From a virus: a DNA stretch of 64,000 nt. How positions within the stretch are numbered: position 1 is the first letter of the stretch; the number at the start of each line of letters is the position of its first letter. The translations under genes were made by a program, and so were the position numbers. The notes below the pieces were generated by a model. That model was given only the letters and a program-made list of their open reading frames with translations. It had not been told where the DNA came from and did no database searches. Below, piece by piece: positions 1-64,000 of the stretch. The stretch lies in the IMG/VR virus record IMGVR_UViG_3300044616_000676, positions 1 to 64,000 of that record. One strand, given 5' to 3'.

Positions 1-236
1 TCCCGCAAAGATGGGAATCTCCGTATGATGAGTTTTGCTATGTCGCAGAAAGACTCCCCGACTACCTCAACGACCGCAACGCCTGCGCGGAGTTTGAGAA
101 GACGCTGACGGACGCAGAACACGACGCATATCGCGCACACATCTGGGAGATGACATTTATGCCTAGAGATTGTTTTTCCGCCACCGCCCGCCAACGCAGC
201 ATCGCATTCCTCAAAACGAAAGGAATCCTGCCATGA
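1..236 (+). CDS. C-terminal part of a small conserved phage protein (5' truncated)
   Basis: Open from the first bases in the frame beginning at base 3, ending with TGA at 234-236. The visible 77 residues contain PDYLNDRNACAEFEKTL and a tail SATARQRSIAFLKTKG, a pattern I recognise from small phage proteins that often begin MTDEQ(I/M)RIAIAE. The gene that runs off the other end of the window (63932) begins in that way, so the two may be parts of one gene across a circular junction. It overlaps the next gene by ATGA. Function unknown. Confidence 0.7.
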   Translation, partial: PQRWESPYDEFCYVAERLPDYLNDRNACAEFEKTLTDAEHDAYRAHIWEMTFMPRDCFSATARQRSIAFLKTKGILP

Positions 237-418
237 AAACTAAACAATGGATGGTAATTCATTCGTCCGGCAACCTTTACGCCGCTAGCAATGCCGGAAC
301 TCAAAAAGAGGCCAAGAAACGTCATTGTTCAGACACAGGCAATCCGTGGCCTGTTGCATACAAAAACGGGGATCGCCTCGTAAAGGTAGCAATCTCAATT
401 ATCAAAGAACAGCTATGA
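233..418 (+). CDS. Small hypothetical phage protein (61 aa)
   Basis: ATG at 233 overlaps the stop of the preceding gene (ATGA) and follows an AAAGGA-like purine stretch. The basic 61-residue product begins MKTKQWMVIHSSGNLYAAS. It overlaps the next gene by four bases. No recognised domain. The tight coupling to both neighbours supports it as a real gene in the early accessory operon. Confidence 0.6.
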   Translation: MKTKQWMVIHSSGNLYAASNAGTQKEAKKRHCSDTGNPWPVAYKNGDRLVKVAISIIKEQL

Positions 419-765
419 CCCCCACCCAACTCGACCACCTCAAACTCATTGACGCACATCTTGAACGTCTCATCGGCATCGCCTCAAAGCGGACGCCGGG
501 GGAGTGGGAATTAACTTACGAGGGGGGCAACGGTGGCGCGTCATTCCCCCGCATCATAGACCCCGGAGACTTCGCTGCGTCAGCCGCCGAAGTATCTATT
601 GAGGACGCCTTCTTCATCGCTGCCTCCGCAGGCAACGCCGAGGCCGGGTGGAGAGCGACACGGGCGACGATTGCTGCCATCGCGGAATACTCAATTCTCG
701 ATGAGAATCTGGATACCATGATGAACACTATCCTCGCCGCCTTCCCCCTCGAAACCCTTAAATAA
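415..765 (+). CDS. Hypothetical phage protein with RTPGEW-type motif (116 aa)
   Basis: The start at 415 gives ATGA overlap with the upstream gene. The sequence has KRTPGEWEL near residue 22 and FFIAASAGNAEAGWRATRA near residue 66. This layout (a TPG-W motif followed by a FIA..AGNA segment) recurs in small phage accessory proteins of unknown role. Probably cytoplasmic; no catalytic motif seen. Confidence 0.65.
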   Translation: MTPTQLDHLKLIDAHLERLIGIASKRTPGEWELTYEGGNGGASFPRIIDPGDFAASAAEVSIEDAFFIAASAGNAEAGWRATRATIAAIAEYSILDENLDTMMNTILAAFPLETLK

Positions 766-771
766 ATCAAT

Positions 772-942
772 ATGACCATTGAAATCAACCGCACTCCTGG
801 CATCCTTGCCGCTCTTGATTACCTAAACATGACCGTGCCGAAAACGCCTGTCATTGGCCGCATCAAACAATTTTCCAAAGCCCCTCTGCTTTGGACGCCG
901 AAAACCTCGGTGGAATTGAGGAACACTAAAACACAAGACTAA
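772..942 (+). CDS. Small hypothetical protein (56 aa)
   Basis: ATG at 772 lies in the context CAATATGACC with no Shine-Dalgarno sequence, like many rightward genes here. Basic 56-residue product beginning MTIEINRTPGILAALDYLN. It ends two bases before the RecT start, consistent with an operon. No recognised domain. Confidence 0.5.
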   Translation: MTIEINRTPGILAALDYLNMTVPKTPVIGRIKQFSKAPLLWTPKTSVELRNTKTQD

Positions 943-943
943 T

Positions 944-1693
944 ATGACAGAAAATACAGAAACAGCAGCACCGACACGTCAGCTTGCGAAGCAGCAAGCG
1001 ACACTCAAAGACCTGATTAGCGGAGATAAGTTCCGCGAACAAGTTTCCCTCGCGCTTCCAGCGCATCTTACGCCTGAGCGTTTCAGCCGTATCGCTTTGA
1101 ATGCCCTTCAGCGCACACCGCAGCTGCAAGACTGCACGCAAGCCAGCTTGTTTAAATGCTTGCTTGATATGGCAGCTATGGGCATTGAGCCTGATGGTCG
1201 TCGGGCGCACTTGATTCCATACGGCAACGAAGTCACGCTGATCCTTGACTACAAAGGTCTGCTGGAACTCGTTCGTCGTTCGGGCGATGTGGTCAGCATT
1301 CGTTCCGAGCTTGTCTGCGAGAACGATGAGTTCTCATGGGAGAACGGTAAGGTCACGCACAAGATTGACTGGCGCAAACCCCGTGGCGAAATGCAAGCTG
1401 TGTATGCCGAGGCCGTTCTCAAGTCTGGCGAAACGCAAACTGCAACCATGACCAAGGATGAAGTGGATGCCATTCGCAAACGCAGTCGCAGTGGTAACAA
1501 TGGACCTTGGGCAACTGATTTTGGGGAAATGGCGAAGAAGACAACCCTCCGCCGTTTGTGCAAACTGCTTCCGCTCTCACCTGAGATTGCCGAGCACGTT
1601 GATAAGGATCAGGACATTCGCACGGAAATTGACATCACGCCGAAGCCTGCCGCCTCCCTCAACCTTCCAAGCCAACAGGAGGTCGCACCATGA
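944..1693 (+). CDS. recT: RecT-family single-strand annealing protein
   Basis: 249 residues, the usual size for RecT. Recognisable RecT landmarks are LTPERFSRIALNAL near residue 42, ALF-like SLFKCLLDMAAMGIEPDG near residue 68, and LIPYGNEVTLILDYKGLLEL near residue 90. Further on are ANAM-like YAEAVLKSGET and MAKKTTLRRLCKLLP. RecT proteins bind single-stranded DNA and anneal complementary strands during phage recombination and replication. The next gene overlaps by ATGA and encodes the partner exonuclease, the standard RecE/RecT pairing. Start context is ACTAATATGACA. Confidence 0.95.
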   Translation: MTENTETAAPTRQLAKQQATLKDLISGDKFREQVSLALPAHLTPERFSRIALNALQRTPQLQDCTQASLFKCLLDMAAMGIEPDGRRAHLIPYGNEVTLILDYKGLLELVRRSGDVVSIRSELVCENDEFSWENGKVTHKIDWRKPRGEMQAVYAEAVLKSGETQTATMTKDEVDAIRKRSRSGNNGPWATDFGEMAKKTTLRRLCKLLPLSPEIAEHVDKDQDIRTEIDITPKPAASLNLPSQQEVAP

Positions 1694-2484
1694 TTATCCA
1701 CGACGAAGCCACCTACCGAGCGCATCCCGCTCTCAATTATTCTTCAGCTAAATCACTGCTGAAATCGCCCAAGCACTTTCAAGCCGCGCTCAATCGCAAG
1801 TTTGAGCCAAGCCGCGAAATGATTATTGGCAGCGCGGTCCACAGCATCGTTCTGGAGGGCAAGCAACCTTCCTACATCGTTCGTCCTGCTGATCTCGACC
1901 TTCGCACCAAGGATGGTAAAGCATGGCGGGATAAGCACGCTGGCATGGAAATCGTTACGCAGGAAGATCACGACATTGTGCTTAAAGCTGCCGCTGCTGT
2001 GCAAGCTAGTCTTGACGCGCAGTATCTTCTCAAACTTTGTCCGCACCGAGAGATTGGTATTGTCTCCAATTACACCGGAGTGGAAATCAAAGGGCGTCTT
2101 GATGCTCATGGCAAAGACGAAGCTGGAAAGCCGATCATTCTGGACTTCAAGACAACGAGCGATGCTGATCCTGAAACGTGGGGCAAGAAAGCCTTTGGCC
2201 TTCGCTACCCCATGCAGACAGCATGGTATGAATCTCTACTAGCTCTTGAACTTGGCCTTGAAGAACCACCTGCTTATTTCTGGCTTGTGGTTGAGACGCA
2301 AGACCCATTCGATGTTGTGATTTATCAGCCACCCGAAGAAGCTCTGGAGATTGGCCGCGCTCAAATGAAGCATTGCATCGAAAGCTATAAAACGTGCCTT
2401 GCCACAGGTAAATGGCCGGGATACACAAAAGGAATCATTCAGCTTGAAGTTCCTGTATGGGAACGCAAACGCTGGATCAAGTAA
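1690..2484 (+). CDS. RecE/YqaJ-like PD-(D/E)XK exonuclease, partner of RecT
   Basis: 264 residues. The N-terminal LNYSSAKSLLKSPKHF and GSAVHSIVLEG (H51, E56) match the RecB-like/Cas4-like fold. The nuclease core is GRLDAHG (D138) followed by IILDFKTT (D152, K154), the D...DxK form of the PD-(D/E)XK active site. A helix with MQTAWYESLLALELGL follows, as in phage RecE-like enzymes. It should degrade one strand of duplex DNA to give single strands for the RecT protein encoded four bases upstream. Confidence 0.9.
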   Translation: MIIHDEATYRAHPALNYSSAKSLLKSPKHFQAALNRKFEPSREMIIGSAVHSIVLEGKQPSYIVRPADLDLRTKDGKAWRDKHAGMEIVTQEDHDIVLKAAAAVQASLDAQYLLKLCPHREIGIVSNYTGVEIKGRLDAHGKDEAGKPIILDFKTTSDADPETWGKKAFGLRYPMQTAWYESLLALELGLEEPPAYFWLVVETQDPFDVVIYQPPEEALEIGRAQMKHCIESYKTCLATGKWPGYTKGIIQLEVPVWERKRWIK

Positions 2485-2509
2485 GACAAACACCAAAGAC
2501 AAACAAAAT

Positions 2510-3568
2510 ATGAATGAAAATATCACATTAGTTATTCCCAACGGGGATATGTTGCCTCAATCCATGCTGTCTAATATCCGCGAAGGATTCCAGTCAGCAT
2601 TTGAGCAAGCTGAAACATGGAGAGAAAAAGCTCTTGCTATCAAAGTCACTTCATTGGCAGACAAAGAAGCTATGAAACAAGCTCGCGAAATGCGTCTAGT
2701 TTTGAAAAACATTCGTGTCGAAGCCGAGAAAAAACGCAAAGCTCTAAAAGAAGATGCTCTTGTAATGGGGCGAGCCATTGATGGTGTAAACAACCTGCTT
2801 CTTGCGGCCATCCAGCCACTTGAGAGGCACCTTGAAGAACAAGAGAGGTTCGCTGAACGCTTGGCTGAACAAGAGCGCCAACGCCGCTTGAGTGAGCGCA
2901 CCGAAGCACTTCAACCATATCTTGAAGCAAATCAGGTGATTCCAGCCTTGGATGCGATGACAGACGACCAGTTTGCCAAGTATCTTGAAGATGCGAAATT
3001 GCTGCACGCCGCTAAGCTCGAAGCAGCCAAAAAAGCCGAGGCAGAACGCATCGCTCGCGAGCAAGCTGAAGCCGCTGAACGTGAACGTCTCCGCATTGAG
3101 AACGAACGCCTCAGAGCGGAGGCTGCTGAACGAGAAGCCAAAGCAAAAGCAGAGCGCGAAGCCGCTGAAAAGGCTCAACGTGAAGCCGCTGAAAAAGCTC
3201 GCAAAGAACGTGAAGCTATTGAAGCCAAAGCAAAAGCAGAGCGCGAAGCCGCTGAACTTGAGCTTAATCGCATCAAGGCGGAACAAGAGGCCGCAGCCAA
3301 GAAGGAACGTGAAGCACGCGAAAAGTTGGAGCGCGAGTTGGCAGCAAAAAAAGCAGCCGAAGAAGCCAAGGCTAAAGCAGAGGCCGAGGTAATTAAAAAG
3401 GCTGCACAAGCTCCTGATAAAGAAAAGCTGCTACTCATTGCTGAATCGGTTCGGTCCATCAAGATGCCATCTGTTTCGACAGATGAAGCAAAATTGATTC
3501 TTGCTGACATCTCAACCAAACGGGATAACTTCGCAAAGTGGATCGAAAATCAAATCGCCACAATTTAA
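2510..3568 (+). CDS. Coiled-coil, Glu/Ala/Lys-rich phage protein (352 aa)
   Basis: The start at ATG 2510 (AAAATATGAAT) avoids a long overlap with the exonuclease gene. Residues 1-90 form a helical domain with an RLVLKNIRVEAEKKRKALKE segment. Residues about 150-290 are an uninterrupted TolA-like coiled coil of AEREAAEKA-type repeats. The C-terminus is a short domain ending FAKWIENQIATI. The N-terminal layout resembles DUF1351-type proteins found beside phage recombinases. A 36-bp DNA direct repeat (3134-3169 and 3221-3256) lies in the coiled coil. A recombination accessory role is inferred from position only. Confidence 0.7.
   Translation: MNENITLVIPNGDMLPQSMLSNIREGFQSAFEQAETWREKALAIKVTSLADKEAMKQAREMRLVLKNIRVEAEKKRKALKEDALVMGRAIDGVNNLLLAAIQPLERHLEEQERFAERLAEQERQRRLSERTEALQPYLEANQVIPALDAMTDDQFAKYLEDAKLLHAAKLEAAKKAEAERIAREQAEAAERERLRIENERLRAEAAEREAKAKAEREAAEKAQREAAEKARKEREAIEAKAKAEREAAELELNRIKAEQEAAAKKEREAREKLERELAAKKAAEEAKAKAEAEVIKKAAQAPDKEKLLLIAESVRSIKMPSVSTDEAKLILADISTKRDNFAKWIENQIATI
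3134..3256 (+). repeat. 36-bp direct repeat inside the coiled-coil gene
   Basis: The same 36 bases occur at 3134-3169 and at 3221-3256, offset by 87 bases (29 codons), in frame. They encode the EAKAKAEREAAE unit of the coiled coil. Such exact repeats can expand or contract the coil in steps of 29 residues. Confidence 0.85.
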
Positions 3569-3586
3569 CACCAAAGACAAAGACAC

Positions 3587-3979
3587 ATGCCTAACAACAC
3601 CATCAACGTATCCTTCGACCTGCTTAAACTGCAAGGCGCGAAGAAAATCACAGCTAAAGACGGGAAGCCCTACATCGCTATCTGCATTCCAGAAAGCCGC
3701 ATCAAGGTTTTCAACCGCAAGGACGGCAGCGAAAGCCTATTCTTGGAACTCGACATCAAATCAAATCGTGATGGCGAGGACAAGTTCGGCAAGACCCACT
3801 TTGTTGCCGAAGCCACCACCAAGGAGGAACGCGCCGAGAAAGTGAAATTGCCCATAATCGGCAACGGAAAGGAGTTCATCTTCAATTCAGGTGGAGGTGG
3901 TTCCAAGCCTGCTCCACGTCCAGCGAAGCAGGATTCGTTTGTGGATGACAGTGGAGACGACACAAGCATACCTTTTTAG
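3587..3979 (+). CDS. SSB-like single-stranded DNA-binding protein
   Basis: 130 residues: a compact beta-rich N-terminal part (residues 1-100), a Gly/Pro linker (SGGGGSKPAPRPAKQ) and an acidic tail ending DDTSIPF. The tail closely matches the DDIPF-type C-terminal tip of bacterial SSB, which recruits replication and repair proteins. The position between recombinase and Holliday-junction nuclease genes fits. The OB fold is inferred, not proven, and the N-terminus is not an obvious member of the SSB family. Confidence 0.75.
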   Translation: MPNNTINVSFDLLKLQGAKKITAKDGKPYIAICIPESRIKVFNRKDGSESLFLELDIKSNRDGEDKFGKTHFVAEATTKEERAEKVKLPIIGNGKEFIFNSGGGGSKPAPRPAKQDSFVDDSGDDTSIPF

Positions 3980-4013
3980 TTGAGTCCCATTCTAGAGTGT
4001 GCCATGTTAAAAA

Positions 4014-4538
4014 ATGGAAAAAACCTGTTTTAAATGTGGCGCACTCAAATCATTAAGTGAATTTTATGTTCACAAACAAATGGCGGATGGACATCTTAAC
4101 AAGTGCATTGTTTGCACAAAAAAAGATGAAAAAGAAAGATTCTACAAAAAACTAAAAGATCCAAAATGGAGGGAAAAAGAACTTGAAAGGCATAGAATAA
4201 AAGCAGCTCGCTTTAGAAAAGAGGGTCGTTTGGCCAGTAAAAATGCTTCAGTTAAAGGCAAAAAGAAATGGGCAAAAGCAAACAAGCACAAAAGATTTGC
4301 ACAATCATGCGTAGCAAAAGCAATTAATTCTGGGATTATTCGTCGGGAACCATGTGAAATATGTGGATCAAAACAACAAATTCACGCACATCATGACGAT
4401 TACTCAAAACCTCTTGATGTTATTTGGCTTTGCCCCAAACACCACGGCGAACGACATGTTGAAATCAATAAAGCAAAGCGTTTAAGCAACCTTAACACCC
4501 CGTTGGCCGAGGGGAATATCGGCCAATTTATAATATGA
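4014..4538 (+). CDS. HNH endonuclease-like protein
   Basis: 174 residues. The N-terminal zinc knuckle CFKCGALKSLSEFY...CIVC is typical of phage HNH proteins. A long basic linker leads to a second knuckle CEIC with the HNH core AHHDDYSKPLDVIWLCPKHH near residues 125-145. The base composition is clearly more AT-rich than the flanking recombination genes, which suggests a mobile, homing-type insertion. It overlaps the resolvase gene by four bases, so it is transcribed with the operon. Confidence 0.85.
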   Translation: MEKTCFKCGALKSLSEFYVHKQMADGHLNKCIVCTKKDEKERFYKKLKDPKWREKELERHRIKAARFRKEGRLASKNASVKGKKKWAKANKHKRFAQSCVAKAINSGIIRREPCEICGSKQQIHAHHDDYSKPLDVIWLCPKHHGERHVEINKAKRLSNLNTPLAEGNIGQFII

Positions 4539-4990
4539 AGTTACATATTGGTTTAGACCCCGGCGCATCAGGCGGCATCGCCGTCATCCCCGACAATAAT
4601 CCCGCGAAAGCGTGGGCCGTAAAAATGCCTGAGACTCTGGCGGATTTGTGGGATGAACTGAGCAAGCATGAGCCTAGATGGGCTGGTGTTGAGGGCTTCG
4701 TTGTCCACGCATATCTTGAGCGTGTCCACTCCATGCCGGGACAAGGAGTTGCTTCATCATTCAAGTTCGGCCAAGGCTTCGGCCACCTTGAGATGGCACT
4801 CACCGCTGCACGCATTCCTTACACTTACGTCACACCTCAAAAGTGGCAGAAGGAACTTCAATGCTTGACTAAAGGCGACAAGAACGTGAGCAAAGCGCGA
4901 GCACAGCAGTTGTTCCCGCATATCAAGGTGACTCACGCGATTGCAGATGCCCTGCTCATCGCTGAATACTGCCGGAGGACCATGAAGTGA
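4535..4990 (+). CDS. RuvC-like Holliday-junction endonuclease
   Basis: 151 residues with the RNase H fold signature of RuvC: IGLDPGASGGIAV (D8), GVEGF (E53) and a C-terminal THAIADALLIAEY (H134, D138). These are the acidic metal-binding residues of RuvC-type resolvases. In phages such enzymes resolve branched recombination or replication intermediates before packaging. The start context is ATAATATGAAG, overlapping the HNH gene stop. Confidence 0.88.
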   Translation: MKLHIGLDPGASGGIAVIPDNNPAKAWAVKMPETLADLWDELSKHEPRWAGVEGFVVHAYLERVHSMPGQGVASSFKFGQGFGHLEMALTAARIPYTYVTPQKWQKELQCLTKGDKNVSKARAQQLFPHIKVTHAIADALLIAEYCRRTMK

Positions 4991-5235
4991 TGCCCAACGC
5001 CAAACAGCCATCCCCCGCACGCAGGCTCCACGAACAGATGGCACGCTTGCTCAACGGGACAAAAGCTCATCACGACGAAGTTACCGAAATCCTCATTGCG
5101 TTTCTAGCGATTCAAGTTGCAAGTTACAATCCGCTTGAGCGCATAGACGTTTGGGACGCAGTTATTGATACTCTCGACGACATGATTGAGGAAATCAGCG
5201 AAATGAAGGACGAAGAAATCACAATACAAAACTGA
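4990..5235 (+). CDS. Small acidic hypothetical protein (81 aa)
   Basis: The ATG at 4990 sits on the last base of the resolvase stop; an in-frame GTG lies one codon upstream. The product is helical, with an acidic C-terminal half (VIDTLDDMIEEISEMKDEE). No family recognised. It is the penultimate gene of this operon. Confidence 0.6.
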   Translation: MPNAKQPSPARRLHEQMARLLNGTKAHHDEVTEILIAFLAIQVASYNPLERIDVWDAVIDTLDDMIEEISEMKDEEITIQN

Positions 5236-5236
5236 T

Positions 5237-5500
5237 ATGACATCCGAATCCAAACTTGAAGCAGTCTGCAAAGAACTTGACGAGGCAAATGCAGAACTTA
5301 ACATAAAATATATTGAGTATGACAGGTTGTTCGATGAGGCAGAGAAAATTAGGCAAGAACGCGACGAGGCTCAAACCAAACTCAAAGAGGCCACGGAGCT
5401 GATGAAAGATGCCATGTGGCAGCTTATGACTTTCCTGAAACCCGCAGACACAAAAACTAAAAACATTATCCATGCACTTTGTCACGCGACCGACAAGTAG
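5237..5500 (+). CDS. Small coiled-coil protein (87 aa)
   Basis: Starts one base after the upstream stop in the context CTGATATGACA. Almost entirely helical, with heptad-like ELDEANAELNIKYIEYDRL and ERDEAQTKLKEATELMKDA. Similar coiled-coil minor proteins are common in phage early operons; function unknown. It is followed by a 251-base non-coding interval. Confidence 0.6.
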   Translation: MTSESKLEAVCKELDEANAELNIKYIEYDRLFDEAEKIRQERDEAQTKLKEATELMKDAMWQLMTFLKPADTKTKNIIHALCHATDK

Positions 5501-5505
5501 TGAAA

Positions 5506-5585
5506 GCGAGTCAGTATGCTGAAGCCAACCAAAGCCCATTTGCGAGCCAAGTGACTAGAGACACCCAACATCTTGTAGCGAGTCA
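5506..5585 (+). repeat. Three GCGAGYCA octamers at exact 36-base spacing
   Basis: GCGAGTCA at 5506, GCGAGCCA at 5542 and GCGAGTCA at 5578. The spacing is 36 bases in both steps. The sequence between the octamers is only weakly similar. This could be an iteron-like protein-binding array or chance; it lies in the non-coding gap just ahead of the replication genes. Confidence 0.45.
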
Positions 5586-5600
5586 ACTATGAGCGACTAT

Positions 5601-5628
5601 TTGACATCAACTTCTGCGTGAATATATG
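5601..5628 (+). promoter_or_regulatory. Candidate sigma70-type promoter
   Basis: TTGACA at 5601-5606, a 16-base spacer and TATATG at 5623-5628, predicting transcription from about 5635. That is precisely where a foldable RNA begins. It would drive that RNA and the HNH gene at 5752. Confidence 0.5.
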
Positions 5629-5633
5629 CAGAG

Positions 5634-5748
5634 TGCCGTGTGGAAACGGCAGATCGAAGACAATGAAACTAAAACTATATCCTCCCCACCTTGCAGGGCC
5701 GCCGTCTTCCGGTTTCCACCCCTGTTTGAGTGGGGAGGGCCGTTTTAG
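5634..5748 (+). ncRNA. Structured leader or small RNA with possible pseudoknot
   Basis: From the predicted start site the RNA can form TGCCGT/ACGGCA as a 5' hairpin. Alternatively it can form a longer helix GTGGAAAC (5640-5647) with GTTTCCAC (5712-5719) enclosing GAAGAC (5656-5661) with GTCTTC (5704-5709). CCTCCCCAC (5681-5689), inside that helix, is complementary over nine bases to GTGGGGAGG (5730-5738), outside it, giving a pseudoknot. GCCGTTTT follows. The HNH gene starts at 5752. It may be a free RNA ending near 5746 or an mRNA leader; no known riboswitch class recognised. Confidence 0.5.
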
Positions 5749-5751
5749 ACT

Positions 5752-6114
5752 ATGAACAACTGGTATGCCAATTTACTTTTAGACCATCGTTGGTTGAAAA
5801 AACGTCGAGAACAATTAGCCGTTGACCATTATCAATGCGTTTCTTGTCGGAAAAAGCTCAATGAAGCTACGCTGGTGGTTCATCATATAGGTTATGTAAC
5901 TGGTTGGATGCCTTGGGATTATCCATCTGATTTACTGCAAACCCTTTGTCTTGAATGCCACAATAAACAGCACGGTGACAAGAAACCCATTTATGCTGTT
6001 TGCCATTTATGTGGTATCTTAACGCCAGAAGAACAGATCAATGGGCGAGACGAGAAGCATGAGTGGATTTGCGAGCCTTGCATTTTGAAATCCATTAAGG
6101 AGGAAAACGAATGA
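5752..6114 (+). CDS. HNH endonuclease-like zinc protein
   Basis: 120 residues. YQCVSCRKKLNEATLVVHHIGY followed by LQTLCLECHNKQHGD is the HNH core with its CxxC...CxxC zinc ligands. A second zinc pair, CHLCG and CEPC, occupies the C-terminal third. It overlaps the next gene by four bases, so the leader upstream may control the whole replication module. It could be a homing-type enzyme or a packaging-associated HNH; the distance from the terminase favours the former. Confidence 0.85.
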   Translation: MNNWYANLLLDHRWLKKRREQLAVDHYQCVSCRKKLNEATLVVHHIGYVTGWMPWDYPSDLLQTLCLECHNKQHGDKKPIYAVCHLCGILTPEEQINGRDEKHEWICEPCILKSIKEENE

Positions 6115-6947
6115 AAAGATTTACTGAAAGTAGCAAATGGTCAGACCCTTGGTTCCGCCGATTATCAGGAGCAGCTAAGATGCTCTGGTTCTACGTTTTA
6201 GATCATTGCGACAATGTAGGGATTGTTGAGATTGATTTACAATTAGCATCACAAGATTGCGGCATAAAATGTAACGCTGAAACAGTTGCCGAATTAGGTG
6301 ATCGTATTCAACACATCGGCGGGAATAAATATCTTATTGGCAAGTTTATCAGCTTCCAATATGGCAAGCTGAGTCCTTCATGCCGACCCCATGAAAAGAT
6401 TCTGGATGCCATTGAATCCAATGGATTGACTCAGGTTGGCAAGGTTTATGTTTATCCAGTTTCGCAAAAAGATAGGGTATCAATACCCTATCAAGATTTT
6501 ACAGATAGGGTATCAGATACCCCTAAAGAAAAAGAAAAGGAAAAGGATAAAGAAAAGGAACAAGACAAGAATAAGGATACCCTTTGCACAAATCGTGCTA
6601 AAGCTACTCGGCAAGAACTTGACCAATTTTGTCGGCATAATGGACTTTATCCAAGGGATGCAGAATACCTTTGGTCGCGTTGGGAAGGCAATGGTTGGAT
6701 GAACGGCAAATCCAAAATAAAAGATTGGCGTTTGACCATCAAGGCTTGGGTCGCACAAGGATATTTGCCGAGTCAGAAGCAACGCCTTCCGATTGATTTT
6801 TGGCCCTCAACGGAAACTTCTCAAGAGCAGTCCGAAGAATCAATTACCCTTGATAAGTTTTTGAAATCCATTCAGGAGCGTTCTGCCATTCCTCAAGAAA
6901 GCGAACCCGATACTCAACTTGAATCTGATTCCGACGAACTGTTCTGA
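6111..6947 (+). CDS. Replication-initiation-like protein with N-terminal winged helix
   Basis: 278 residues. Residues 1-100 (SGAAKMLWFYVLDHCDNVGIV...) resemble the winged-helix region of phage replication initiators of the DnaD/O-protein kind. A highly charged Lys/Glu linker (about 140-160) and a second domain (RQELDQFCRHNGLY...) follow, with a disordered acidic tail. It lies directly before the primase-helicase with one-base overlap, the usual place for an origin-binding or helicase-loading protein. A paralogue-like protein is encoded at 54555-55280. The family assignment is inferred from pattern and position. Confidence 0.7.
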   Translation: MKRFTESSKWSDPWFRRLSGAAKMLWFYVLDHCDNVGIVEIDLQLASQDCGIKCNAETVAELGDRIQHIGGNKYLIGKFISFQYGKLSPSCRPHEKILDAIESNGLTQVGKVYVYPVSQKDRVSIPYQDFTDRVSDTPKEKEKEKDKEKEQDKNKDTLCTNRAKATRQELDQFCRHNGLYPRDAEYLWSRWEGNGWMNGKSKIKDWRLTIKAWVAQGYLPSQKQRLPIDFWPSTETSQEQSEESITLDKFLKSIQERSAIPQESEPDTQLESDSDELF

Positions 6948-8701
6948 TGCAAACTTTATCCGACATCTCGGCTCGTTTGGCTGGTCAAGCTCTCAAGGTG
7001 GCTCAAATGCTTCTTCCCGCTGGAAAGTTGGAAAGTGGCAGAGATTGGGTGTGCGGCGATGTAACTGGCAAACCGGGAGATAGCCTCAAAGTTACCATCA
7101 CAGGGGCTTATGCAGGGCAATGGCGCGATTGGTCAACCGACTCCGATAAAGGAGATTTGATTGATCTTTGGCGTTTGTCCAAAAACATCACAGCAGGGGA
7201 AGCTGTTCGCCAAGTTAAGGAGTTTCTTGGCATTGTTGATCCTGTCAAAATGGAGCGGAAAACTTACCGCCGACCTCCAGAAATCAAAAGTAGCAATCTT
7301 CATCCAGAAGGTCAGGCCATGAACTTTCTCAAAAATGAGAGAAAACTGACCGAAAACGCCATTTCTGCGTATTTGGTGCTAGGATGCCCTGAGAAGCGTT
7401 GCATAGTGTTTCCAAGCTACTCACCTTCAAAGGAGCTTCTAAACCGTTCTTACCGCACTCTAGGGGCAAATAAACGGGTTTGGCAAGATGCTGAGTGCGC
7501 TCCATCTCTTTTTGGGTGGCAAGCCATTCCAGAACAGTCTTATCGAGACAGAAAGATCATCATTTCGGAAGGGCAGATTGACGCAATGACTTGGTATCAA
7601 TGGGGATTCCCAGCGTTAAGCATCCCAAACGGTGCTGGAATGTCATGGATTGAGCACGAATGGGAGAACCTAGAGGCTTTTGATACAATTTACATCGCTT
7701 TTGACGCCGATGGTCCCGGTGCAAAATTCACTGAAACCGTGGTAAATCGCCTTGGTAAGCATCGTTGTCTGATTATTACGACACCGAAAAAAGACGCAAA
7801 TGATTGCCTTAAAGCAGGTTATACGAAGGATGATGCCGCTGAATGGGTAAAGAACGCCAAGACTCCAAGTCTGAAAAAATTAATCTTAGCCAAAGATTTA
7901 CAGTCACGGATTGAACAAGAGATGCTTCCTAAACCGGAGCCGTTCACGTTGCCTTTCCTAAAGGTGACAACGTGGGAAACAAATCAGGAAGGATTTTGGT
8001 ATCGTCCCGGTGAGGTTACAATTGTCGCCGGATACAGCAGCGCAGGGAAAACAACCTTTTTGAATTTCCTTATGTGCAATTTGTTGGCCGATATGAACAA
8101 GATGTTTGTTGCCAGCCTTGAAATGCCATGTGCTCAGTTGCTTCTCAACCTCATCAAAATGTTCGATGGGAACTGTTCACCACAAACAGTTGAACATTTT
8201 TTGAAGCACGCTGGCGATAATATCGCTTATGTGGATCACATTGGTTCGATGGGGGAGAAAGACTTGCTTGAAATGATGTGGTTCGCCCATCGTCGTTATG
8301 GTTGTGAGCATTTTATTATTGATTCACTTATGCGGATTGAATCGCTTGAAGAAGATTATCCAGCGCAAGGTAAGTTCGTTCAGGTTTTACAAGATTTTGC
8401 AAAACAAACTGGATGCCATGTTCACTTAGTTGCTCATCTTGGTAAGCCTCCACAAGTCACGCCAAAAGGATTTAGGCCATCTATGTATGCTGTTAAGGGT
8501 AGCAGTTTACTTGTAAATGGGGCTGACAACATCCTTTTACTCCAAAGAAACATGGAGAAAACTAAAGGGGAATACACCGATGAACAGAAAGCATCCATGC
8601 ACGATGTTGAGATAATTGTAGAAAAGCAACGTGCTACTGGATGGACAAACGCTATCAAGTTGAAGTATCACCCAGCCAAACGCACGTTTAGCAAAATGTA
8701 A
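6947..8701 (+). CDS. Bifunctional primase-helicase (TOPRIM plus DnaB-type ATPase)
   Basis: 584 residues, T7 gp4/Twinkle-like in order. The N-terminal domain contains GQWRDWSTDSDKGDLIDLW. A TOPRIM domain follows with IISEGQIDAM (E208) and AFDADGPG (D253, D255). The helicase domain has Walker A GYSSAGKTT (362-370), the acidic HFIIDSLMRIE and a glutamine/histidine sensor region VHLVAHLGKPP. Canonical N-terminal zinc-finger cysteines are absent, so primer synthesis may be weak or lost. It should unwind and prime phage DNA; no phage DNA polymerase is visible, so host polymerase is probably used. Confidence 0.93.
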   Translation: MQTLSDISARLAGQALKVAQMLLPAGKLESGRDWVCGDVTGKPGDSLKVTITGAYAGQWRDWSTDSDKGDLIDLWRLSKNITAGEAVRQVKEFLGIVDPVKMERKTYRRPPEIKSSNLHPEGQAMNFLKNERKLTENAISAYLVLGCPEKRCIVFPSYSPSKELLNRSYRTLGANKRVWQDAECAPSLFGWQAIPEQSYRDRKIIISEGQIDAMTWYQWGFPALSIPNGAGMSWIEHEWENLEAFDTIYIAFDADGPGAKFTETVVNRLGKHRCLIITTPKKDANDCLKAGYTKDDAAEWVKNAKTPSLKKLILAKDLQSRIEQEMLPKPEPFTLPFLKVTTWETNQEGFWYRPGEVTIVAGYSSAGKTTFLNFLMCNLLADMNKMFVASLEMPCAQLLLNLIKMFDGNCSPQTVEHFLKHAGDNIAYVDHIGSMGEKDLLEMMWFAHRRYGCEHFIIDSLMRIESLEEDYPAQGKFVQVLQDFAKQTGCHVHLVAHLGKPPQVTPKGFRPSMYAVKGSSLLVNGADNILLLQRNMEKTKGEYTDEQKASMHDVEIIVEKQRATGWTNAIKLKYHPAKRTFSKM

Positions 8702-8741
8702 CCTCTTGCAAAACTCACCTTGACGCATAACCTTCTGTCAA

Positions 8742-10625
8742 ATGGCAGTCGCCGCAAAACCAGTCAAAGACAACCGAGTCATCAAATATGGGCGTGTTTG
8801 GCCCAATAAACCTTGGGGTCCGAAGGGCAAGATTATTCCTTGTCCTGAGTGGTATATGGAGCTTTGCATTTTGCGTGGCTATGACCGAATGAAAGCCATT
8901 CCGGGCAACAAACTAGTCAGTTGGCCCCAGCATTTTGTGAACTTTACGAAGATCGTGTTTGGCGATCCAAGGGGAATTTATTACTTTGAGTGGAATCCAA
9001 ATGCCATGCGGATTCTTGGCAACTTCTACAAACACAACATACTTGCAATAGCGGGTCACAAATCTTCGTCTAAAACGAACACACTAGCAATGATTGGGGC
9101 AATGTGGTTTTTTATCTTCCCCAAAGACACAAAGGTAATTGTCACGTCAACCACAGTTGCAGCAGCCAAAGACAAAATCTGGGGGCAAATCAAACTCATC
9201 TGGATTCATCTGGAGAAGTATTTCGGCCCCAACTTTATGCCGGGGAAGCTAGTGGATTCACAGAACCGTATTCGTTTTGAGCATGATGGGGTCAAAAGTG
9301 AAACGCGAGGCATCATTCTTCTTGCCGCAGAAAGCTCTTCTGAAAAAGACTCCGCTGACAAGCTGCAAGGCACAAAGGCCGAGCAAATGATAGTAATGGG
9401 CGATGAGTTTGCCACCCTAAAGCACTCGTTGGTAAACACAGCCCTCAACAACCTTACGGCCAACAAAAAATTCAAGTTGGCAGGCGCATTCAATCCGAAC
9501 TCGTTTTATGATCCGGGTGGCATCATCTCACGTCCCAAAGGAGGATGGGCGACCATCACTGAGGACGATGACGAATGGGAAACTGAGATTGAGCCTTTTG
9601 GCCTCAAGGGGTATTGCATTCGATTTGACGGTGAGAAATCGCCAAACGTGGTTCTTGGTGAGGAACGCTGGAAAGGGCTTCTTACCCTTGAAAAGCTGCA
9701 ACAGATTGGACCGATTGGAACCAAGACGAAGGGCTACTACGAGCAGATTCGAGGTTTTTGGAGTCCTGCTGGCGATCTTGATTCCATCTACACCGAGACG
9801 GAAATCGTCAAGTATGGGGCTGATCGTCCTTGCACCACATGGGTTGAGCCTCCAGTCATTGTTGCTGCGCTTGACCCCGGCTTTGTGCATGGAGGCGACC
9901 GTGCTGCTTTGGCTATCGGTAAATCAGGCATCGCGGTCAACGTGGACACTCAGACGAAACAAAAAGTGTTTGAGCTTACCCACTTGTATGTGCTGGATGA
10001 GGACATCACAAACAAGAGCATCTCCAAGGTTGAATGGGTGGTTCAGCTTACCAAAGAAAAGCTGCGAGAGCATAAAGTGGATGTGCGGAACTTTGCCATT
10101 GACGCAACAGGTGGCGGTGAACCTTTTGGAGCCTTGATTGCACGCGAGATTGGCCTTGGCTTCATTAACATCAAGTTCTCCGGCAGAGGCTCGGATATGC
10201 CAGTTTCTCGAAACGATAATCGCAAAGGGTGTGACCGCTTCTTCAACATGGCATCCGAGCTTTGGTATGTGGGTCGAGAGCTTGTCCGCACAGGGCAGCT
10301 TAAAGGGTTGAAACCAGACGTGGTGGCCGAATTGGTTTCACGAACGTATCAGGAAAAGGCTGGCGTGGTTCAAATCGAGTCCAAGAAAGACATGAGATTG
10401 CGAACCAAGAAATCCCCAGACTTGGCTGATGCAGCCCTCATGTGCCTGCACGTTGCGCGTGTTCGCCACGGTCTTTCCTCCAATGAAAAGGCCGCTGTCG
10501 TCATGCGCCCCCGTCAAGGAATGAGAGAGTTTGATCTCGGCTTCTTGACGAAGAAGCCAACGCAGAGTATGCTTCCTGAAAGCCGACTCATTTCATTCGG
10601 AGGTGGGTGGGCAAAACAGATATGA
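8742..10625 (+). CDS. terL: Terminase large subunit
   Basis: 627 residues. The ATPase has Walker A GHKSSSKT (105-112) and Walker B MIVMGDE (216-221). The RNase H-like nuclease has acidic residues in VAALDPGF (D378), AIDATGGGE (D454) and DLADAALM (D560, D563). This two-domain order is diagnostic of packaging motors that translocate and cut DNA. The ATG at 8742 is 40 bases after the helicase gene. Unusually, it lies in the early/replication strand, about 42 kb from portal and capsid and on the opposite strand. Confidence 0.95.
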   Translation: MAVAAKPVKDNRVIKYGRVWPNKPWGPKGKIIPCPEWYMELCILRGYDRMKAIPGNKLVSWPQHFVNFTKIVFGDPRGIYYFEWNPNAMRILGNFYKHNILAIAGHKSSSKTNTLAMIGAMWFFIFPKDTKVIVTSTTVAAAKDKIWGQIKLIWIHLEKYFGPNFMPGKLVDSQNRIRFEHDGVKSETRGIILLAAESSSEKDSADKLQGTKAEQMIVMGDEFATLKHSLVNTALNNLTANKKFKLAGAFNPNSFYDPGGIISRPKGGWATITEDDDEWETEIEPFGLKGYCIRFDGEKSPNVVLGEERWKGLLTLEKLQQIGPIGTKTKGYYEQIRGFWSPAGDLDSIYTETEIVKYGADRPCTTWVEPPVIVAALDPGFVHGGDRAALAIGKSGIAVNVDTQTKQKVFELTHLYVLDEDITNKSISKVEWVVQLTKEKLREHKVDVRNFAIDATGGGEPFGALIAREIGLGFINIKFSGRGSDMPVSRNDNRKGCDRFFNMASELWYVGRELVRTGQLKGLKPDVVAELVSRTYQEKAGVVQIESKKDMRLRTKKSPDLADAALMCLHVARVRHGLSSNEKAAVVMRPRQGMREFDLGFLTKKPTQSMLPESRLISFGGGWAKQI

Positions 10626-10945
10626 CAAAATCAAATTCAAATACCCACCTCCAAATTTGGAGGTCAAGAACTTGGGGGCATTATCATCCCTATACCTACA
10701 ACTGGCATCCTGAATGTAAGAAGAATTTCCCAATATTTCATGCACCTCTTCCAGATAAGCATGAATGGTTGCGTGAGATACAAAAGAACAATCCGTTGGG
10801 AAGTATGGATTTTTACTTTGAGCGCGTATCTAGCAGGGATTGCAGGTTTGACCTCATCAATCGTTCATTTCCATGGTCCTCGCCCAAGCAAAGGGAGCTT
10901 GCAGCACGAAGGAAGACACCGATCCACCCTTTGAAAACAAATTAA
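10622..10945 (+). CDS. Hypothetical protein (107 aa)
   Basis: ATG at 10622 (AGATATGACA) overlaps the terminase stop. The product is rich in aromatic and basic residues, for example WGHYHPYTYNWHPECKKN, and ends in a basic tail. No family recognised. It lies between terminase and a glycosyltransferase. Confidence 0.5.
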   Translation: MTKSNSNTHLQIWRSRTWGHYHPYTYNWHPECKKNFPIFHAPLPDKHEWLREIQKNNPLGSMDFYFERVSSRDCRFDLINRSFPWSSPKQRELAARRKTPIHPLKTN

Positions 10946-10971
10946 AATATGAGCACCGACCATCAAATCGC

Positions 10972-13359
10972 ATGACCATCTCCCTCCTTCACGCCACTCG
11001 TCGCCCCGAAGCCGCCAAAGCCTGTCAAAAGCTATGGCTCGAAAATGCGGACAACTCCGCCAACATCGAGATTATCACGGCTGTTGACCACGATGACATC
11101 GAATCCCAAAAAGCGTTTCCTGATGCTGTGATTGTTAATGGACATGAAGGAGCCTGCGCTGTATGGAACGAAGCAGCAAAACATGCTACCGGCGACATCT
11201 TGATTGGCTTGGACGATGACTGGCATTGTCCTCCATCTTGGGATCAGATCATCGAGTCCTACATGTGCAATGGTGCTGACATCCTGCATGTTGGCGACAA
11301 GCATCGCAAAGATGAACTGATTTGCCATCCCATCGTGTCTAAGCGTTTCTACGAAGCAATGGGCTATCTTTGGCACCCGTCCTTCAAATCGGTCTATTGC
11401 GACAACTGGTTCACCGAAGTTGCAAAACGCTGGGGCTATGTAGATGCCACAAAGGGAGGCAAGATTGACCTTGGTTTTCTTCATGCCAATCCCTCACAAG
11501 GTTATGGCGAGGAAGATGATGTGGCTCGCGAGTCGAACTCCAAGGAACGCTATGAGCATGGGGCTACGACTTTGGGACGTTTGCAAAGCCAGACCATTCT
11601 GGCCTTCACCTGCGCTGATCGTCCGCAGTATCTCAAGCCTACGCTGGATAGCTGGCTCAAAACCAACTTGTCGCTTTTGTCCTCAGTTCACTTCTTCATT
11701 GAGCCTACGGACAAGAGGCATGAATGCGTGGCTGTCATTGACGAGTTTGCAGCTAAGTCGCCGGTTCCTGTCATCAAGCATTTCAACAAGGAAAAGCTCG
11801 GCGTCCTACGCAATCCTTGGCACTTGTTTGACCACTGCTTCCGCATTGAGGGCGCAATCTTTACCATTCTTGGCGAGGACGACTTTCTTGTTTCGCCAGA
11901 CATTCTTGACTTTCTTTGGGGAGCAAGCCGCTGGAATCTGCATGGCGACGAGAAAACAATGGCGATCTGTGCTAAGTGGGTAGGCGATAAGGCTAACAAG
12001 AATCCCGCGACATGGCATCGAGTCACCGAGTTCACAGGCAATATCTGGGGAACATGGCCCCATGTGTGGAACAAATACCTCAAAGACACTTGGGATTTTG
12101 ACTATTCCAGTGGGAAAGAGGACGAATCTCCCGCAGGCTGGGACTGGAATATCCAGCTTCGAGTCATGCCAAAGAACGACCTGCATTGCATTGTCCCAAC
12201 AGCCTCAAGATCTAAGCACATTGGCATCACGGGAGTCCATTGCACCGAGGAAGTTTTTGATGACACCGTGGCGTGGAACTTTGTGGAACATAAGTATGAT
12301 GGCGATTACTTGTCCGTTGAGGATGCGGTTAAGCCAATCAAGGTAAACATTGATTTGCCTTCCGTGGTGGTATCCAGCAGCGGCGACTTAGGTGACTGCG
12401 TTGTGTCTTTAGCAACCCTTGTCTATCGAGGCAATCCAGCCATTTACCACCTTTGGGATGATGGCATGACTAAAGGGATTGTGGCCCGTGAAAAATTCAT
12501 CCGTCCGTTCCTTGAAAGCCAGCCCATCATCAAGGCTGTCCGCATCGGAAGGCCAAACGAATGTGATTGGCGTTCAGAGGATTTCCGTCACCGTAGTTTG
12601 CATGACGGATTCTCCAACTTGGCTGAAGTCCACGCCAAGCACGCCAGATTGGTTGGATTTTTGGCAGACGTTCCGAGGTTTGATCGTCCTTGGCTGACGC
12701 TTTTTGACGTAAAATCCCACGGCAGAATCGTGGTCAACCGCAGTCCTCGTTACCACAATGACAAGTTTCCTTGGGGGAAGATCGTCAAGCACTACGGCAA
12801 ACGCCTTGTTTTTGTGGGCCTGGATGAAGAATACGAAGCATTCAGCCACTTTGGGGAGATTGAGCGCGTCAAAGTCAAAGACATGCTGGAATTGGCCCAT
12901 CTGATTGCTGGTAGCAGCTTATTCATTGGTAACCAATCTGTCGCCATGACGATTGCGGAAGGGCTGAAACACCCTCGAATCCAAGAGGCTTGCTTGTGGT
13001 TGCCAGACTGCATTTACCCCGGCGTGAACGTTCAATACATCGGCACGGGTGCGATGAAGCTACCCTCCATTGACGGTTCTGGTGAAGCCTGCATCAAAGC
13101 AGAAATAGTCATGCCAGAAGGCTTGGAAACGCCTCCCGGTGGCTGGCAGTATCCCGGCTTGCTCAAGAACTTGATGCACCCCAATGCAGCTATTTCGATG
13201 ATTCGGCAGCAAAAACCCGAACTAAGCAATGCCGAGGCCAAGCAGCTACTTATGGAGTTCAATGCCGAACGGGTTCCTGAGTTCTTTGATAAAAGTCATC
13301 TTGACTCAGGATTGGCGAAGTATAGGCTGGCGATGAGAAATAACGGACACGCGATATGA
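10972..13359 (+). CDS. Three-domain glycosyltransferase (two GT-A-like, one GT9-like)
   Basis: 795 residues from ATG 10972; longer in-frame starts would run back into the upstream gene. Residues 1-200 are GT2-like with the nucleotide-sugar site GLDDDWH near residue 81. Residues about 209-440 are a second GT-A-like domain (ILAFTCADRPQYLKPTL, then ILGEDDF near 302). Residues about 460-790 resemble heptosyltransferase-type GT9: SSSGDLGDCVVSLA near the start and FIGNQSVAMTIAEGLK near 651. Such fusions may decorate virion proteins, phage DNA or host envelope sugars. The substrate is unknown. Confidence 0.8.
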   Translation: MTISLLHATRRPEAAKACQKLWLENADNSANIEIITAVDHDDIESQKAFPDAVIVNGHEGACAVWNEAAKHATGDILIGLDDDWHCPPSWDQIIESYMCNGADILHVGDKHRKDELICHPIVSKRFYEAMGYLWHPSFKSVYCDNWFTEVAKRWGYVDATKGGKIDLGFLHANPSQGYGEEDDVARESNSKERYEHGATTLGRLQSQTILAFTCADRPQYLKPTLDSWLKTNLSLLSSVHFFIEPTDKRHECVAVIDEFAAKSPVPVIKHFNKEKLGVLRNPWHLFDHCFRIEGAIFTILGEDDFLVSPDILDFLWGASRWNLHGDEKTMAICAKWVGDKANKNPATWHRVTEFTGNIWGTWPHVWNKYLKDTWDFDYSSGKEDESPAGWDWNIQLRVMPKNDLHCIVPTASRSKHIGITGVHCTEEVFDDTVAWNFVEHKYDGDYLSVEDAVKPIKVNIDLPSVVVSSSGDLGDCVVSLATLVYRGNPAIYHLWDDGMTKGIVAREKFIRPFLESQPIIKAVRIGRPNECDWRSEDFRHRSLHDGFSNLAEVHAKHARLVGFLADVPRFDRPWLTLFDVKSHGRIVVNRSPRYHNDKFPWGKIVKHYGKRLVFVGLDEEYEAFSHFGEIERVKVKDMLELAHLIAGSSLFIGNQSVAMTIAEGLKHPRIQEACLWLPDCIYPGVNVQYIGTGAMKLPSIDGSGEACIKAEIVMPEGLETPPGGWQYPGLLKNLMHPNAAISMIRQQKPELSNAEAKQLLMEFNAERVPEFFDKSHLDSGLAKYRLAMRNNGHAI

Positions 13360-13730
13360 GTGAAATAGACCGCAAAATAATTGAACTACTGAAAAGCATC
13401 GACTTTCCATCGCTCCTTTGTGTTCCGGTGGTTAAAGCCGAAATTGGTTTGGGCGTGGATGGAGTTATGCAAAATGTGATTCCATCTGAGCCAATCAATT
13501 TGCTCAATGAAGATGTTGCTGTTGAGGAAGCCAAGATTCAGCTAGAGGCTTTGATTGAAAAATGTAATTCAGCAATTAAACAGATTGGTGTCGAATCGCT
13601 CCGCTCCGCAGATATAGTTTGGCGTCATCAACAAGAATATCAACCACCCATTACGGGACGTTTTTTCGCTTGGATGCTAACCGAGCCGATGCCGAACGTA
13701 ACCACCACCCATTTCAAACCCGTATCCTAA
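13356..13730 (+). CDS. Hypothetical protein (124 aa)
   Basis: Overlaps the glycosyltransferase stop (GATATGAGT start context). Mostly helical and acidic at the N-terminus; the C-terminal part contains WRHQQEYQPPITGRFFAWML. No recognised domain. Position between two glycosyltransferase genes suggests co-expression only. Confidence 0.5.
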   Translation: MSEIDRKIIELLKSIDFPSLLCVPVVKAEIGLGVDGVMQNVIPSEPINLLNEDVAVEEAKIQLEALIEKCNSAIKQIGVESLRSADIVWRHQQEYQPPITGRFFAWMLTEPMPNVTTTHFKPVS

Positions 13731-13733
13731 CCC

Positions 13734-14765
13734 ATGCTCATCGCCCTACCCGTCACAATCCACGACTCTGAACGCTTCAAGCTCCGCAACGATCTACTCA
13801 TTCAGTTTGGCGGACTCCTTGACCACACAGCCACCATTATTTACGATCCAAACGTAAAAAAGGTTGCCCAAGAAGAATACGACCGTCTGCTTAACACCTT
13901 TGGCAAGGTGGACATTGCTCAAGTTACCACAGATTTGACTGACCCTAACTCCGTGGTGAACCAGAACATTTGCTTCTACCATGCGGTGATGAATCTGGCT
14001 CGGCTGAAGAATGAGCAGCCTTGGATTTACCTTGAGGCTGACGCTGTACCGACTTGCAAAGATTGGGCGAATCGTCTGCAAAATGCTTATCGTGCTTCTG
14101 GCGCGACTTACTTTGGCAACATCGTTCAGTTGCCCATGATTATCAATGGGCAGCTTGAGCTTGAGACGGGCGAAGAAATGATGATGGGAGTCGGCGTTTA
14201 TCCGCCTAACATGACCGATCTGGACAATGGCATCCGCTCTTTGGTGATTGACCTTGGCAAGCAGGTTGGCAATCCAGCCTTGCCGTTTGACGTGTATCTC
14301 CGTGGGGAACAGCGCATGGCAGGATGGGCCAACACAGACCTTATTGCCGACCAGTGGAATACCCACAAATACCACGCTGTTGATGGTGGTTTTGAATGCG
14401 AGCCTGTCCCGATTGAGCGTAAAGTCCGCAATCGCGGAGGCTTTGTGTCCTCCAAAGCCCTCATCATCCACGGTTGTAAAGATAAAAGCCTTTACCAGCT
14501 TCTCAAAGGCGGCAAGACATCTGACACGAAAACTGCGCCAGAACGTGTCAAAACGCCTGAAAAGGCTCAAGAAACGGCTACTAGCGATTTGACCGAAGAA
14601 GAACTAGAGATTCAAGCCCAAGTTGAAGCTCGCTTGAATGCTGGCTCGCTTCGGCTGAACGTCTTTGCCGATGAACTTGGCAAACCCAAGGATGAAGTCA
14701 CCGTCATTCTCACCAAGATTGGCTACGTCGTTCAGAAGCCTAGCGGTTGGATCAAGAAAGCCTGA
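13734..14765 (+). CDS. Glycosyltransferase-like phage protein with C-terminal DNA-binding-like tail
   Basis: 343 residues. The N-terminal 260 residues look like a GT-A fold: LIALPVTIHD, then PWIYLEADAVP (E101, D103, a DxD-like site), GVGVYPPNM and a closing LIIHGCKDKSL. This set recurs in phage glycosyltransferase-like proteins. After a Thr/Lys-rich linker the last 60 residues (LRLNVFADELGKPKDEV...) look like a small winged helix. Donor and acceptor are unknown. Confidence 0.65.
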   Translation: MLIALPVTIHDSERFKLRNDLLIQFGGLLDHTATIIYDPNVKKVAQEEYDRLLNTFGKVDIAQVTTDLTDPNSVVNQNICFYHAVMNLARLKNEQPWIYLEADAVPTCKDWANRLQNAYRASGATYFGNIVQLPMIINGQLELETGEEMMMGVGVYPPNMTDLDNGIRSLVIDLGKQVGNPALPFDVYLRGEQRMAGWANTDLIADQWNTHKYHAVDGGFECEPVPIERKVRNRGGFVSSKALIIHGCKDKSLYQLLKGGKTSDTKTAPERVKTPEKAQETATSDLTEEELEIQAQVEARLNAGSLRLNVFADELGKPKDEVTVILTKIGYVVQKPSGWIKKA

Positions 14766-14767
14766 TT

Positions 14768-15139
14768 ATGAAACTCTTCACATTTGCTAGGACTAGAAAT
14801 GAATGCGGCGGTCACGGAATTTACCGTGATGAAGAACGAATTGAGCGTTTCGGCCCTCATTTCCCGCCCGTTTTCCTCTCCTTTGAGTCTGCGAAAGCTT
14901 GGCAGGAAAAGATCACGAACCCGCTTACCAACGAGGATTTGCTGGCTCAATTCCATTGGTCCGAATGTCATATCGTCGAGCTTGAGCTTCAAGCGGGCCT
15001 TGTGACAAATGTTGAGAAAGCTGCCGCTGATTTGGTTTCTGTTCTAAACAGCCAATGTGAAAAAGATGAATGGCTGGTGGATGAGAAGCTAAAACTCCTC
15101 ACTCAAGAGCTTGCCAAAATTGGAATGCTTCAGATTTGA
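14768..15139 (+). CDS. Hypothetical protein (123 aa), paralogue of the next gene
   Basis: ATG 14768 is two bases after the upstream stop; a longer in-frame start would overlap the previous gene. Layout: a short beta-like N-terminus, FLSFESAKAWQEKI, HIVELELQAG and a helical C-terminus. The next protein has the matching order (FATKQEANNWKESH, EIVELHFNSITKVEAAA), so the pair probably arose by duplication. Function unknown. Confidence 0.6.
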   Translation: MKLFTFARTRNECGGHGIYRDEERIERFGPHFPPVFLSFESAKAWQEKITNPLTNEDLLAQFHWSECHIVELELQAGLVTNVEKAAADLVSVLNSQCEKDEWLVDEKLKLLTQELAKIGMLQI

Positions 15140-15142
15140 ACC

Positions 15143-15457
15143 ATGATTTTCTTCACCGTAGCTCAATCAAATCCCGGAGGATCAATTCATCGAATGGGAT
15201 CATGGGAAACCGGCGAGTTCCCTCCGTTATTTGCGACGAAACAAGAGGCTAATAACTGGAAGGAATCGCATGATAGCTTTCTTTTGAAGAAAGGTGAAAT
15301 CGTTGAACTTCACTTTAATTCAATCACCAAAGTAGAGGCCGCCGCTGTCGCTTTTGCCAATGCCTTTACTGCTGAAAAAGAAGATGCTGCCGAAGTCGAA
15401 AAGACTGTTCACGCACTGATTGAAAAAATTAAATCGGTCAATATTTCATTTTTATGA
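15143..15457 (+). CDS. Hypothetical protein (104 aa), paralogue of the previous gene
   Basis: Begins MIFFTVAQSNPGGSIHRMG and keeps the FATKQEA...EIVEL...EAAAVAFANAF order of its upstream neighbour. It starts three bases after that gene and overlaps the following one by four bases. No catalytic residues seen. Confidence 0.6.
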   Translation: MIFFTVAQSNPGGSIHRMGSWETGEFPPLFATKQEANNWKESHDSFLLKKGEIVELHFNSITKVEAAAVAFANAFTAEKEDAAEVEKTVHALIEKIKSVNISFL

Positions 15458-15804
15458 AAGCATTGAAATACCTTCAAAAAAAAGAATGGAGCATGGGAAA
15501 CGGGCAATGCCCAGAATGTTTTGGTATGCCAAAAAAATGGTTAGGTCATCCATGTTGCATGGATACTGACCAAATTGGTCACAAACTTGATTGTGGAATA
15601 GGACTCGCAATTCGAGAGCTTGGCGGAGATACTTTGTTTCTAGGTGAAGTTCATCCAAGAATAGAGCTAGAGTATTTCATTGACTCCGATGGCCAAGAAA
15701 AGATTCGGCCAAAGACTAAGGATGGATGTCCGATTTTGAAGGAAAAGAACAAAAAGGCCAACCAACATTTTCTGGATAATATCGCGGCTCTATGGGATGC
15801 CTAA
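15454..15804 (+). CDS. Small zinc-binding-like protein (116 aa)
   Basis: Contains CPECFG and PCCMD, suggesting one metal-binding site in the first 40 residues, then DCGIGLAIRELGGDTLF and a basic C-terminal half. It is the last gene of the rightward block; the next gene converges on it from the other strand, leaving 35 bases without an obvious strong terminator. Function unknown. Confidence 0.55.
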   Translation: MKALKYLQKKEWSMGNGQCPECFGMPKKWLGHPCCMDTDQIGHKLDCGIGLAIRELGGDTLFLGEVHPRIELEYFIDSDGQEKIRPKTKDGCPILKEKNKKANQHFLDNIAALWDA

Positions 15805-15839
15805 ACAGAAAAAGATAGGCAAGCAAAGTTAATGGCTGC

Positions 15840-16409
15840 TTAAACCTTCTGCCAGCAATGGTCAGGATATTGGATGCCAGTGTTATCTATCGTTTCAAGC
15901 GGCAGATGGACCTTCAAACGTAAAACGCACCCACAGCGGACGCAACCTTGAAGCTCGCTATCTCGGCTGGTGTCAGGCCATCCAATACGTTCTCCCACCC
16001 ATTTTAATGCCGAATGGCAGCTCCAACAGATGCCCACGGGTTTGTTGTCATGGCACTTGGCGCAAATCGCGGCACGCCTTTCTGCCTCCTCTTTCGGGAC
16101 AAACTGCATACCACCTTCTGTCCACTTCTTCACGCTGTTGGCAAAGCGATAAACGTCATCAAGCGTCATGTGGCGTTCAGGCTCGCCAATCTCTCGACAC
16201 TCAATATGCGGGTTCTGCTCGCACATCTCATGGACCACAACGGCCTTCCAGTTGTCAGGGAACTCAATGCCGTTTGCTTCCCATGATTTTGCCACTTTGG
16301 GGTAAATGGCGTTAAGCGATAGGTCTTTGTGGACAATCCCTGTTCGGCTGTCGGTAAAGACAAAACCGGGAGCGGGTGGAGTCGTTGTCTGGTTAGCTAT
16401 GGTTTTCAT
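15840..16409 (-). CDS. Cys-rich zinc-binding-like virion-module protein (189 aa)
   Basis: The N-terminal half holds NWKAVVVHEMCEQNPH and the C-terminal half three cysteine pairs: CAKCHDNKPVGICWSC and CVRCGC. These probably coordinate two zinc ions. It overlaps the start of the giant polyvalent gene's stop by four bases, so it is the distal gene of that operon. A role in assembly or ejection is inferred from position. Confidence 0.65.
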   Translation of the reverse strand: MKTIANQTTTPPAPGFVFTDSRTGIVHKDLSLNAIYPKVAKSWEANGIEFPDNWKAVVVHEMCEQNPHIECREIGEPERHMTLDDVYRFANSVKKWTEGGMQFVPKEEAERRAAICAKCHDNKPVGICWSCHSALKWVGERIGWPDTSRDSELQGCVRCGCVLRLKVHLPLETIDNTGIQYPDHCWQKV

Positions 16410-19400
16410 CTGCGATAAGCTCTCTTTAGAGCACGATCACGCACTTCATCTGCTTTGTCCTGCAAAAACGCTCTGGCGCGTTCTGTGGGCATTTGTAGCG
16501 CACGTTGACCGTAGCGCAGAAGCATATCGCGGTATCCCCTTCCGGTTTCCAGCGAGTAAGCATCAGCCTCTTCCTGAGTCAAACGGCGACGATTGCGACC
16601 TTTGCCAACCATGCGGTATTCGGCATTGGCAGGGGTCAGGAAGATATTGCGAGCATTCAGAGCGCCAAGAATCTTGTATTCGGGTTCAGTTGGACCCATC
16701 ATAAACTCACGGGAACCAGGAATGACGTTGCGTTTGATTTGCTGCCCAAGGATGTCGTAGTATTCCTCGCCAACATAGCGGCGGTAAATCGGGATATGGG
16801 AAGCGGTTTTCTCCCACAAGCCTTCGTATTTGCGAAGTTCTGGCTGAGTGTAGAAGTCAATATCCTTGAGGATACGAGGCACAAATCCGCCAACCCAACC
16901 AGATGCAACTCTGGAAAGGCGATCCAAGTCTCTTTCAGTCGGGTCTTTGGAGGCCAAACGATTACCAACCAAATCTTGAAGGCCGCTAAGAGCAGGGATT
17001 TCCAAGGTGGATTTTACGCCAGAAACCATTCCAGCCACACCTTTGCTCAAGGCACTTTTCTCATCCCATTTTTCAGGAGAGAAACGAACCTGATCGGACA
17101 TGGAACCAATGGCGGAAAGTATCTGATTTAGCGGCCAGTTCTGGTAGTTGAACACATACCAGCGGCCATTGAACTTGAAGCCCATCGTGTATTCCTTCTG
17201 TCCTTTGGCGAGCATTTGCTTCTTCTGGTCTGGCGTCAGGTTGGCCCAACCACCATTCCAAAAGTTGCCACGCTCTTCATCATCCGGCTCATCTTGGATA
17301 GCCTTGATGACGGAATACCCAACCATAAGCATCACAAAGCTAACAATCTGATTACGATAGATCGTTTCGCGGAAAGCATCTTTCCCCTTAATCCTGTCAT
17401 CCTTGGCCTCAATCTGCCGAAGAAGTCCAGCAAACGGGATGAAGCTCAAGCCTTGGTTGAACTTGTTGCTGGCGTAGCGAACGAACTTAGAACCTGTCAA
17501 ACCTGCCGCATTGTAAGCAGCGAATTGACGCAGATAAGCCAAGGAGAGGAAGGTGACAGCCTTGAGGTCTTTATGGCTAATCCAATCCTTCTTCATCTTC
17601 TCCAAATACTCGTCAGCGTTGGACTGACGTTGGGCGAAGAAACCTGTGATGGCATCATAAACAACGCCACCAAAACCCGTTGGGTGCATCGTCATGGCGG
17701 ATTCGGAGGCCAGATAATCGGCATTCTCCATCTTGCCGCCTAGATTATTGATAGCGCGATACATCTCGGCTTCGGCATAAGAATCAACGAGAGCTTTTTC
17801 AGCCTGAGTTTTGGGAGCCTTATTGTCAAAGTAGTCTCGAATTACCTGATCCTTGTATGCCTTTAGGTTGAGCATCTTCTCAGCCTCGATGATCTTGTCT
17901 GTGCTCATGCCAGACATGCGTAGGGCAAGCGAAGCCGTTCCAGCCTTCGTGACCATGACGTTGAAAGCGTCAAGAGCAGTCAGGAGTCGGCTAACGAAAC
18001 GGAGATACACACCGACATAGCGGCGAACCATTCGTGGGTCTTTGGCGAGCTTTTCAGCAAGTAGCTTGTGGCGTTGGAATCGCTGAAGTTGATCGAAATT
18101 ATTTATTTCACTCAGAATGTCGGTTGAACCCGTTCCAAGCAAACCAACATCGCCCGTCCAAAGGTAGCTCCAAGCCCTGCGTCCAGATTGCTTGAATGCG
18201 CCAAGGTAACGAGCAAAACCTTTAAGCATCAGAATGGATTCTTCAATTGCGCCCTGAATGTCGCCTTTGACTAGCTTGGCAAGCATTTTGCGAGTTCCAA
18301 TGGTAGCAATGCTGTATCCACCGTTAAGGAATGCAGCACCAATCGAGAAAATGGTTTGAGGGCCAAAGAGAACGCTGGAAGTCCACCAGTTAGAAATGAT
18401 TTCGCTAACAGGAACGTCCATCGCACCAGCGAGTTCAACAGCAAACTCCATCGCCAGCTTATTGCGCTTGGCGGTGTTCATGTCCTCGTCCTGAAGTTGG
18501 TCGGCAAGTTTTTGAATCCGTTCCTTCTGCTCTTCGGTAAACGAGGTGCTGATGCCGTAGCGTTCGCCCAGAACCTTTATAAGGTCGTCGTTGTTAAAGC
18601 CTCCAAGGTTGACGATTTCAAGAATCTTATTGCGGGATTGTTGGAGTTTCTTCTCCACATCCTCGCTGATTTCATCGCGGTCGCGTGCCTTCTTGATTTC
18701 ATCACGCAACATGCGGTCAAGAATAGTTTGCTTTCGATTCTCCCAAGCCTCGGCGTAAAGGTCAGCAAGGCGTTCCTTTTGCTCATCCGTGAGATTCTGG
18801 AAGGATGGAAGATCGGAAATGGCTTCAAAGATGCGCTGGCGGTATTCGGCAACGTCCTTTGGATTCGATGACAAGATTTTCCGCCAAGGTATTGCGCGTT
18901 CAAGAGGAACAGAGTCGGCTGGACGAGCCTTGTTCATCTCGCGGAGCAAATTACCCAGAGCTTTTGGTCCTTCAAGCATTCTGAAGGCTTCCATGGCTTC
19001 GAGGTCGGCCTTTTCTCGCTCAGCGGCAGTGAATAGACGTTTTGCAACAGTTTCGCTAACATTGAGCGATTTGAGTCTGGCAACAAAATCTTCAAGAATT
19101 ACGGGACTCTTTACTTGGTCACGGAAAGCCTGAATGATCGTGTCTTTATTTGGATTGGTGTCAATTCCAGCAAATCCACTTTGACGCTTCAATCGCTCTT
19201 TAGCAAAAATGATACGATGAGCCTGAGCATCAGCACGCTCACCAACAACAGCCTTGCGTTGCAAAATCTTGTCCTGACGCATGGCTTCACGGGCATCAAT
19301 TTCAAGTTCTGCCGCTTTCCACAAAATGCCTGCGGTTTTCTCATCAGCCCCAAGTTCGACAGCTTTGTTGACGAACGATTTTTCCGTCATTTGATTTGGC

Positions 19401-22400
19401 CCAACACCTTGCTTGACGCGCTCCTTGTAGAGTTCGCGCATGGCGTCCACATTGGGTTTCTTTTCCTTGATGATGAGTGGATCAGAGTAACGCTCTGACA
19501 AGTCTTTGAGGATTGCCTGAGCGGTTCTCTCCGCCTTGGAAACCTGCTCCTCGCTGGATTCCGTCTCACCTTCTTGAGGTGTTTCAATTTCCTTTCCAGC
19601 TTCAGCACGCTTCTTGGCTGTATCAACCATCTTCTTGCGCTTGGCGCGCGTCTTTTTCTGTTCTGGAGTTTTGGCTTCAGAATCCAATCCAAGGAACTCG
19701 GTCATCAAAGCATCGAACTCAGCAAGATCCTTCTCACGAGCCTTGTCTCGCTCTGCTTTTGGCATGCGAAGAATGGCGTTCAGCTCATCAATCTCCTTGC
19801 GTTGCTCTGCGGAGAGTGACGCCTTTGATCCTGTTTTAATGTCCAGCTTGTCGGCTCTAGCATACATTGCTAGGCGACGAAGGATCATTTTTGCCATCTC
19901 CCAGATGGTCTTTCTACGACCTTCAAGACCTTCCTCACCCTCACTTACTAGCTTGGCATATTCATCATCTTCAGCCGCGCTTTCCTGAGCCTCGACTTCA
20001 GCCTGCGTTGTTTCCTCGGCAGCTTTCTCTTCTGCTTTAGTAATGATGTCTGTAATCTTCTCGGTTCCGCCCGTGATGGCGTCAAGTTTGTCTTTGGATT
20101 TCTGCTCTTTTTGAAGTTTAGCTTGATTGAAAAGGTTTCTCCCCCTGTAACGTGGATCAGTTAGTGACTCTTGACGATTTTGAAGGGCTTGACCAGCTCC
20201 AGTTCCAGCATTGTAATAAATAATACCACGCTTCTCAGCCAACTCTAACTCACGCTTACGACGAGGGTTGCGTTCCTTCCTAATTTCATTTGCCAATCTG
20301 TTCTCAATCTCAATTCCAATCTGACTACGAGCAATCGTAATCATATCCGACGAGACATCCTTACTAACTTGCAGACCAACGGCTATCTGAAACTCAGGGT
20401 CTTGTAGAGCTTCAGCAACAACTAGAATGTCATTTGTTTTTGCCATCAAGTCGTCAATGAGCTTAATCGCTGGATCACGGTAAAGAACATACGATTTGAC
20501 GTTATGTTCTGGAATCTCGGTATCCTTGAGAAGTTTGCCTTTGAACTTGGCCTTCTTATCAACACGGCCTTTTCCAGCTTCAGCTAAATCAACCTTGAAC
20601 GATTTTGAAGCCTCTTCCGCATCTTCAATCGGAATCTTAGACGCCTTTGCAGCCCTCGGCATCACAACGACGAATCCAGCACGGCGACCTTCTGGGGTGG
20701 TGACGTTGATTTCGGATGTGTCGGAAAATTGAGCCAGATTGTTTTCAGCATTCTTGATTCGTTCCGAAAGCATTTCTCCGAAAACACCCTCCTTGGCAGA
20801 TGCGTATCCATCACTAATCCATTGAAGAACGATCTCTTGCCATTCACGAAGCACGTTTGCTATCTTCCTGAATGCCGTTTCAGTTAATTGGCCAGTCTTT
20901 TTAAGCTGTATCAAAGATCTAACCAGTTCAGGTAAAACATAGGGATATTGAGCCGCTAGATCCAATAGCTCATTTAAACTAAGGTTGGCTATTTCTGGAT
21001 TATTGTTATAAAGCGATAGGGATGATGCCAGAATCCTCCTGAGAGATTCAGCTTCTAAGTCGTTTAGCGAATCAGCCTTTTGAATTAAAGAGAAGGCAAG
21101 ATTACTTTGTTCACCAAGAACAAATTGATCGAATGAAATTTTTTTGCCAGATTTGATCCATTGATTCCTCAAGCCGATCAAATCCGACAAGTGAATCAAC
21201 TCCTCAATGACTGAATCTTTTGTGTATTGAGATGCAGCCTGCGGAGCCATCTTTTGCAACTCATCGAAACGCTCTTGTGATAAGGAGTATCCAATGATGA
21301 TGCTGCCATCTGGCATAGCACGGACTTGTAGAGGCGCATTGTCATCAATTCTGATTCCATTGTTTGTAGCGAAGTTGGATGCAGGCCGAAGCACCCGTTG
21401 GACGAATTTTTTAGAGACGCCATTAATCTCACCAAGAGAGGGAGATTTTTCGGTGGATTTGCGAATAAGTTCATTGAATGGATTGTCTTTTTCAAACGCT
21501 TGTATCTCTACTTCTTGCTCAGGAATAATTTGCTCACCCTCCTGCAACACCGCCCCGTTGTCCTCAAACAAGTCCTGAAGCACGTTGCTGAACTCGTCCT
21601 GCGTGACTCCGGGCATCAGTTCTTCGGTCTTTGCGAACAGTTCGCCAATCGGCACCGCCACACTTGTATCCTTGGGCATCGCTTCGTAAGCACGACGAAT
21701 GGCTTCACGCACGTCCATGTCTCTCTCGCTGTAAATCGTAGAGCGTGCAGCCTCGTTGCCTGCGCTGGTTGCAGCATCGGTGTCGGATGCGAATTGAGGA
21801 CGGGAGAAGCGGATGTCTGGAGAAGCGGCTTGGAAACGCTGGGAAAGCGGGATCACGTTGCCATCGGCATCGCGGGTGATGGGGTCGGCTGACTTGATCT
21901 GCTCGGGAGAGAAGACGATGACTTCTTCGATGTTTCCGTTTTCGTCTGCCGTGAAAGCCGCATCCTTCCGCTTGGCTTTCAAGATTTCCAAGTCCTTATC
22001 AGTGATGATGAGCGGGAACGATCTGCTAAAACCGTATTCCTCCCGCTGCTCTTGCGCAAAATCCGTTCCGCTTGCTCCATATATCCCAACAGGATTGAGC
22101 ATCTTGGCGTATAAGCGAAGAGTCTTCATGCGGCGTCCAGTCTCCGCATACTTCTCCTTGGCTAGCTTTGATTCGTATTCATGGGTATGCGCGATGTTTG
22201 GCCCTTTTCCTCGCGCCTTCTTGGCAAGGAAGAGTTTTTCAGGCTCCATCCAGACACCCTTTCCACTCCAGCCAGCATCAGAGTGCGGCTGCTTATACCC
22301 ACCCATCTTGAACACATTGAAATCACGGAAGGTGTGATGCACCAACGGCAGCGAGGTGTCGTAGTTCGCGGCAGCGGCAGCCTCATCCACCATCCGCTGC

Positions 22401-25400
22401 GCCTTCTCCATGTCGCCAGCCTCAACCGCTGCGAGGTATTCGGCGTCCATTTCAGGGGTGATTCCAGCAGTCGGAGCGATTGCACTCAACTTCACTTTAC
22501 CACCGTCTTTTAAGGTAAAACTACCAAGTGGCACCGCAGGACGCTTCATCGCGTTACGCATCAGTCGAGCAACGTCCTTGAGGTTCTTCAGCGTAGGTTC
22601 ACCCTTTTGTCCGGTCAAACGCCTCCAGACACGCTTGAGGAACTGAACGATGTCGTCCCAAACGCCTCCAGTTGGAATCTTTTCCATCTTCTCAAAGTCG
22701 CGCATCAGAAGCTCTTCAAGGGCTTCAAACCGACTTTCAAGATTCGTTCTCCAGTCAGCGTATTCATCGTAAGTCTCAACGAGTTTTGCAATCTGCTCGT
22801 CAGAGTAGGCACGCATCAGGTATCCACGAAGCTCACGCTTCTCGGCCATTGTAAAGAGAGAGATAGCCTTATGCCCGTTCTCATGGGCAATGACACGACG
22901 AGCAGCAGCTTGCTCCGGCGTAAGGCCAAGCATTGTTGCCAAGTTTCGATCCAAGTTGGAAACCTGAATCTGCTTCGCAAAAATGAGCGTCTGGCCGTTC
23001 TCGTAAAGACCTTCGATGTTCTTCTCGGTTTGAAGGCGAGCGTAAGCCGATGGGAAAAGACGCGCATTCGCTTTGTCAGCCAAGAAAGCCTCCAAAGACT
23101 CATACACGTTCGTCAAATAAGCGTTCGGAATCTCGCCAGAGTTAGTCAATGCCTCGCGTGCCGTTTCGACATCAACCTTGGTGACAGTGCCTTGAATAGC
23201 ATCCTCCTTCTGCGGACCTACTACGGAGTTGAGGGAGCTTTTGGTGGCATTGTCTTGCTTCTCCTGACGCTTCTTTGCGGCCTCGTCAGCAGCAGCTTGC
23301 TTCTTTTTCGCAGCGGCAGCTTTTGGCCCTAAATTCTCCCTTGACGAGATTTCAGTTTCAGGTGAAACTTCGCCAACCATGGGAATCGACCCTCCCACGG
23401 GTTCAGCCTGAACACCTCGCGTAGCCCCCGGCTCCACGGCCACGGAGTCGGGGGTTGGTTTTTCGACTGCGGTGGGTTCAGCCACAGGCGCAGTCACAGA
23501 AGGTTGCTTTTCAATGCGCGTAAAGTTGACGTTCCTTGGAAGGGTCGTGATGTTTTCTGAGCCTTTAGGAATACGAGCAATACCTTCTGGATTTGTGAAC
23601 TCAGCGCGAACTCTGCCATCAGAAAGAATCTTTTTTACACGATAGGTATTTCCTTTGAAGGATACTTCATCACCAATGCGCAACTCAGTTGATTTAACCG
23701 TAGCTGCCTTTGTGGTTTGAGGCTGGAAAACGTAGAGTTCGCCTTGTTTGACGTAGCCTTTGGGGAGGGTGATGCCGTAGGTGTCCACGGCTTCGGAGGA
23801 GACTGGTTTATTTTCACGAAATGCTCTTCGCGCTCGTCTATCTAAAATCGCATATCCACGATCTGATGGAACGCCAGTGACATCCGCCCAAGCCTTTACC
23901 TCAATGGACTTCCCGCCCCGCTGAATAGCCTTCCGACGTTCGGGGGTCATTAGTTTCTCCGGCACGAAAATCACCCCATCCCCTTGATGTTTTGCTCCTT
24001 TAAGTTTTGAAACGCGCAAAGCCGCGCTTTCTTCTGAAGAAAGCTCCTCCGGCTTCGTCACATCCCGAACAACAGGCGCAGCCATCCCTTCAACCTCCGC
24101 CGCCCTCTCAGCAGGCGTCAGTTTCGGCCTTTGATCTTCTGGCATCGCTGCCACGCCAGCTTCGGTGATGATGTTCTGCCCATCCACTTGCTCAACAAGC
24201 CCTTGGTCAACAAGCGACTGAACCTGCTCAGGCGTTGCATTGTTGTCCCGAACGGCGACGAGCGCAGGAAGATTATCAACCAGAGGGGCTGCGGCAAACG
24301 GGTCTGCCGCAACCTCCGGTGAAGGCATTACTTCTTCTTTGACTTCGCCTTCCGCTGGACTGAGTAGCTGATCGCGAGCGCCTGCGCTTTCGGCTTCCCG
24401 GCTTTCAATTCGGTCTTGAGGTTCTTCATAAACGCTTTCTTCGCTGGGGACTTGAGCAGGGGCATATAGTTCTGGTTCTGGTGTTAGTGTGGGTTCTTCC
24501 ACAGTCGGAATGACTGCGGCTTGCTCCATTGTTGGAGAAGGCGTTACTTCAGGCGCAACCTCTTCAGCCGCTTGCTCAGGCTGAATTGTTGGCTGGGACG
24601 TTTTGGGAAAGATTTCTTTAAGCGTTGCATCGAAACCAGCTTGGGCTTTAGCTGATTCTGAACTTCCTGCTGCTTCAAGGGATTTTGCGGCATCTGTGTT
24701 AAGCTGAACTGCAACCTCATCTGGCGAAGGCATCGAAGGCAATTCCGGTTGTTGAGGGGGAATAACAGCCGTTTTGCCATCAGGGTCCACAACCGTAGTT
24801 CCACCCGCCTCCATAGCTGCCAATTTTTCTTCATTGGTCTGATCTGGAACGGTGTCTTTTGGAATAGCCCCAGCTTCAGCTTGCAGGTCTTTTTGAATTT
24901 GCGTCTGCCGTTCTGGTGGAGTGGGGCGAAGAGCTTTGATTCCGCGAGCAATCGCAGTTGGCCCAAGTCCAGCAGCACCCATCATGCCAGTCATAGCCAT
25001 CGTCGCAGGCGCAACTTCCTTGAAGGATTTGATGTAATCGTCCAAAGTTCTTTCTTCCAAAGGAACGCTTTCAGGCGATTCTCCTCGCATCACGCCTTCT
25101 TCAAATTGTTTTTGAATGCGTTGCTGTTCAACGCCCGTCACAGCTTCCGTTCCAATTTCAGAAACCAAAGCTCCCGCACCAGCCAATGCCGCTTTAGTGC
25201 CAGTAACTTTTCCAAGTGCATTGGAAGCAAGCTCCATTACGCCATTCTTTCCACCAAGAGCACGACGAATATATTTGCCAGCGCCACCTAAAGCTAGGTT
25301 GCCAAGTGCCTCAGGGCCAGCTTCGGCAGCGCCAAACTTGCGAGCCAAAGGAAGCAATTCTTGATATGCTTCTTCTTTTTCCTGTTCTGTGGGTTCACGG

Positions 25401-25933
25401 TTAAGATTTTCCGCAAAGAAAGAGTCAATTCGATCTTTAGCATCATCAAGGAATTGAGCACCCGCCATGCGATATGCCATCAAAGCAGAAGTGGCAGCAG
25501 CAGCACCGCGAGCGGCCATTGGGCTTTTTGACAAAGCAAGCGTTCCTGCGGCAGCGCCCATACTTGGAATCAATGTAGCCCCAGAAAAGCCAAGAGAAGG
25601 AGTGGCTTCACGAATAGTTGAGGAAACTGTGGAAATATCTCCGCTTGCAGCGGCCTCTTCTTCCTCTTTAGCCAACTCATCTTGTAAGGCTTGCATTTCT
25701 TGGCGGCGAGCAAAGTATCCCTCACTACGCTTCCAAGGATTGTCCAAACCTTCCCACGCTTGAGACAACGAAGCCATTGTCGTTGTAGGCAATGAAGTTG
25801 CGGCTCGACCAAGCGCAGAAGCAGTTTCGGAAATATCCAAAAATGGTTTCTCTTTGACTTCTTTATATTGATCCAACCAAGAGTCGTCTTTGACTTCGGG
25901 ATATTGAGAAAGCCATGAAGGTGTTTCAGCCAT
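16406..25933 (-). CDS. Giant phage polyvalent protein with zincin-like and ADP-ribosyltransferase-like domains
   Basis: 3175 residues. The N-terminus carries the tandem motif SWLSQYPEVK / SWLDQYKEVK (residues 5-27), then Ala/Gly-rich amphipathic segments and a long Pro/Glu-rich linker. A zincin-like HENGH lies at 1017-1021. An ART-PolyVal-like domain follows at about 1195-1380: LVHHTFRDFNVF at the start, then VIVFSPEQIKSAD and SPDIRFSR at the end. Coiled-coil and LPD-like regions follow (YYNAGTGAGQALQ), and the C-terminal 350 residues include a hydrophobic segment near 2860. Polyvalent proteins of short-tailed phages are packaged in the capsid and delivered into the host. Direct evidence for packaging is absent. 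Confidence 0.85.
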   Translation of the reverse strand: MAETPSWLSQYPEVKDDSWLDQYKEVKEKPFLDISETASALGRAATSLPTTTMASLSQAWEGLDNPWKRSEGYFARRQEMQALQDELAKEEEEAAASGDISTVSSTIREATPSLGFSGATLIPSMGAAAGTLALSKSPMAARGAAAATSALMAYRMAGAQFLDDAKDRIDSFFAENLNREPTEQEKEEAYQELLPLARKFGAAEAGPEALGNLALGGAGKYIRRALGGKNGVMELASNALGKVTGTKAALAGAGALVSEIGTEAVTGVEQQRIQKQFEEGVMRGESPESVPLEERTLDDYIKSFKEVAPATMAMTGMMGAAGLGPTAIARGIKALRPTPPERQTQIQKDLQAEAGAIPKDTVPDQTNEEKLAAMEAGGTTVVDPDGKTAVIPPQQPELPSMPSPDEVAVQLNTDAAKSLEAAGSSESAKAQAGFDATLKEIFPKTSQPTIQPEQAAEEVAPEVTPSPTMEQAAVIPTVEEPTLTPEPELYAPAQVPSEESVYEEPQDRIESREAESAGARDQLLSPAEGEVKEEVMPSPEVAADPFAAAPLVDNLPALVAVRDNNATPEQVQSLVDQGLVEQVDGQNIITEAGVAAMPEDQRPKLTPAERAAEVEGMAAPVVRDVTKPEELSSEESAALRVSKLKGAKHQGDGVIFVPEKLMTPERRKAIQRGGKSIEVKAWADVTGVPSDRGYAILDRRARRAFRENKPVSSEAVDTYGITLPKGYVKQGELYVFQPQTTKAATVKSTELRIGDEVSFKGNTYRVKKILSDGRVRAEFTNPEGIARIPKGSENITTLPRNVNFTRIEKQPSVTAPVAEPTAVEKPTPDSVAVEPGATRGVQAEPVGGSIPMVGEVSPETEISSRENLGPKAAAAKKKQAAADEAAKKRQEKQDNATKSSLNSVVGPQKEDAIQGTVTKVDVETAREALTNSGEIPNAYLTNVYESLEAFLADKANARLFPSAYARLQTEKNIEGLYENGQTLIFAKQIQVSNLDRNLATMLGLTPEQAAARRVIAHENGHKAISLFTMAEKRELRGYLMRAYSDEQIAKLVETYDEYADWRTNLESRFEALEELLMRDFEKMEKIPTGGVWDDIVQFLKRVWRRLTGQKGEPTLKNLKDVARLMRNAMKRPAVPLGSFTLKDGGKVKLSAIAPTAGITPEMDAEYLAAVEAGDMEKAQRMVDEAAAAANYDTSLPLVHHTFRDFNVFKMGGYKQPHSDAGWSGKGVWMEPEKLFLAKKARGKGPNIAHTHEYESKLAKEKYAETGRRMKTLRLYAKMLNPVGIYGASGTDFAQEQREEYGFSRSFPLIITDKDLEILKAKRKDAAFTADENGNIEEVIVFSPEQIKSADPITRDADGNVIPLSQRFQAASPDIRFSRPQFASDTDAATSAGNEAARSTIYSERDMDVREAIRRAYEAMPKDTSVAVPIGELFAKTEELMPGVTQDEFSNVLQDLFEDNGAVLQEGEQIIPEQEVEIQAFEKDNPFNELIRKSTEKSPSLGEINGVSKKFVQRVLRPASNFATNNGIRIDDNAPLQVRAMPDGSIIIGYSLSQERFDELQKMAPQAASQYTKDSVIEELIHLSDLIGLRNQWIKSGKKISFDQFVLGEQSNLAFSLIQKADSLNDLEAESLRRILASSLSLYNNNPEIANLSLNELLDLAAQYPYVLPELVRSLIQLKKTGQLTETAFRKIANVLREWQEIVLQWISDGYASAKEGVFGEMLSERIKNAENNLAQFSDTSEINVTTPEGRRAGFVVVMPRAAKASKIPIEDAEEASKSFKVDLAEAGKGRVDKKAKFKGKLLKDTEIPEHNVKSYVLYRDPAIKLIDDLMAKTNDILVVAEALQDPEFQIAVGLQVSKDVSSDMITIARSQIGIEIENRLANEIRKERNPRRKRELELAEKRGIIYYNAGTGAGQALQNRQESLTDPRYRGRNLFNQAKLQKEQKSKDKLDAITGGTEKITDIITKAEEKAAEETTQAEVEAQESAAEDDEYAKLVSEGEEGLEGRRKTIWEMAKMILRRLAMYARADKLDIKTGSKASLSAEQRKEIDELNAILRMPKAERDKAREKDLAEFDALMTEFLGLDSEAKTPEQKKTRAKRKKMVDTAKKRAEAGKEIETPQEGETESSEEQVSKAERTAQAILKDLSERYSDPLIIKEKKPNVDAMRELYKERVKQGVGPNQMTEKSFVNKAVELGADEKTAGILWKAAELEIDAREAMRQDKILQRKAVVGERADAQAHRIIFAKERLKRQSGFAGIDTNPNKDTIIQAFRDQVKSPVILEDFVARLKSLNVSETVAKRLFTAAEREKADLEAMEAFRMLEGPKALGNLLREMNKARPADSVPLERAIPWRKILSSNPKDVAEYRQRIFEAISDLPSFQNLTDEQKERLADLYAEAWENRKQTILDRMLRDEIKKARDRDEISEDVEKKLQQSRNKILEIVNLGGFNNDDLIKVLGERYGISTSFTEEQKERIQKLADQLQDEDMNTAKRNKLAMEFAVELAGAMDVPVSEIISNWWTSSVLFGPQTIFSIGAAFLNGGYSIATIGTRKMLAKLVKGDIQGAIEESILMLKGFARYLGAFKQSGRRAWSYLWTGDVGLLGTGSTDILSEINNFDQLQRFQRHKLLAEKLAKDPRMVRRYVGVYLRFVSRLLTALDAFNVMVTKAGTASLALRMSGMSTDKIIEAEKMLNLKAYKDQVIRDYFDNKAPKTQAEKALVDSYAEAEMYRAINNLGGKMENADYLASESAMTMHPTGFGGVVYDAITGFFAQRQSNADEYLEKMKKDWISHKDLKAVTFLSLAYLRQFAAYNAAGLTGSKFVRYASNKFNQGLSFIPFAGLLRQIEAKDDRIKGKDAFRETIYRNQIVSFVMLMVGYSVIKAIQDEPDDEERGNFWNGGWANLTPDQKKQMLAKGQKEYTMGFKFNGRWYVFNYQNWPLNQILSAIGSMSDQVRFSPEKWDEKSALSKGVAGMVSGVKSTLEIPALSGLQDLVGNRLASKDPTERDLDRLSRVASGWVGGFVPRILKDIDFYTQPELRKYEGLWEKTASHIPIYRRYVGEEYYDILGQQIKRNVIPGSREFMMGPTEPEYKILGALNARNIFLTPANAEYRMVGKGRNRRRLTQEEADAYSLETGRGYRDMLLRYGQRALQMPTERARAFLQDKADEVRDRALKRAYRR

Positions 25934-25941
25934 AAAAGAAG

Positions 25942-27969
25942 CTACTTAATATAGACTTTGCCATTCGACCATTTGAATTTAGTTCCTTTTGGCAAAGCCT
26001 CAACTTCTTCTCTTGTGGTTACATCAACAATCATTTCTTGAGGGGCGGCAACTGAAGGTTGGGAAGTTTGTTCAGGAAACTTTTCACCAAGATAAGCGTC
26101 AAGAACATCCCCATAGGTTTTACCTTTTCCAAAAGAACGAAAACCGGGAATTGGACCTTTTAATCCAAATTCTTGAGCAAATTCACCGCCTGTAAATTTT
26201 AACAATCTATCAGATTGACGACTTAATGCGCCTTTTGAAAGAGGGCTTGGCTTAATGCCCATTTTTTTAGCTAAAAACATTTCAAATTGATCCCGAACCG
26301 TAAATGGATTTTCTGGATCATCTGTAGCGGGTTCTGCTTTAGCAATATCGGCAATTACCAAATCAAAATCTAAACCAAGAGATTTGGCGAAATCTTTGAC
26401 ATAGGATTCCATATCTTTTTTCTCTTGAGTCCAAGTCTTACGATAATTCTCCATTTCGGGAACCATCCGTATATTTTTTTCAGCCGCTTTAATTTGTTCT
26501 TTTAGATTAAAGATACGGGAATTGGCCTCCCTAGTAGTTGTCCCAAATGGGAATTTAGGCGATTCGGCAAATTTCTTCAATTTTTCCAAAGCAGCCTTTT
26601 TAACTTCCATTGAAGTGTTGGGATCATTGATGGCAGCTTCAAAAGTATTTTCATCTGCCTCTGGATTATTCAAGTCGGCAAGAATTTCTTTATCATCTAC
26701 TTTGGGAATAGTTGGAAGCTGAGAGGCTGAAGCGGCCTTTTCCTTCATTGTTTCCTTAAAAGATTTTGGCGCGCCACCCGTTGCAGCAGGTGAAGTGATG
26801 TCCTCTGCGGTTGCTGCACCACGTTGGGCGACAGGAGAAGTTGTTGGCACTCTAAATGAAGGGATTCTAGCCGTGCTAGGAACGCCCGTAACAGCTTCAA
26901 AGGCTTGTTTGTATTCAGGGCTATAAACATCATAATCAGGAAGCTGCATCCCCGGCAGTCCTTCTTCTTCTACTGGAGGTTCAATAAGAGCGTTTTCAAA
27001 ATCAGACTTGGCTTGGCTGTATCTCTCTTGAGCTGCATCAAAAATTTTCTGTTTAGCATCAATGATATTTGGATCATCAAATGACGAATCTCGTAAATCC
27101 CTTTTAGCACTCTCTAGTTCATCTTTGGCTATATTGAAAATCTTGCCTTTTCGATCAATCATTTGCCTTGATGCAGCTTCGTTACGCGATCCGCCAATAG
27201 AAGCACCAAGTTGGTAAATTGCAGATGGGTTATCTAGCATATTGACCAGATTTGCTTGCGCCCCCCTTTTCAGAGCCCATTGCCTTGCTTGCTCAAGAGC
27301 GCCCTCGGATGTTTTTTTCCTCTCTAAATCAAGTTTAGCCATTTCTCTCGCAGTAGCAGCTTTAGTCTTAAAAGCAGCTTCTTCGGCTGGAGTGTAAAGA
27401 TAATCAGGTTTCAGTTGACTAATATCAACACCCAACTCACCTAAGCGACCACGCTGTTCAGCCATGCTTTTTTTAAGCTCGGTGTCAGTGTATGCGCCAA
27501 ATACTTCATCAGTGTTTGTAAGATTACTGGCTTTAGCAATAAATTCTGATCTGAATTCAGGTGGCAAACTTTTTGCCAAGTTGGGAACCAAAGCTTTAAC
27601 AGCCTTAGATGGCTGAACAAATTCAGTGGCGCGAGAAAGTTGATCGAATTGAGGACTAAAAACAATCGCTGGATTCTTGCGGAAGATGTTCTCAATATCT
27701 TCGCCTTGGCTAAGTTCATCAAAAGCACGACCCATCGCCTCTTGACCTTTTAATTCCATGTTCCGCTTTGCTTGTTCAGCAGCCAAAGCGTTTTCTTTGG
27801 CTTCAAGCTCTTGTTCAGCCAAAGCATTTTGACGAAGTTTAGGATTCAGGAAACGCCTTTCTTCGGCTATGGGGGTCCCAAAAAAAGTAGCTGGCGGCAG
27901 ATTGCTACGACGAGGAAGCCCCATGCCAAAAACGCGGGATGCAGGTGTGGATTTGTAGGGTTCAGCCAT
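25942..27969 (-). CDS. Predicted internal virion or ejection protein (675 aa)
   Basis: Nine bases upstream of the giant gene, so co-transcribed. Mostly helical and charged: an Ala/Glu/Gln coiled coil at residues 50-90, long charged helices, a Pro/Thr-rich middle, and a short C-terminal module EEVEALPKGTKFKWSNGKVY. This terminal module is common at the end of proteins encoded next to phage polyvalent proteins. No enzyme motif. Internal virion protein is inferred from context. Confidence 0.6.
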   Translation of the reverse strand: MAEPYKSTPASRVFGMGLPRRSNLPPATFFGTPIAEERRFLNPKLRQNALAEQELEAKENALAAEQAKRNMELKGQEAMGRAFDELSQGEDIENIFRKNPAIVFSPQFDQLSRATEFVQPSKAVKALVPNLAKSLPPEFRSEFIAKASNLTNTDEVFGAYTDTELKKSMAEQRGRLGELGVDISQLKPDYLYTPAEEAAFKTKAATAREMAKLDLERKKTSEGALEQARQWALKRGAQANLVNMLDNPSAIYQLGASIGGSRNEAASRQMIDRKGKIFNIAKDELESAKRDLRDSSFDDPNIIDAKQKIFDAAQERYSQAKSDFENALIEPPVEEEGLPGMQLPDYDVYSPEYKQAFEAVTGVPSTARIPSFRVPTTSPVAQRGAATAEDITSPAATGGAPKSFKETMKEKAASASQLPTIPKVDDKEILADLNNPEADENTFEAAINDPNTSMEVKKAALEKLKKFAESPKFPFGTTTREANSRIFNLKEQIKAAEKNIRMVPEMENYRKTWTQEKKDMESYVKDFAKSLGLDFDLVIADIAKAEPATDDPENPFTVRDQFEMFLAKKMGIKPSPLSKGALSRQSDRLLKFTGGEFAQEFGLKGPIPGFRSFGKGKTYGDVLDAYLGEKFPEQTSQPSVAAPQEMIVDVTTREEVEALPKGTKFKWSNGKVYIK

Positions 27970-27970
27970 A

Positions 27971-28927
27971 TCAAAGAGTTACGAGTCCGGGTTGATTCCA
28001 GCCAGTTCCAAAGCATCCACCCATGATGCCCCAATTGACGAATGAGGTGCTAGGGATGCCGCCACCACGGGCATATTTGGCTTCTTGATTCAAGAGATTG
28101 ATACAACGCGCCCAATTTTCCTCGGCCTTCTGGCTGTCAGAACCATCCTCAAACTTCCAAGCCCAGAAACCAGCGCGAAGGGCAGGAATGTTGCCGGGAA
28201 TCACCCAATCGCTTTCATTCCGCATACGGATGAATCTACGCTGGCAAATCAAGCGAATGGCGTTCTCAGCTTGTCCGGTTTGATAACGGCGGTAGGAAGG
28301 ACGGGATTCGCCGGGGTAGTAGGAACCAATGAGGTTGTTTCCTGCGTCATACAAAGTCCATGCTTTCTGCATAACCGTGGAAGGATCAGGAGTAGCCTGA
28401 ATGCCAGTCACAACAGAGAATTGATTCGTCGTGTTCACGAAAGGAGCGGCACAAGTGACCGATTCACCGAGTAGGCCATCAGCATCAAAAATGTCAGCGC
28501 CGTTTTGATCTTTGCCGAACAAACGGATTTGCTTACCGTCATCAGCAGCATTGGTCGCCACTTTCAAAACGCCCACAGTCTGAATGTTGGCTTGAGTGGC
28601 AAATCCATCCCCCATGTCAATCAAGACGCCAGCCCAATTCAACGAGTCCAGAACTTCGCCGGGGCCGTTAATCATGTAGGTGTGAAACTGCGTATAGGTT
28701 AACGCAGGAACACGGTTGTAAGTCATTGCCAAAACCGCCTCAAACTCGTATGGCAGTGTGATAAACCCATCCGAGCTAGGGAAGTCCACCTCAAGAATTG
28801 ACCCCTTCCACTTGCCCGATTTCGTAACACGCTCGCAAACCTCATTGAGAATCTGGAGAAAACTCTGTTCTCCAAACTGAGGTTCAAGTTGTTGCCGAAC
28901 ATCGGCTACTGTGAGTTGGGTGTTCAT
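27971..28927 (-). CDS. Putative head-tail or tail structural protein (318 aa)
   Basis: Begins with a helical segment (VADVRQQLEPQFGEQSFLQILNEVCERV), then a beta-rich middle and a helical C-terminus containing QTGQAENAIRLICQRRFIRM. The layout suits connector or tail-tube proteins of short-tailed phages, but no specific family is recognised. It sits one base upstream of the internal virion protein gene. Confidence 0.5.
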   Translation of the reverse strand: MNTQLTVADVRQQLEPQFGEQSFLQILNEVCERVTKSGKWKGSILEVDFPSSDGFITLPYEFEAVLAMTYNRVPALTYTQFHTYMINGPGEVLDSLNWAGVLIDMGDGFATQANIQTVGVLKVATNAADDGKQIRLFGKDQNGADIFDADGLLGESVTCAAPFVNTTNQFSVVTGIQATPDPSTVMQKAWTLYDAGNNLIGSYYPGESRPSYRRYQTGQAENAIRLICQRRFIRMRNESDWVIPGNIPALRAGFWAWKFEDGSDSQKAEENWARCINLLNQEAKYARGGGIPSTSFVNWGIMGGCFGTGWNQPGLVTL

Positions 28928-28936
28928 TGCAAGTTC

Positions 28937-29626
28937 TTAACGAATCCTTTGTTGTTGTTGCTCACGAAGACGACTTTGAACAGCCGAACGTGCCGCCATA
29001 ACTGGACTTTTAGAAATGTTCCCAGATGCATCCATGCTTATCCCAGAACCCATATTCTTCCTGTTGTATTCATTGCGAATCTTGTCAAACTGACCGGAAG
29101 ATTTGGCGTTAGCAATGTTTTGCTCACGAACGCCAAGTAAAGGATTTTGGGGAATAGGGCTTGTTGATTTGTTACCCATTGCCGATTGAGCAATCTTGGG
29201 TAAAAACCCAAGTGAACCCATTAAGCCTGAAGTTGGCAAATTTAAATTACTTGCTGTTTGTGCAGCTTGTTGCTGTTGCTGCATAGCCGGATTTGTTGCA
29301 GGATTCCGATTATACATGGAATTGAATTGATATTGATTGAGTCGAGGATTATACATCAATCCTTGATCACGGCCAATAGTAGCCTCACGATTGATGTCGC
29401 CCATAGACCGAGTTTTATCCCTCTGAGCTAAGTAAAAAGCATCAAGTCCGCCGCCCAAGTTAGCACTACGATTGCCTGCGCTGCTACCAACGCTAGGATC
29501 AACTCGACGGGCCGTTCTGCCTGTTCCGGGTCCAGTGCCTTCTTCGTATTCAACATTACGAGGGCGTGCATCAATGCGACGACCTTGATTTGGTCTAACA
29601 AATTGGGGGAAAGTTGACTCTGCCAT
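28937..29626 (-). CDS. Gln/Asn-rich predicted virion protein (229 aa)
   Basis: Basic N-terminus (FVRPNQGRRIDARPRN), a central disordered NPAMQQQQQAAQTASN stretch, and a C-terminus ending SRLREQQQQRIR. It lies ten bases from the next structural gene. Low-complexity composition prevents a family call; virion or assembly factor is a positional inference. Confidence 0.5.
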   Translation of the reverse strand: MAESTFPQFVRPNQGRRIDARPRNVEYEEGTGPGTGRTARRVDPSVGSSAGNRSANLGGGLDAFYLAQRDKTRSMGDINREATIGRDQGLMYNPRLNQYQFNSMYNRNPATNPAMQQQQQAAQTASNLNLPTSGLMGSLGFLPKIAQSAMGNKSTSPIPQNPLLGVREQNIANAKSSGQFDKIRNEYNRKNMGSGISMDASGNISKSPVMAARSAVQSRLREQQQQRIR

Positions 29627-29680
29627 AATACCTTTAGATTATTCCCCTAAAGGACGGATTGGCAACGAGGATTTTAGGGC

Positions 29681-30535
29681 TTATTCCAAGGTATATGGCA
29701 TTCCCAGACGTTCCAAAGCCATGCACAATCCTTGTTTTAACTCTTCTGGAGTAATGACTGAAGCCCAATGCTTTGTCATTTCGACCAATCGAGGGTGCAT
29801 TAGATCGCCGTAAATCTCCAGAAAGCCTATGTAGTAATTGGCTACTTTCTCAGTGGTGAGAAGTGGAAAAGTTCTTTGGGGCCAGTTAAACCTATGATTC
29901 CAGCCCATTTTAGGGTGGCAAACAACCAACCCGCCGTTTTGCCGAACCTTTTCAGCCATATACCATTCTTCTCCGCCGAATCCTTTAAAGTGAGGATTTA
30001 TGGCAAGTGCATTGGCTCGAATGAATGAGAAACAGCCCATACCTTGTGCCGGAACCTCAAACGGTTCGCCTGATTTCATTCCGTTCTTGTTGTCACCCCA
30101 GATGCCAAAATCATGCCCTCGCCATACAGGATTGATCTGCTCGCTTGTGGCCCTCAAGTTGTCATACAAAAGCGGACCTGTAAGCATGTTCTTGGAGCTA
30201 AAATTGCGTGACCAGTATTCCATCATGGCGGCAATAAAGCCCGTTTGAAGCAGCACATGGCAATCTAGGCCAAGAATAATGTCGCCCTTTGCCAGCTTGA
30301 AAACGTCATACTTCACAAAGCTACTCTTGCGGTCAGTGACATCCACCACGCGCATTCCCGGCACATCCTTGGCGAAATGCTTCAACTGCTTGCCGTGTGC
30401 GCTGTTAGGGTTATTGTCTAAGACAAGGAACTCAGTGTTATCAGGCAAATCTTGATGCATTCGGATTGACTGAATGGAAAAGAAAACGCCATCATAATCG
30501 TCATACGTTGCCATTGATACTGTCAGCGGCGTCAT
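29681..30535 (-). CDS. GT2/GT27-type glycosyltransferase resembling polypeptide GalNAc-transferases
   Basis: 284 residues. GDIILGLDCH holds a DxH metal/nucleotide site (D91, H93), the same form as the DSH site of polypeptide GalNAc-transferases. GGEEWYMAEKVRQNGG (187-202) aligns without gaps to their GGEN...V.Q.GG catalytic loop, and is followed by a CHP...NHRF histidine region where those enzymes have PC...GHVFR. It belongs to a four-gene set whose last member encodes a Thr/Pro-rich mucin-like protein. The proposed role is adding a sugar to virion Thr/Ser residues. The donor sugar is unknown, and a general GT2 enzyme remains possible. Confidence 0.75.
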   Translation of the reverse strand: MTPLTVSMATYDDYDGVFFSIQSIRMHQDLPDNTEFLVLDNNPNSAHGKQLKHFAKDVPGMRVVDVTDRKSSFVKYDVFKLAKGDIILGLDCHVLLQTGFIAAMMEYWSRNFSSKNMLTGPLLYDNLRATSEQINPVWRGHDFGIWGDNKNGMKSGEPFEVPAQGMGCFSFIRANALAINPHFKGFGGEEWYMAEKVRQNGGLVVCHPKMGWNHRFNWPQRTFPLLTTEKVANYYIGFLEIYGDLMHPRLVEMTKHWASVITPEELKQGLCMALERLGMPYTLE

Positions 30536-31200
30536 GGTAAAGATTGAGGGAAATTGTTAAAACCGTGAGTTACTCCAGATGCGTTAAACAACTGGATTCC
30601 AAGTCTTTGAGAGTAATGGAGAGCGCGATCAAAAAGCGATCTTAATTCTTGTTCTCCTAATCTCAACGGGTCTGGAGTTCCATGTCCGTAAATAGCATCA
30701 ACCACGCACCCTTCAAAAAAAGAATCAACCCATTGATTCACCGAGTTCATTTTCTGATTGTTGAATTTGTTATGTGGTGCTGGACATTGATTTTCAAGCC
30801 ATTTACGAACTTTTTCAGGTGTGTAATCATGGTCAAAACCAAGTGTGTAAATTCGTTTTGGTTTTATCTTGTCAAACAACCAGTAAAGACCTTGAAAAAA
30901 GATAGTATATCCTGCTCTATGTTGAGGGTAAGGATGCACTTCTCCCAAAGTGGCAAATATTGTTTTTGCTGAATCTGCAAAATAAGGGTAATCAATTTTT
31001 GTGTGCGGCAAATCACAAGGAGGGAAATTCTCAGGAGGAAAATCGCCGGGGTAAATCCAATAATCTAAACCTTGAGGAACAAAAACTCGCCAAGCATTAT
31101 TTACCGCACATACAAGATCAACTTTGCTTCTTAAATCGTTTGCTTTTTTTGCTGATAGACCGCTTCCAACATATAAGACGCTTTCAATTTGATTTGTCAT
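30532..31200 (-). CDS. Putative sugar-transfer or nucleotide-sugar-binding protein (222 aa)
   Basis: Overlaps the GalNAc-transferase-like gene by four bases. VLYVGSGLSAKK near the N-terminus and LVCAVNNAWRVF resemble the nucleotide-binding start of DUF115/sialyltransferase-like GT folds. RIYTLGFDHDY follows near residue 120. The association with glycosyltransferases supports a sugar-transfer role, but no catalytic residue can be assigned. Confidence is for a real gene; the function is tentative. Confidence 0.55.
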   Translation of the reverse strand: MTNQIESVLYVGSGLSAKKANDLRSKVDLVCAVNNAWRVFVPQGLDYWIYPGDFPPENFPPCDLPHTKIDYPYFADSAKTIFATLGEVHPYPQHRAGYTIFFQGLYWLFDKIKPKRIYTLGFDHDYTPEKVRKWLENQCPAPHNKFNNQKMNSVNQWVDSFFEGCVVDAIYGHGTPDPLRLGEQELRSLFDRALHYSQRLGIQLFNASGVTHGFNNFPQSLP

Positions 31201-31775
31201 AGTTTCATATAAATTGCCAACTGGATATTAAACTCCATCCACCATTCGGGGTGATATGGTTTAATGATACCATCGTCGCACAATTTAATAGCGTCAATAT
31301 GATGACGAAATTCTGTTCCAAGATCATGCGCTGAAATAATAGAATCCTTGGGTAACAGTGGAGCGAATTGTTTTAACTCTCTGCTTTTGCAACCGCCATC
31401 GCAATATACCCATGTTGGTTTTTGGTCTATTTTGTTTAAAATAGCTTCTTGTGTTGACAGCAAATTCTCATCCGCTTGTAGAAACTCAACACCAAGTCGG
31501 TTCAAAACATGGCTGTGATGACGATTTACATGGTCAACTGTAACTACTGGAATGTTGCGATGGATGCCCCAAAGTCCAAAAATAGTAGTTACACATCCAG
31601 AACCCGTTCCAATTTCCACAATGGATTGAATTTGTGGATTCGCCAGCATCACTCGATCAATGACCGAGTATAGCCAGAAATTATGCTGCATGTAATTCCC
31701 TAAAAGAGTTGTGTGCCAAGGTATTGCTTTTTCACTTTTTTCATTATAGGGCCGAGCGTCTGGAACGAATGTCAT
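31197..31775 (-). CDS. Class I SAM methyltransferase-like protein (CmcI-like)
   Basis: 192 residues with IVEIGTGSG (52-60), the SAM-binding glycine loop, then VVTVDHVN as the acidic second strand and YCDGGCKSRELKQFAPLL / SIISAHDLGTE as later motifs. This order matches methyltransferases linked to sugar tailoring (the CmcI/Methyltransf_24 type). It overlaps the preceding sugar-cassette gene by four bases and ends the run of modifying enzymes next to the Thr-rich protein. Confidence 0.65.
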   Translation of the reverse strand: MTFVPDARPYNEKSEKAIPWHTTLLGNYMQHNFWLYSVIDRVMLANPQIQSIVEIGTGSGCVTTIFGLWGIHRNIPVVTVDHVNRHHSHVLNRLGVEFLQADENLLSTQEAILNKIDQKPTWVYCDGGCKSRELKQFAPLLPKDSIISAHDLGTEFRHHIDAIKLCDDGIIKPYHPEWWMEFNIQLAIYMKL

Positions 31776-31776
31776 A

Positions 31777-32445
31777 TTATGGTGGCGCGGTAGTCGTGGT
31801 CGTTGTTGGCGGAGGCGTAACAGTGGTCGTGGTCGTGCTACTTGTTGTAGTAGTCGTAGTAGTCGGGCAAGTTGAAATGGCCGCTACTCCATTTGTGTAA
31901 AGATAAGTGGTAAATCCATAGATGAAATAACCACTGAATGAACTTGTTAGACGATCATCTGTGAAAGCAGGATCAGAACTATTAAACGTAGAATTGGCTG
32001 TGTAAATAGTTACAGAGTTGCCATTGCAATCCACCCCAGTATAAGCATACCCCGGAGGTGGCGTTGTTGTGGTGGTGGAGCTTGTGGTCGTGCTAGAAGT
32101 CGTCGTAGAACTTGTGCTCGTAGTAGTAGTTGAGCTTGTAGTAGTAGTTGAGCTTGTAGTCGTGCTAGAAGTTGAAGTTGTTGGCGGGGGCGTTGTGGTC
32201 GTTGTTGGAGGTGTTGGACCAATATAAGTAACTACGCCACCAACAATTGTAAGATATGTCCCAACTTGGATTGGAACAGGTTGCACAGGGCTAGGCAAAC
32301 TTCCAGTAAGGCTAGTTCCAGTCACTCTGGGCGAATCTAACTGCGAAATCACAACGCCATTCGTAGATTGAAACGTGGTAATAGAATCATTTCCCCACAC
32401 CCAAGGGCGGTTTGTGATCTGAGAATTGCCTGTGTATTCGCTCAT
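31777..32445 (-). CDS. Thr/Pro/Ser-rich mucin-like virion protein
   Basis: 222 residues. A folded N-terminal part (1-75) is followed by a Thr/Ser/Pro tract at about 78-131, a compact domain (132-190; GYAYTGVDCNGNSVTIYT) and a second tract at 193-222 ending PPPTTTTTTAPP. The tracts are almost only Thr, Ser and Pro, like O-glycosylated mucin stalks. It sits directly next to three sugar or methyl-transfer genes and is coupled to structural genes by a four-base overlap upstream. Proposed as the O-glycosylated surface fibre or capsid decoration; the glycosylation is inferred. Confidence 0.7.
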   Translation of the reverse strand: MSEYTGNSQITNRPWVWGNDSITTFQSTNGVVISQLDSPRVTGTSLTGSLPSPVQPVPIQVGTYLTIVGGVVTYIGPTPPTTTTTPPPTTSTSSTTTSSTTTTSSTTTTSTSSTTTSSTTTSSTTTTTPPPGYAYTGVDCNGNSVTIYTANSTFNSSDPAFTDDRLTSSFSGYFIYGFTTYLYTNGVAAISTCPTTTTTTTSSTTTTTVTPPPTTTTTTAPP

Positions 32446-33236
32446 TGAATGACGCGCTTTGGTGAAACTGGCGGGAATATCGTAGCCTTACGCCGATAAT
32501 ACTGACCATTCACCAAGTCCACATCGTCTTCAATGACAAACGGTGCCCAATCAAGGAAATTGGTAGCAGGGAAGATTTGCTTGTTGGGATTCCACCCACC
32601 CGTTTCGTCCACCGTGCCTTGTCCATACACTTTTTGAGCACCCGGAATGTTGTTTTCAAAAATCACCTTGGGATGAAGGCATCGAGGGAAGTTAATTTCT
32701 TTCCCAAGAAAGTCACCATTGATGTCAGTCGGAATGGGCTGAACATGAGTTATCTCATTTTGCGAATAAGGCACATCGCTCAGGTATTCCTCAATCTTTA
32801 CCACCGAGGATACGTTTGGCGTTGGCTTATAGACATACTTGGCGAAGTAGCGGGGAGCAGTTTCAGTGGTTGTCCCATTGAAAACAGCCTGCGGGAACAC
32901 TGTGGTTTGGTAAATGTCTAACGAATAAAGCACTCCCGGCCAAGGATACTGACGAGTGGCAAACGATGTGCGGAAAGGTGTCTGACGTTGAGCTGGAGTC
33001 TTAGATTTGGCGTAGTAAAACCAAATGTCATCCCCCTCTTTGGATGAGTCGCAATAACGATAGTTGGCAAAATCTTGCCGCCGTGGAAGGGTTGCAATGG
33101 TCGCTTGCTTGTAAAGCTCACCAAGAGTCGGAGTCGCATCCAGCTTTAACTGGTTCGCGTCTTGCCAAACCCGAACGGAAAACTCGTCAGGATTAGGTGT
33201 CGGGATGACTTCTAACTTGATTTCAGGCGAGGCCAT
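32442..33236 (-). CDS. Predicted virion structural protein (264 aa)
   Basis: Beta-rich, with many Tyr and Pro residues (RQYPWPGVLYSLDIYQTTVF). No enzyme motif. Overlaps the mucin-like gene by four bases and abuts the upstream structural gene. It may be a tail or decoration protein holding the mucin-like stalk; that is positional inference. Confidence 0.55.
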   Translation of the reverse strand: MASPEIKLEVIPTPNPDEFSVRVWQDANQLKLDATPTLGELYKQATIATLPRRQDFANYRYCDSSKEGDDIWFYYAKSKTPAQRQTPFRTSFATRQYPWPGVLYSLDIYQTTVFPQAVFNGTTTETAPRYFAKYVYKPTPNVSSVVKIEEYLSDVPYSQNEITHVQPIPTDINGDFLGKEINFPRCLHPKVIFENNIPGAQKVYGQGTVDETGGWNPNKQIFPATNFLDWAPFVIEDDVDLVNGQYYRRKATIFPPVSPKRVIQ

Positions 33237-33976
33237 TAGGAAATGTTAGGCGGACTGGTAGCGATAATATCGCCTTCTTGATATTCAGCAGGAAGGTAAC
33301 GAGGCGTTGCGCTGGCTCCACGGTCAAACAGCCAAAATGTCTTGTTAAGTAGCGTCTGACGAAGGGGGAAGTGGTTGATTTCGTCGGAAACGCTCATATT
33401 GAATGAGTCAGCGGCAAGAGTATATGGATAAGGACTTGTCAAAGTTGCGACTGGTGGATTAGCAACTGGTATAATAGTTTTCACACCATTAGCTAATGCA
33501 GCAGATGGAGATGGTATAATTTGAGGCGCTGACCAAACTGATCCCGGACCACTTGTGGGAACTTCGGTAACATCAGTTCCAATACCCGTGCTGGCTGTGA
33601 AAATGTCTCTAAACTCAGACGACCAAACGCGCATTTGTTCATTCGACACAATCACCGATCCAGCCGTGATGTTGGTGGTAAAGTCAATCGCAGACCCGCC
33701 CTCGGTCAAAGATAGCTGGCAAGTCGCTCCACTAGCTGCAATGACATAATAAGCCGTATTCGCAGTAAGCCCACTACCCCCTACAATATTCGTAAAAGTA
33801 ACCTGCATCCCGTTCGCCAAAGTTGCGCCTGTAATGGTTACTACGTTCGTCGTGGCATTCCCCGTTACGGAAGCATAAGCTGTCTGGGAGCCAGAAAGGA
33901 AAACGTCAATAACGCCCTCCTGCTTGGCAAAGGTCAAATTGTTGGACCTAATAAGGTAAAGTGTAGTTCCGGCCAT
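33236..33976 (-). CDS. Predicted virion structural protein with FCCH-like beta repeat (246 aa)
   Basis: The start at 33976 (MAGTTLYLIRSNN) is preferred over one 12 codons upstream. Residues about 40-115 contain the ANGMQVTFTN...LTANTAYYVIAASG...LSLTEGGSAI pattern, a small beta domain widespread in phage tail proteins. A related module occurs in the 1000-residue protein at 43141-46143. It is the promoter-proximal gene of the leftward operon down to 15840. Confidence 0.6.
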   Translation of the reverse strand: MAGTTLYLIRSNNLTFAKQEGVIDVFLSGSQTAYASVTGNATTNVVTITGATLANGMQVTFTNIVGGSGLTANTAYYVIAASGATCQLSLTEGGSAIDFTTNITAGSVIVSNEQMRVWSSEFRDIFTASTGIGTDVTEVPTSGPGSVWSAPQIIPSPSAALANGVKTIIPVANPPVATLTSPYPYTLAADSFNMSVSDEINHFPLRQTLLNKTFWLFDRGASATPRYLPAEYQEGDIIATSPPNIS

Positions 33977-33995
33977 GATTTTGCATTTTAACCGC

Positions 33996-34024
33996 TTGAC
34001 AGGGGAAGGCAAGTGGGATTACTG
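33996..34024 (+). promoter_or_regulatory. Weak candidate promoter ahead of the HNH gene
   Basis: TTGACA at 33996-34001 is followed after 18 bases by TACTGT (34020-34025), which keeps the most conserved -10 positions (T, A and final T). It would begin transcription just before the hairpins at 34041. Weak evidence because the -10 is only three of six. Confidence 0.3.
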
Positions 34025-34452
34025 TGCCGTCGAATTCAAATTGGTTTGCGCTGTGGAGCGGCGTAATCCGCCCACTGCAAACCGCACTGAGGCCGACGTT
34101 GCTCCACGACGTCGGCTTCTTTGCGTTCACACACGACGCCTCAGTGTGAAATATGGAAGAACGTAACCGATTAAATTTGGCCAAGCCTTCCAGAACCGTA
34201 TGGCCTTCAAACCCGGCTACCGGAGGAGTGATGAATTGCCCGCCTCTGGACACGTTTTTAACGTGAAATTCTGCGCGAGCGTTGAGTGTAGGTGATCCCT
34301 CTGGACTGAGGGAAGATTGGGAATCTAGCCCACCTTTGACCACTCGACAATGTCTGGCCTTCTCAATCTCCCAATTGAAAGTATCCAACATAGCTCTCTC
34401 CTGAAAAGGGGCGAGCTATGCCCAGCGCAAACTCACAACCCATTGAAAGCAG
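34025..34452 (+). ncRNA. Non-coding stretch with several strong inverted repeats
   Basis: No convincing gene. Foldable elements: GGTTTGC (34042-34048) with GCAAACC (34076-34082), enclosing GTGG/CCAC and GCGG/CCGC. CACTGAGG (about 34085) pairs with CCTCAGTG (about 34138), enclosing CCGACGT/ACGTCGG. Later come ACGTTTTTAACGT near 34253, CCCTC/GAGGG near 34297, and CATAGCTC/GAGCTATG near 34390-34420. Several conserved-looking helices suggest an RNA or dense regulatory DNA. A leftward frame of 147 codons (33948-34391) also crosses it without recognisable features. Confidence 0.45.
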
Positions 34453-35112
34453 ATGAGTCAAACACCACGCTACAAACAAGAAATCGAAGCCTCTGGCCTT
34501 AGCCAGAAAGAGTGGTATGCGAAGGTTTACCTGAAGTCGGATCACTGGAAGGCGCTGAAGAAAGCCAAGGCGAAGGAGGTTGGCCGGAAGTGCGAGATTT
34601 GCGGAGTGACTAAAAGGCTGGAGTTTCACCACGACAACTACCGTGATATTTACGATGTGACGACGGCTGACTTGAGGATTCTGTGCAAGACACACCATCA
34701 CGAATTTCACTTCGGACCCAAAAAGAAAAAGGCTGTAAAGTTTGACATCAGCACCCTCAATTTGAGTTCATCAAATCTGGAAAACGATGTCTTGGCATTG
34801 ATTTCAAATCTCAAGAAATCACCTCGCAACCAAAGGCTCAACATCATCATCAAGGAAATGCGGAAAAGGAAGATGGGCGAGTCGGCCATCAATCCTATCA
34901 TCGCCCTGAAATCTGGCAAAAAGGCGAGAAGGATGCGACTATCAATGAACGGCGGAAAATGGAGAACCGAAGACTTCGACCATTATTGGTATAAATTTAG
35001 AAATGGCAGGCAAATCACCCGCCAAATGTGCGAAGAGTTTCAAACTATCTTCAAGTCGAACCTCCGAGCAAGGCATGTTAGAAGGCTTAAATACATGGCT
35101 GAAAATTCGTAG
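34453..35112 (+). CDS. HNH endonuclease-like protein (219 aa)
   Basis: The HNH core lies early: CEICGVTKRLEFHHDNYRD then LRILCKTHHHEFH (residues 49-92), with CxxC and C..H zinc ligands. The C-terminal 120 residues are basic and helical and probably bind DNA. It is the only rightward enzyme amid leftward structural operons and is preceded by the inverted-repeat stretch, like two other HNH genes in this window. A homing-type mobile gene is likely. Confidence 0.8.
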   Translation: MSQTPRYKQEIEASGLSQKEWYAKVYLKSDHWKALKKAKAKEVGRKCEICGVTKRLEFHHDNYRDIYDVTTADLRILCKTHHHEFHFGPKKKKAVKFDISTLNLSSSNLENDVLALISNLKKSPRNQRLNIIIKEMRKRKMGESAINPIIALKSGKKARRMRLSMNGGKWRTEDFDHYWYKFRNGRQITRQMCEEFQTIFKSNLRARHVRRLKYMAENS

Positions 35113-35164
35113 CTATTTTAAAAATCCTATGCGACACTTGCCACAAGAAAACCCACAAACTGAT

Positions 35165-35413
35165 ATGAACACAAAAACATACCCACCAGACACCGAATGG
35201 ATCGCATTCCTTTACGACATTCGGGAAGGTTCGCCAAGAATCATGTCAAACAGGCAGCAGCACGTCACTGGGGCAACCAGAGCAGATGCCATTCAGAACG
35301 CCCTCAAACTTAAGGTCAAGTCACCATACATGGAAACAGGTGTTGCTGGTGTGTCGCTCATTCCAGCCAAAGAGTATTATGAATTGAACTCAGGAAGAAG
35401 TTGGAAGAACTGA
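35165..35413 (+). CDS. Hypothetical protein (82 aa)
   Basis: Start context is CTGATATGAAC. Contains WIAFLYDIREGSPRIMSNRQQHVTG-like beta strands and an ATRADAIQNALKLK helix. Part of a chain of small rightward genes downstream of the HNH gene. No family recognised. A 16-codon frame at 35415-35465 follows but is too short to call. Confidence 0.5.
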   Translation: MNTKTYPPDTEWIAFLYDIREGSPRIMSNRQQHVTGATRADAIQNALKLKVKSPYMETGVAGVSLIPAKEYYELNSGRSWKN

Positions 35414-35504
35414 TATGACGCTCGCCTCTCAATACCGCAAATTCGTAGCCGCAGGAAAGAAGTAATTGCCACCCGCCAAAACCACGCAATGTTAGCTAAC
35501 TGAT

Positions 35505-35675
35505 ATGACCAACGAAATCACCGAACTAAAGCGCAAACTAGCCGAGCAAGACGAGATCATCCGAGAACTCAACGAGCGAGCTTCCAGCCATCTCATTACA
35601 ATGCTGAACACCGTCCAGAAGTTGAAACTGGAAAACGATATGATTAACGCCAAACTGCGTCAGAAAAACCAATGA
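35505..35675 (+). CDS. Small coiled-coil protein (56 aa)
   Basis: Start context is CTGATATGACC. Fully helical, with heptads LKRKLAEQDEIIRELNERA and VQKLKLENDMINAKLRQ. Overlaps the following regulator gene by ATGA. Function unknown. Confidence 0.5.
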   Translation: MTNEITELKRKLAEQDEIIRELNERASSHLITMLNTVQKLKLENDMINAKLRQKNQ

Positions 35676-35932
35676 ATTTATACAGAAGAACCCAACAGCT
35701 CCAAGGGGCAGAACGGGCAATGCAAAAGGCTGAGAAAGCCATGCGAGAAACCTGCAAGATAATCGGCAAAGAGCTGCGCCAGATGCGGGAAGATCGTCAT
35801 ATCAAGCAGATTACGCTGGCAAAACAGTTGGGCATAAGCCCCTCCCATCTGTTTGAGATTGAAGATGGCTCTGTGATGCTGGATGAAAAAAGGTTGAAGC
35901 AGATTTATTGGCAGATCAAAGGTGCTACATGA
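35672..35932 (+). CDS. XRE-family helix-turn-helix regulator (86 aa)
   Basis: The region IGKELRQMREDRHIKQITLAKQLGISPSHLFEIEDG (about 30-66) is a classic Cro/C1 helix-turn-helix. A helical N-terminal extension precedes it. Candidate regulator of the nearby small-gene or lysis operons; no operator can be assigned from sequence alone. Confidence 0.75.
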   Translation: MNLYRRTQQLQGAERAMQKAEKAMRETCKIIGKELRQMREDRHIKQITLAKQLGISPSHLFEIEDGSVMLDEKRLKQIYWQIKGAT

Positions 35933-36141
35933 ACCTTTGCCCAAGATGCTATGCCAATGGACGATCTTTGTGGCCTACTTCATGTCTATGCGTAGATGGC
36001 GGTGCCCTCAAGCCTTCCGAGTTTCACGCATGGAACGCCACCCGTAGAATGCCCTACAATCTTCCAAAGCAGGAAATCACCTTGATAAAGCCAGTTGCAA
36101 AACAACTTGAATGGGTGTTTGGTCAAACCATCAAAAAATGA
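35929..36141 (+). CDS. Small zinc-binding-like protein (70 aa)
   Basis: ATGA overlap with the regulator gene. NLCPRCYANGR and SCLCVDGG give a likely C4 site within the first 25 residues, followed by a helical C-terminus. No family recognised. Confidence 0.5.
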   Translation: MNLCPRCYANGRSLWPTSCLCVDGGALKPSEFHAWNATRRMPYNLPKQEITLIKPVAKQLEWVFGQTIKK

Positions 36142-36368
36142 CAGAAGAAACCGATATTGAGTCTATTGAGGATGCCATCATCAACATCCACGAAACCTGC
36201 CTGAATCCAGAAATTGCTGCTCCGTTGATCCGCAAAAATCTGGCGCAAAACCTTGTCAACGAATACAGATTTCGGTTTTTCAAGAAAGACGGCAAAGCAG
36301 TTTGCGAATGCCAAGTCAATACTTCACCAAGGCCCAAGTATCTTGGTAGGTTTAAAGGACTGAATTAG
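36138..36368 (+). CDS. Hypothetical protein (76 aa)
   Basis: Acidic helical N-terminus and a beta-like C-terminus with EYRFRFFKKDGKAVCECQV. Starts within the previous gene's end (AAAAAATGACA) and converges with a leftward gene, overlapping it by 17 bases. Confidence 0.5.
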   Translation: MTEETDIESIEDAIINIHETCLNPEIAAPLIRKNLAQNLVNEYRFRFFKKDGKAVCECQVNTSPRPKYLGRFKGLN

Positions 36369-36567
36369 TGGTAAATAGCTGGCTCCAATTTGCCAGCATG
36401 GGGCTAAGACGCTCACCTGAATCTTGATGCAAGCGGCATTTGCAGTTGTTTTCTAGTGAGCATTCAATCCAGACAACTCCCGGTTCGCAATGCAGTTTGG
36501 GATGCTGCTTGTGGCGGCAAACAGCCCTTTCCTCGAACGTGTTCTTGATGCGCTCGTAGTCGGTCAT
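36352..36567 (-). CDS. Small Cys/His-rich protein downstream of endolysin (71 aa)
   Basis: The start at 36567 overlaps the endolysin stop. C-R-H-K-Q-H near residue 17 and CSLENNCKCRLH near residue 36 suggest metal binding or disulfides. No signal peptide. Last gene of the lysis operon. Confidence 0.45.
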   Translation of the reverse strand: MTDYERIKNTFEERAVCRHKQHPKLHCEPGVVWIECSLENNCKCRLHQDSGERLSPMLANWSQLFTTNSVL

Positions 36568-37127
36568 CGAGTGGCTTGAAAATGTTGAGCATCCCTTTGC
36601 CAGAAAGCACCAGCAGGCATCCAGCCTTCTTTGGCAAACTCTTCCATGACTTCGAGGGGCATTGTAGCCCGTGTAGGCCAAGGCGTGTGATTGCCATTGC
36701 TTTCAGGGTCAAGATCAACCGCTGCTGCCCTTGCGTGTAAGCTAGGCAGTGAGCCTCCACGCATAAGGCGATTGTTGTAGCAACCAGCATACTTTTCCAA
36801 AACTTTGCGATGCGGTCCCTTGCTAAGAGCTGTCAGAATGCGCTTGAGGCTTTCGGCTACCTTAGCATGGCAGCGGATGATTCGGACAGGTTTGTTATCA
36901 TACTGAATGCCAAGAGAAGCCACATTGATTGCAGTCAACTTAGATTCATCTCCTGCGGGTCCGTAAAACTTGGTCAACGCAGCTTGATTTGTTTCCGGCC
37001 AAGGATTCGGATTAGGCATCAATTTACGCAAGTATTCTTGACAGGCGGCAATGCTTTTGGGACCCCAAAAACCATCTGGAGTGGTGCCAATCTTGACCTG
37101 CATATCTTGGATTTCTTTTTGTGTCAT
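36564..37127 (-). CDS. Endolysin: M15-type D-Ala-D-Ala carboxypeptidase with peptidoglycan-binding-like N-terminus
   Basis: 187 residues. Residues 7-35 (MQVKIGTTPDGFWGPKSIAACQEYL) match a single peptidoglycan-binding repeat. The C-terminal half carries SLHARAAAVDLD (H131, D138) and WQRDAQHF (H182), the zinc ligands of M15 peptidases. It should cleave peptide cross-links in the host wall at lysis. No signal peptide, so export depends on a holin. Holin and spanin candidates lie 2 kb upstream in the same operon. Confidence 0.85.
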   Translation of the reverse strand: MTQKEIQDMQVKIGTTPDGFWGPKSIAACQEYLRKLMPNPNPWPETNQAALTKFYGPAGDESKLTAINVASLGIQYDNKPVRIIRCHAKVAESLKRILTALSKGPHRKVLEKYAGCYNNRLMRGGSLPSLHARAAAVDLDPESNGNHTPWPTRATMPLEVMEEFAKEGWMPAGAFWQRDAQHFQATR

Positions 37128-37226
37128 TTATTTGGATGTGTAGATGATGATGATGCCCCAAACAAATAGGGCAATTGCGGTAAAGGTTAAACCGAAAAGC
37201 TGGGCGAATGAAAATTCTTGGATCAT
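37128..37226 (-). CDS. Tiny single-membrane-segment protein (32 aa)
   Basis: Begins MIQEFSFAQLFGLTFTAIAL; the segment up to WGIIIIYTSK is one hydrophobic helix. ATGA overlap with the gene upstream, and the endolysin starts immediately after its stop. It could be a small holin or lysis regulator, judged only from size and place. Confidence 0.55.
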   Translation of the reverse strand: MIQEFSFAQLFGLTFTAIALFVWGIIIIYTSK

Positions 37227-37480
37227 GGGAGGCTGTCTGGTTCAATCATCCGAGCGTTGTTTTTGTGAAGGAACTTTGCCAGATCGGTGCTGAGTTTGTC
37301 CACAACATCTTCTGGCAAAGCCCACTCCCATTCATGCAGAAACTCATGGATGAGGATACGCAGGTGCGGTTGACCTTTGAGCCTAGCATCAATCTCAATC
37401 TCACCGTTGCCGTGGGCTAGGCCAAGAGCGCGGTATCGCCCTAGCTTTCGCCTAGTTACGGTGATGGAGGTCGCTTTCAC
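37223..37480 (-). CDS. Minimal zincin-like protein with HEFLH motif (85 aa)
   Basis: LRILIHEFLHEWEW (HEFLH at 45-49) is a zinc metallopeptidase-type HExxH helix, followed by a helical LPEDVVDKLSTDLAKFL tail. At 85 residues it is far shorter than usual zincins; the third ligand could be E52 or a downstream residue. Related tiny SprT-like proteins occur near phage lysis and tail genes. Activity is uncertain. Confidence 0.65.
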   Translation of the reverse strand: MKATSITVTRRKLGRYRALGLAHGNGEIEIDARLKGQPHLRILIHEFLHEWEWALPEDVVDKLSTDLAKFLHKNNARMIEPDSLP

Positions 37481-37863
37481 AGCTTGGCTCGGACTTGCTT
37501 GACCAATGCGGTATTGGCCCCGCGCACGTTCTTAACAATTTGATGATTCGTGTAGCGAGGATGACGCTTGATGGCGTTTTTGATCCTGCTCTCAAGATCG
37601 TTGGTTTGAGACTTTGCCAATGGGCCATCGGATTCTTGCTTCTGGCGGTAACACTTGACTCGAATCGTCATGCGCCTTTTGACATCCCAAACAGGAAACT
37701 CTTGGGTTTCAAAGACGCCTGATGCAAGTCCGCCACGAAGAAGATCATGGACACGCTCTGGAGCGCATTGCAGCTCGACGGCTATTTTCTCTTTGGTGTC
37801 CCATCCAGCAGGGACGCGATATTTCTCAATGTTGATCTTATCAATGGCTTTTTGCCAGTTCAT
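37477..37863 (-). CDS. Basic winged-helix-like DNA-binding protein (128 aa)
   Basis: The N-terminal 60 residues (WDTKEKIAVELQCAPERVHDLLRGGLASGVFETQEF) have helix-turn-helix plus wing character, and the C-terminus is basic (RIKNAIKRHPRYTNHQIVKNV). Overlaps the zincin gene by four bases. A transcriptional or DNA-binding role is inferred. Confidence 0.55.
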   Translation of the reverse strand: MNWQKAIDKINIEKYRVPAGWDTKEKIAVELQCAPERVHDLLRGGLASGVFETQEFPVWDVKRRMTIRVKCYRQKQESDGPLAKSQTNDLESRIKNAIKRHPRYTNHQIVKNVRGANTALVKQVRAKL

Positions 37864-37883
37864 AGGTTTGTTTTGGCGGGTTA

Positions 37884-38879
37884 TCAGACGAAAATGGGGA
37901 ACGTGACCGTCCTTCCATATCGTTTGTCAAAGATGAAGCCAGTCTGTGAAGGTGGCTCGTAGGGTGCTTTAATGGCAATGGAGTAAGCATTGTATCCAAT
38001 CAAACTGCCGTTGCACACCCACTTGGGGTTTTGCTGCGACTGATGCCAATGCCCGAAGATGTCAAGATCTGCCGGAACGCCTTTGTTCCACGCAGCAATA
38101 GCCTTTTCGACTGGAATGGTCAGACCACCAACGCCACCTTGGTATTGCAACCCGTCTCCGTGGTGGATGCGAAGTGTTTTGCCGTAAAGGTCGAGAAGCA
38201 GATGGTAGCCGTCAGACACATGCCAAGAGGCTTTGTCCTTCAGATGCTTCGCCATTGTCTTGTAGAGCATCCACTCGTATGAATTGGCGGCACCCGTGGC
38301 ATGTCGTGGCTTGCGCGTGTTGCGTCCATGATTTCCATACACACAGGGTATTGAAATTTCCCCAAAGTGCTTGGATAGCAGCTCAACTCCGCTGGCAATC
38401 TGGTCTTGCAGCCACAGAACCGTCTGTGTTGGCGATAGAGCGTTGTTCTCCATCAATTCCTCATGGATGTAGCCCGTCATCAAGTCGCCCCCTAAAACAA
38501 GCACTAAACGCTCAATTTTGGCTCCATGCCGTTGAATCTCAGCCATGCGGACAATGGACTGCCAAAAACGGTTAATTCGCTGCTCGGCAATGTCGAGGTT
38601 GAACTCGTTGAGGCCGTTGATCGTCTTGCCCTCAACCGTTTCTTCCACATGCCAGTCAGAGGCTACGGCAACAAAGGTGGCCTCGGCATCGGTTTCCTTG
38701 GCAGCTTTGATTTTGGACGCCACTGGCGTTTCGCCGGAAATGCCAAGGGCAATGTTGAGTTGCTGATCCTTTTCGGCAATGACGGCAAGGAGCTTCTTGC
38801 GCTCTAATTCATGGTCCGCCACCGTTTTTTTGTGGCGAATCTCTTGAGTTTCGTGGATAGCGGCAGACCAGTTTTTCAT
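37884..38879 (-). CDS. Calcineurin-like metallophosphoesterase
   Basis: 331 residues. A coiled-coil N-terminus (about 1-45) precedes a full two-metal phosphoesterase set: SDWH (D75, H77), GGDLM (D132), GNHGR (N183, H184), IHHGDG (H240) and GHWHQ (H277, H279). Similar proteins act as nucleases or phosphodiesterases (SbcD-like fold) in phages. It lies between a DNA-binding protein and the spanins, giving no clear clue to its substrate. Confidence 0.85.
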   Translation of the reverse strand: MKNWSAAIHETQEIRHKKTVADHELERKKLLAVIAEKDQQLNIALGISGETPVASKIKAAKETDAEATFVAVASDWHVEETVEGKTINGLNEFNLDIAEQRINRFWQSIVRMAEIQRHGAKIERLVLVLGGDLMTGYIHEELMENNALSPTQTVLWLQDQIASGVELLSKHFGEISIPCVYGNHGRNTRKPRHATGAANSYEWMLYKTMAKHLKDKASWHVSDGYHLLLDLYGKTLRIHHGDGLQYQGGVGGLTIPVEKAIAAWNKGVPADLDIFGHWHQSQQNPKWVCNGSLIGYNAYSIAIKAPYEPPSQTGFIFDKRYGRTVTFPIFV

Positions 38880-38885
38880 AGGATT

Positions 38886-39110
38886 TTAGTATTTAAGAGC
38901 TTCTTGAACTCGTTTCATATAAAGGTCGGCTGAATACCAGCGTTCGTCAACTTGGGCGCGATAAAGTCCTTGTTTCGTCTGGATCGTTGTTCCGGCTTGG
39001 ATTTCCAGCGTGTCCGGCGAGTAAAGTTGCATTGAGCCTTCGACGGTGGGTAAGCGCGATACGCAAGCGGTCAGCAATAGCGCGATCATTAGGAGTGCCA
39101 GCCTGTTCAT
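38886..39110 (-). CDS. Outer-membrane spanin lipoprotein (Rz1-like), nested with the gene upstream
   Basis: Starting at 39110, the protein begins MNRLALLMIALLLTACVSRL: a signal peptide with lipobox LTAC (Cys16). The mature part is 58 residues. It overlaps, in another frame, the C-terminal half of the gene at 38947-39237, the classic nested Rz/Rz1 layout. It should sit in the outer membrane and bridge to the inner spanin to fuse membranes at lysis. Confidence 0.75.
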   Translation of the reverse strand: MNRLALLMIALLLTACVSRLPTVEGSMQLYSPDTLEIQAGTTIQTKQGLYRAQVDERWYSADLYMKRVQEALKY

Positions 39111-39237
39111 ATTGTAGAATCTTATCTGTGAGTTCTTCACAGTCCTTTGTCAACTTCCATGTTAGCCACAACGGGAATGCCCTAGAAGCGGCTGAAAAGC
39201 CCTCAAAAGCAGCCGTTATAGCAGCAAGAAGCGTCAT
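38947..39237 (-). CDS. Inner-membrane spanin (Rz-like)
   Basis: 96 residues with an N-terminal hydrophobic/amphipathic stretch (MTLLAAITAAFEGFSAASRA) and a charged helical body (KLTKDCEELTDKILQYEQAG). Out-of-frame overlap with the lipoprotein gene supports the spanin call. The membrane anchor is weaker than in typical Rz, which lowers certainty. Confidence 0.6.
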   Translation of the reverse strand: MTLLAAITAAFEGFSAASRAFPLWLTWKLTKDCEELTDKILQYEQAGTPNDRAIADRLRIALTHRRRLNATLLAGHAGNPSRNNDPDETRTLSRPS

Positions 39238-39413
39238 TTCTTGTCAATGACGTTAAGGCCAATGTGTTTGAGGAGGCCGATGATCTTCTCAAGAATTGAG
39301 TCGTCTTTAGGAGTCGGGGTCAATTTTACAATGATACGGGCAGCACCCATAATCAGACCAATAGCCGCACCGATTTCCACCCAATGATTTGCAACGTAGT
39401 TCACAATGTTCAT
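39234..39413 (-). CDS. Holin-like small membrane protein (59 aa)
   Basis: One hydrophobic helix (residues 12-28; VEIGAAIGLIMGAARII) followed by a basic amphipathic tail ILEKIIGLLKHIGLNVIDKK. Placed immediately before the spanin genes. Size, topology and position suit a holin or antiholin. Confidence 0.6.
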   Translation of the reverse strand: MNIVNYVANHWVEIGAAIGLIMGAARIIVKLTPTPKDDSILEKIIGLLKHIGLNVIDKK

Positions 39414-39417
39414 AGCA

Positions 39418-39852
39418 TTATTCTTTGTTTTTGAGGGATTTAGAGAATTTAGCAGCACTCACCCCCTTTAGGGCATCTAGCGACAAATTTTGGAACTTGT
39501 CTAGCGAATTTCGTTGGTCAGCTCGCATCTCCGTAATGTTCGCGTCCATCTGGTTCAACAGATTGGTTAGCTTTTCCAGACAATCAGAAAACCTGTTCAA
39601 TGTAGAAAGCCCCTTCCCCCAGACCGCCCGAAGGATCAAGGCGATAAAGGCTGCTAGAGCTACAATGAACATAATCAAAACGACATGGAGGGGCTGAAGG
39701 GCAAGTTCTTCCGGGGAAATCACGGCCATCTTTGTATAACACCCATACGCTGTGGTAGCAAGTATTCCTAACCCAGAAATGCAAGCTCCGGCTATATTAT
39801 AGCCTAATGCAACGGGTAGATCAAAACTTTGGGGGTCAAAAAAGATTTTCAT
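39418..39852 (-). CDS. Membrane protein with C-terminal coiled coil; holin candidate (144 aa)
   Basis: Two hydrophobic segments, about residues 16-36 (LGYNIAGACISGLGILATTA) and 54-78 (LHVVLIMFIVALAAFIALIL), then a coiled coil (RFSDCLEKLTNLLNQMDANITEM). Directly upstream of the smaller holin-like gene. It could be the holin with its partner, or a structural membrane anchor. Confidence 0.6.
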   Translation of the reverse strand: MKIFFDPQSFDLPVALGYNIAGACISGLGILATTAYGCYTKMAVISPEELALQPLHVVLIMFIVALAAFIALILRAVWGKGLSTLNRFSDCLEKLTNLLNQMDANITEMRADQRNSLDKFQNLSLDALKGVSAAKFSKSLKNKE

Positions 39853-39998
39853 GGCTCAAAAGTTGCTTTTTCTTTTTGAAGTGCATCGGACACAATCTGC
39901 ATGGCTTGAAGAAACCGACTGAACTCCGGTGGAGTCAGCGTCAGCTTTTGGCTGGCAAGGATTTGGTCAATGACTGAAAAGGCTTGGATGGGGTTCAT
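39849..39998 (-). CDS. Small hypothetical protein (49 aa)
   Basis: ATGA overlaps at both ends couple it to its neighbours. Sequence begins MNPIQAFSVIDQILASQK; helical, no cysteine or membrane segment. Function unknown. Confidence 0.5.
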   Translation of the reverse strand: MNPIQAFSVIDQILASQKLTLTPPEFSRFLQAMQIVSDALQKEKATFEP

Positions 39999-40252
39999 GG
40001 GAGTTTGCTGGCAATGGTTTGCTCAATGGTTTCAATGAGATTAACCCGTTCCTCATACGGCAGGGATTTAGCGGCTGCAACCAAACGAGAAGAGGCTGCA
40101 TTAAAATCCGCTTCGACATAGGAAGCGATTTCCGCATTGAGAGAGCGCAAAAGATAGTCTTGCTCGGTCAACGGCGGCTCATTGATTTGAGCGCGTTTGG
40201 TGAGGCTGGCAGATTGCTCTGCGTTAAGATTCAAGGTGATGGTGAGGTTCAT
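39995..40252 (-). CDS. Small hypothetical protein downstream of the fibre gene (85 aa)
   Basis: Begins MNLTITLNLNAEQSASLTK and continues with helices ending VNLIETIEQTIASKLP. Coupled to the next gene by ATGA and eight bases after the fibre gene. It could be a fibre chaperone by position; no motif supports this. Confidence 0.5.
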   Translation of the reverse strand: MNLTITLNLNAEQSASLTKRAQINEPPLTEQDYLLRSLNAEIASYVEADFNAASSRLVAAAKSLPYEERVNLIETIEQTIASKLP

Positions 40253-40260
40253 GGGGTAAA

Positions 40261-42582
40261 TTAAGCATTAGCGATTGTGGTGACGGTGCCGGAGCTGCCG
40301 CGATATTTCAAAGCGCCAGCCTCAACATACAGGATGCCGCCCCCGGTTGGATTGGTGGTTGGGACGGTGGTTGCATTGCCAAGGAAAAGGACGCCACTGC
40401 CGCCGCCGTAGGAGCCTGACGAAGCAAGCATGAAAGTGTTGAAGGTCGTGGCTTCAAAACCCATACGGTCCACGCTGTCCGTGCCGAGCATGAGTTGTCG
40501 GGCTGTGCCGCCGCCACTGCCCTTGATCGTGCGGATCTTGCCAATGTTGCTGTTACCGACCCAGCCAACCTCTAGCTCTTCTTTGTTGGTGAAGCTGGTG
40601 TAAGTGTTAGCGATGCTGAAAGTTTGCGCGGAGGTGCCATTGCGCTCAACCAAGCGGCCTGTTCCATCGTTGTTGCCAAAGAGTTGAGTGTTGCTGCCCC
40701 AATTCAGCGCGGATGATCCTAAACCTACTATTCCAGATTGGATAGTCGCATGAACGCTGCCGCCCACCCAAAAATCGACTCGATCTGCTGCCACACGCAT
40801 ACCATTTCCGGTGTTACCTACGGCAGTGAATTGAGGTGCAGAACCGCCTGTTACACCTTGGAAAGTGCCTGTGCTGGCTGTCAAAATCACATTGGGCGCG
40901 GTTTGATTGCCCGTGAACGTATTCGCCCCCAAGATCGCTAAGGTGCCACTGGCACTCATCGCGTTGGCAAGACTAGCGGCTACGTTGGTGCCAAGACCAG
41001 AAACGCCTGTGCTAATAGGTAGTCCGGTGCAGCTTGTTAGCGTGCCGCCAGAGGGTGTTCCAAGTGCTCCACCATTCACAACGAAAGCACCAGAGTTGCC
41101 GGGAGTGACAGTCAAAGCAGACAAGACGCCAGAACCGGTGTTGGTTGCGGCGATGCTATTGCTGGCCCCCACGCTCAAGATGGAGTTCTGCGACGCATAG
41201 ACACTGAAGGCATTGATTAATGAAGGGCCGTTGTAGGTGTAAACCCAAGTTGTCCCATTGAACAAGAAGTCTGCATACAACGGAGCGTTCAGCGGCGCAA
41301 AGAATTGAAGATTGCTGGCCGTGCCGTTGATCGTATTGCCGTTCCTTGCAATCGTGAGCGGACGCGGAGCACTGCCAATCGCTTGAGTTTGGATGCGAAT
41401 CCAATCGCCGCTGGCTGGGCTTGCAGGCAGCGTCAGCGTCATGTCTGGACTTGCCCCATCGGATATGCGAGCCAGATAGGACCTATTGCTGACAAGCGTG
41501 GTGTCAACCGTGATGACTTCAGTGTTGAGTTCCAAGGTCAGTCGTGCAGCAGATGCGCTCGCATCGTCAATCAGCGTGCGTCCAAAGGCAGACAAATCCG
41601 TAACCGCTGCCGTGCCTGCGCCTGTGAAATAGGGCAGCTTGTCAGCCGCACTGGTAAGGCCAGCTAGGGCATTGAGATTGGCATTTGCTGTCTGATACAC
41701 CCAATTTACACGAATGAATAAAGTGCCGTTATTAGGATGAGCATGAACCACTGCCGCCACTTGAACAATACCACCTGTGGTCGGGGCCACATTGGTTAAA
41801 CTACCACTGGTGTTGCCAGCGTAAAGGATGTCGCCATCCACCCAAGTTTGCGAATAGTTACCACCGTTGGTTTGAATGCCGCGCAGTTTGCCGAAAGCAA
41901 TGACAAAACCTTCATCTCCATTTGCCAGCGATTCTGCCGTCAACCCCATAAAGTAAGTCGCCGGACCCGTGCCATTCCAAGGTTGGATGAGTAGCTTCCC
42001 ACTATTTCCAGTCGTTCCAGCAAACATAACTGGAACACCTTTGGCAATCGGGCTTCCAGTCGAATTTTTCACATGAAAAACCAAATGCTCACCAACATGG
42101 AGAACAAAACCATTGAGCTGAATATCAACGGTTTCTTCGTCCACATTCCACATGGCTTGGCCTTGAGTGGTCAAACTGCCAGTTGGGGTGGTATCAAAAG
42201 CGAGACTATTGACAGCAGCTAGATCGCCAGTGCCAGACTCGGTAATGACGCCATTCTGAACCAATTTCCCGGTTGTCCCATCAAATCGGACCAAGGCATT
42301 ATCTGTCGCACTAGCTGGACCAGCCACATCACCGCTTCCAGTCGAATTGATGGTGATGCTATCGGCAGAAGGGTTTGTGGTGATGCTGATATTCGTTCCA
42401 GCAATAAAGGTAAGCGTGTCATCCGTAGAATCTGCCACCACATTCCCTTGTCCTGCTACGGCGAACGTATTGAATACATTTTGAGCAGAGCCAGAGCTTA
42501 CCGTTACCACAATGGAGCCATCCGCCGTTACTTCGACTGTTGGCGAGGCATCTCCAGTAACAGTAATAGATTGCTGACTCAT
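40261..42582 (-). CDS. Tail fibre / receptor-binding protein candidate (773 aa)
   Basis: Beta-rich and Gly/Thr/Asn-rich throughout. The N-terminal GPASATDNALVRFDGTTGKLVQNG and TLTFIAGTNISITTNPS repeats are typical of phage fibre proteins. A central region WVDGDILYAGNTSGSLTN follows. The last 100 residues end in a short beta element (GGGILYVEAGALKYRGSSGTVTTI), a common trimerisation end. Probably contacts the host surface. Confidence 0.75.
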   Translation of the reverse strand: MSQQSITVTGDASPTVEVTADGSIVVTVSSGSAQNVFNTFAVAGQGNVVADSTDDTLTFIAGTNISITTNPSADSITINSTGSGDVAGPASATDNALVRFDGTTGKLVQNGVITESGTGDLAAVNSLAFDTTPTGSLTTQGQAMWNVDEETVDIQLNGFVLHVGEHLVFHVKNSTGSPIAKGVPVMFAGTTGNSGKLLIQPWNGTGPATYFMGLTAESLANGDEGFVIAFGKLRGIQTNGGNYSQTWVDGDILYAGNTSGSLTNVAPTTGGIVQVAAVVHAHPNNGTLFIRVNWVYQTANANLNALAGLTSAADKLPYFTGAGTAAVTDLSAFGRTLIDDASASAARLTLELNTEVITVDTTLVSNRSYLARISDGASPDMTLTLPASPASGDWIRIQTQAIGSAPRPLTIARNGNTINGTASNLQFFAPLNAPLYADFLFNGTTWVYTYNGPSLINAFSVYASQNSILSVGASNSIAATNTGSGVLSALTVTPGNSGAFVVNGGALGTPSGGTLTSCTGLPISTGVSGLGTNVAASLANAMSASGTLAILGANTFTGNQTAPNVILTASTGTFQGVTGGSAPQFTAVGNTGNGMRVAADRVDFWVGGSVHATIQSGIVGLGSSALNWGSNTQLFGNNDGTGRLVERNGTSAQTFSIANTYTSFTNKEELEVGWVGNSNIGKIRTIKGSGGGTARQLMLGTDSVDRMGFEATTFNTFMLASSGSYGGGSGVLFLGNATTVPTTNPTGGGILYVEAGALKYRGSSGTVTTIANA

Positions 42583-42947
42583 GTGATCGAAGTGTAATTG
42601 GCTAGAACTTCTGCGCTGCCTTCAAGTGGAGTAAAGACATAGCCGGGATTGGAATTGTCCTCAGTTTCAATCTGCCAGAAGTATTTACCAACAGGCAGTT
42701 TATACCTTCCCGGATTGATCGTGAAAGTCCAGTTGACTGCACTTGTGATCGTGATGTCGCTGTTTGCCGTAGTAAGCTCTAAAGCCGGAACGGTGTTTTG
42801 CGGACTTGTCTTAAAGCCCATCTTGACCGATGCAAGATCGCCGGGAGCCAACGGATTCTGAATGGTAATGGATGGAAAACCATTCCAAGTGTCACCAGAC
42901 ACCCAGACGACCATCGCGTTGACTTCTGGCGAGTTTGCAGGGCGCAT
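42579..42947 (-). CDS. Small beta-rich virion protein (122 aa)
   Basis: Immunoglobulin-like strand pattern (WTFTINPGRYKLPVGKYFWQIETED), also seen in upper-baseplate-like adaptor modules. Overlaps the fibre gene by four bases and is likely to be the fibre's adaptor. Function inferred. Confidence 0.55.
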   Translation of the reverse strand: MRPANSPEVNAMVVWVSGDTWNGFPSITIQNPLAPGDLASVKMGFKTSPQNTVPALELTTANSDITITSAVNWTFTINPGRYKLPVGKYFWQIETEDNSNPGYVFTPLEGSAEVLANYTSIT

Positions 42948-42961
42948 GAAGATATGGCGAT

Positions 42962-43129
42962 TTATGCAACCAGCGAGCGCAACTGGTTGATAGTGGATTG
43001 AGTGGTCATAATATCCGCATCAAGCAGTTGCACCAAAGTAATGTCTCCACGCTGCTCGGCAGAGCTACGTTGCTGAGTGTAGTGCGAAATGCGGTTTTCG
43101 AGAAGGACGATGAGCTGTTGGGGTGTCAT
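42962..43129 (-). CDS. Small helical protein (55 aa)
   Basis: MTPQQLIVLLENRISHYTQQ followed by LVQLLDADIMTTQSTINQLR: one helical hairpin. It fills the gap between the 1000-residue protein and the small beta-rich protein. The start follows a GGGG purine stretch that could be a ribosome-binding site. Confidence 0.55.
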   Translation of the reverse strand: MTPQQLIVLLENRISHYTQQRSSAEQRGDITLVQLLDADIMTTQSTINQLRSLVA

Positions 43130-43140
43130 GGGGAGGAGAA

Positions 43141-46100
43141 TTATTGAGCGGCAAAGCCTTGAGCAGACAAGAATACAGCGCCAGCTCCAGAAGCGGTGGC
43201 TGTTTGCACAAGCAAATTGGTATTAACCGATCCACGAAGGGGGGCCGGGAATACAATTTGACCCGCTGGGCGTCCAGTTGTGGGAATGCGCGTTTGCCAT
43301 AGCACCTTTTGGAAGGTGGCGGTCACACCCGTTCCTGAAATTGCCAACGTGGAACCACCGCGAGTTGCAGAAAGCGTAATCGTGGTAGTAGCGGGCGTTG
43401 TTAAAACAAAGTAAGTCACGCCAGTTGAGATGCCAGTCACCGTTGACGCTGTAAATACTACCGCATCACCAATACGAAGGTTGTGAGTGGTCGAGACGGT
43501 AAGCGTGTTTGAAGCGATTGTTTGGGACGAGCAAGTAAGGTCAGGCTCGCGGATACGGAGGTCAGTAGCGTTGGTGAGAGTTTCAGATAGCAGATCAATG
43601 CTGGTGACATAGTTGCAAAGCGATGCGCCAGCCGCTTCTTTAATTTGAAAGCTCGTTGTCGTGTTTGCAATACCACCAATCGGTGCTGGAGTTTGCCACG
43701 AAACTTCAGGTATTGAGTAAGGATGTGTGACCGTAGCAGCACCCGCTGTCATGGTGATACGAGCAGCATCGCCAGCAACAAGGGTTGTTGGTGCCATCGC
43801 TGTGCGAACCACACCGCCGACCACAAGAGGGTTTGCGCCAGCCGCAGCATCTTCGGCAGCACCGCCGCCGGTAATCGCTGAAACGGTCGAAACCGTAGTC
43901 ACGGTGCCGGAAGAAATAGTGACCGCTGGAGTGTTTTGCACCGCAACAGGAGCGGCAGCGGCAATGTCACCCGTGGGGCGAGCCAACATTTCAACACGCA
44001 GACGATCATAGTCAAAAATGCGAACATAGCTCAAACGAAGGTCGGTGCGGCGAACAAGGCCACCACCAGCATTTGTAACTGCAAAATCAGCAGGGAGGCT
44101 GCGCTGTCCAGAAAACGGCAGAACCAGAACAAGGGTGGTCGTGGCAAGGTTGGCAACCTTCCAAGGTCCATCAACGCCAAGCGAAGCAGAACCAACCGCA
44201 TCGGCACGCACACCGATAAGTTCAACCAGATCACCAATGACTGCGCCAGCCCAAGTGCCAGAGCCAACAAGGGTCAACTGACGAGTCCCATCTGAGAGAG
44301 TGGACAATGTGGCAGTGGAAACAACTTGGGTGATAGCTCCGGGAAGGGCGTTTTGACCCAAAATTTTAGAAATAAATCCACCGCGAGTTGTGGCAGTTAC
44401 GGCAGCACCCCACACAACGGTAAAGGTTGTAGCGTCCACAACAGAAGCCACCGCAGCAGCAGTGGTTAAGTTGGCAAAGTTCGTCTGGTCGCGTGTGCCA
44501 TAAGCAACAATCAAATCACCAACCGTCAGGCCATGAGCCGTTGCGGTGGTTACAGTTGCCGTGGTAGTGCCAGATTTTACTGCTGTAATGATTTGAGCGC
44601 CCGGAACCGTCAATGAGCGGTTGTTGTTGGCACGAATACGCAATTCATAAGAAGCAGTTGGATCGGGGCAAACTTGGGTTCGCACCAAACGATTTGTGGA
44701 TTGAGCTACCGCATCCACAGCGGAATCAGACCATTGAGTGCGGTCAGATTGAATCACCATACGGAACTCATTTGTAGGCGTAAATGAGTAGGTATATGGA
44801 ACAGAACCCGCAATCTGAATGGAAGCAGTCGTTCCAATAGTTGCGCTTTGGTTGCCTGCAACTGTTCCAGAAGGAAGCGCATCTCCACTTTCACTGCGAA
44901 TATAAAGAGAGGCGTTTGTAGCTGTGGCGTTCTCAAAAATCTGAGAGATACCGTTTTGCGCTTGCCCAAGTCGGCTGCGAGAAAAAATCACGGGGCTAAG
45001 GGCAAAAATGCCCGTTGCACCGACATCTGTAAAGGTAACAGCAGAAGTGCCAACGGTGGCAACGGAAGCCGCAAGAATATACTTGCGAAGAGCTTGTGCG
45101 GTCCCGGCTGTTACATGGACGGCTACTGCGTTAGGGACGCCTGAAACAACCGTCATTTCAGCGGCGGTATCAAAATCTACTGCGCGGGTAAGAACCCAAG
45201 GAGTCGAAACGCTACCAGCAGTAGTCAGAACATAAACACCGTTATTGGCAGTGGCGACTTCGTTTTTCACCAAAAGACGACTACCAACCGAAAGGGCAAC
45301 TCCATCTTGAGCTGGGAATGCACCATTCGCTGAAGCAGTCAAAGTGGCACCAACACCAGATGCACCGTTGGCATAAGCATTTGCAGGTAGCGCAGCCGTA
45401 GTTGCGGCTGCTACAATGCCGAGATACGATTGAGTGGACGGGATTGTTCCACCCGGACCAGCCGTAACCGTAAATTGAGTTGGGCTAGTAACAGTTGCAA
45501 CAACCAATGATGGGTAGGATACGCGAGTATCAAAAGAATTAGCTATGCCGATTGCTCGCCCCGGAGAAAGCAAGTGTGGAACAGTCGTATCAATCGTGAG
45601 GGTTGTGCCAGTTTGATACAACGAAACGATTGGAATATCTGCCGGAACAGGAATGGGCGATCCAGTGTCAACCACTTCAATCGAAAACTCTTGGCCCAAG
45701 GTTCTTTGGGACATTGAGGCTCCAATGCCAGTTTCAATCGGCATGGCAAATTGAGGGATGGACTCAATCGTGGTTTGAGTATCAGCAACCAAGGGGCTTT
45801 TGGAAACCACTAGATAACTGGCAGCAGCGGCATTTCCGTCCACATAAACCAAATCACCACTAGCAAGGCTTTGATTCCAATTTGTTCCGGGAGTGTAATT
45901 TTCAAACGCATCACGGAACTTCGTTGTGATATTGGAAGCAGAATTGACCTCAATGGGGTTCGTGATGCTCGAAACCGTAATAGGGTTGGTCACCGTGACA
46001 TCGCCATCAGAGGAATTGCCAGCAGCAACCACCAACTGTCGCAGGAGAGGAACAGTATCGTAAGCAATAAAACCCTGTGGGATACCAAGATTATCGAGGG

Positions 46101-46143
46101 CAGATTGGATTTTAGCGGGAGATGCAATGTTAGAACCACTCAT
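43141..46143 (-). CDS. Large beta-rich tail or fibre protein (1000 aa)
   Basis: Extremely rich in Ala, Thr, Val and Gly. Residues about 255-380 carry the ANAYANGASGVGATLTA...LLVKNEVATANNGVYVLTTAG module found in many phage tail proteins. At least three FCCH-like repeats (HGLTVGDLIVAYG, HNLRIGDAVVFTA...TGVTYFVL) lie in the second half. Probably a tail hub or fibre. The largest gene of the fibre cluster. Confidence 0.7.
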   Translation of the reverse strand: MSGSNIASPAKIQSALDNLGIPQGFIAYDTVPLLRQLVVAAGNSSDGDVTVTNPITVSSITNPIEVNSASNITTKFRDAFENYTPGTNWNQSLASGDLVYVDGNAAAASYLVVSKSPLVADTQTTIESIPQFAMPIETGIGASMSQRTLGQEFSIEVVDTGSPIPVPADIPIVSLYQTGTTLTIDTTVPHLLSPGRAIGIANSFDTRVSYPSLVVATVTSPTQFTVTAGPGGTIPSTQSYLGIVAAATTAALPANAYANGASGVGATLTASANGAFPAQDGVALSVGSRLLVKNEVATANNGVYVLTTAGSVSTPWVLTRAVDFDTAAEMTVVSGVPNAVAVHVTAGTAQALRKYILAASVATVGTSAVTFTDVGATGIFALSPVIFSRSRLGQAQNGISQIFENATATNASLYIRSESGDALPSGTVAGNQSATIGTTASIQIAGSVPYTYSFTPTNEFRMVIQSDRTQWSDSAVDAVAQSTNRLVRTQVCPDPTASYELRIRANNNRSLTVPGAQIITAVKSGTTTATVTTATAHGLTVGDLIVAYGTRDQTNFANLTTAAAVASVVDATTFTVVWGAAVTATTRGGFISKILGQNALPGAITQVVSTATLSTLSDGTRQLTLVGSGTWAGAVIGDLVELIGVRADAVGSASLGVDGPWKVANLATTTLVLVLPFSGQRSLPADFAVTNAGGGLVRRTDLRLSYVRIFDYDRLRVEMLARPTGDIAAAAPVAVQNTPAVTISSGTVTTVSTVSAITGGGAAEDAAAGANPLVVGGVVRTAMAPTTLVAGDAARITMTAGAATVTHPYSIPEVSWQTPAPIGGIANTTTSFQIKEAAGASLCNYVTSIDLLSETLTNATDLRIREPDLTCSSQTIASNTLTVSTTHNLRIGDAVVFTASTVTGISTGVTYFVLTTPATTTITLSATRGGSTLAISGTGVTATFQKVLWQTRIPTTGRPAGQIVFPAPLRGSVNTNLLVQTATASGAGAVFLSAQGFAAQ

Positions 46144-46190
46144 GGGAGATAGTTAGGTTAAAATTGAACAAAAAACAATGGAATTGATGA

Positions 46191-46595
46191 CTATTTAGTC
46201 ATCCTCATTTTGCCTTCACGAAACTTACGAATCGAGGCCATCAAGCCTTCGCCTTCGTCTTCTTCTTCGCCGCCAGTTTCGCGGAAGGTTTCTTCGGCGG
46301 CTTCATCAGATGCCTCGTCAGCACCCTCAGTTTCTTCTTCTCCACTTTCTTCCTCAACGGTTTCCTCGGCCTGTTCAGGCTCTTCGGTTTCCATTTCGGG
46401 TTCGGGTTCGGAAGCAAATTCAAAGCCATCAGCAGACTTGAGCTGAAGCTGGTCACCCACCTTGTGAGCCTTGACCAAAATTTCAAATTCTTCTCCATCT
46501 TTTTTGTTTTCAGGGACTTTGAAGCCAGCGGGAATTGGGATGAGAACTCCCTTTTCGGAAGGTTCTTCAGCGATGATGAGGGAAGGGAGTTTCAT
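46191..46595 (-). CDS. Acidic head-module protein (134 aa)
   Basis: A short N-terminal domain (LIIAEEPSEKGVLIPIPAGFKVPE) is followed by about 50 residues almost wholly Glu, then a basic C-terminal FREGKMRMTK. It lies 70 bases downstream of the capsid gene. It could be a decoration or assembly protein. Confidence 0.55.
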   Translation of the reverse strand: MKLPSLIIAEEPSEKGVLIPIPAGFKVPENKKDGEEFEILVKAHKVGDQLQLKSADGFEFASEPEPEMETEEPEQAEETVEEESGEEETEGADEASDEAAEETFRETGGEEEDEGEGLMASIRKFREGKMRMTK

Positions 46596-46664
46596 AGGGG
46601 AAAATGTATTAATGTGGAAAACCAGCCTCCGCCCGACTTGAGCGGAGGCTGGGTTGAGGGTTTA

Positions 46665-47840
46665 TTAGTATGCAGGGCAGACCGTTCCGGTCACAGCGGT
46701 GCAACGCTTCACCATGAGGGCGTAAGCATAGCGGCGCTTGACGGTGGGTTTCCAGCCAGCAACCATCCAAGCCCACCAGCGACCATTGTTCTCAAGCGGG
46801 TTGAGAGTTTCGTTGGCGATATTGCGCCAGACGATCTCACCGTTGTAGTTCGGAGCAAGGAACTTGGTGTCCTCACCGACCGTGGAACGGGAAGGTGGAG
46901 TCTGACGGATGACGGCTTCTGGATGCCACAGGTAGATGACTTCGTAGCCAGCGGTCAGGTATGCCGGATTCACGATGCTTTGCGTGCCGATAGTGGCAGC
47001 AGCGGTCGTGTAGTAAGGAACCTGAACGTAAGCACCGTTCACGAAGTTGTAGCGAGGCATACGATAGTCGATGCAGTGCATGAAACCGCCATAAGGACGG
47101 TCAACACCCCAAGACTGAAGGAGCTGAGCGCCTTCGTAGCCTTTGCCCATCTGAGCGAAGCGGAAGTCCTCACGGACGGAAGCCGAACCCTTGATGATTT
47201 GGCGGTGAGCTTCAGGCGACATGATTGCCGTGACGAGCGCAGCACCATTGGACATAGCGTAAGGCTCTTCGCCGCCACCGTCCTGCATGATACGGTCCCA
47301 AAGAGGATCAAGCTGATCCTGAGAGGCCATATATTCAGCGGGGGTGTTCGGGAACGTGCTGCCGCTACCTTCCGTTTGGGAGGTGTTGTTGATGATCTTG
47401 GTGCCAGCGTAATACTGGAACCAGTATTTAGAACGATCTTCCCAAGTATCAACGATGGTGTCGCTGAAGTTGGCGCGGATGTTCTTGACCTGCTCTTCAA
47501 ACAGATAACCAAATTGGGCATCCGTAAGACAGATGGTGGCCGAGTTGGTCATGTTCTGCTCGATCTGGTAAGCCTCCGTGCTGAGAGCAGGAGACACACT
47601 CGATGGGTCGGGCGTGCAGTTGTTATTGCTTCCATCGGGTTGAGTAACCTGAACCCATCCAGCACCACCAGTAGGGTTGGAGCGAAGGGTGTTGACGGTT
47701 ACGGGGTTAAAGCCGATTCCAAGAGGAAAGTTTTCCTTCTGGATAAGGGCTGCGACACGGCCTTTGGCACGCATCAGGCGACGAACACGTCCTTCAAGAC
47801 GGCTTGCATCATAAGCAAATTGTTCGGAGAGTGAGGGCAT
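46665..47840 (-). CDS. Major capsid protein
   Basis: 391 residues from MPSLSEQFAYDASRLEG (start 47840); an in-frame start 13 codons upstream gives a poor leader. Size, the helical N-arm with RLMRAKGRVAALIQ, and many Asn/Tyr/Trp-rich beta regions fit a HK97-like coat protein. The order portal, scaffold, capsid also fits. The family is not directly recognised, so the call rests on position and length. Confidence 0.75.
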   Translation of the reverse strand: MPSLSEQFAYDASRLEGRVRRLMRAKGRVAALIQKENFPLGIGFNPVTVNTLRSNPTGGAGWVQVTQPDGSNNNCTPDPSSVSPALSTEAYQIEQNMTNSATICLTDAQFGYLFEEQVKNIRANFSDTIVDTWEDRSKYWFQYYAGTKIINNTSQTEGSGSTFPNTPAEYMASQDQLDPLWDRIMQDGGGEEPYAMSNGAALVTAIMSPEAHRQIIKGSASVREDFRFAQMGKGYEGAQLLQSWGVDRPYGGFMHCIDYRMPRYNFVNGAYVQVPYYTTAAATIGTQSIVNPAYLTAGYEVIYLWHPEAVIRQTPPSRSTVGEDTKFLAPNYNGEIVWRNIANETLNPLENNGRWWAWMVAGWKPTVKRRYAYALMVKRCTAVTGTVCPAY

Positions 47841-47885
47841 GTGTGTAGATGATTTGGATTTTGCGGTGCTGCATACCATTCTCGA

Positions 47886-47930
47886 CGCAGCAAAGAGTTG
47901 CCCGCACAGTGCGGGACTTGCTGGACGATT
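47886..47930 (-). terminator. GC-rich hairpin upstream of the capsid gene
   Basis: CCCGCA-CAG-TGCGGG at about 47900-47914 forms a six-pair stem with a three-base loop, without a following T run on either strand. It may be an mRNA-processing or stabilising hairpin in the capsid leader rather than a terminator. Confidence 0.3.
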
Positions 47931-48058
47931 GGCGAGCTATCCAATCAGGGTTTGGCCCTTGTTATTGCTCCTAGAAACCGTTATTGATACTTGAGCAAAG
48001 TATCCCGAACGATGGCGGATTTTTAACTCAATTAAAGTATTGGCATCAAACAAAAATC

Positions 48059-48087
48059 TTGCAAGTGGTTTTTTTGTATGATACAAA
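48059..48087 (+). promoter_or_regulatory. Promoter with overlapping palindromic operator for the HNH gene
   Basis: TTGCAA (48059-48064), a 17-base spacer and TACAAA (48082-48087). Across spacer and -10 lies a perfect odd palindrome, TTTTTGTATGATACAAAAA (48071-48089), well placed for a repressor. It predicts a transcript beginning near 48094 with the hairpin at 48092. Confidence 0.5.
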
Positions 48088-48091
48088 AACA

Positions 48092-48124
48092 AAGCCGCAA
48101 TGGACTGCAATCCAAAGCGGCTTC
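48092..48124 (+). promoter_or_regulatory. 5' stem-loop of the HNH transcript
   Basis: AAGCCGC (48092-48098) pairs with GCGGCTT (48117-48123), enclosing TGGA/TCCA. Located at the predicted 5' end, it could protect the RNA or act as a terminator for leftward transcripts. Confidence 0.45.
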
Positions 48125-48147
48125 TAACCTCAGAACACACCACAATT

Positions 48148-48849
48148 ATGTCTGAAGCTGACAATAATCTATTACCAATCGTCAAAAAACACAAGCGGGG
48201 AGATGTCCGTAAAGATGGAAAAGTTTTTTGGAATTTACAATCCAATCAAACTGAATACTGGGTATCCAAAGAGCTTTTTCTTCATTTAAAGAAATGTGCT
48301 CACGAAAAATATAGAGCTTCTTTTAAAAGCAAAGCTACTGGGAAACCTCGCGGCAAAAAACCAGATTCTCTTGAAGTTCGAGAAGCCAAGAAACGTGAAA
48401 AATATATCAAATACCGAGCAAATCCTGAACAAGTAGAAAAGCAACGATTAGCTCGCATTGCATGGCAAAAACGAAACAAAGATCGTTTAAACGCCAAACA
48501 TAAAGAAAAACGCGACAATGATCCCATTTTTGCCACTGCTCATCGAATTCGCAGATTAACAAATTTTGCCTTTGAGCGAAAAGGTTACAAGAAAAATGGA
48601 ACAACTGAACAAGTTCTTGGTTGCACTTGGGAAGAGTTAAAAGTTCATATTGAGTCTAAATTTTTGCCGGGAATGAATTGGGAGAATCGAAATCAATGGC
48701 ACATTGATCACATTATTCCTTTAGCATCCGCCAAAACACCAAAAGAGATTGAAGATTTATGCAAATGGCACAACCTCCAACCTCTTTGGCGCGAAGATAA
48801 CCTCAAGAAAGGCGCAAAGTTAATTACCGCCCATATTGACCTCGGATAG
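48148..48849 (+). CDS. HNH endonuclease-like protein inserted antisense between capsid and scaffold genes
   Basis: 233 residues from ATG 48148; the upstream ATG at 48100 lies inside the leader hairpin. A basic N-terminal half resembles DNA-binding linkers (KKREKYIKYRANPEQVEKQR). The C-terminal core has WHIDHIIPLASAKTPKEIEDLCKWHNLQPLW, the HNH signature of phage homing proteins. The gene is AT-rich and reads opposite to the head genes. It overlaps the scaffold gene's 3' end by 26 bases. Confidence 0.85.
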   Translation: MSEADNNLLPIVKKHKRGDVRKDGKVFWNLQSNQTEYWVSKELFLHLKKCAHEKYRASFKSKATGKPRGKKPDSLEVREAKKREKYIKYRANPEQVEKQRLARIAWQKRNKDRLNAKHKEKRDNDPIFATAHRIRRLTNFAFERKGYKKNGTTEQVLGCTWEELKVHIESKFLPGMNWENRNQWHIDHIIPLASAKTPKEIEDLCKWHNLQPLWREDNLKKGAKLITAHIDLG

Positions 48850-50038
48850 CTTGGAACAACGCATCGTCATCTTCATCTGCGGCTGGCTTTTTAGCCTCAG
48901 GTTGGCGACCATTTGAGCTAGGCGTGGCAGCAGATAGGGCTTTATTGGCTTTGCGGAGGTCTGAAAGCTCTTTCCTCATGCCATTAAGCTGCTCAATCAG
49001 CACAGCGGCCAAATGGGGTGCTTGAGCCTGCAAAGCGCGATCTTCTGGCGTATCTGCGATCTTGGCTTCTTTGAGTGCGCTAAGAAGTTCGGCACGTTGC
49101 TCTTGGGGAAGCTGTTTGAGAAGCGGTCCCATTTGCGTCTCAATCATCTTGGTGGACGATTCAACGGCAGTTTGCCAAGCCTTTTGTTCCTCAAGTGTCT
49201 GCCTGGTAACAGTTTGCTTCTTTTCGTGTTCGTAAGCAGCACGGTTTTTGGCAGCATTTCCCTCCAAATCGGCTTCTTTCTTCCAGATTTTGTGAAGCTC
49301 ATTAGCCTTGTCCAAAATGGTCTTGGCAATGGCAGTTGGAACTTCGTCGTCAGCATCCTTCAACACCTTCTCAATGGCAAGGTTGCGCTTCCACTCAGAG
49401 ATTTCAGTGAAGGCTTTGGCTAGGCCATCCTTGTCAATATGAAACTCCGACACCATTTCGCTGATGTCCGTGTCAATTTCGCTGATGGGTTGGGCAATTT
49501 CTTTTTGATATGTTTCCGAAAGTTTGAAGTCGGTCATGTCTCGGAATTGGCGCAACTCTTCAAGTTCCTTAGTCACCTCGTCGTCGAAAACGGGTTTCTT
49601 TTTGAACTCTTCATACTCAGCTTTGAGCTTTTCAAACTCAGGCTTCAGCTTCTCGTATTCCTCCTTGACTTGCTTCAAGCCTTTCCAAGTGGCTTTTTCC
49701 TTCTCGGTGGCGACTCGATTCTTGTAAGTCGGAATGTCGTCCTCGCCTTCTTCTTGGGTTTCAGATGCTTCTTCTTCAGCAGCTTCCTCTTCTACCTTCA
49801 GCTTTTCCTTGAGGGACTTAGGCTTGTTTTCCGCAGGGTTTTCCGTTTTGTTCTCTTGTTGTTTTTGAGGCTTTTCAGCGGTCTTTTCCTGTTTCATCAC
49901 AGGATCGGTCTGCTGTTCGGTTTTGGCTTCAGGCGCTTGACGAATAGCGTCCCGAAGTGAGCTAAAGTCGTCCTCCATTTGAATCTGGGGAGCGGCTTCT
50001 GTTTGTGGTGCGGTAGGTGCGGCTTGTGCGGGGTCCAT
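48824..50038 (-). CDS. Capsid scaffold protein candidate (404 aa)
   Basis: Highly charged and helical. An acidic, Gln/Glu/Pro-rich N-terminus (1-110), long coiled coils (EEYEKLKPEFEKLKAEYEEF) and a C-terminal tail ending DDDALFQAIRGQYGR, the usual capsid-binding end. It sits between portal and capsid genes, as scaffolds do. Confidence 0.75.
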   Translation of the reverse strand: MDPAQAAPTAPQTEAAPQIQMEDDFSSLRDAIRQAPEAKTEQQTDPVMKQEKTAEKPQKQQENKTENPAENKPKSLKEKLKVEEEAAEEEASETQEEGEDDIPTYKNRVATEKEKATWKGLKQVKEEYEKLKPEFEKLKAEYEEFKKKPVFDDEVTKELEELRQFRDMTDFKLSETYQKEIAQPISEIDTDISEMVSEFHIDKDGLAKAFTEISEWKRNLAIEKVLKDADDEVPTAIAKTILDKANELHKIWKKEADLEGNAAKNRAAYEHEKKQTVTRQTLEEQKAWQTAVESSTKMIETQMGPLLKQLPQEQRAELLSALKEAKIADTPEDRALQAQAPHLAAVLIEQLNGMRKELSDLRKANKALSAATPSSNGRQPEAKKPAADEDDDALFQAIRGQYGR

Positions 50039-50044
50039 ATTGGG

Positions 50045-50398
50045 TTATTTCAAGTGTTTGCGGAGCTTTTCAGGAAGGTTCTCCAGCCGAAGATCAGGCG
50101 GCAACGTGTGTTCAAATGGTGTTTCCGTCTTTTCGTCTTCTGGAGCTTCATTCAGCGGGAACGTCATGCTAATCAAAGCAGACAGAACCTCGTTGATGCC
50201 CACCTTGCGATGGTAGTCATGGGCAATAATGGTATCGGGATGCACGCCAGCATAGATTTCCGGCATGGATTTTGGCACGCCAGCATCACGAATGGCGTCA
50301 AGCGCACTTCTTAACACCGGATGCTGAAGGAGTTCGTTAAGTTGCGCTCGGTTACTATCAATTTTCCGAAACGCGATGGTTTGTCGATTTTGGATCAT
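50045..50398 (-). CDS. Hypothetical protein between portal and scaffold (117 aa)
   Basis: Helical N-terminus (RAQLNELLQHPVLRSALDAIRD), then PEIYAGVHPDTIIAHDYHRKVG and a Pro/Glu-rich tail. Overlaps the portal gene by four bases. Assembly factor by position. Confidence 0.55.
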   Translation of the reverse strand: MIQNRQTIAFRKIDSNRAQLNELLQHPVLRSALDAIRDAGVPKSMPEIYAGVHPDTIIAHDYHRKVGINEVLSALISMTFPLNEAPEDEKTETPFEHTLPPDLRLENLPEKLRKHLK

Positions 50399-52677
50399 GC
50401 AATTTTGTTATTGGCCTGTTTTTGGGCCATCATTCTCATTTTGAGAGCATTTTGGGCTGTTTGTTGAGCAAACTTAGCGTCATTCTGAGCAAGTTCCTGA
50501 GCACTCTTTTTGGCCGCAAAGTCAAGTTCAAGGGCTTTCTTTTGAGCGTCCAGCATGGCAATCCGAGCGGCTGCATCAACCGCTTGGCGGTCAGTGGATA
50601 GCATGGGGGATTCACCCTCTTGACTTTCCACACCCGCTTGTTCTGCGGCTTTACGCTGCTGCGCTTCGAGATGCTTCGCACCGTTGATAACCACTTCGCC
50701 AAGCTGTTGCAGTTCTTCTTTGTAAATCTTGAACAGCGGATTGCGCTGCGAGATAAACTGCATGTGTTCTCCGGCGTGCTGCCAGATCATCTGCATTTGA
50801 GGGATGGCCTGCTCCATTTCGATTTGAAGCTGACTCAAAGCGGTATTCACTTCGTCTAGCTTCTGGAGATGCGCTCCAACGTGGATGACGTGGTTCTGGT
50901 TTGGCTCGATGACGGCTGGCTGACCAAGGCCCATCAGGGCATTCTCCATGTTGGCAATCTGGAGGTCCATTGGAGGACGCTGCCCCGGTTGCTTTGGAAC
51001 CAGCATGTTTGCGTAGGCCACATCCGTGTGAGAAGCAAGATAGGTGCGAAGGGCAATCTGTTGACCATCTACATCCAAGCGGTCCATGACGTTCATCACC
51101 GCTCCTGCGGCTGTCCGGCGTTCAAGCACAGAACCTTTGCCAAGTCCTTGATTGATTTCGATGCCATCCACATCCACGGCGTAAATGGCCTCAATTGGCA
51201 CTCCACGCTTGATACAGCGTTTGCGGAACTCCAAAACCTCTTTCCAGCCACCATGACCAGCGGGGTAATCTCGATTGCACGCACGGCGCACAATTTCTTT
51301 GAAGTCGTTCTTCCAGCTATCGAAGAAAAGGTCAATGCCACCTGTGGCAAGACGGCCTTGAACAGCGTTTGCGCTTTGGATTTCTTCGGCAGTCTTGGGG
51401 GTTTTGCCGTCCTGACTCATGCCAACACGGAACGAACTTGTCCGCATGTTGAAGATGTTAGTCAGAGAACCGATCGCAGGAATCAAACTGTCCTTAAAAG
51501 GAACGTGTGGAACTTCGGGGAAGGAAGTGCCTTGCAGAACCACATTGTATGGACCGCGAGGCTGAATCATCTGGTCAATGACTGCATCTTCGGAAGAAGC
51601 CTGAATTGCGGGTGTCGCCGCAAAAATGGCTTGGTCCATGAACTTGCAGGTCATCAAGTTCAGCATCACCGAACCGTTGTGGCCGTTCCAACCATTGCCA
51701 CGGAGCGCATAGAAATCACCGTTGCTGCCCACGCCATAGGTGTAGGCAGTGATTAGCTGGCTCATGTGGTTATACACACCTTCGCACTTGTAGAGCCAAT
51801 CACCTTGGCCGTCATAACGACCAATGACATGCGTGATGGTGCCATCTACTTCGGCAATCCATCCGTGGATGAGTTGAACCGTGGTGGCAGAAAGACCGCT
51901 AAAGTAGTCTTGATCCTTGTAGGTTTGTTGAGTTTCCTGCGGATTAGAAGTATCAGGCGAACGCTGTTGAGCGGTCTTAATTGCTTTCAGAACCTCATCG
52001 GGATTCCAGCCAGCTTTGATTGCAGCATCACGATTCTCAATTTTGCGATGCAATTCTGATGGCAGCATCTCAACTTTGCAAACCACCAAGTCAACATCGT
52101 TGATGGTAGCGCGAGTGCGGCGTGGCAGCTTCAAATACTGAAGATCATACACCTTCCAGCGCCAATCATACTTGTCCTCACGGAAAGTGAAAGACACGCC
52201 AAACATGGTAAATTGATGAACGCAAAGCTGGACGTTAAAGTTGAAATCGCTCCAGTTCTTCACCATCCGACTGATTTCTTCGGAGATGATCTGACTCCAA
52301 GCAAGTTTTTGCTGCTCATCGCCAAACTCAGTTGGGACCGTTCCAAATTGGTCAATTGCATGGAAAAGCTGAATATAAGGCTCTTCAACTTCCCGCTGGC
52401 TTTGAGACAAGTAACCAAAGTTGACATTGGTTCGTCCTGCCATCCCATGAATCCGGTCACGGCCTTCGGAAAAAGGAGGGTTGCCGTCCACTTCGGATTG
52501 CACCAATGCCCTTGCTCGCATGGCTTGGAAGTCCGCAATGAACAGACCGTTCCAAACGCTTTGTAGTGCTGATGGGTCTTTTACCCGATTCCGCAAGATG
52601 ATTTCGCCATCCTCGGCGTCCACAATGGGCGGCAAAGTCGAAGGATTGTTAGGGACGTTTGAAAGCTGCAAGGACAT
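50395..52677 (-). CDS. Portal protein
   Basis: 760 residues, the size of short-tailed phage portals. It carries an N-terminal clip-like helical region, central beta segments with VDLVVCKVEMLPSELHRK, and SFTFREDKYDWRWKVYDLQYLKLPRR. The Gln-rich helical C-terminus (AQNDAKFAQQTAQNALKMRMM) suits a barrel. The order portal-scaffold-capsid supports it. Distant from the terminase gene. Confidence 0.8.
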   Translation of the reverse strand: MSLQLSNVPNNPSTLPPIVDAEDGEIILRNRVKDPSALQSVWNGLFIADFQAMRARALVQSEVDGNPPFSEGRDRIHGMAGRTNVNFGYLSQSQREVEEPYIQLFHAIDQFGTVPTEFGDEQQKLAWSQIISEEISRMVKNWSDFNFNVQLCVHQFTMFGVSFTFREDKYDWRWKVYDLQYLKLPRRTRATINDVDLVVCKVEMLPSELHRKIENRDAAIKAGWNPDEVLKAIKTAQQRSPDTSNPQETQQTYKDQDYFSGLSATTVQLIHGWIAEVDGTITHVIGRYDGQGDWLYKCEGVYNHMSQLITAYTYGVGSNGDFYALRGNGWNGHNGSVMLNLMTCKFMDQAIFAATPAIQASSEDAVIDQMIQPRGPYNVVLQGTSFPEVPHVPFKDSLIPAIGSLTNIFNMRTSSFRVGMSQDGKTPKTAEEIQSANAVQGRLATGGIDLFFDSWKNDFKEIVRRACNRDYPAGHGGWKEVLEFRKRCIKRGVPIEAIYAVDVDGIEINQGLGKGSVLERRTAAGAVMNVMDRLDVDGQQIALRTYLASHTDVAYANMLVPKQPGQRPPMDLQIANMENALMGLGQPAVIEPNQNHVIHVGAHLQKLDEVNTALSQLQIEMEQAIPQMQMIWQHAGEHMQFISQRNPLFKIYKEELQQLGEVVINGAKHLEAQQRKAAEQAGVESQEGESPMLSTDRQAVDAAARIAMLDAQKKALELDFAAKKSAQELAQNDAKFAQQTAQNALKMRMMAQKQANNKIA

Positions 52678-52721
52678 TTAACAAAGTATGCTCAAAGTGA
52701 GGCATAACAAGCCGATTGTTT

Positions 52722-52746
52722 GCTTGACTACTCCAATGCGTCAAGC
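52722..52746 (+). promoter_or_regulatory. Inverted repeat ahead of the HTH gene
   Basis: GCTTGAC (52722-52728) and GTCAAGC (52740-52746) flank an 11-base centre, just before the start at 52762. It may be an operator or a leader hairpin. Confidence 0.4.
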
Positions 52747-52761
52747 ACTCTTTTCACGAAA

Positions 52762-53043
52762 ATGACGGGAAAACCAGCAAGTAGGCAAAGAAAGTGGCAG
52801 CTCAAACAAAGTGAAGCTGGTCTTTGTTCTCTTTGCTCGAAACCTTTACTAAAATGGGGTTTGTGTGAGGATCATGTGGAATTGGCTACCATTCGCAGGC
52901 GGAAAGCCAAAAAAGTAAAGCGTCACTACTTACCCAAAGGGGCATGGGCAAAAGTAGATTGGTCAATGCCACAAAAACAAATTGCCTCCAACATGGGGGT
53001 GTCGGAGGCAACTGTTCGGTATCACCGAAAGAAGGCTAAGTAA
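52762..53043 (+). CDS. Zinc-knuckle plus helix-turn-helix protein (93 aa)
   Basis: Start chosen at MTGKPASRQRKW. CSLCSKPLLKWGLCEDH gives a small zinc site; the C-terminal PQKQIASNMGVSEATVRYHRKKAK is a helix-turn-helix. These pieces resemble the non-catalytic parts of homing endonucleases or a small regulator. A lone rightward gene between the portal and the tRNA-like array. Confidence 0.6.
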   Translation: MTGKPASRQRKWQLKQSEAGLCSLCSKPLLKWGLCEDHVELATIRRRKAKKVKRHYLPKGAWAKVDWSMPQKQIASNMGVSEATVRYHRKKAK

Positions 53044-53046
53044 AAT

Positions 53047-53149
53047 TGGCGAGCGCGGCAGGATTCGAACCTGCATCCGATTGGCTTCGTAATCAGACAA
53101 GCGAAGGTGTTTTATCGCTCCCTGATGTTGCTTCTGCAACCACGCGCTC
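53047..53149 (-). tRNA. tRNA-like unit 1 (no canonical anticodon loop)
   Basis: Read on the minus strand. Seven-pair acceptor GAGCGCG/CGCGCTC with encoded GCCA end, and a perfect T arm GCAGG-TTCGAAT-CCTGC. The D-position hairpin is GTTGC-AGAA-GCAAC, without the GG of real D loops. In place of the anticodon arm there is a two-storey stem, ATCAG/CTGAT and AGCGA/TCGCT, with a ten-base loop TAAAACACCT. 103 nt instead of about 76-90. No standard anticodon can be assigned. Confidence 0.6.
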
Positions 53150-53153
53150 AAAT

Positions 53154-53250
53154 TGATGCCTGCCGCCGCAAGAGTCCCCCGAAAATTTCCGAAGGCGTAT
53201 GCCCCCTTGCGCTTGAAGGCCGTTCTCGTCTAGCATAGGAACGGCAGGCA
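53154..53250 (-). ncRNA. tRNA-like unit 2 (degenerate or divergent)
   Basis: A nine-pair terminal helix TGCCTGCCG/CGGCAGGCA closes the unit. A GTTC/GAAC hairpin stands in the D position, CCTT-7-AAGG in the anticodon position, and a G/C-rich hairpin near the 3' side replaces a T arm. The 3' end is ATCA where units 1 and 3 have GCCA and ACCA, and all three are followed by AATTT. It lies 3-4 bases from each neighbour. Confidence 0.45.
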
Positions 53251-53253
53251 AAT

Positions 53254-53365
53254 TGGTGACTCAGGCTGGAATTGCACCAGCTATTGCAAGGCCCTTCAGT
53301 GGCTTCTTTATCTTGCTTTCGCCACTGGACGGAAGGCTGCGTGTCACTTTCCACGCCGCTGAGTC
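53254..53365 (-). tRNA. tRNA-like unit 3 (no canonical anticodon loop)
   Basis: Minus strand. Acceptor GACTCAG/CTGAGTC with encoded ACCA, D-position stem GCGTG/CACGC, and T arm GCTGG-TGCAATT-CCAGC (T loop slightly atypical). The anticodon arm is replaced by a long arm, GCCTT../AAGGGC then CAGTGGC/GCCACTG, with a 17-base purine-rich loop. 112 nt. The same departure from the tRNA plan as unit 1. Confidence 0.55.
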
Positions 53366-53378
53366 AAAATGTCAAAGA

Positions 53379-53612
53379 TCATTTCTTCTTCACGCTTTTG
53401 CTTCCGACACAACCCCATTTCTTACGAGACAGGGCGTTAGGCGAATTGCGGTCTGAACGCCAGTCGCCCTTGATGTTGTTGCTGCGAGCACAGTAAGCAT
53501 CTGCACGCTTGCTGCCGATAGGTCCGATTTTGCTACCCTTCTGTCCGTATTTGACAGTCTTGGTTCGACCCGTCGAGGGATTCTTAACGGTCTTTGAGAA
53601 TTTCTTTTCCAT
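53379..53612 (-). CDS. Small basic conserved phage protein (77 aa)
   Basis: Very basic; ends with DAYCARSNNIKGDWRSDRNS and PNALSRKKWGCVGSKS. The SPNxLSRKKW ending is recurrent in small phage and cyanophage proteins of unknown function (DUF6321-like, from memory). It ends 13 bases before the tRNA-like array and probably shares its transcript. Confidence 0.65.
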   Translation of the reverse strand: MEKKFSKTVKNPSTGRTKTVKYGQKGSKIGPIGSKRADAYCARSNNIKGDWRSDRNSPNALSRKKWGCVGSKSVKKK

Positions 53613-53630
53613 ATCGTGTTAGTGTCAGAT

Positions 53631-54041
53631 TTAAGACAGCGAGAGACGCTGCTTGATTTGGTATTGCCTCTTCTCAGAATTATCACAAATTCCTTGAAGA
53701 AGATTCTGCGTGCCTTGTGTAGCTTTAGGTGTGGCTTTGTCAATTAAATCACACAAATCTTTTTCCCCTTTGAGGATGATGCGAAGAAAAACATCTGCTT
53801 TGGTTTCATCAGGAGAAACACTGGACATCTCGGCAGCAGTCTTATTGATCTTGCTGATGCTGATAGTCTCGGTGCCAAAACCGATGATGCGCTCGATGAT
53901 GTCATCGTATGCGGCCTCATAGTCAGGGTAAAGTTTGCCAAAGAACTTGTGGTCTTCAAAGAAGGTTGGTCCTTTGATGACGTTGTGAGCGCGATGGGCA
54001 AGAAACTGGAGGGCGCGAAGGAGGGTGGCGATAGAACTCAT
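53631..54041 (-). CDS. Dps/ferritin-like protein (136 aa)
   Basis: RAHNVIKGPTFFEDHKFF (H19, H31) followed by YEAAYDDIIERI (D46, E50) reproduces the spacing of the Dps core HW.V.G..F...H...D...D.IAER. In cellular Dps these residues form the inter-subunit ferroxidase site. The Asp four residues after the second His is replaced by Gly35, so iron oxidation may be reduced. Lacks the basic N-terminal tail of DNA-binding Dps. May detoxify iron/peroxide or coat DNA. Confidence 0.75.
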   Translation of the reverse strand: MSSIATLLRALQFLAHRAHNVIKGPTFFEDHKFFGKLYPDYEAAYDDIIERIIGFGTETISISKINKTAAEMSSVSPDETKADVFLRIILKGEKDLCDLIDKATPKATQGTQNLLQGICDNSEKRQYQIKQRLSLS

Positions 54042-54050
54042 GGCAAAAGA

Positions 54051-54230
54051 CTATTCTGATTTAGAATTTACGCAAAGCAAGTTTCTAGCTTGGGTGAATC
54101 CAGCCGAGTAGGACTTGGCTTTTTCAATGAGAATCTGGCGGGTATGCTGGTAGTTCATCCAAAGAACAAACCAAACCCAGGGGATGCTGATGGTGATTGC
54201 GCCAATGGCGTAGTCTTTAAGTTCAATCAT
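54051..54230 (-). CDS. Small membrane protein (59 aa)
   Basis: MIELKDYAIGAITISIPWVW then FVLWMNYQHTRQIL: one membrane helix at about 8-24 with a basic cytoplasmic tail. The start at 54230 lacks a clear ribosome-binding site. Ten bases before the Dps-like gene start. Confidence 0.5.
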   Translation of the reverse strand: MIELKDYAIGAITISIPWVWFVLWMNYQHTRQILIEKAKSYSAGFTQARNLLCVNSKSE

Positions 54231-54276
54231 ATTTGGGTAAAAATGACTTTAACGGTGCTTGATTCGAGACGTTTGA

Positions 54277-54558
54277 TTAGTGATCAAAACTTGAAGGCAG
54301 TTGAGCAGTTACCTTGCCAATCAGTTTCTTGGTCCAAGGACGCTTACCACTTTCCAACATATAGATGTAATTGACTTTTACACCGCAAATTTCAGCGAAG
54401 TCTCTGCGTGAAACTCCAAGGTGAAGCCGGAGTGCATACATAAACTTGCGAGCGCACTCTTCATGCTTTTTGGCCTGCTCCACGCATTGAAGATACGAGG
54501 CTTCATTTTCCTGCATGAGCTTGTAAAGCTCTGGTTCATTTTTTTCTAGTGATGTCAT
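54277..54558 (-). CDS. Helix-turn-helix regulator (93 aa)
   Basis: The start at 54558 (MTSLEKNEPELYK) overlaps the upstream stop by ATGA. LGVSRRDFAEICGVKVNYIYMLESGKR is an XRE-type helix-turn-helix in the C-terminal half. Coupled to a winged-helix replication-like protein. Confidence 0.7.
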   Translation of the reverse strand: MTSLEKNEPELYKLMQENEASYLQCVEQAKKHEECARKFMYALRLHLGVSRRDFAEICGVKVNYIYMLESGKRPWTKKLIGKVTAQLPSSFDH

Positions 54559-55280
54559 GTGTAAATCATGCTGTAGTTTTTGCACAAAGATGTGCGGATG
54601 TCGGAGCAAATTTGATCTGGCGTTTTGCCTTTGTTGATCGCCCTTTGAACCTGACGCTGAAGGGTTAATACAATTTTTGTGTCAATCAAGACTTTACGGC
54701 ACTCCGAACGATTTGTTTCCTCTCTGGCGATCTCAATTCGACGGCGAACAAAGTCCTGAAAATCTTCAACCATTTGCTCGGACCACCCATTGATGATTAG
54801 CTGGCTGTTAATCATGGCTTCAACCATGTCCAATTTCTGCCTATGCTTCTTCAGCCAATCAGGAATCGCATGGTCTTGAACGTAGATTTCTGGCAATTTG
54901 GGAGCCAAGTGTCCAACCCCCATTTGCTTCCAAGCATCATAAAAGGGCTTCGGATTGGATTTGGTTGCCCCCCAATGGTCTTGGATTGCTATCCAGACTT
55001 TGTTTTGACCGGGGCTTTTGACAGAAAGCGTCTTGACCGTGGTGACGAGATACATCGGAAGAAGCAGTTTGGTCGCCTTCATGCGGATCACCCGATTCTC
55101 AAAAACGTCGAAATCGGAATAATGGTAGTTGACCCCAGCTGCACATGAGATGGCATCTAAGTCAAAAATCACCACACCAGCAGGGTCCGCCATCTCCCAA
55201 AGGATGCGATACAACAACTTGTGAGAATGCCCAAGATGCGAGAGCGATTGGATTAAATTGTCTTCAATGAGCTTAGGCAT
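54555..55280 (-). CDS. Winged-helix protein paralogous to the replication-initiation-like protein (241 aa)
   Basis: Start at MPKLIEDNLIQSL (55280). Residues 10-115 (HKLLYRILWEMADPAGVVIFDLDAIS...LSVKSPGQNKVWIAIQ) share residue spacing with the protein at 6111-6947 (AAKMLWFYVLDHCDNVGIVEIDLQLAS...LSPSCRPHEKILDAIE). The C-terminal half is a basic helical domain. Directly downstream of a 95-nt palindrome that could be its target. Confidence 0.6.
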   Translation of the reverse strand: MPKLIEDNLIQSLSHLGHSHKLLYRILWEMADPAGVVIFDLDAISCAAGVNYHYSDFDVFENRVIRMKATKLLLPMYLVTTVKTLSVKSPGQNKVWIAIQDHWGATKSNPKPFYDAWKQMGVGHLAPKLPEIYVQDHAIPDWLKKHRQKLDMVEAMINSQLIINGWSEQMVEDFQDFVRRRIEIAREETNRSECRKVLIDTKIVLTLQRQVQRAINKGKTPDQICSDIRTSLCKNYSMIYT

Positions 55281-55321
55281 TAAACAAGAATAACACAAAA
55301 TTAGTGTGCCATCAACAGGCT

Positions 55322-55416
55322 GTAACAAAAAGAGTGACTAGGGTATGCTATAGGGCTATATATCAGATGATCTTTCTATATACCCTATGTCATAGGGTAG
55401 TCACATAAATTGTTAC
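55322..55416. repeat. 95-bp symmetric palindrome (hairpin/cruciform)
   Basis: Nested arms about a centre at 55369: GTAACA/TGTTAC outermost, six bases, GTGACTA/TAGTCAC, a symmetric GGG/GGG mismatch, TATG/CATA, TATAGGG/CCCTATG, TATATA/TATATA, and a 14-base loop. AT-rich and intergenic. Candidate replication origin, operator or strong RNA hairpin. Confidence 0.85.
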
Positions 55417-55461
55417 TACTCACAATCAATGAAAACCTACTTTTTCCGTAAGTGGGAATTG

Positions 55462-56058
55462 TCACTGCGGTTCTCCAATTCGGCATTCAGCGGTGTAGAG
55501 GTATTCCAGCGACTCAAAGCGAGGCAGGTTCTCGCAAGGCTTCTCAAACGCCGTGTCCACGCTCAAAACTCGGTTGTTCGGCACAGCAGCAAACCACCCC
55601 TCATTAACTTGCAGTAGGTGTAATTGTTTGTGCTGCTGGAAATCATCGGCCAAAGCATTTCCCGTGAAGTCAATCGTGCAAAGGTAACGCGCAGGCAAAC
55701 GATCTGGATATGGCTTAATCCCACACACATTCAACAGTTGAGCATTCCCACGCTTCCAGATGCCAAACTCATGGACGCAAAACTCCGACGAGAACGTGTC
55801 CCAAGGCTGGATCAGCTCGACATCCGGCATCTCACATGGCTTCCAACAAATCGCCTGTATCGGCAGGCAATACATCGCCCCAGCTATCTCAGGCTCATCA
55901 AAGCGCACCTGAAACTGGAGGCTCGCCGCTTCCTGACACCTTACCCCTAGAATGTGAGCCTTGAGGTATTTGCCGAAGCCGCTTTGGTGGTTTTGGGTGA
56001 ACTCTTTGCGGACGAGGCAATGGACGATGGAGGGTAGGTCGGAGAGAATGTAGGGCAT
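55462..56058 (-). CDS. Hypothetical protein (198 aa)
   Basis: Cys/Trp-rich mixed protein with QFQVRFDEPEIAGAMYCLPI, WDTFSSEFCVHEFGIW and a C-terminus LYTAECRIGEPQ. No recognised motif. First gene downstream of several small leftward genes. Confidence 0.5.
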   Translation of the reverse strand: MPYILSDLPSIVHCLVRKEFTQNHQSGFGKYLKAHILGVRCQEAASLQFQVRFDEPEIAGAMYCLPIQAICWKPCEMPDVELIQPWDTFSSEFCVHEFGIWKRGNAQLLNVCGIKPYPDRLPARYLCTIDFTGNALADDFQQHKQLHLLQVNEGWFAAVPNNRVLSVDTAFEKPCENLPRFESLEYLYTAECRIGEPQ

Positions 56059-56072
56059 GGTATTGGGCTTCG

Positions 56073-56330
56073 TTAGTCATTGTTGGTGATTCGCTCCAAG
56101 CACATCGTGATTTTATCAGGCGGCACAGGTCGCACACGGCAAACTTCCTCAAGAATGACATGCTCGCTTCCCCATGTTTCAGGGTCGCCATCACGCAGAC
56201 ATCCACAGCTTGTAAGCCAAGTGTGAGAAGCGTCTTCAATGATCCACCGCTCAGCAGCGGCAATGCTTTTGAATGGTCCTTCGTTCTTTTGGCCCTCAAC
56301 GGCTATCCAGTATTTTTTGGTCTTTTTCAT
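56073..56330 (-). CDS. Small hypothetical protein (85 aa)
   Basis: Start at MKKTKKYWIAVEGQKN (56330), which lies just after a purine-rich stretch. Contains SIAAAERWIIEDASHTW and CGCLRD. No known family. Confidence 0.5.
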   Translation of the reverse strand: MKKTKKYWIAVEGQKNEGPFKSIAAAERWIIEDASHTWLTSCGCLRDGDPETWGSEHVILEEVCRVRPVPPDKITMCLERITNND

Positions 56331-56360
56331 AGTTTTGTTATATTTCAAATACAGCACTCA

Positions 56361-56606
56361 TCAGCCATGGGGTTGCAGAGATTCAGCCAAAGGTCGCAAA
56401 TCCTCGATAGCAATCTTGATGGCTTCACCAAGACTTACCGCGAGCTGATCCCACGTCTGGTTGCCCCCTCGGTTCTCAATAGCATCGCAAGCCAACGACT
56501 GAACCAAGATGAATAACCGACAGGCAGGATCATCCGTTACTTCATCAAGCGCACCAAGCACCTGCGTAAGACCTTCAGAGAGTATGTTGGGAGGTGGTTC
56601 GTTCAT
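56361..56606 (-). CDS. Small hypothetical protein (81 aa)
   Basis: Helical; LTQVLGALDEVTDDPACRLF and a C-terminal AIKIAIEDLRPLAESL. Five bases after the upstream gene. Function unknown. Confidence 0.5.
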   Translation of the reverse strand: MNEPPPNILSEGLTQVLGALDEVTDDPACRLFILVQSLACDAIENRGGNQTWDQLAVSLGEAIKIAIEDLRPLAESLQPHG

Positions 56607-56610
56607 AAGA

Positions 56611-57162
56611 TTAGTCTAAAATACGGTAAGCAATGATGTCATGGCCTTCTTCAGCGTGGTCCCAATCAAATTTTTTTGCTGGACCAATATCCGTTTCCCC
56701 GTTGCGAAATTTCACCTCACACTTGGTGTCTTCGGGAATCGGACATTTGCTGAGCAGAGGAACGCAGCAAAACAATTCTGATCCGGGATATTCTGGAATC
56801 AAACCCTTACGCTTGGTTCTTTCTTGAATCGGACACCTGTCACCATTCCACAGAATCCAGTCGGGTTCCGTTTTGGTGTCCTCGCATTGGTCGGAACAGA
56901 CTTCTTTCCGCAGTTCCTCGCGGGCTGCTTTCCATAATTGAAAAGCGTCTTCTTCATTGCAGAAAGTAATGCGGTTTACTTTCCACCAAGCATCAAACGC
57001 CTTCCGCTCTTCGTCCTTGGGGAACTCGTAGCCGATGGAGTCGAGGACATGCTTCAAAGCCAGCATCCTTGCCCCCTCTATGCTTTGACCGTTATAAAGT
57101 GCCTTCCTCCGTTTGTAGGCAAACATATCCGCTAGTTCCTTGAGTGTGTAGTTTTTGTTCAT
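56611..57162 (-). CDS. Hypothetical protein with DAFQLWKAARE-type motif (183 aa)
   Basis: KAFDAWWKVNRITFCNEEDAFQLWKAAREEL is the E-AF-x-W-x(n)-E-AFxxWxAA motif shared by many small phage proteins. The C-terminal half is Cys-rich (CPIPEDTKCEVKF) and beta-like. Function unknown. Confidence 0.55.
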   Translation of the reverse strand: MNKNYTLKELADMFAYKRRKALYNGQSIEGARMLALKHVLDSIGYEFPKDEERKAFDAWWKVNRITFCNEEDAFQLWKAAREELRKEVCSDQCEDTKTEPDWILWNGDRCPIQERTKRKGLIPEYPGSELFCCVPLLSKCPIPEDTKCEVKFRNGETDIGPAKKFDWDHAEEGHDIIAYRILD

Positions 57163-57455
57163 GGCTTCAAAATCAGTTCAATCTGCTTAATCACGTTCGC
57201 AAGATACTTGGTCTGCTCCCCCGTCAAATTACCCCCATGAAATCCCAAAAGGGTGCTCAACTGAAGATACACATTCCGCATAATCAACAAAGCCTCCTCC
57301 AGCTTCTTCTCAGCCTTCCCCTCCCGCGCCAGCTTCTCGCAAGCATCGTCTAGCCAAATGCCAATGTCCTCCGGCTCAAGCTGGTCGTCGTGCTCGCCCC
57401 TCCGCCATTTGTTGAAGTATCTTAGATTATCAATGAGTTCAGTTGTCATGTTCAT
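57159..57455 (-). CDS. Small phage protein with LIDNLRYFNKWRRG motif (98 aa)
   Basis: Starts at 57455 (or 57449). The N-terminal LIDNLRYFNKWRRGEHD and the following acidic helix pattern recur in phage early proteins. The C-terminal helix ANVIKQIELILKP is coiled-coil-like. A GTAGAAGATA repeat lies about 55 bases upstream. Confidence 0.6.
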   Translation of the reverse strand: MNMTTELIDNLRYFNKWRRGEHDDQLEPEDIGIWLDDACEKLAREGKAEKKLEEALLIMRNVYLQLSTLLGFHGGNLTGEQTKYLANVIKQIELILKP

Positions 57456-57501
57456 ATCGTAGGACCAACCCCTTCTCACATCCACCTCCATCACGCAAGT
57501 A

Positions 57502-57526
57502 TAAAGTAGAAGATATTATTCAGAGG
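57502..57526 (-). repeat. GTAGAAGATA repeat, copy 1 (candidate phage promoter/operator)
   Basis: TAAAGTAGAAGATA with AGAGG eleven bases later; on the minus strand TATCTTCTACTTTA is followed by TATACT. It lies upstream of the leftward gene starting at 57455. Confidence 0.45.
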
Positions 57527-57740
57527 GTGGCTCAGACGATCCAGCAGACCTACCCCTCGGCATACACCCACACGATTTCGTCTTCCCCCGCTTCAAGTTC
57601 TGATACATCGCCTCCATCCGACACCCACAATCACACTCGCATAACCACTTCGATAACCCATGCAAATTCCGAGAGATAAACGATAAAACAACCAACGACC
57701 CAAATCGCTGACCCTTCAATGACTGTGGCTTGCGTCCCAT
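57516..57740 (-). CDS. Zinc-ribbon DNA-binding-like protein (74 aa)
   Basis: GQRFGSLVVLSF, then KWLCECDCGCRMEAMYQNLKRG and KTKSCGC: the short strand-plus-C4 knuckle present in the N-terminal parts of phage AP2/HNH proteins. Here it stands alone. Probably binds DNA. Confidence 0.65.
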   Translation of the reverse strand: MGRKPQSLKGQRFGSLVVLSFISRNLHGLSKWLCECDCGCRMEAMYQNLKRGKTKSCGCMPRGRSAGSSEPPSE

Positions 57741-57743
57741 AAG

Positions 57744-58502
57744 TTAAGAATTGGTTACATCTATGAATGCCCCTATGAACTCCGCCGCGACTTGCGGAAC
57801 GATTGCATTGCCGTAACCGTGGCATCCGACCACCCTTGAGGGTAGCCCATCATCCATGCTCCGAAGCAAGGGTTGAGGCCAACGATCATTTCCGGCGAAT
57901 GGGTTGCTAACCAAAGCCTGCATATCCTTTTCGCCACACCAGTTCCATTGTCCAGGGAAGAAAGTATTCGGGCGCGACTCCAATCTCTGCCCTCTCTGGC
58001 TGAGATTGTGGGCAACCCAATAAAGTCTCTGCCTGATGTGCGGTGCGCCAACGCTGTGTGCGCCCAATACGGTCGCCCCGCAGGTGTAACCTTCTGCTTC
58101 CAAGTCTGCTGATACTCCATCAAGCCACCCATGCCCAATCGCTGACGCAACCTGTTCCCCAAAGACATGCTCAGGTCGGCACTGGCGGATGAGTTCAAAG
58201 AACACGGGCCAGAGATGCCGCTCGTCTGCTGCTCCAAGACCTTTTCCTGCTGCGGAGAATGGCTGGCAAGGACAGCTTCCCGTCCACACAGGTCGCTCAC
58301 TTGACCATCCTGCAAGCTGCAAGGCAAGGCTCCACCCTCCAATTCCAGCAAAGAAATGACATTGGGTGAAACCACGCAAGTCGTCGGGCGACACTTCCGC
58401 GATGCTTCGCTCATCAACGTGTCCATCAGGGATTGCTCCCACTTTGATGAGTTCACGAAGCCATGCTGCTGTTTTAGGGTCATATTCATTGTAGTAATTC
58501 AT
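57744..58502 (-). CDS. C5-cytosine DNA methyltransferase
   Basis: 252 residues. FAGIGGW (51-57) is the SAM-binding motif I, GSCPCQPFS holds the catalytic Cys79, FGEQV (114-118) is an ENV-type motif IV variant, and RQRLYWVA and GNAIVPQVA are motifs VIII and X. The target-recognition region is short, as in small phage enzymes. It methylates cytosine in phage DNA to resist host nucleases, or hints at a mimic of host specificity. The same DNA carries another protein in a different frame (57773-58489). Confidence 0.92.
   Translation of the reverse strand: MNYYNEYDPKTAAWLRELIKVGAIPDGHVDERSIAEVSPDDLRGFTQCHFFAGIGGWSLALQLAGWSSERPVWTGSCPCQPFSAAGKGLGAADERHLWPVFFELIRQCRPEHVFGEQVASAIGHGWLDGVSADLEAEGYTCGATVLGAHSVGAPHIRQRLYWVAHNLSQRGQRLESRPNTFFPGQWNWCGEKDMQALVSNPFAGNDRWPQPLLRSMDDGLPSRVVGCHGYGNAIVPQVAAEFIGAFIDVTNS
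57773..58489 (-). CDS. Overprinted phage protein in a second frame of the methyltransferase gene (238 aa)
   Basis: Read leftward from 58489, 13 bases inside the methyltransferase start. SADLSMSLGNRLRQRL followed by QTWKQKVTPAGRPYWAHTA, GLPTISAREGRDW and a closing LNPCFGAWMMGYPQGW resemble a known family of proteins annotated with phage cytosine methyltransferases. In those, an order SADL..S..RLR..L..G...Y..TWK...TPAG...W..PT.....LNP.F..WMMG.P..W appears. That order is not expected by chance in a shadow frame. Both frames may be expressed. Confidence 0.6.
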   Translation of the reverse strand: MNMTLKQQHGFVNSSKWEQSLMDTLMSEASRKCRPTTCVVSPNVISLLELEGGALPCSLQDGQVSDLCGREAVLASHSPQQEKVLEQQTSGISGPCSLNSSASADLSMSLGNRLRQRLGMGGLMEYQQTWKQKVTPAGRPYWAHTALAHRTSGRDFIGLPTISAREGRDWSRARILSSLDNGTGVAKRICRLWLATHSPEMIVGLNPCFGAWMMGYPQGWSDATVTAMQSFRKSRRSS

Positions 58503-58504
58503 GA

Positions 58505-58530
58505 TTAAAGTAGAAGATACTTTTCAAAGG
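58505..58530 (-). repeat. GTAGAAGATA repeat, copy 2
   Basis: TTAAAGTAGAAGATACTTTT followed by CAAAGG; minus-strand TATCTTCTACTTTAAT directly precedes the methyltransferase ATG. Same core as copies 1 and 3. Confidence 0.45.
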
Positions 58531-58639
58531 TAGAGCTAAAATCCAGACAACACCCCCACCCTCACGGAAATCACTCGCTCTCCAAACAAAGGGGGTGGTG
58601 GTCAATTCAAAACCCTGACAGAACTCCATTCAATGTCAA

Positions 58640-58662
58640 ATGGTAGAAGATATATTTGAGGT
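58640..58662 (-). repeat. GTAGAAGATA repeat, copy 3
   Basis: TGGTAGAAGATATATTTGAGG; on the minus strand it is followed by TTGACA nearby, so it may flank a promoter for the methyltransferase operon. Confidence 0.4.
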
Positions 58663-58909
58663 GGATTTATGAAGAGGGGCTACGCATACCAGCCGCCCGT
58701 GGTTTTGCCCCCCGCCGGGGCCGGGCGTGGTGTCCCTTGCTCTTGCTTTGGACTACCCACTGCCGCGCCTGCCCCCCTGCTCTGCCGTTGTCCTGCTCTC
58801 ATGCGCAAACGCTAGCACTTGCCATGCTCCAGCTTGAATCTTTCCATGTATTTACTTTGTAGCTAACTCCCATCAAGATCACTAAAGCAGACAAGTTGGC
58901 CTGATCGCC

Positions 58910-59488
58910 TCAGGAATTGAACGAATCCCCATAGTTTCCGCTATCTTCCACAATTTCTGCCTCACACTCTATGATATTTGGATCCTCTTGACCTCCTCCA
59001 AAGGCAAAAGCCTGGTTTACGTTAACGATTGGCTGTGACCATTTACCCGCCAAGGCCGCCATTTTGAAGATTCTTTCGATATCGGCGATATTTTCGATGG
59101 CTAAATGGTCGATTTCGCCAGAAGCGCGCTGGAGCCCTTTTTGGGCTATTTTAGAGGCGAGGAGCAGATTCGAGGCTGAAAGTCCCTCCGCACTCTCCGA
59201 AACTTTTTGGGCGACTTTTTGCGCCAAAGAAGCCGTTTCACCCCTTTCTGTTAAATTCGCGGTTAAGTTTTCCTTATCTTCTCCTTTTTCGACCTTTGCG
59301 GCAGTGTTAACTAGTTCAGCGTTTGCGCTATAGGCTGCTTTCCAGATTGGATCGAGGAACCGGCGCTGGCGAATAGCGTTTCGCTCTACTCCGAAACTGT
59401 CTGCTAGTTGGCTATCGGGGACGCCGCGAATGGATGCCGCTTTTAGTGCTTCCCATGCTTCCGGTGAAATGACTGGATGATTTGCCAT
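58910..59488 (-). CDS. Putative small terminase subunit / HTH DNA-binding protein (192 aa)
   Basis: PDSQLADSFGVERNAIRQRRF (about 23-43) is a helix-turn-helix. A central Ala/Glu-rich coiled coil follows and the C-terminus is acidic (FGGGQEDPNIIECEAEIVED). This architecture fits small terminases, which bind packaging sites as oligomers. It is not adjacent to the large subunit, so a repressor or other DNA-binding role is possible. Confidence 0.5.
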   Translation of the reverse strand: MANHPVISPEAWEALKAASIRGVPDSQLADSFGVERNAIRQRRFLDPIWKAAYSANAELVNTAAKVEKGEDKENLTANLTERGETASLAQKVAQKVSESAEGLSASNLLLASKIAQKGLQRASGEIDHLAIENIADIERIFKMAALAGKWSQPIVNVNQAFAFGGGQEDPNIIECEAEIVEDSGNYGDSFNS

Positions 59489-59529
59489 AAGTTACGCTCC
59501 CTCTTTTCCTTCTACCTTTCAAGGGGAAA

Positions 59530-59543
59530 GTTCCACGTGGAAC
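59530..59543. promoter_or_regulatory. parS-like palindrome
   Basis: GTTCCACGTGGAAC is a perfect palindrome, close to the chromosomal ParB site TGTTTCACGTGAAACA. It lies between the two divergent transcription units, 42 bases from the leftward start. Confidence 0.5.
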
Positions 59544-59582
59544 ATTATGGAAATTATAATCAGAAAAGATGGGGTGAGGGTA

Positions 59583-59611
59583 TTGACATCTCCCACAAGG
59601 GAGAATATATA
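59583..59611 (+). promoter_or_regulatory. Strong rightward early promoter with operator in the spacer
   Basis: TTGACA (59583-59588), 17 bases, TATATA (59606-59611). The 17-base spacer holds the inverted repeat TCTCCC-ACAA-GGGAGA (59589-59604), centred where a repressor would block RNA polymerase. The first gene starts at 59641. Confidence 0.7.
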
Positions 59612-59640
59612 TATCACCACGCCACAAAGGCTATCACTAT

Positions 59641-59859
59641 ATGACTATAACACTCTCATTTGAAACGTTGTTAGTAGGCTCCGACTTTGCCGGAGCAATA
59701 ACCGGCCCTTATCGCTCTCACGGTGAGGTGGAAATTTTACCTTCAGGCAAACGCCTCAAGGTTCTCTCAACAGAAAATTGTGCTAACACTTCCGACGCTC
59801 TGATTAGAGCAATGCGGAAAGAAGGCGTTCGGGGGAATATAATGACGCAAGCTCTTTAA
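59641..59859 (+). CDS. Small early protein (72 aa)
   Basis: First gene after the strong promoter, with only a 20-base leader and no Shine-Dalgarno sequence. Contains SFETLLVGSDFAGAITGPYR and a basic C-terminus. No recognised family. High early expression is predicted from the promoter. Confidence 0.6.
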   Translation: MTITLSFETLLVGSDFAGAITGPYRSHGEVEILPSGKRLKVLSTENCANTSDALIRAMRKEGVRGNIMTQAL

Positions 59860-59923
59860 TCCATCCCAAAGGGGGGGGCGCGCATCCTACACGCGAAAAC
59901 CACAAACCAAACCAAAACACGAT

Positions 59924-60193
59924 ATGACAACGCAAGCCACACCAAAAACCTACGGCCTCAGCTACTGGATAAATCAAACCATGCAAACTCGTCATTGGGG
60001 GCATACCTATGTCCACGCTGGCGCTCGCAATGCCGCCCCTTTCAGTTTCCGCGCTTTTGAGCATGATGGGATTGTTTTTAGCTTTAGCTCTTGGGGCCGG
60101 TCACTTGTTCGCGGCGGACACAAATACAAAGTCCACGCTCGTTACGCTGACAGCGGCAAGCCAGTCCCTGCCAAAGTGCTTAAAAATCTTTAA
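59924..60193 (+). CDS. Small early protein (89 aa)
   Basis: Start context CACGATATGACA. Gly/His/Tyr-rich and basic: WGHTYVHAGARNAAPFSFRA. No recognised family. Confidence 0.55.
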   Translation: MTTQATPKTYGLSYWINQTMQTRHWGHTYVHAGARNAAPFSFRAFEHDGIVFSFSSWGRSLVRGGHKYKVHARYADSGKPVPAKVLKNL

Positions 60194-60206
60194 TTCTTCC
60201 TCTCCC

Positions 60207-60338
60207 ATGACCAAACGCGAACTCGCCCACATCCGCGCCTTCCGCGCATCCCTAATCGAGCTTGCCCGCCTCATCGCTGGCACGCTCCTGATCGCCGTCG
60301 CTGTCGCCTCTCTACCGTTCCTTTTCGCCGTCCTATGA
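60207..60338 (+). CDS. Tiny membrane protein (43 aa)
   Basis: MTKRELAHIRAFRASLIELA followed by a hydrophobic helix LIAGTLLIAVAVASLPFLFAVL. Overlaps the next gene by ATGA. Short membrane peptides of early phage operons often act on host envelope or superinfection; no specific function is indicated. Confidence 0.6.
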   Translation: MTKRELAHIRAFRASLIELARLIAGTLLIAVAVASLPFLFAVL

Positions 60339-60658
60339 AAACAGCCCCCAAATACCTTCAAGAGATTTACGGCCCTATCAGCCCCGAAACATGGGCCGAA
60401 TGGCTCGCCCTTGTCCAGCAAGCCAAGGCCGTTCTTTCCTCGCCGTCATGCGACTGGAGCGCCGCCCGCGCCTTCTTTGACTCATGCGGACCGGTTCAAG
60501 GCGGCCTTTCTAGCGCCAGTTCTAGCCTCAAAACAAAGCGCCCCTTTCCTTGGTGCGGCGTTCACATGCATTTCCAGACCTGCACGCGCTCAATCTCGCT
60601 AGACGTTGAAACGCACGATTCTGACATCCGCACCCTCGCCGAGTTTATCGAAGATTAA
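60335..60658 (+). CDS. Small early protein (107 aa)
   Basis: Trp-rich N-terminus (ISPETWAEWLALVQQAKAVL), Cys at several places, and a C-terminal VETHDSDIRTLAEFIED. No known family. Confidence 0.55.
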   Translation: MKTAPKYLQEIYGPISPETWAEWLALVQQAKAVLSSPSCDWSAARAFFDSCGPVQGGLSSASSSLKTKRPFPWCGVHMHFQTCTRSISLDVETHDSDIRTLAEFIED

Positions 60659-60675
60659 CCTCAACCCGCCAAAAT

Positions 60676-60792
60676 ATGACGCCCGCACAAGAGCAAGCCC
60701 GCCTAGAAGCCGCCCTCGCCCACGATCTTTTCGGCGGCATCTTGCTCGCCGGTTTGACAGTTGCGCTGGCGTTTTTGCTAGCTGTTAAGTAA
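60676..60792 (+). CDS. Tiny membrane protein (38 aa)
   Basis: Helical N-terminus (MTPAQEQARLEAALAHDLFG) then a hydrophobic helix GILLAGLTVALAFLLAV. Context CCAAAATATGACG. Second of several such peptides in this operon. Confidence 0.55.
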   Translation: MTPAQEQARLEAALAHDLFGGILLAGLTVALAFLLAVK

Positions 60793-60810
60793 CTCAAAAT
60801 ATCCTCACCT

Positions 60811-61194
60811 ATGAAAACCGAACTACAAAAAAAATTGGCCAAAATTGCCCCCAGCGTCTCTATCGTAACCTTTTGGAGCCATGACCCCGACCTTCGAGAC
60901 ATCCGCGAAGATTGCGATGGCTTCGACGATGAAGACCCAGACGACTGGCAGGCGTGGCTAAGCGAGGTTCGAGCCTCAGCTATCGCCGACGGCGAAGAGA
61001 TCAGCGGCTCCGCTTACCTTGGCGGAACTTGGGAAAAAGCGGATGATGTGCCGGAAATATCAAACCCTACGATCTCAGGCTATGAGCGCCAAATGACAGA
61101 GGAAGCTCTTCGCGAGCTTGGCGAACAAATAACGAATGAAATGCTTTGCAGCCAAATCATTGAAGCCCTTCGTTTTTTGGAAACTGCCGAATAA
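60811..61194 (+). CDS. Acidic early protein (127 aa)
   Basis: Strongly acidic centre (DCDGFDDEDPDDWQAWLSEV), followed by a beta-like SGSAYLGGTWEKADD and a helical tail. The Asp/Glu-rich profile could mimic DNA, an idea only. No family recognised. Confidence 0.55.
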   Translation: MKTELQKKLAKIAPSVSIVTFWSHDPDLRDIREDCDGFDDEDPDDWQAWLSEVRASAIADGEEISGSAYLGGTWEKADDVPEISNPTISGYERQMTEEALRELGEQITNEMLCSQIIEALRFLETAE

Positions 61195-61227
61195 TCCCCC
61201 CCAAACTAAACCAGACACCCACACAAT

Positions 61228-61677
61228 ATGAAAACGAAAGAAACATACCTTGCCGCCTTGTTTAAGTTTGTCAGCCAGCGCCCCGGCCTTGAGTTCGGAC
61301 ATTACGGAAGCGCCGCCGCTTATCGCTCCGAGTCTCGGAGAATTACCCGCCAACGTCATGATTTTCGGCGCCTTGCTCATGAAGTGGAGCTGCTCCCCAA
61401 CGGGATCAGCGCCGAAAAATTGATTGAGGCTTCAAAATCGGCTTTTTCCGGTCGCCTCACATTCGTGGAAAAGGGCGACAAGGTGGGCGTTGACTATTGC
61501 GCCGGTCAGTATTTCCCGACCGAGTATAGAGCTGCCGCCTGCGCCGTGCTCGCTTCCGCGCTTTGGGACTATTACCGCGCCAACATTCCGCCAGAAACGG
61601 AAAACAAAGGCGACAAGCTCCGCGCCAAGTTTTGCAGAATGTTTGGCGCTTCCATCGCGAGCCGTTGGTTTGACTAA
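61228..61677 (+). CDS. Early hypothetical protein (149 aa)
   Basis: Context CACAATATGAAA. N-terminal SQRPGLEFGHYGSAAAYRSESRRITRQRHD and a central LEVD-type strand; helical C-terminus. Resembles no family I recognise. Confidence 0.55.
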   Translation: MKTKETYLAALFKFVSQRPGLEFGHYGSAAAYRSESRRITRQRHDFRRLAHEVELLPNGISAEKLIEASKSAFSGRLTFVEKGDKVGVDYCAGQYFPTEYRAAACAVLASALWDYYRANIPPETENKGDKLRAKFCRMFGASIASRWFD

Positions 61678-61696
61678 CCTTTACCCCTTCCACAAT

Positions 61697-61840
61697 ATGA
61701 CCCAAGATTCTAATTCACTCAGCGCCCACTATCGCGCCACCTCCGCCAAGCTCGCCAGAAGTCGCCAAATCAGGGAGGGCATAACTTGGCTCTCTCTCTG
61801 GCTCTCCGCTGGCCTTGCCGCCGCGTTTGCGATGCTTTGA
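61697..61840 (+). CDS. Tiny membrane protein (47 aa)
   Basis: LARSRQIREGITWLSLWLSA followed by GLAAAFAML: basic helix and one short membrane segment. Context CACAATATGACC. Confidence 0.5.
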   Translation: MTQDSNSLSAHYRATSAKLARSRQIREGITWLSLWLSAGLAAAFAML

Positions 61841-61902
61841 CGTTCATCCCGTCCCTGCTCAGGCGGGGGCGGCATTGAGCGCCAAAAGCGCCATCACACA
61901 AT

Positions 61903-62097
61903 ATGAAACAGATACAACTCCAAGCCCACGATCTCGACAACAACCGCGTTCTGCGAGCCGCAGGCGTTCGCCGGATTTTTCCAGGATGGTACACTGTGAC
62001 CTATAACGGCGCAAAGCTCGATTGCTCGACGGTCACAAGCGCCAAACGCAACCGTAAAGGCGCAATTCGTTATGCGCCACCGACTGGCTGCTATTAA
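61903..62097 (+). CDS. Small basic protein (64 aa)
   Basis: Context ACACAATATGAAA. Basic beta-like protein: VRRIFPGWYTVTYNGAKLDC and SAKRNRKGAIRYA. Unknown function. Confidence 0.5.
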   Translation: MKQIQLQAHDLDNNRVLRAAGVRRIFPGWYTVTYNGAKLDCSTVTSAKRNRKGAIRYAPPTGCY

Positions 62098-62102
62098 GAG
62101 CC

Positions 62103-62288
62103 ATGAACCCCGAACTAGAAACCAAGTTAGAACGCCTTTTCGACGCGATGGAGGCCAAACAAGCTGAAATCCGGCGAGAGGCCGAAGACCAAAAACTTTC
62201 TCGCCATCGCTACTGGTGGCAAGAGCCGCAAACAAACGAAACACCATGCCAAGAAAACACGCTCGCTTCCTCATCTCCTACGCCATAA
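62103..62288 (+). CDS. Small coiled-coil protein (61 aa)
   Basis: LERLFDAMEAKQAEIRREAEDQKLSRHRYW is a charged helix; the C-terminal 15 residues are low complexity and overlap the next gene. Six bases after the previous gene. Confidence 0.45.
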   Translation: MNPELETKLERLFDAMEAKQAEIRREAEDQKLSRHRYWWQEPQTNETPCQENTLASSSPTP

Positions 62289-62416
62289 CAGGCAAAACCT
62301 ACACGATCACCCTTCCCGGCTTGTCTGCTAGTCACATCTGGCGATCATGGGACCGCCCCGGTTCTACGCTTTTAAACGTGGTTGAATGCGACCACCACGG
62401 ATTGCCAGAGCAGTAA
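62246..62416 (+). CDS. Small basic protein overlapping the preceding gene (56 aa)
   Basis: Begins MPRKHARFLISYAITGKTYT; ends VVECDHHGLPEQ. A 43-base overlap with the previous gene in another frame; beta-like. Low certainty. Confidence 0.4.
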   Translation: MPRKHARFLISYAITGKTYTITLPGLSASHIWRSWDRPGSTLLNVVECDHHGLPEQ

Positions 62417-62475
62417 AGAGAGCAGTAAAAACCATTTGCCTACCTGAGAAAGAGCCGTAAATCAAAATCCATAAT

Positions 62476-63204
62476 ATGACAAAAGATATGACCATCGAAC
62501 AATTTTGCACCAAACACAAAGCCTGCAAAGAAGGCAAAAAATGGGCTTCAGCCTACTGCGCTTCAATGGAGGGGGTGTGGAGAAAAGCCAAACCAGCTTG
62601 GCTTCTTTGGGTCGCCACGCGGCCTTCGGTATTGACCGATAAAGAGCTTCGGTTATTTGCGGTGTTCGCCGCAAGGCAAGTGCAACACTTGATGACCGAT
62701 TCGCGCTCAATAGCAGCTATTGATGTTGCAGAACGGTTTGCGAATGGCGAAGCGAGTGTCGAGGAACTTGAAACAGCATACGCAGTAGCAAGGGCAGTAG
62801 CAAGGGCAGCAGCATACACAGCAGCATACGCAACAACAAGCGCAGCAAGGGCAGCAGCAAGGGTAGCAACATCGGCAGCAAGGGCAGCAACATGGGCATC
62901 AGACGCAGCAGCATCGGCAGCAAGGACAGCAGCAAACGAAGCAAACGCAGCAAGGGCAGCAGCATACGCATCAGACGCAGCAGCAGAAGCAGAAGCATAC
63001 GCAGCAACAGGAGCAGAAGCATACGCAGCAGCATGGGCAGTAGCAAAGGCAGTAGCAACAGACGTAGCATCATGCGCAGCAAGGGCAGCAGCAGACAACG
63101 CAAGGGTGGCAGCATACGCAGCAGCATGGGCAACAAACAACGCAGCCATGAAAGAATCTCAAGCCACATGGCTCCGGGAAAACACCACGCCTAATTTTCT
63201 ATGA
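62476..63204 (+). CDS. Ala-rich repeat protein resembling phage immunity proteins (242 aa)
   Basis: Residues 1-100 form a globular helical domain with WASAYCASMEGVWRKAKPAWLLWVATR and RLFAVFAARQVQHLM. From about residue 100 to 225 the protein is Ala in half of positions, as AAxAAA-type helical repeats coded by GCAGCA-rich DNA. A WLLW-type N-terminal domain plus Ala repeats characterises phage proteins annotated as putative immunity proteins (Imm-5-like). Superinfection exclusion is an inference. Confidence 0.65.
   Translation: MTKDMTIEQFCTKHKACKEGKKWASAYCASMEGVWRKAKPAWLLWVATRPSVLTDKELRLFAVFAARQVQHLMTDSRSIAAIDVAERFANGEASVEELETAYAVARAVARAAAYTAAYATTSAARAAARVATSAARAATWASDAAASAARTAANEANAARAAAYASDAAAEAEAYAATGAEAYAAAWAVAKAVATDVASCAARAAADNARVAAYAAAWATNNAAMKESQATWLRENTTPNFL
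62795..63145 (+). repeat. GCAGCA-rich trinucleotide-like tract
   Basis: Nearly continuous GCA/GCAGCAAC repeats encoding the Ala-rich half of the protein. Strong codon bias (GCA for Ala) and purine/CAG asymmetry mark it as a replication-slippage tract. Confidence 0.7.
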
Positions 63205-63401
63205 AAACACCAAACTCAATAGTCGAGCTTCTTCGGAAGCATCACAACGAAGCTGCATCACCTATGGCCTTCATTCGGGCTATACGCGAGAAGTGCGGAG
63301 TCCACACATCCAGCGTCTATCGCTGGCTCAACGGAGAAAAGTTTCCGAACGGTCAGCACACGTTATCCATACTCGATTACCTTAACGAGCAAGAGCCGTA
63401 A
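63201..63401 (+). CDS. Cro-like helix-turn-helix protein (66 aa)
   Basis: Overlaps the Ala-rich gene by ATGA. VRAIREKCGVHTSSVYRWLNGEKFP is a compact helix-turn-helix of the Cro/YdaS kind. Candidate repressor of the early promoter at 59583. Confidence 0.7.
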   Translation: MKTPNSIVELLRKHHNEAASPMAFIRAIREKCGVHTSSVYRWLNGEKFPNGQHTLSILDYLNEQEP

Positions 63402-63402
63402 A

Positions 63403-63489
63403 ATGAAACTACTCGCTGATATTTTAATCGTTGTGTGGATCACCATTACGATCATCGTTGCCATTCATTTACTTTTCAAACTTGCATGA
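63403..63489 (+). CDS. Tiny membrane peptide (28 aa)
   Basis: MKLLADILIVVWITITIIVA: almost wholly hydrophobic single helix ending HLLFKLA. Its stop overlaps the next start (ATGA). Confidence 0.55.
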   Translation: MKLLADILIVVWITITIIVAIHLLFKLA

Positions 63490-63656
63490 GCCGTTACGGA
63501 AACTCAATGATCCCCAGTGATCGTCAATATGATGAATACTACGCAATTCGTTGCGAAGATTGCAACGTGAAGCTCAACACCGAAGAACTCAAGCGAGGCG
63601 ATCCATATCTCTGCGAGATTTGCTTTGAACGCGAACAAGAAACCGAAGAAGAATAA
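63486..63656 (+). CDS. Small zinc-ribbon protein (56 aa)
   Basis: CEDCNVKLNTEELKRGDPYLCEIC is a CxxC...CxxC ribbon, followed by a polyglutamate tail. ATGA overlap with the previous gene. Confidence 0.6.
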   Translation: MSRYGNSMIPSDRQYDEYYAIRCEDCNVKLNTEELKRGDPYLCEICFEREQETEEE

Positions 63657-63671
63657 ACACAAATAACCACC

Positions 63672-63935
63672 ATGAGCACACCACGACCAACACCAGAGAC
63701 GGATGCAAAAGCATCGCCCCATATCGGGTTCTATTCGTGTGCCACAGTCCCCGCCGACTTCGCACGCCGTCTTGAGCGCGAGCGCGACGAGGCGCGGGAC
63801 CAGGTCCAAGCCATGCGCGAAGCCATCAGGGAAGTGTCTTTGCAACTGACCTTTGCCGAAAAAGTGTCCGGTGCCAGCGTCCTTCACATTTATGTTTATG
63901 ACGCCCTCATCAAACTCCAACCCTTCCTGCCATGA
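63672..63935 (+). CDS. Conserved small phage protein with ADFARRLERERDEA motif (87 aa)
   Basis: TPETDAKASPHIGFYSCATV and VPADFARRLERERDEARDQV are motifs recurring in phage early proteins; the C-terminal part is a coiled coil with a hydrophobic end. Function unknown. Confidence 0.7.
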   Translation: MSTPRPTPETDAKASPHIGFYSCATVPADFARRLERERDEARDQVQAMREAIREVSLQLTFAEKVSGASVLHIYVYDALIKLQPFLP

Positions 63936-64000
63936 CCGACGAACAAATGAGAATCGCGATTGCGGAAAGCGTTGGCTACAAAGAGCTATTTATGGACAAC
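63932..64000 (+). CDS. N-terminal part of a small conserved phage protein (3' truncated by the window)
   Basis: Begins MTDEQMRIAIAESVGYKELF and overlaps the previous gene by ATGA. This N-terminus belongs to the same family pattern as the C-terminal part at the left end of the window (PDYLNDRNA...). It may be the same gene on a circular or permuted genome. Confidence 0.65.
   Translation, partial: MTDEQMRIAIAESVGYKELFMDN

Follow-up and report, generated by a model that had tools for sequence, protein, structure and literature searches.

An uncultured tailed phage probably carries, in its late region, a modular cassette that encodes a stalk protein together with the enzymes that modify it. In this cassette the gene for a protein with long threonine/serine/proline (Thr/Ser/Pro) tracts is followed by genes for two variable enzymes and for a glycosyltransferase (GT) whose modelled fold most resembles the polypeptide GalNAc-transferases. 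Across related loci the type of stalk and the set of enzymes change together, while the catalysis, the sugar, the order in which the enzymes act, and the presence of the stalk in the virion are inferred.

Gene order and the stalk protein

The analysed stretch (the window, 64,000 nucleotides) belongs to the IMG/VR record of an uncultured phage, 64,032 bases in length, and its phage-like genes include a primase/helicase, an exonuclease, a tail fibre, and a virion structural protein. On the minus strand, the genes for p258, p264, the Thr/Ser/Pro protein, a methyltransferase-like protein, a second enzyme of 222 residues, and the DxH GT follow one another, with gaps or overlaps of only a few nucleotides between them. 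The features of the locus are as follows (L numbers denote related loci and contigs).

33236-34012, minus strand: p258 (258 aa), lies upstream and is not part of the cassette, weakly matches a tail-fibre PHROG
32442-33236, minus strand: p264 (264 aa), conserved upstream protein of unknown function, left border of the cassette
31777-32445, minus strand: Thr/Ser/Pro stalk protein (222 aa), proposed acceptor
31197-31775, minus strand: SAM methyltransferase-like protein (192 aa), proposed glycan tailoring, variable slot
30532-31200, minus strand: second variable-slot enzyme (222 aa), sialyltransferase-like candidate, identity unproven
29681-30535, minus strand: DxH GT-A glycosyltransferase (284 aa) with a GT27-like fold, proposed initiating O-glycosyltransferase
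28937-29626, minus strand: conserved downstream protein (229 aa), right flank of the cassette
27971-28927, minus strand: p318, conserved downstream protein (318 aa), right flank of the cassette
29678-32327, minus strand: block swapped in L329, bounded by the DNA homology breakpoints against L329

The initial annotation described four coupled genes at 29681-32445, and all four open reading frames (ORFs) were found there. They are spaced by 1 nt and then by two 4-nt overlaps, and the start of the stalk gene overlaps the stop of p264, so that the genes look translationally coupled. No match to the GT, p264, or a 760-aa ORF was found among isolate phages, leaving the locus without a cultured relative, and the primase/helicase is only ~36% identical to isolate phage proteins among the best matches listed. 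Elsewhere in the window, the late region contains one unannotated ORF of 3175 aa (16406-25933, minus strand), and there are also a C5 cytosine DNA methylase (57744-58502, minus strand; PF00145, E=1.8e-17) and a further GT2 domain outside the cassette in an 828-aa protein (10873-13359, plus strand; PF00535, E=2e-5; phrog_14945, E=2.4e-13).

The stalk protein consists of an N-terminal anchor (residues ~1-76), a Thr/Ser/Pro tract (77-131), a small globular segment, and a second Thr/Ser/Pro tract (194-219). Both of the tracts that had been pointed out in this protein are present and are not due to chance: the first is an uninterrupted run of 55 residues and the second contains two further runs, whereas the next longest such run in any ORF of the window has 10 residues. 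Thr is encoded by all four of its codons (ACT 16, ACG 14, ACA 13, and ACC 8), indicating that the repeat is maintained at the protein level and not by DNA slippage. Among relatives the anchor is conserved and the tract is swapped. The location of the protein in the virion has not been shown and is inferred from its neighbourhood only.

Fold and motifs of the DxH glycosyltransferase

The D91/H93 site and the GGEEWYMAEKVRQNGG loop that had been read in the DxH GT are indeed there. Relatives are encoded on 105 viral stretches that fitted a search pattern, of which 80 were kept and 51 aligned; the D and H of the DxH motif, G186, E188, W211, H213, R214, and F215 are invariant in these 51 viral relatives (residue numbering in this alignment is one lower than numbering with the start Met). 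The D and H of DxH are also invariant in 22 mixed bacterial and viral relatives, and across phage and bacterial relatives the GGEE and WxHR(F) motifs vary little or not at all. No ricin-type lectin domain is present in the GT, with the 284-aa protein ending after the catalytic domain, and no membrane segment was found in the GT, the second enzyme, or the methyltransferase-like protein (maximum KD19 of 1.68, 0.85, and 1.14, respectively).

An AlphaFold (AF2) model of the GT, built from the alignment of its relatives, has a pLDDT of 92.3. The top 50 Foldseek matches to this model are all polypeptide GalNAc-transferases, as are the best 29 entries in a VIA-align comparison with the PDB (Z 20.8-24.4, 245-263 residues, 2.5-3.0 Å), with the first entries of other kinds being GlfT2 (Z 18.7) and chondroitin polymerase (Z 18.1). 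By structure, therefore, the enzyme best matches polypeptide GalNAc-transferases and not the lipid- or LPS-directed GT2 enzymes. Sequence profiles gave a different ranking, in which TarP (E=2e-6) and chondroitin synthase (7e-5) scored better among PDB profiles than GalNAc-T4 (E=0.06), although the GalNAc-T4 match covers both motif regions. PF00535 falls below its own cut-off for the window GT, which makes the protein a weak member of the GT2 clan by sequence, and from sequence profiles alone, without any GT27-specific profile, its closest entries are of the GT2 type rather than GT27. The initial annotation had held that its reading would fail if the best structural and profile matches were only to lipid- or LPS-directed GT2 enzymes; the structural comparison, which GalNAc-transferases lead, upholds the reading, but the profile comparison, which GT2-type enzymes lead, does not decide between GT2 and GT27. 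With structure pointing to GT27 and sequence pointing weakly to GT2, we suggest that the enzyme works like GT27 and do not claim membership of that family. Its identification as a polypeptide GalNAc-transferase-like GT-A enzyme is well supported by the predicted structure, with catalysis inferred. A UDP-GalNAc donor, which the strict sense of 'mucin-type' would require, is unproven, and the identity of the sugar is likewise an inference.

The phage GT shares with GT27 polypeptide GalNAc-transferases a GT-A fold over the whole catalytic domain, the DxH metal site, the GGE(E/N) loop, a distal His/Arg motif, and pairing with Thr/Ser/Pro-rich acceptors. It differs in lacking the lectin domain that is usual, if not universal, in GT27, in having no signal anchor, and in residing in the prokaryotic cytoplasm rather than the Golgi. 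Identity in the structural alignment is only 13-16%, and the donor sugar of the phage enzyme is unknown.

Stalk type and enzyme set across related loci

Close relatives retain p264, the Thr protein, the variable enzymes, the DxH GT, and p318 in this order, even though in most of them p264 and p318 have diverged to ~33-40% identity. We collected loci by p264, blind to the tract and the GT, and tabulated the protein directly downstream and the accompanying enzymes. Tract classes were assigned by a script with thresholds of our choosing, except that L333, L374, and L376 were left unclassified by the script and were assigned by eye. Among the 40 p264 loci, 20 have both a Thr tract and a DxH GT, 20 have neither, and none is mixed (Fisher 1.5e-11, uncorrected for kinship). 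On the supported branches of a p264 tree, 7/7 independent pairs agree with the association (sign p=0.016). Wherever enough downstream sequence is present, a Thr stalk is accompanied by a DxH GT, which is either the GT27-like enzyme or a 487-aa GT-methyltransferase fusion with a DAH motif whose GT part is a distant homologue of the GT27-like enzyme (E=1.8e-7).

Other stalks have other partners. Ser/Pro stalks pair with TylF, GT9, and KpsS-like (capsule-type) enzymes or with a methyltransferase-GT29 fusion, and Ser-rich stalks with a 335-aa protein and a methyltransferase. The partner of collagen-like stalks is either a 2OG-Fe(II) oxygenase (PF13640, E=4.5e-14) or a protein of 205 aa. Stalkless anchors occur with paired GT-like genes or with nothing; in L331-L336, L348, and L350, such anchors of 57-59 aa are followed by paired GT-like genes without a Pfam match and by methyltransferases.

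One close relative provides a natural swap. The p264 of L329 is 94% identical to that of the window, and their DNA matches as far as position 32328, around codon 39 in the stalk gene. From there it is unrelated until 29677, where the GT stop codon borders on 182 bp that are 99.5% identical. Between these breakpoints, a collagen-like stalk and a 2OG-Fe(II) oxygenase replace the window block. A collagen-like protein followed by a prolyl-hydroxylase-like 2OG-Fe(II) oxygenase was seen in L328 (9532-10095), L329, and L491-L494, in two phage backgrounds, and the collagen-like proteins of L491-L493 have a different N-terminus and a common C-terminal segment. Since the oxygenase gene immediately follows that of a collagen-like protein in other phages as well, this pair, too, moves as one unit. 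Collagen-like phage fibre proteins are known (PMC3368898), and they resemble the present case in that a low-complexity stalk is involved and the alternative stalk at this locus is collagen-like. The difference here is that a 2OG oxygenase gene accompanies the collagen-like stalk, which shares its anchor with the Thr stalk.

The slot between stalk and GT is variable. It holds a methyltransferase and the sialyltransferase-like candidate in the window and in L082-L087, where the methyltransferase-like copies are 79% identical and in the same position. Elsewhere it holds the sialyltransferase-like candidate with TylF (L012), GT9 with a pyruvyltransferase (L003), a 304-aa protein with a methyltransferase (L006 and L011), GT2 (L008 and L014), or GT2 with a methyltransferase (L013), and methyltransferases fused to GTs fill it in L366 and L367. 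Profile matches in these relatives include GT9 (E=8.5e-14), pyruvyltransferase (4e-17), TylF (1e-7), and GT2. For the window itself, the methyltransferase and sugar-transfer assignments of the initial annotation remain tentative, with only sub-threshold matches: PF13578 at E=0.029 and a weak PCMT match for the former, and PHROG sialyltransferase at E=0.18 for the latter. The second enzyme belongs to a conserved family, A3, but its AF2 model is poor (pLDDT 57), its profile retrieved nothing credible from the PDB, and it is marginally similar to the GT29 domain of L366 and not similar to the enzyme of L338. Matches to salicylate monooxygenase were dismissed as chance. Judged from the profile matches, the slot enzymes across these loci are largely of glycan-building or glycan-capping kinds.

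These enzymes could instead remodel the host's surface polysaccharide or LPS (serotype conversion or superinfection exclusion), with the Thr stalk being an unrelated low-complexity spacer. The resemblance of slot enzymes to LPS and capsule enzymes (GT9, KpsS-like, and pyruvyltransferase) and the preference of the GT sequence profiles for GT2 would fit such a role. However, the absence of a membrane segment from the GT, the second enzyme, and the methyltransferase-like protein, and of a flippase or GtrB-like gene from the cassette, speaks against it, and it leaves unexplained both the joint change of stalk type and enzyme set and the arrival of the collagen-like stalk with a 2OG oxygenase. We therefore regard it as unlikely.

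We give equally little credence to the proposal that stalk and enzymes are merely linked, as an old cassette spread by recombination in which each gene serves its own purpose. Cassettes do move as blocks, so the association at the level of the clade is partly linkage, and HNH-type endonuclease ORFs are found in some slots. Linkage alone would not account for the pairing of Thr stalk and DxH GT persisting while the middle enzymes are replaced, for two distantly related DxH GTs both accompanying Thr stalks, or for the same pair of neighbours in unrelated phages and bacteria whose tract proteins are unrelated. In the window (34453-35112, plus strand), L006 (7266-7943), L349, and L374, ORFs for HNH-type endonucleases lie next to the cassette slot or within it; they are possible agents of cassette exchange. 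The earlier proposal that the enzymes modify the tracts has strong comparative support, and further support from bacteria, as regards the link between enzyme and tract, with modification itself remaining an inference.

Relatives outside the clade and a model for stalk modification

A scan for 12 consecutive Thr codons, blind to the GT, returned 120 loci, and the GT is present in 6/120 of them, in every case downstream of the tract and in the same orientation, with four close behind or abutting it. In an Ala-codon control the GT was found in 0/120 loci, although the control is more GC-rich (0.56 vs 0.43). Among bacterial GT loci, 34/80 have an ORF with a Thr/Ser/Pro tract within 5 kb, compared with 0/20 control regions taken from these genomes (p=1e-4). 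Many bacterial tract proteins have a twin-arginine-like signal and lie just upstream of the GT, and in several scanned bacteria the GT is fused to HprK-related or PqqD-like domains. In the bacterial loci L389-L468, Thr-tailed proteins, mostly with a Tat signal (LPxxWxKPVV...PAHA and then a TTT tail), adjoin the GT, and together they look like an undescribed protein-glycosylation system. At the end of a Verrucomicrobia MAG contig (L389) the GT is 59% identical and the ORF upstream resembles the second 222-aa enzyme; p318 was not found in that MAG genome. The literature searched yielded no phage or bacterial GT27-like/Thr-tract system and no 'HPr-rel-A' paper, which does not prove that none exists elsewhere. 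In L043 (1915-8852), the GT lies in a tail-like region where the adjoining ORFs are 2OG-like and sulfotransferase-like and a protein with a PTTTTTTPEP tract is encoded upstream.

The GT family is not always paired with tracts. Many T4-like phage relatives (37-46% identical) lie in a replication-gene cluster without a Thr tract, and in L022, L027, L056, and similar T4-like contigs the GT gene is flanked by that of a RecB-like nuclease and by other genes of replication, again without a Thr tract in the vicinity. Because these relatives are found among recombinase, helicase, primase, dNMP kinase, and polymerase genes, and virus-encoded DNA-modifying GTs are known (Pyle et al. 2024, as cited in PMC12619734), we considered that the GT adds a sugar to a hypermodified base of phage DNA and that its adjacency to the stalk is incidental, but the window GT has no adjoining base-modification gene, lies among late genes, is swapped jointly with the stalk, and has its best fold match in protein-directed enzymes, making this the least credible of the alternatives.

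The preferred reading, protein-directed modification of the stalk, has partial precedents. Modification of Cnm, a threonine-rich adhesin of Streptococcus mutans, requires PgfS of the Pgf system, a GT-A enzyme whose gene lies beside cnm (PMC5856776). In the phage, too, a GT-A gene is located downstream of a Thr-rich protein gene, directly so in the arrangement that matches Pgf, and O-glycosylation of a Thr-rich repeat with the help of partner genes is proposed. Unlike the phage cassette enzymes, which are soluble (no membrane segment) and have a swappable slot, PgfS is membrane-bound and acts on cell-wall proteins with membrane partners and an epimerase (PMC5856776); the phage cassette has no such membrane-bound GT with PMT-type partners. 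Mycobacteriophage virions carry glycans at the C-termini of capsid and tail-tube subunits (Freeman et al. 2023, as cited in PMC12619734). Glycans on phage structural proteins, proposed for the present cassette, are the common element, and the dedicated Thr stalk with cassette exchange is the difference.

In the model that we propose, the conserved N-terminal anchor of the 222-aa protein would carry the Thr/Ser/Pro stalk, and the DxH GT, as a soluble GT-A enzyme, would use a nucleotide sugar to attach the first sugar to many of the stalk's Thr and Ser residues in the cytoplasm, before assembly. The methyltransferase-like and sialyltransferase-like enzymes may then extend or cap the glycan, whose structure is also inferred, and exchange of the middle slot among phages would vary it.

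More broadly, the evidence leans modestly towards matched stalk-modifier modules being a general phage strategy, in which Thr, Ser/Pro, and collagen-like stalks are mounted on one virion anchor, each with its own modifying enzymes. The Thr version would then belong to a GT27-like family that also glycosylates Thr-tailed, mostly Tat-exported bacterial proteins, an undescribed prokaryotic mucin-like system. If so, fibre and chemistry could be swapped in one recombination, with the modifiers being either a hydroxylase or O-glycosyltransferases whose glycan-capping genes are interchangeable. The cassette offers a concrete and testable enzyme and acceptor pair for O-glycosylation of phage proteins, a natural swap series that reveals how enzymes and stalks are matched, and a prokaryotic enzyme family whose closest structural counterparts are the animal mucin-initiating transferases. 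Soluble single-domain enzymes with simple Thr-rich substrates would make useful tools, and for the phages themselves, sugar-coated or hydroxylated stalks could influence adsorption, diffusion, receptor mimicry, and shielding from host or immune recognition.
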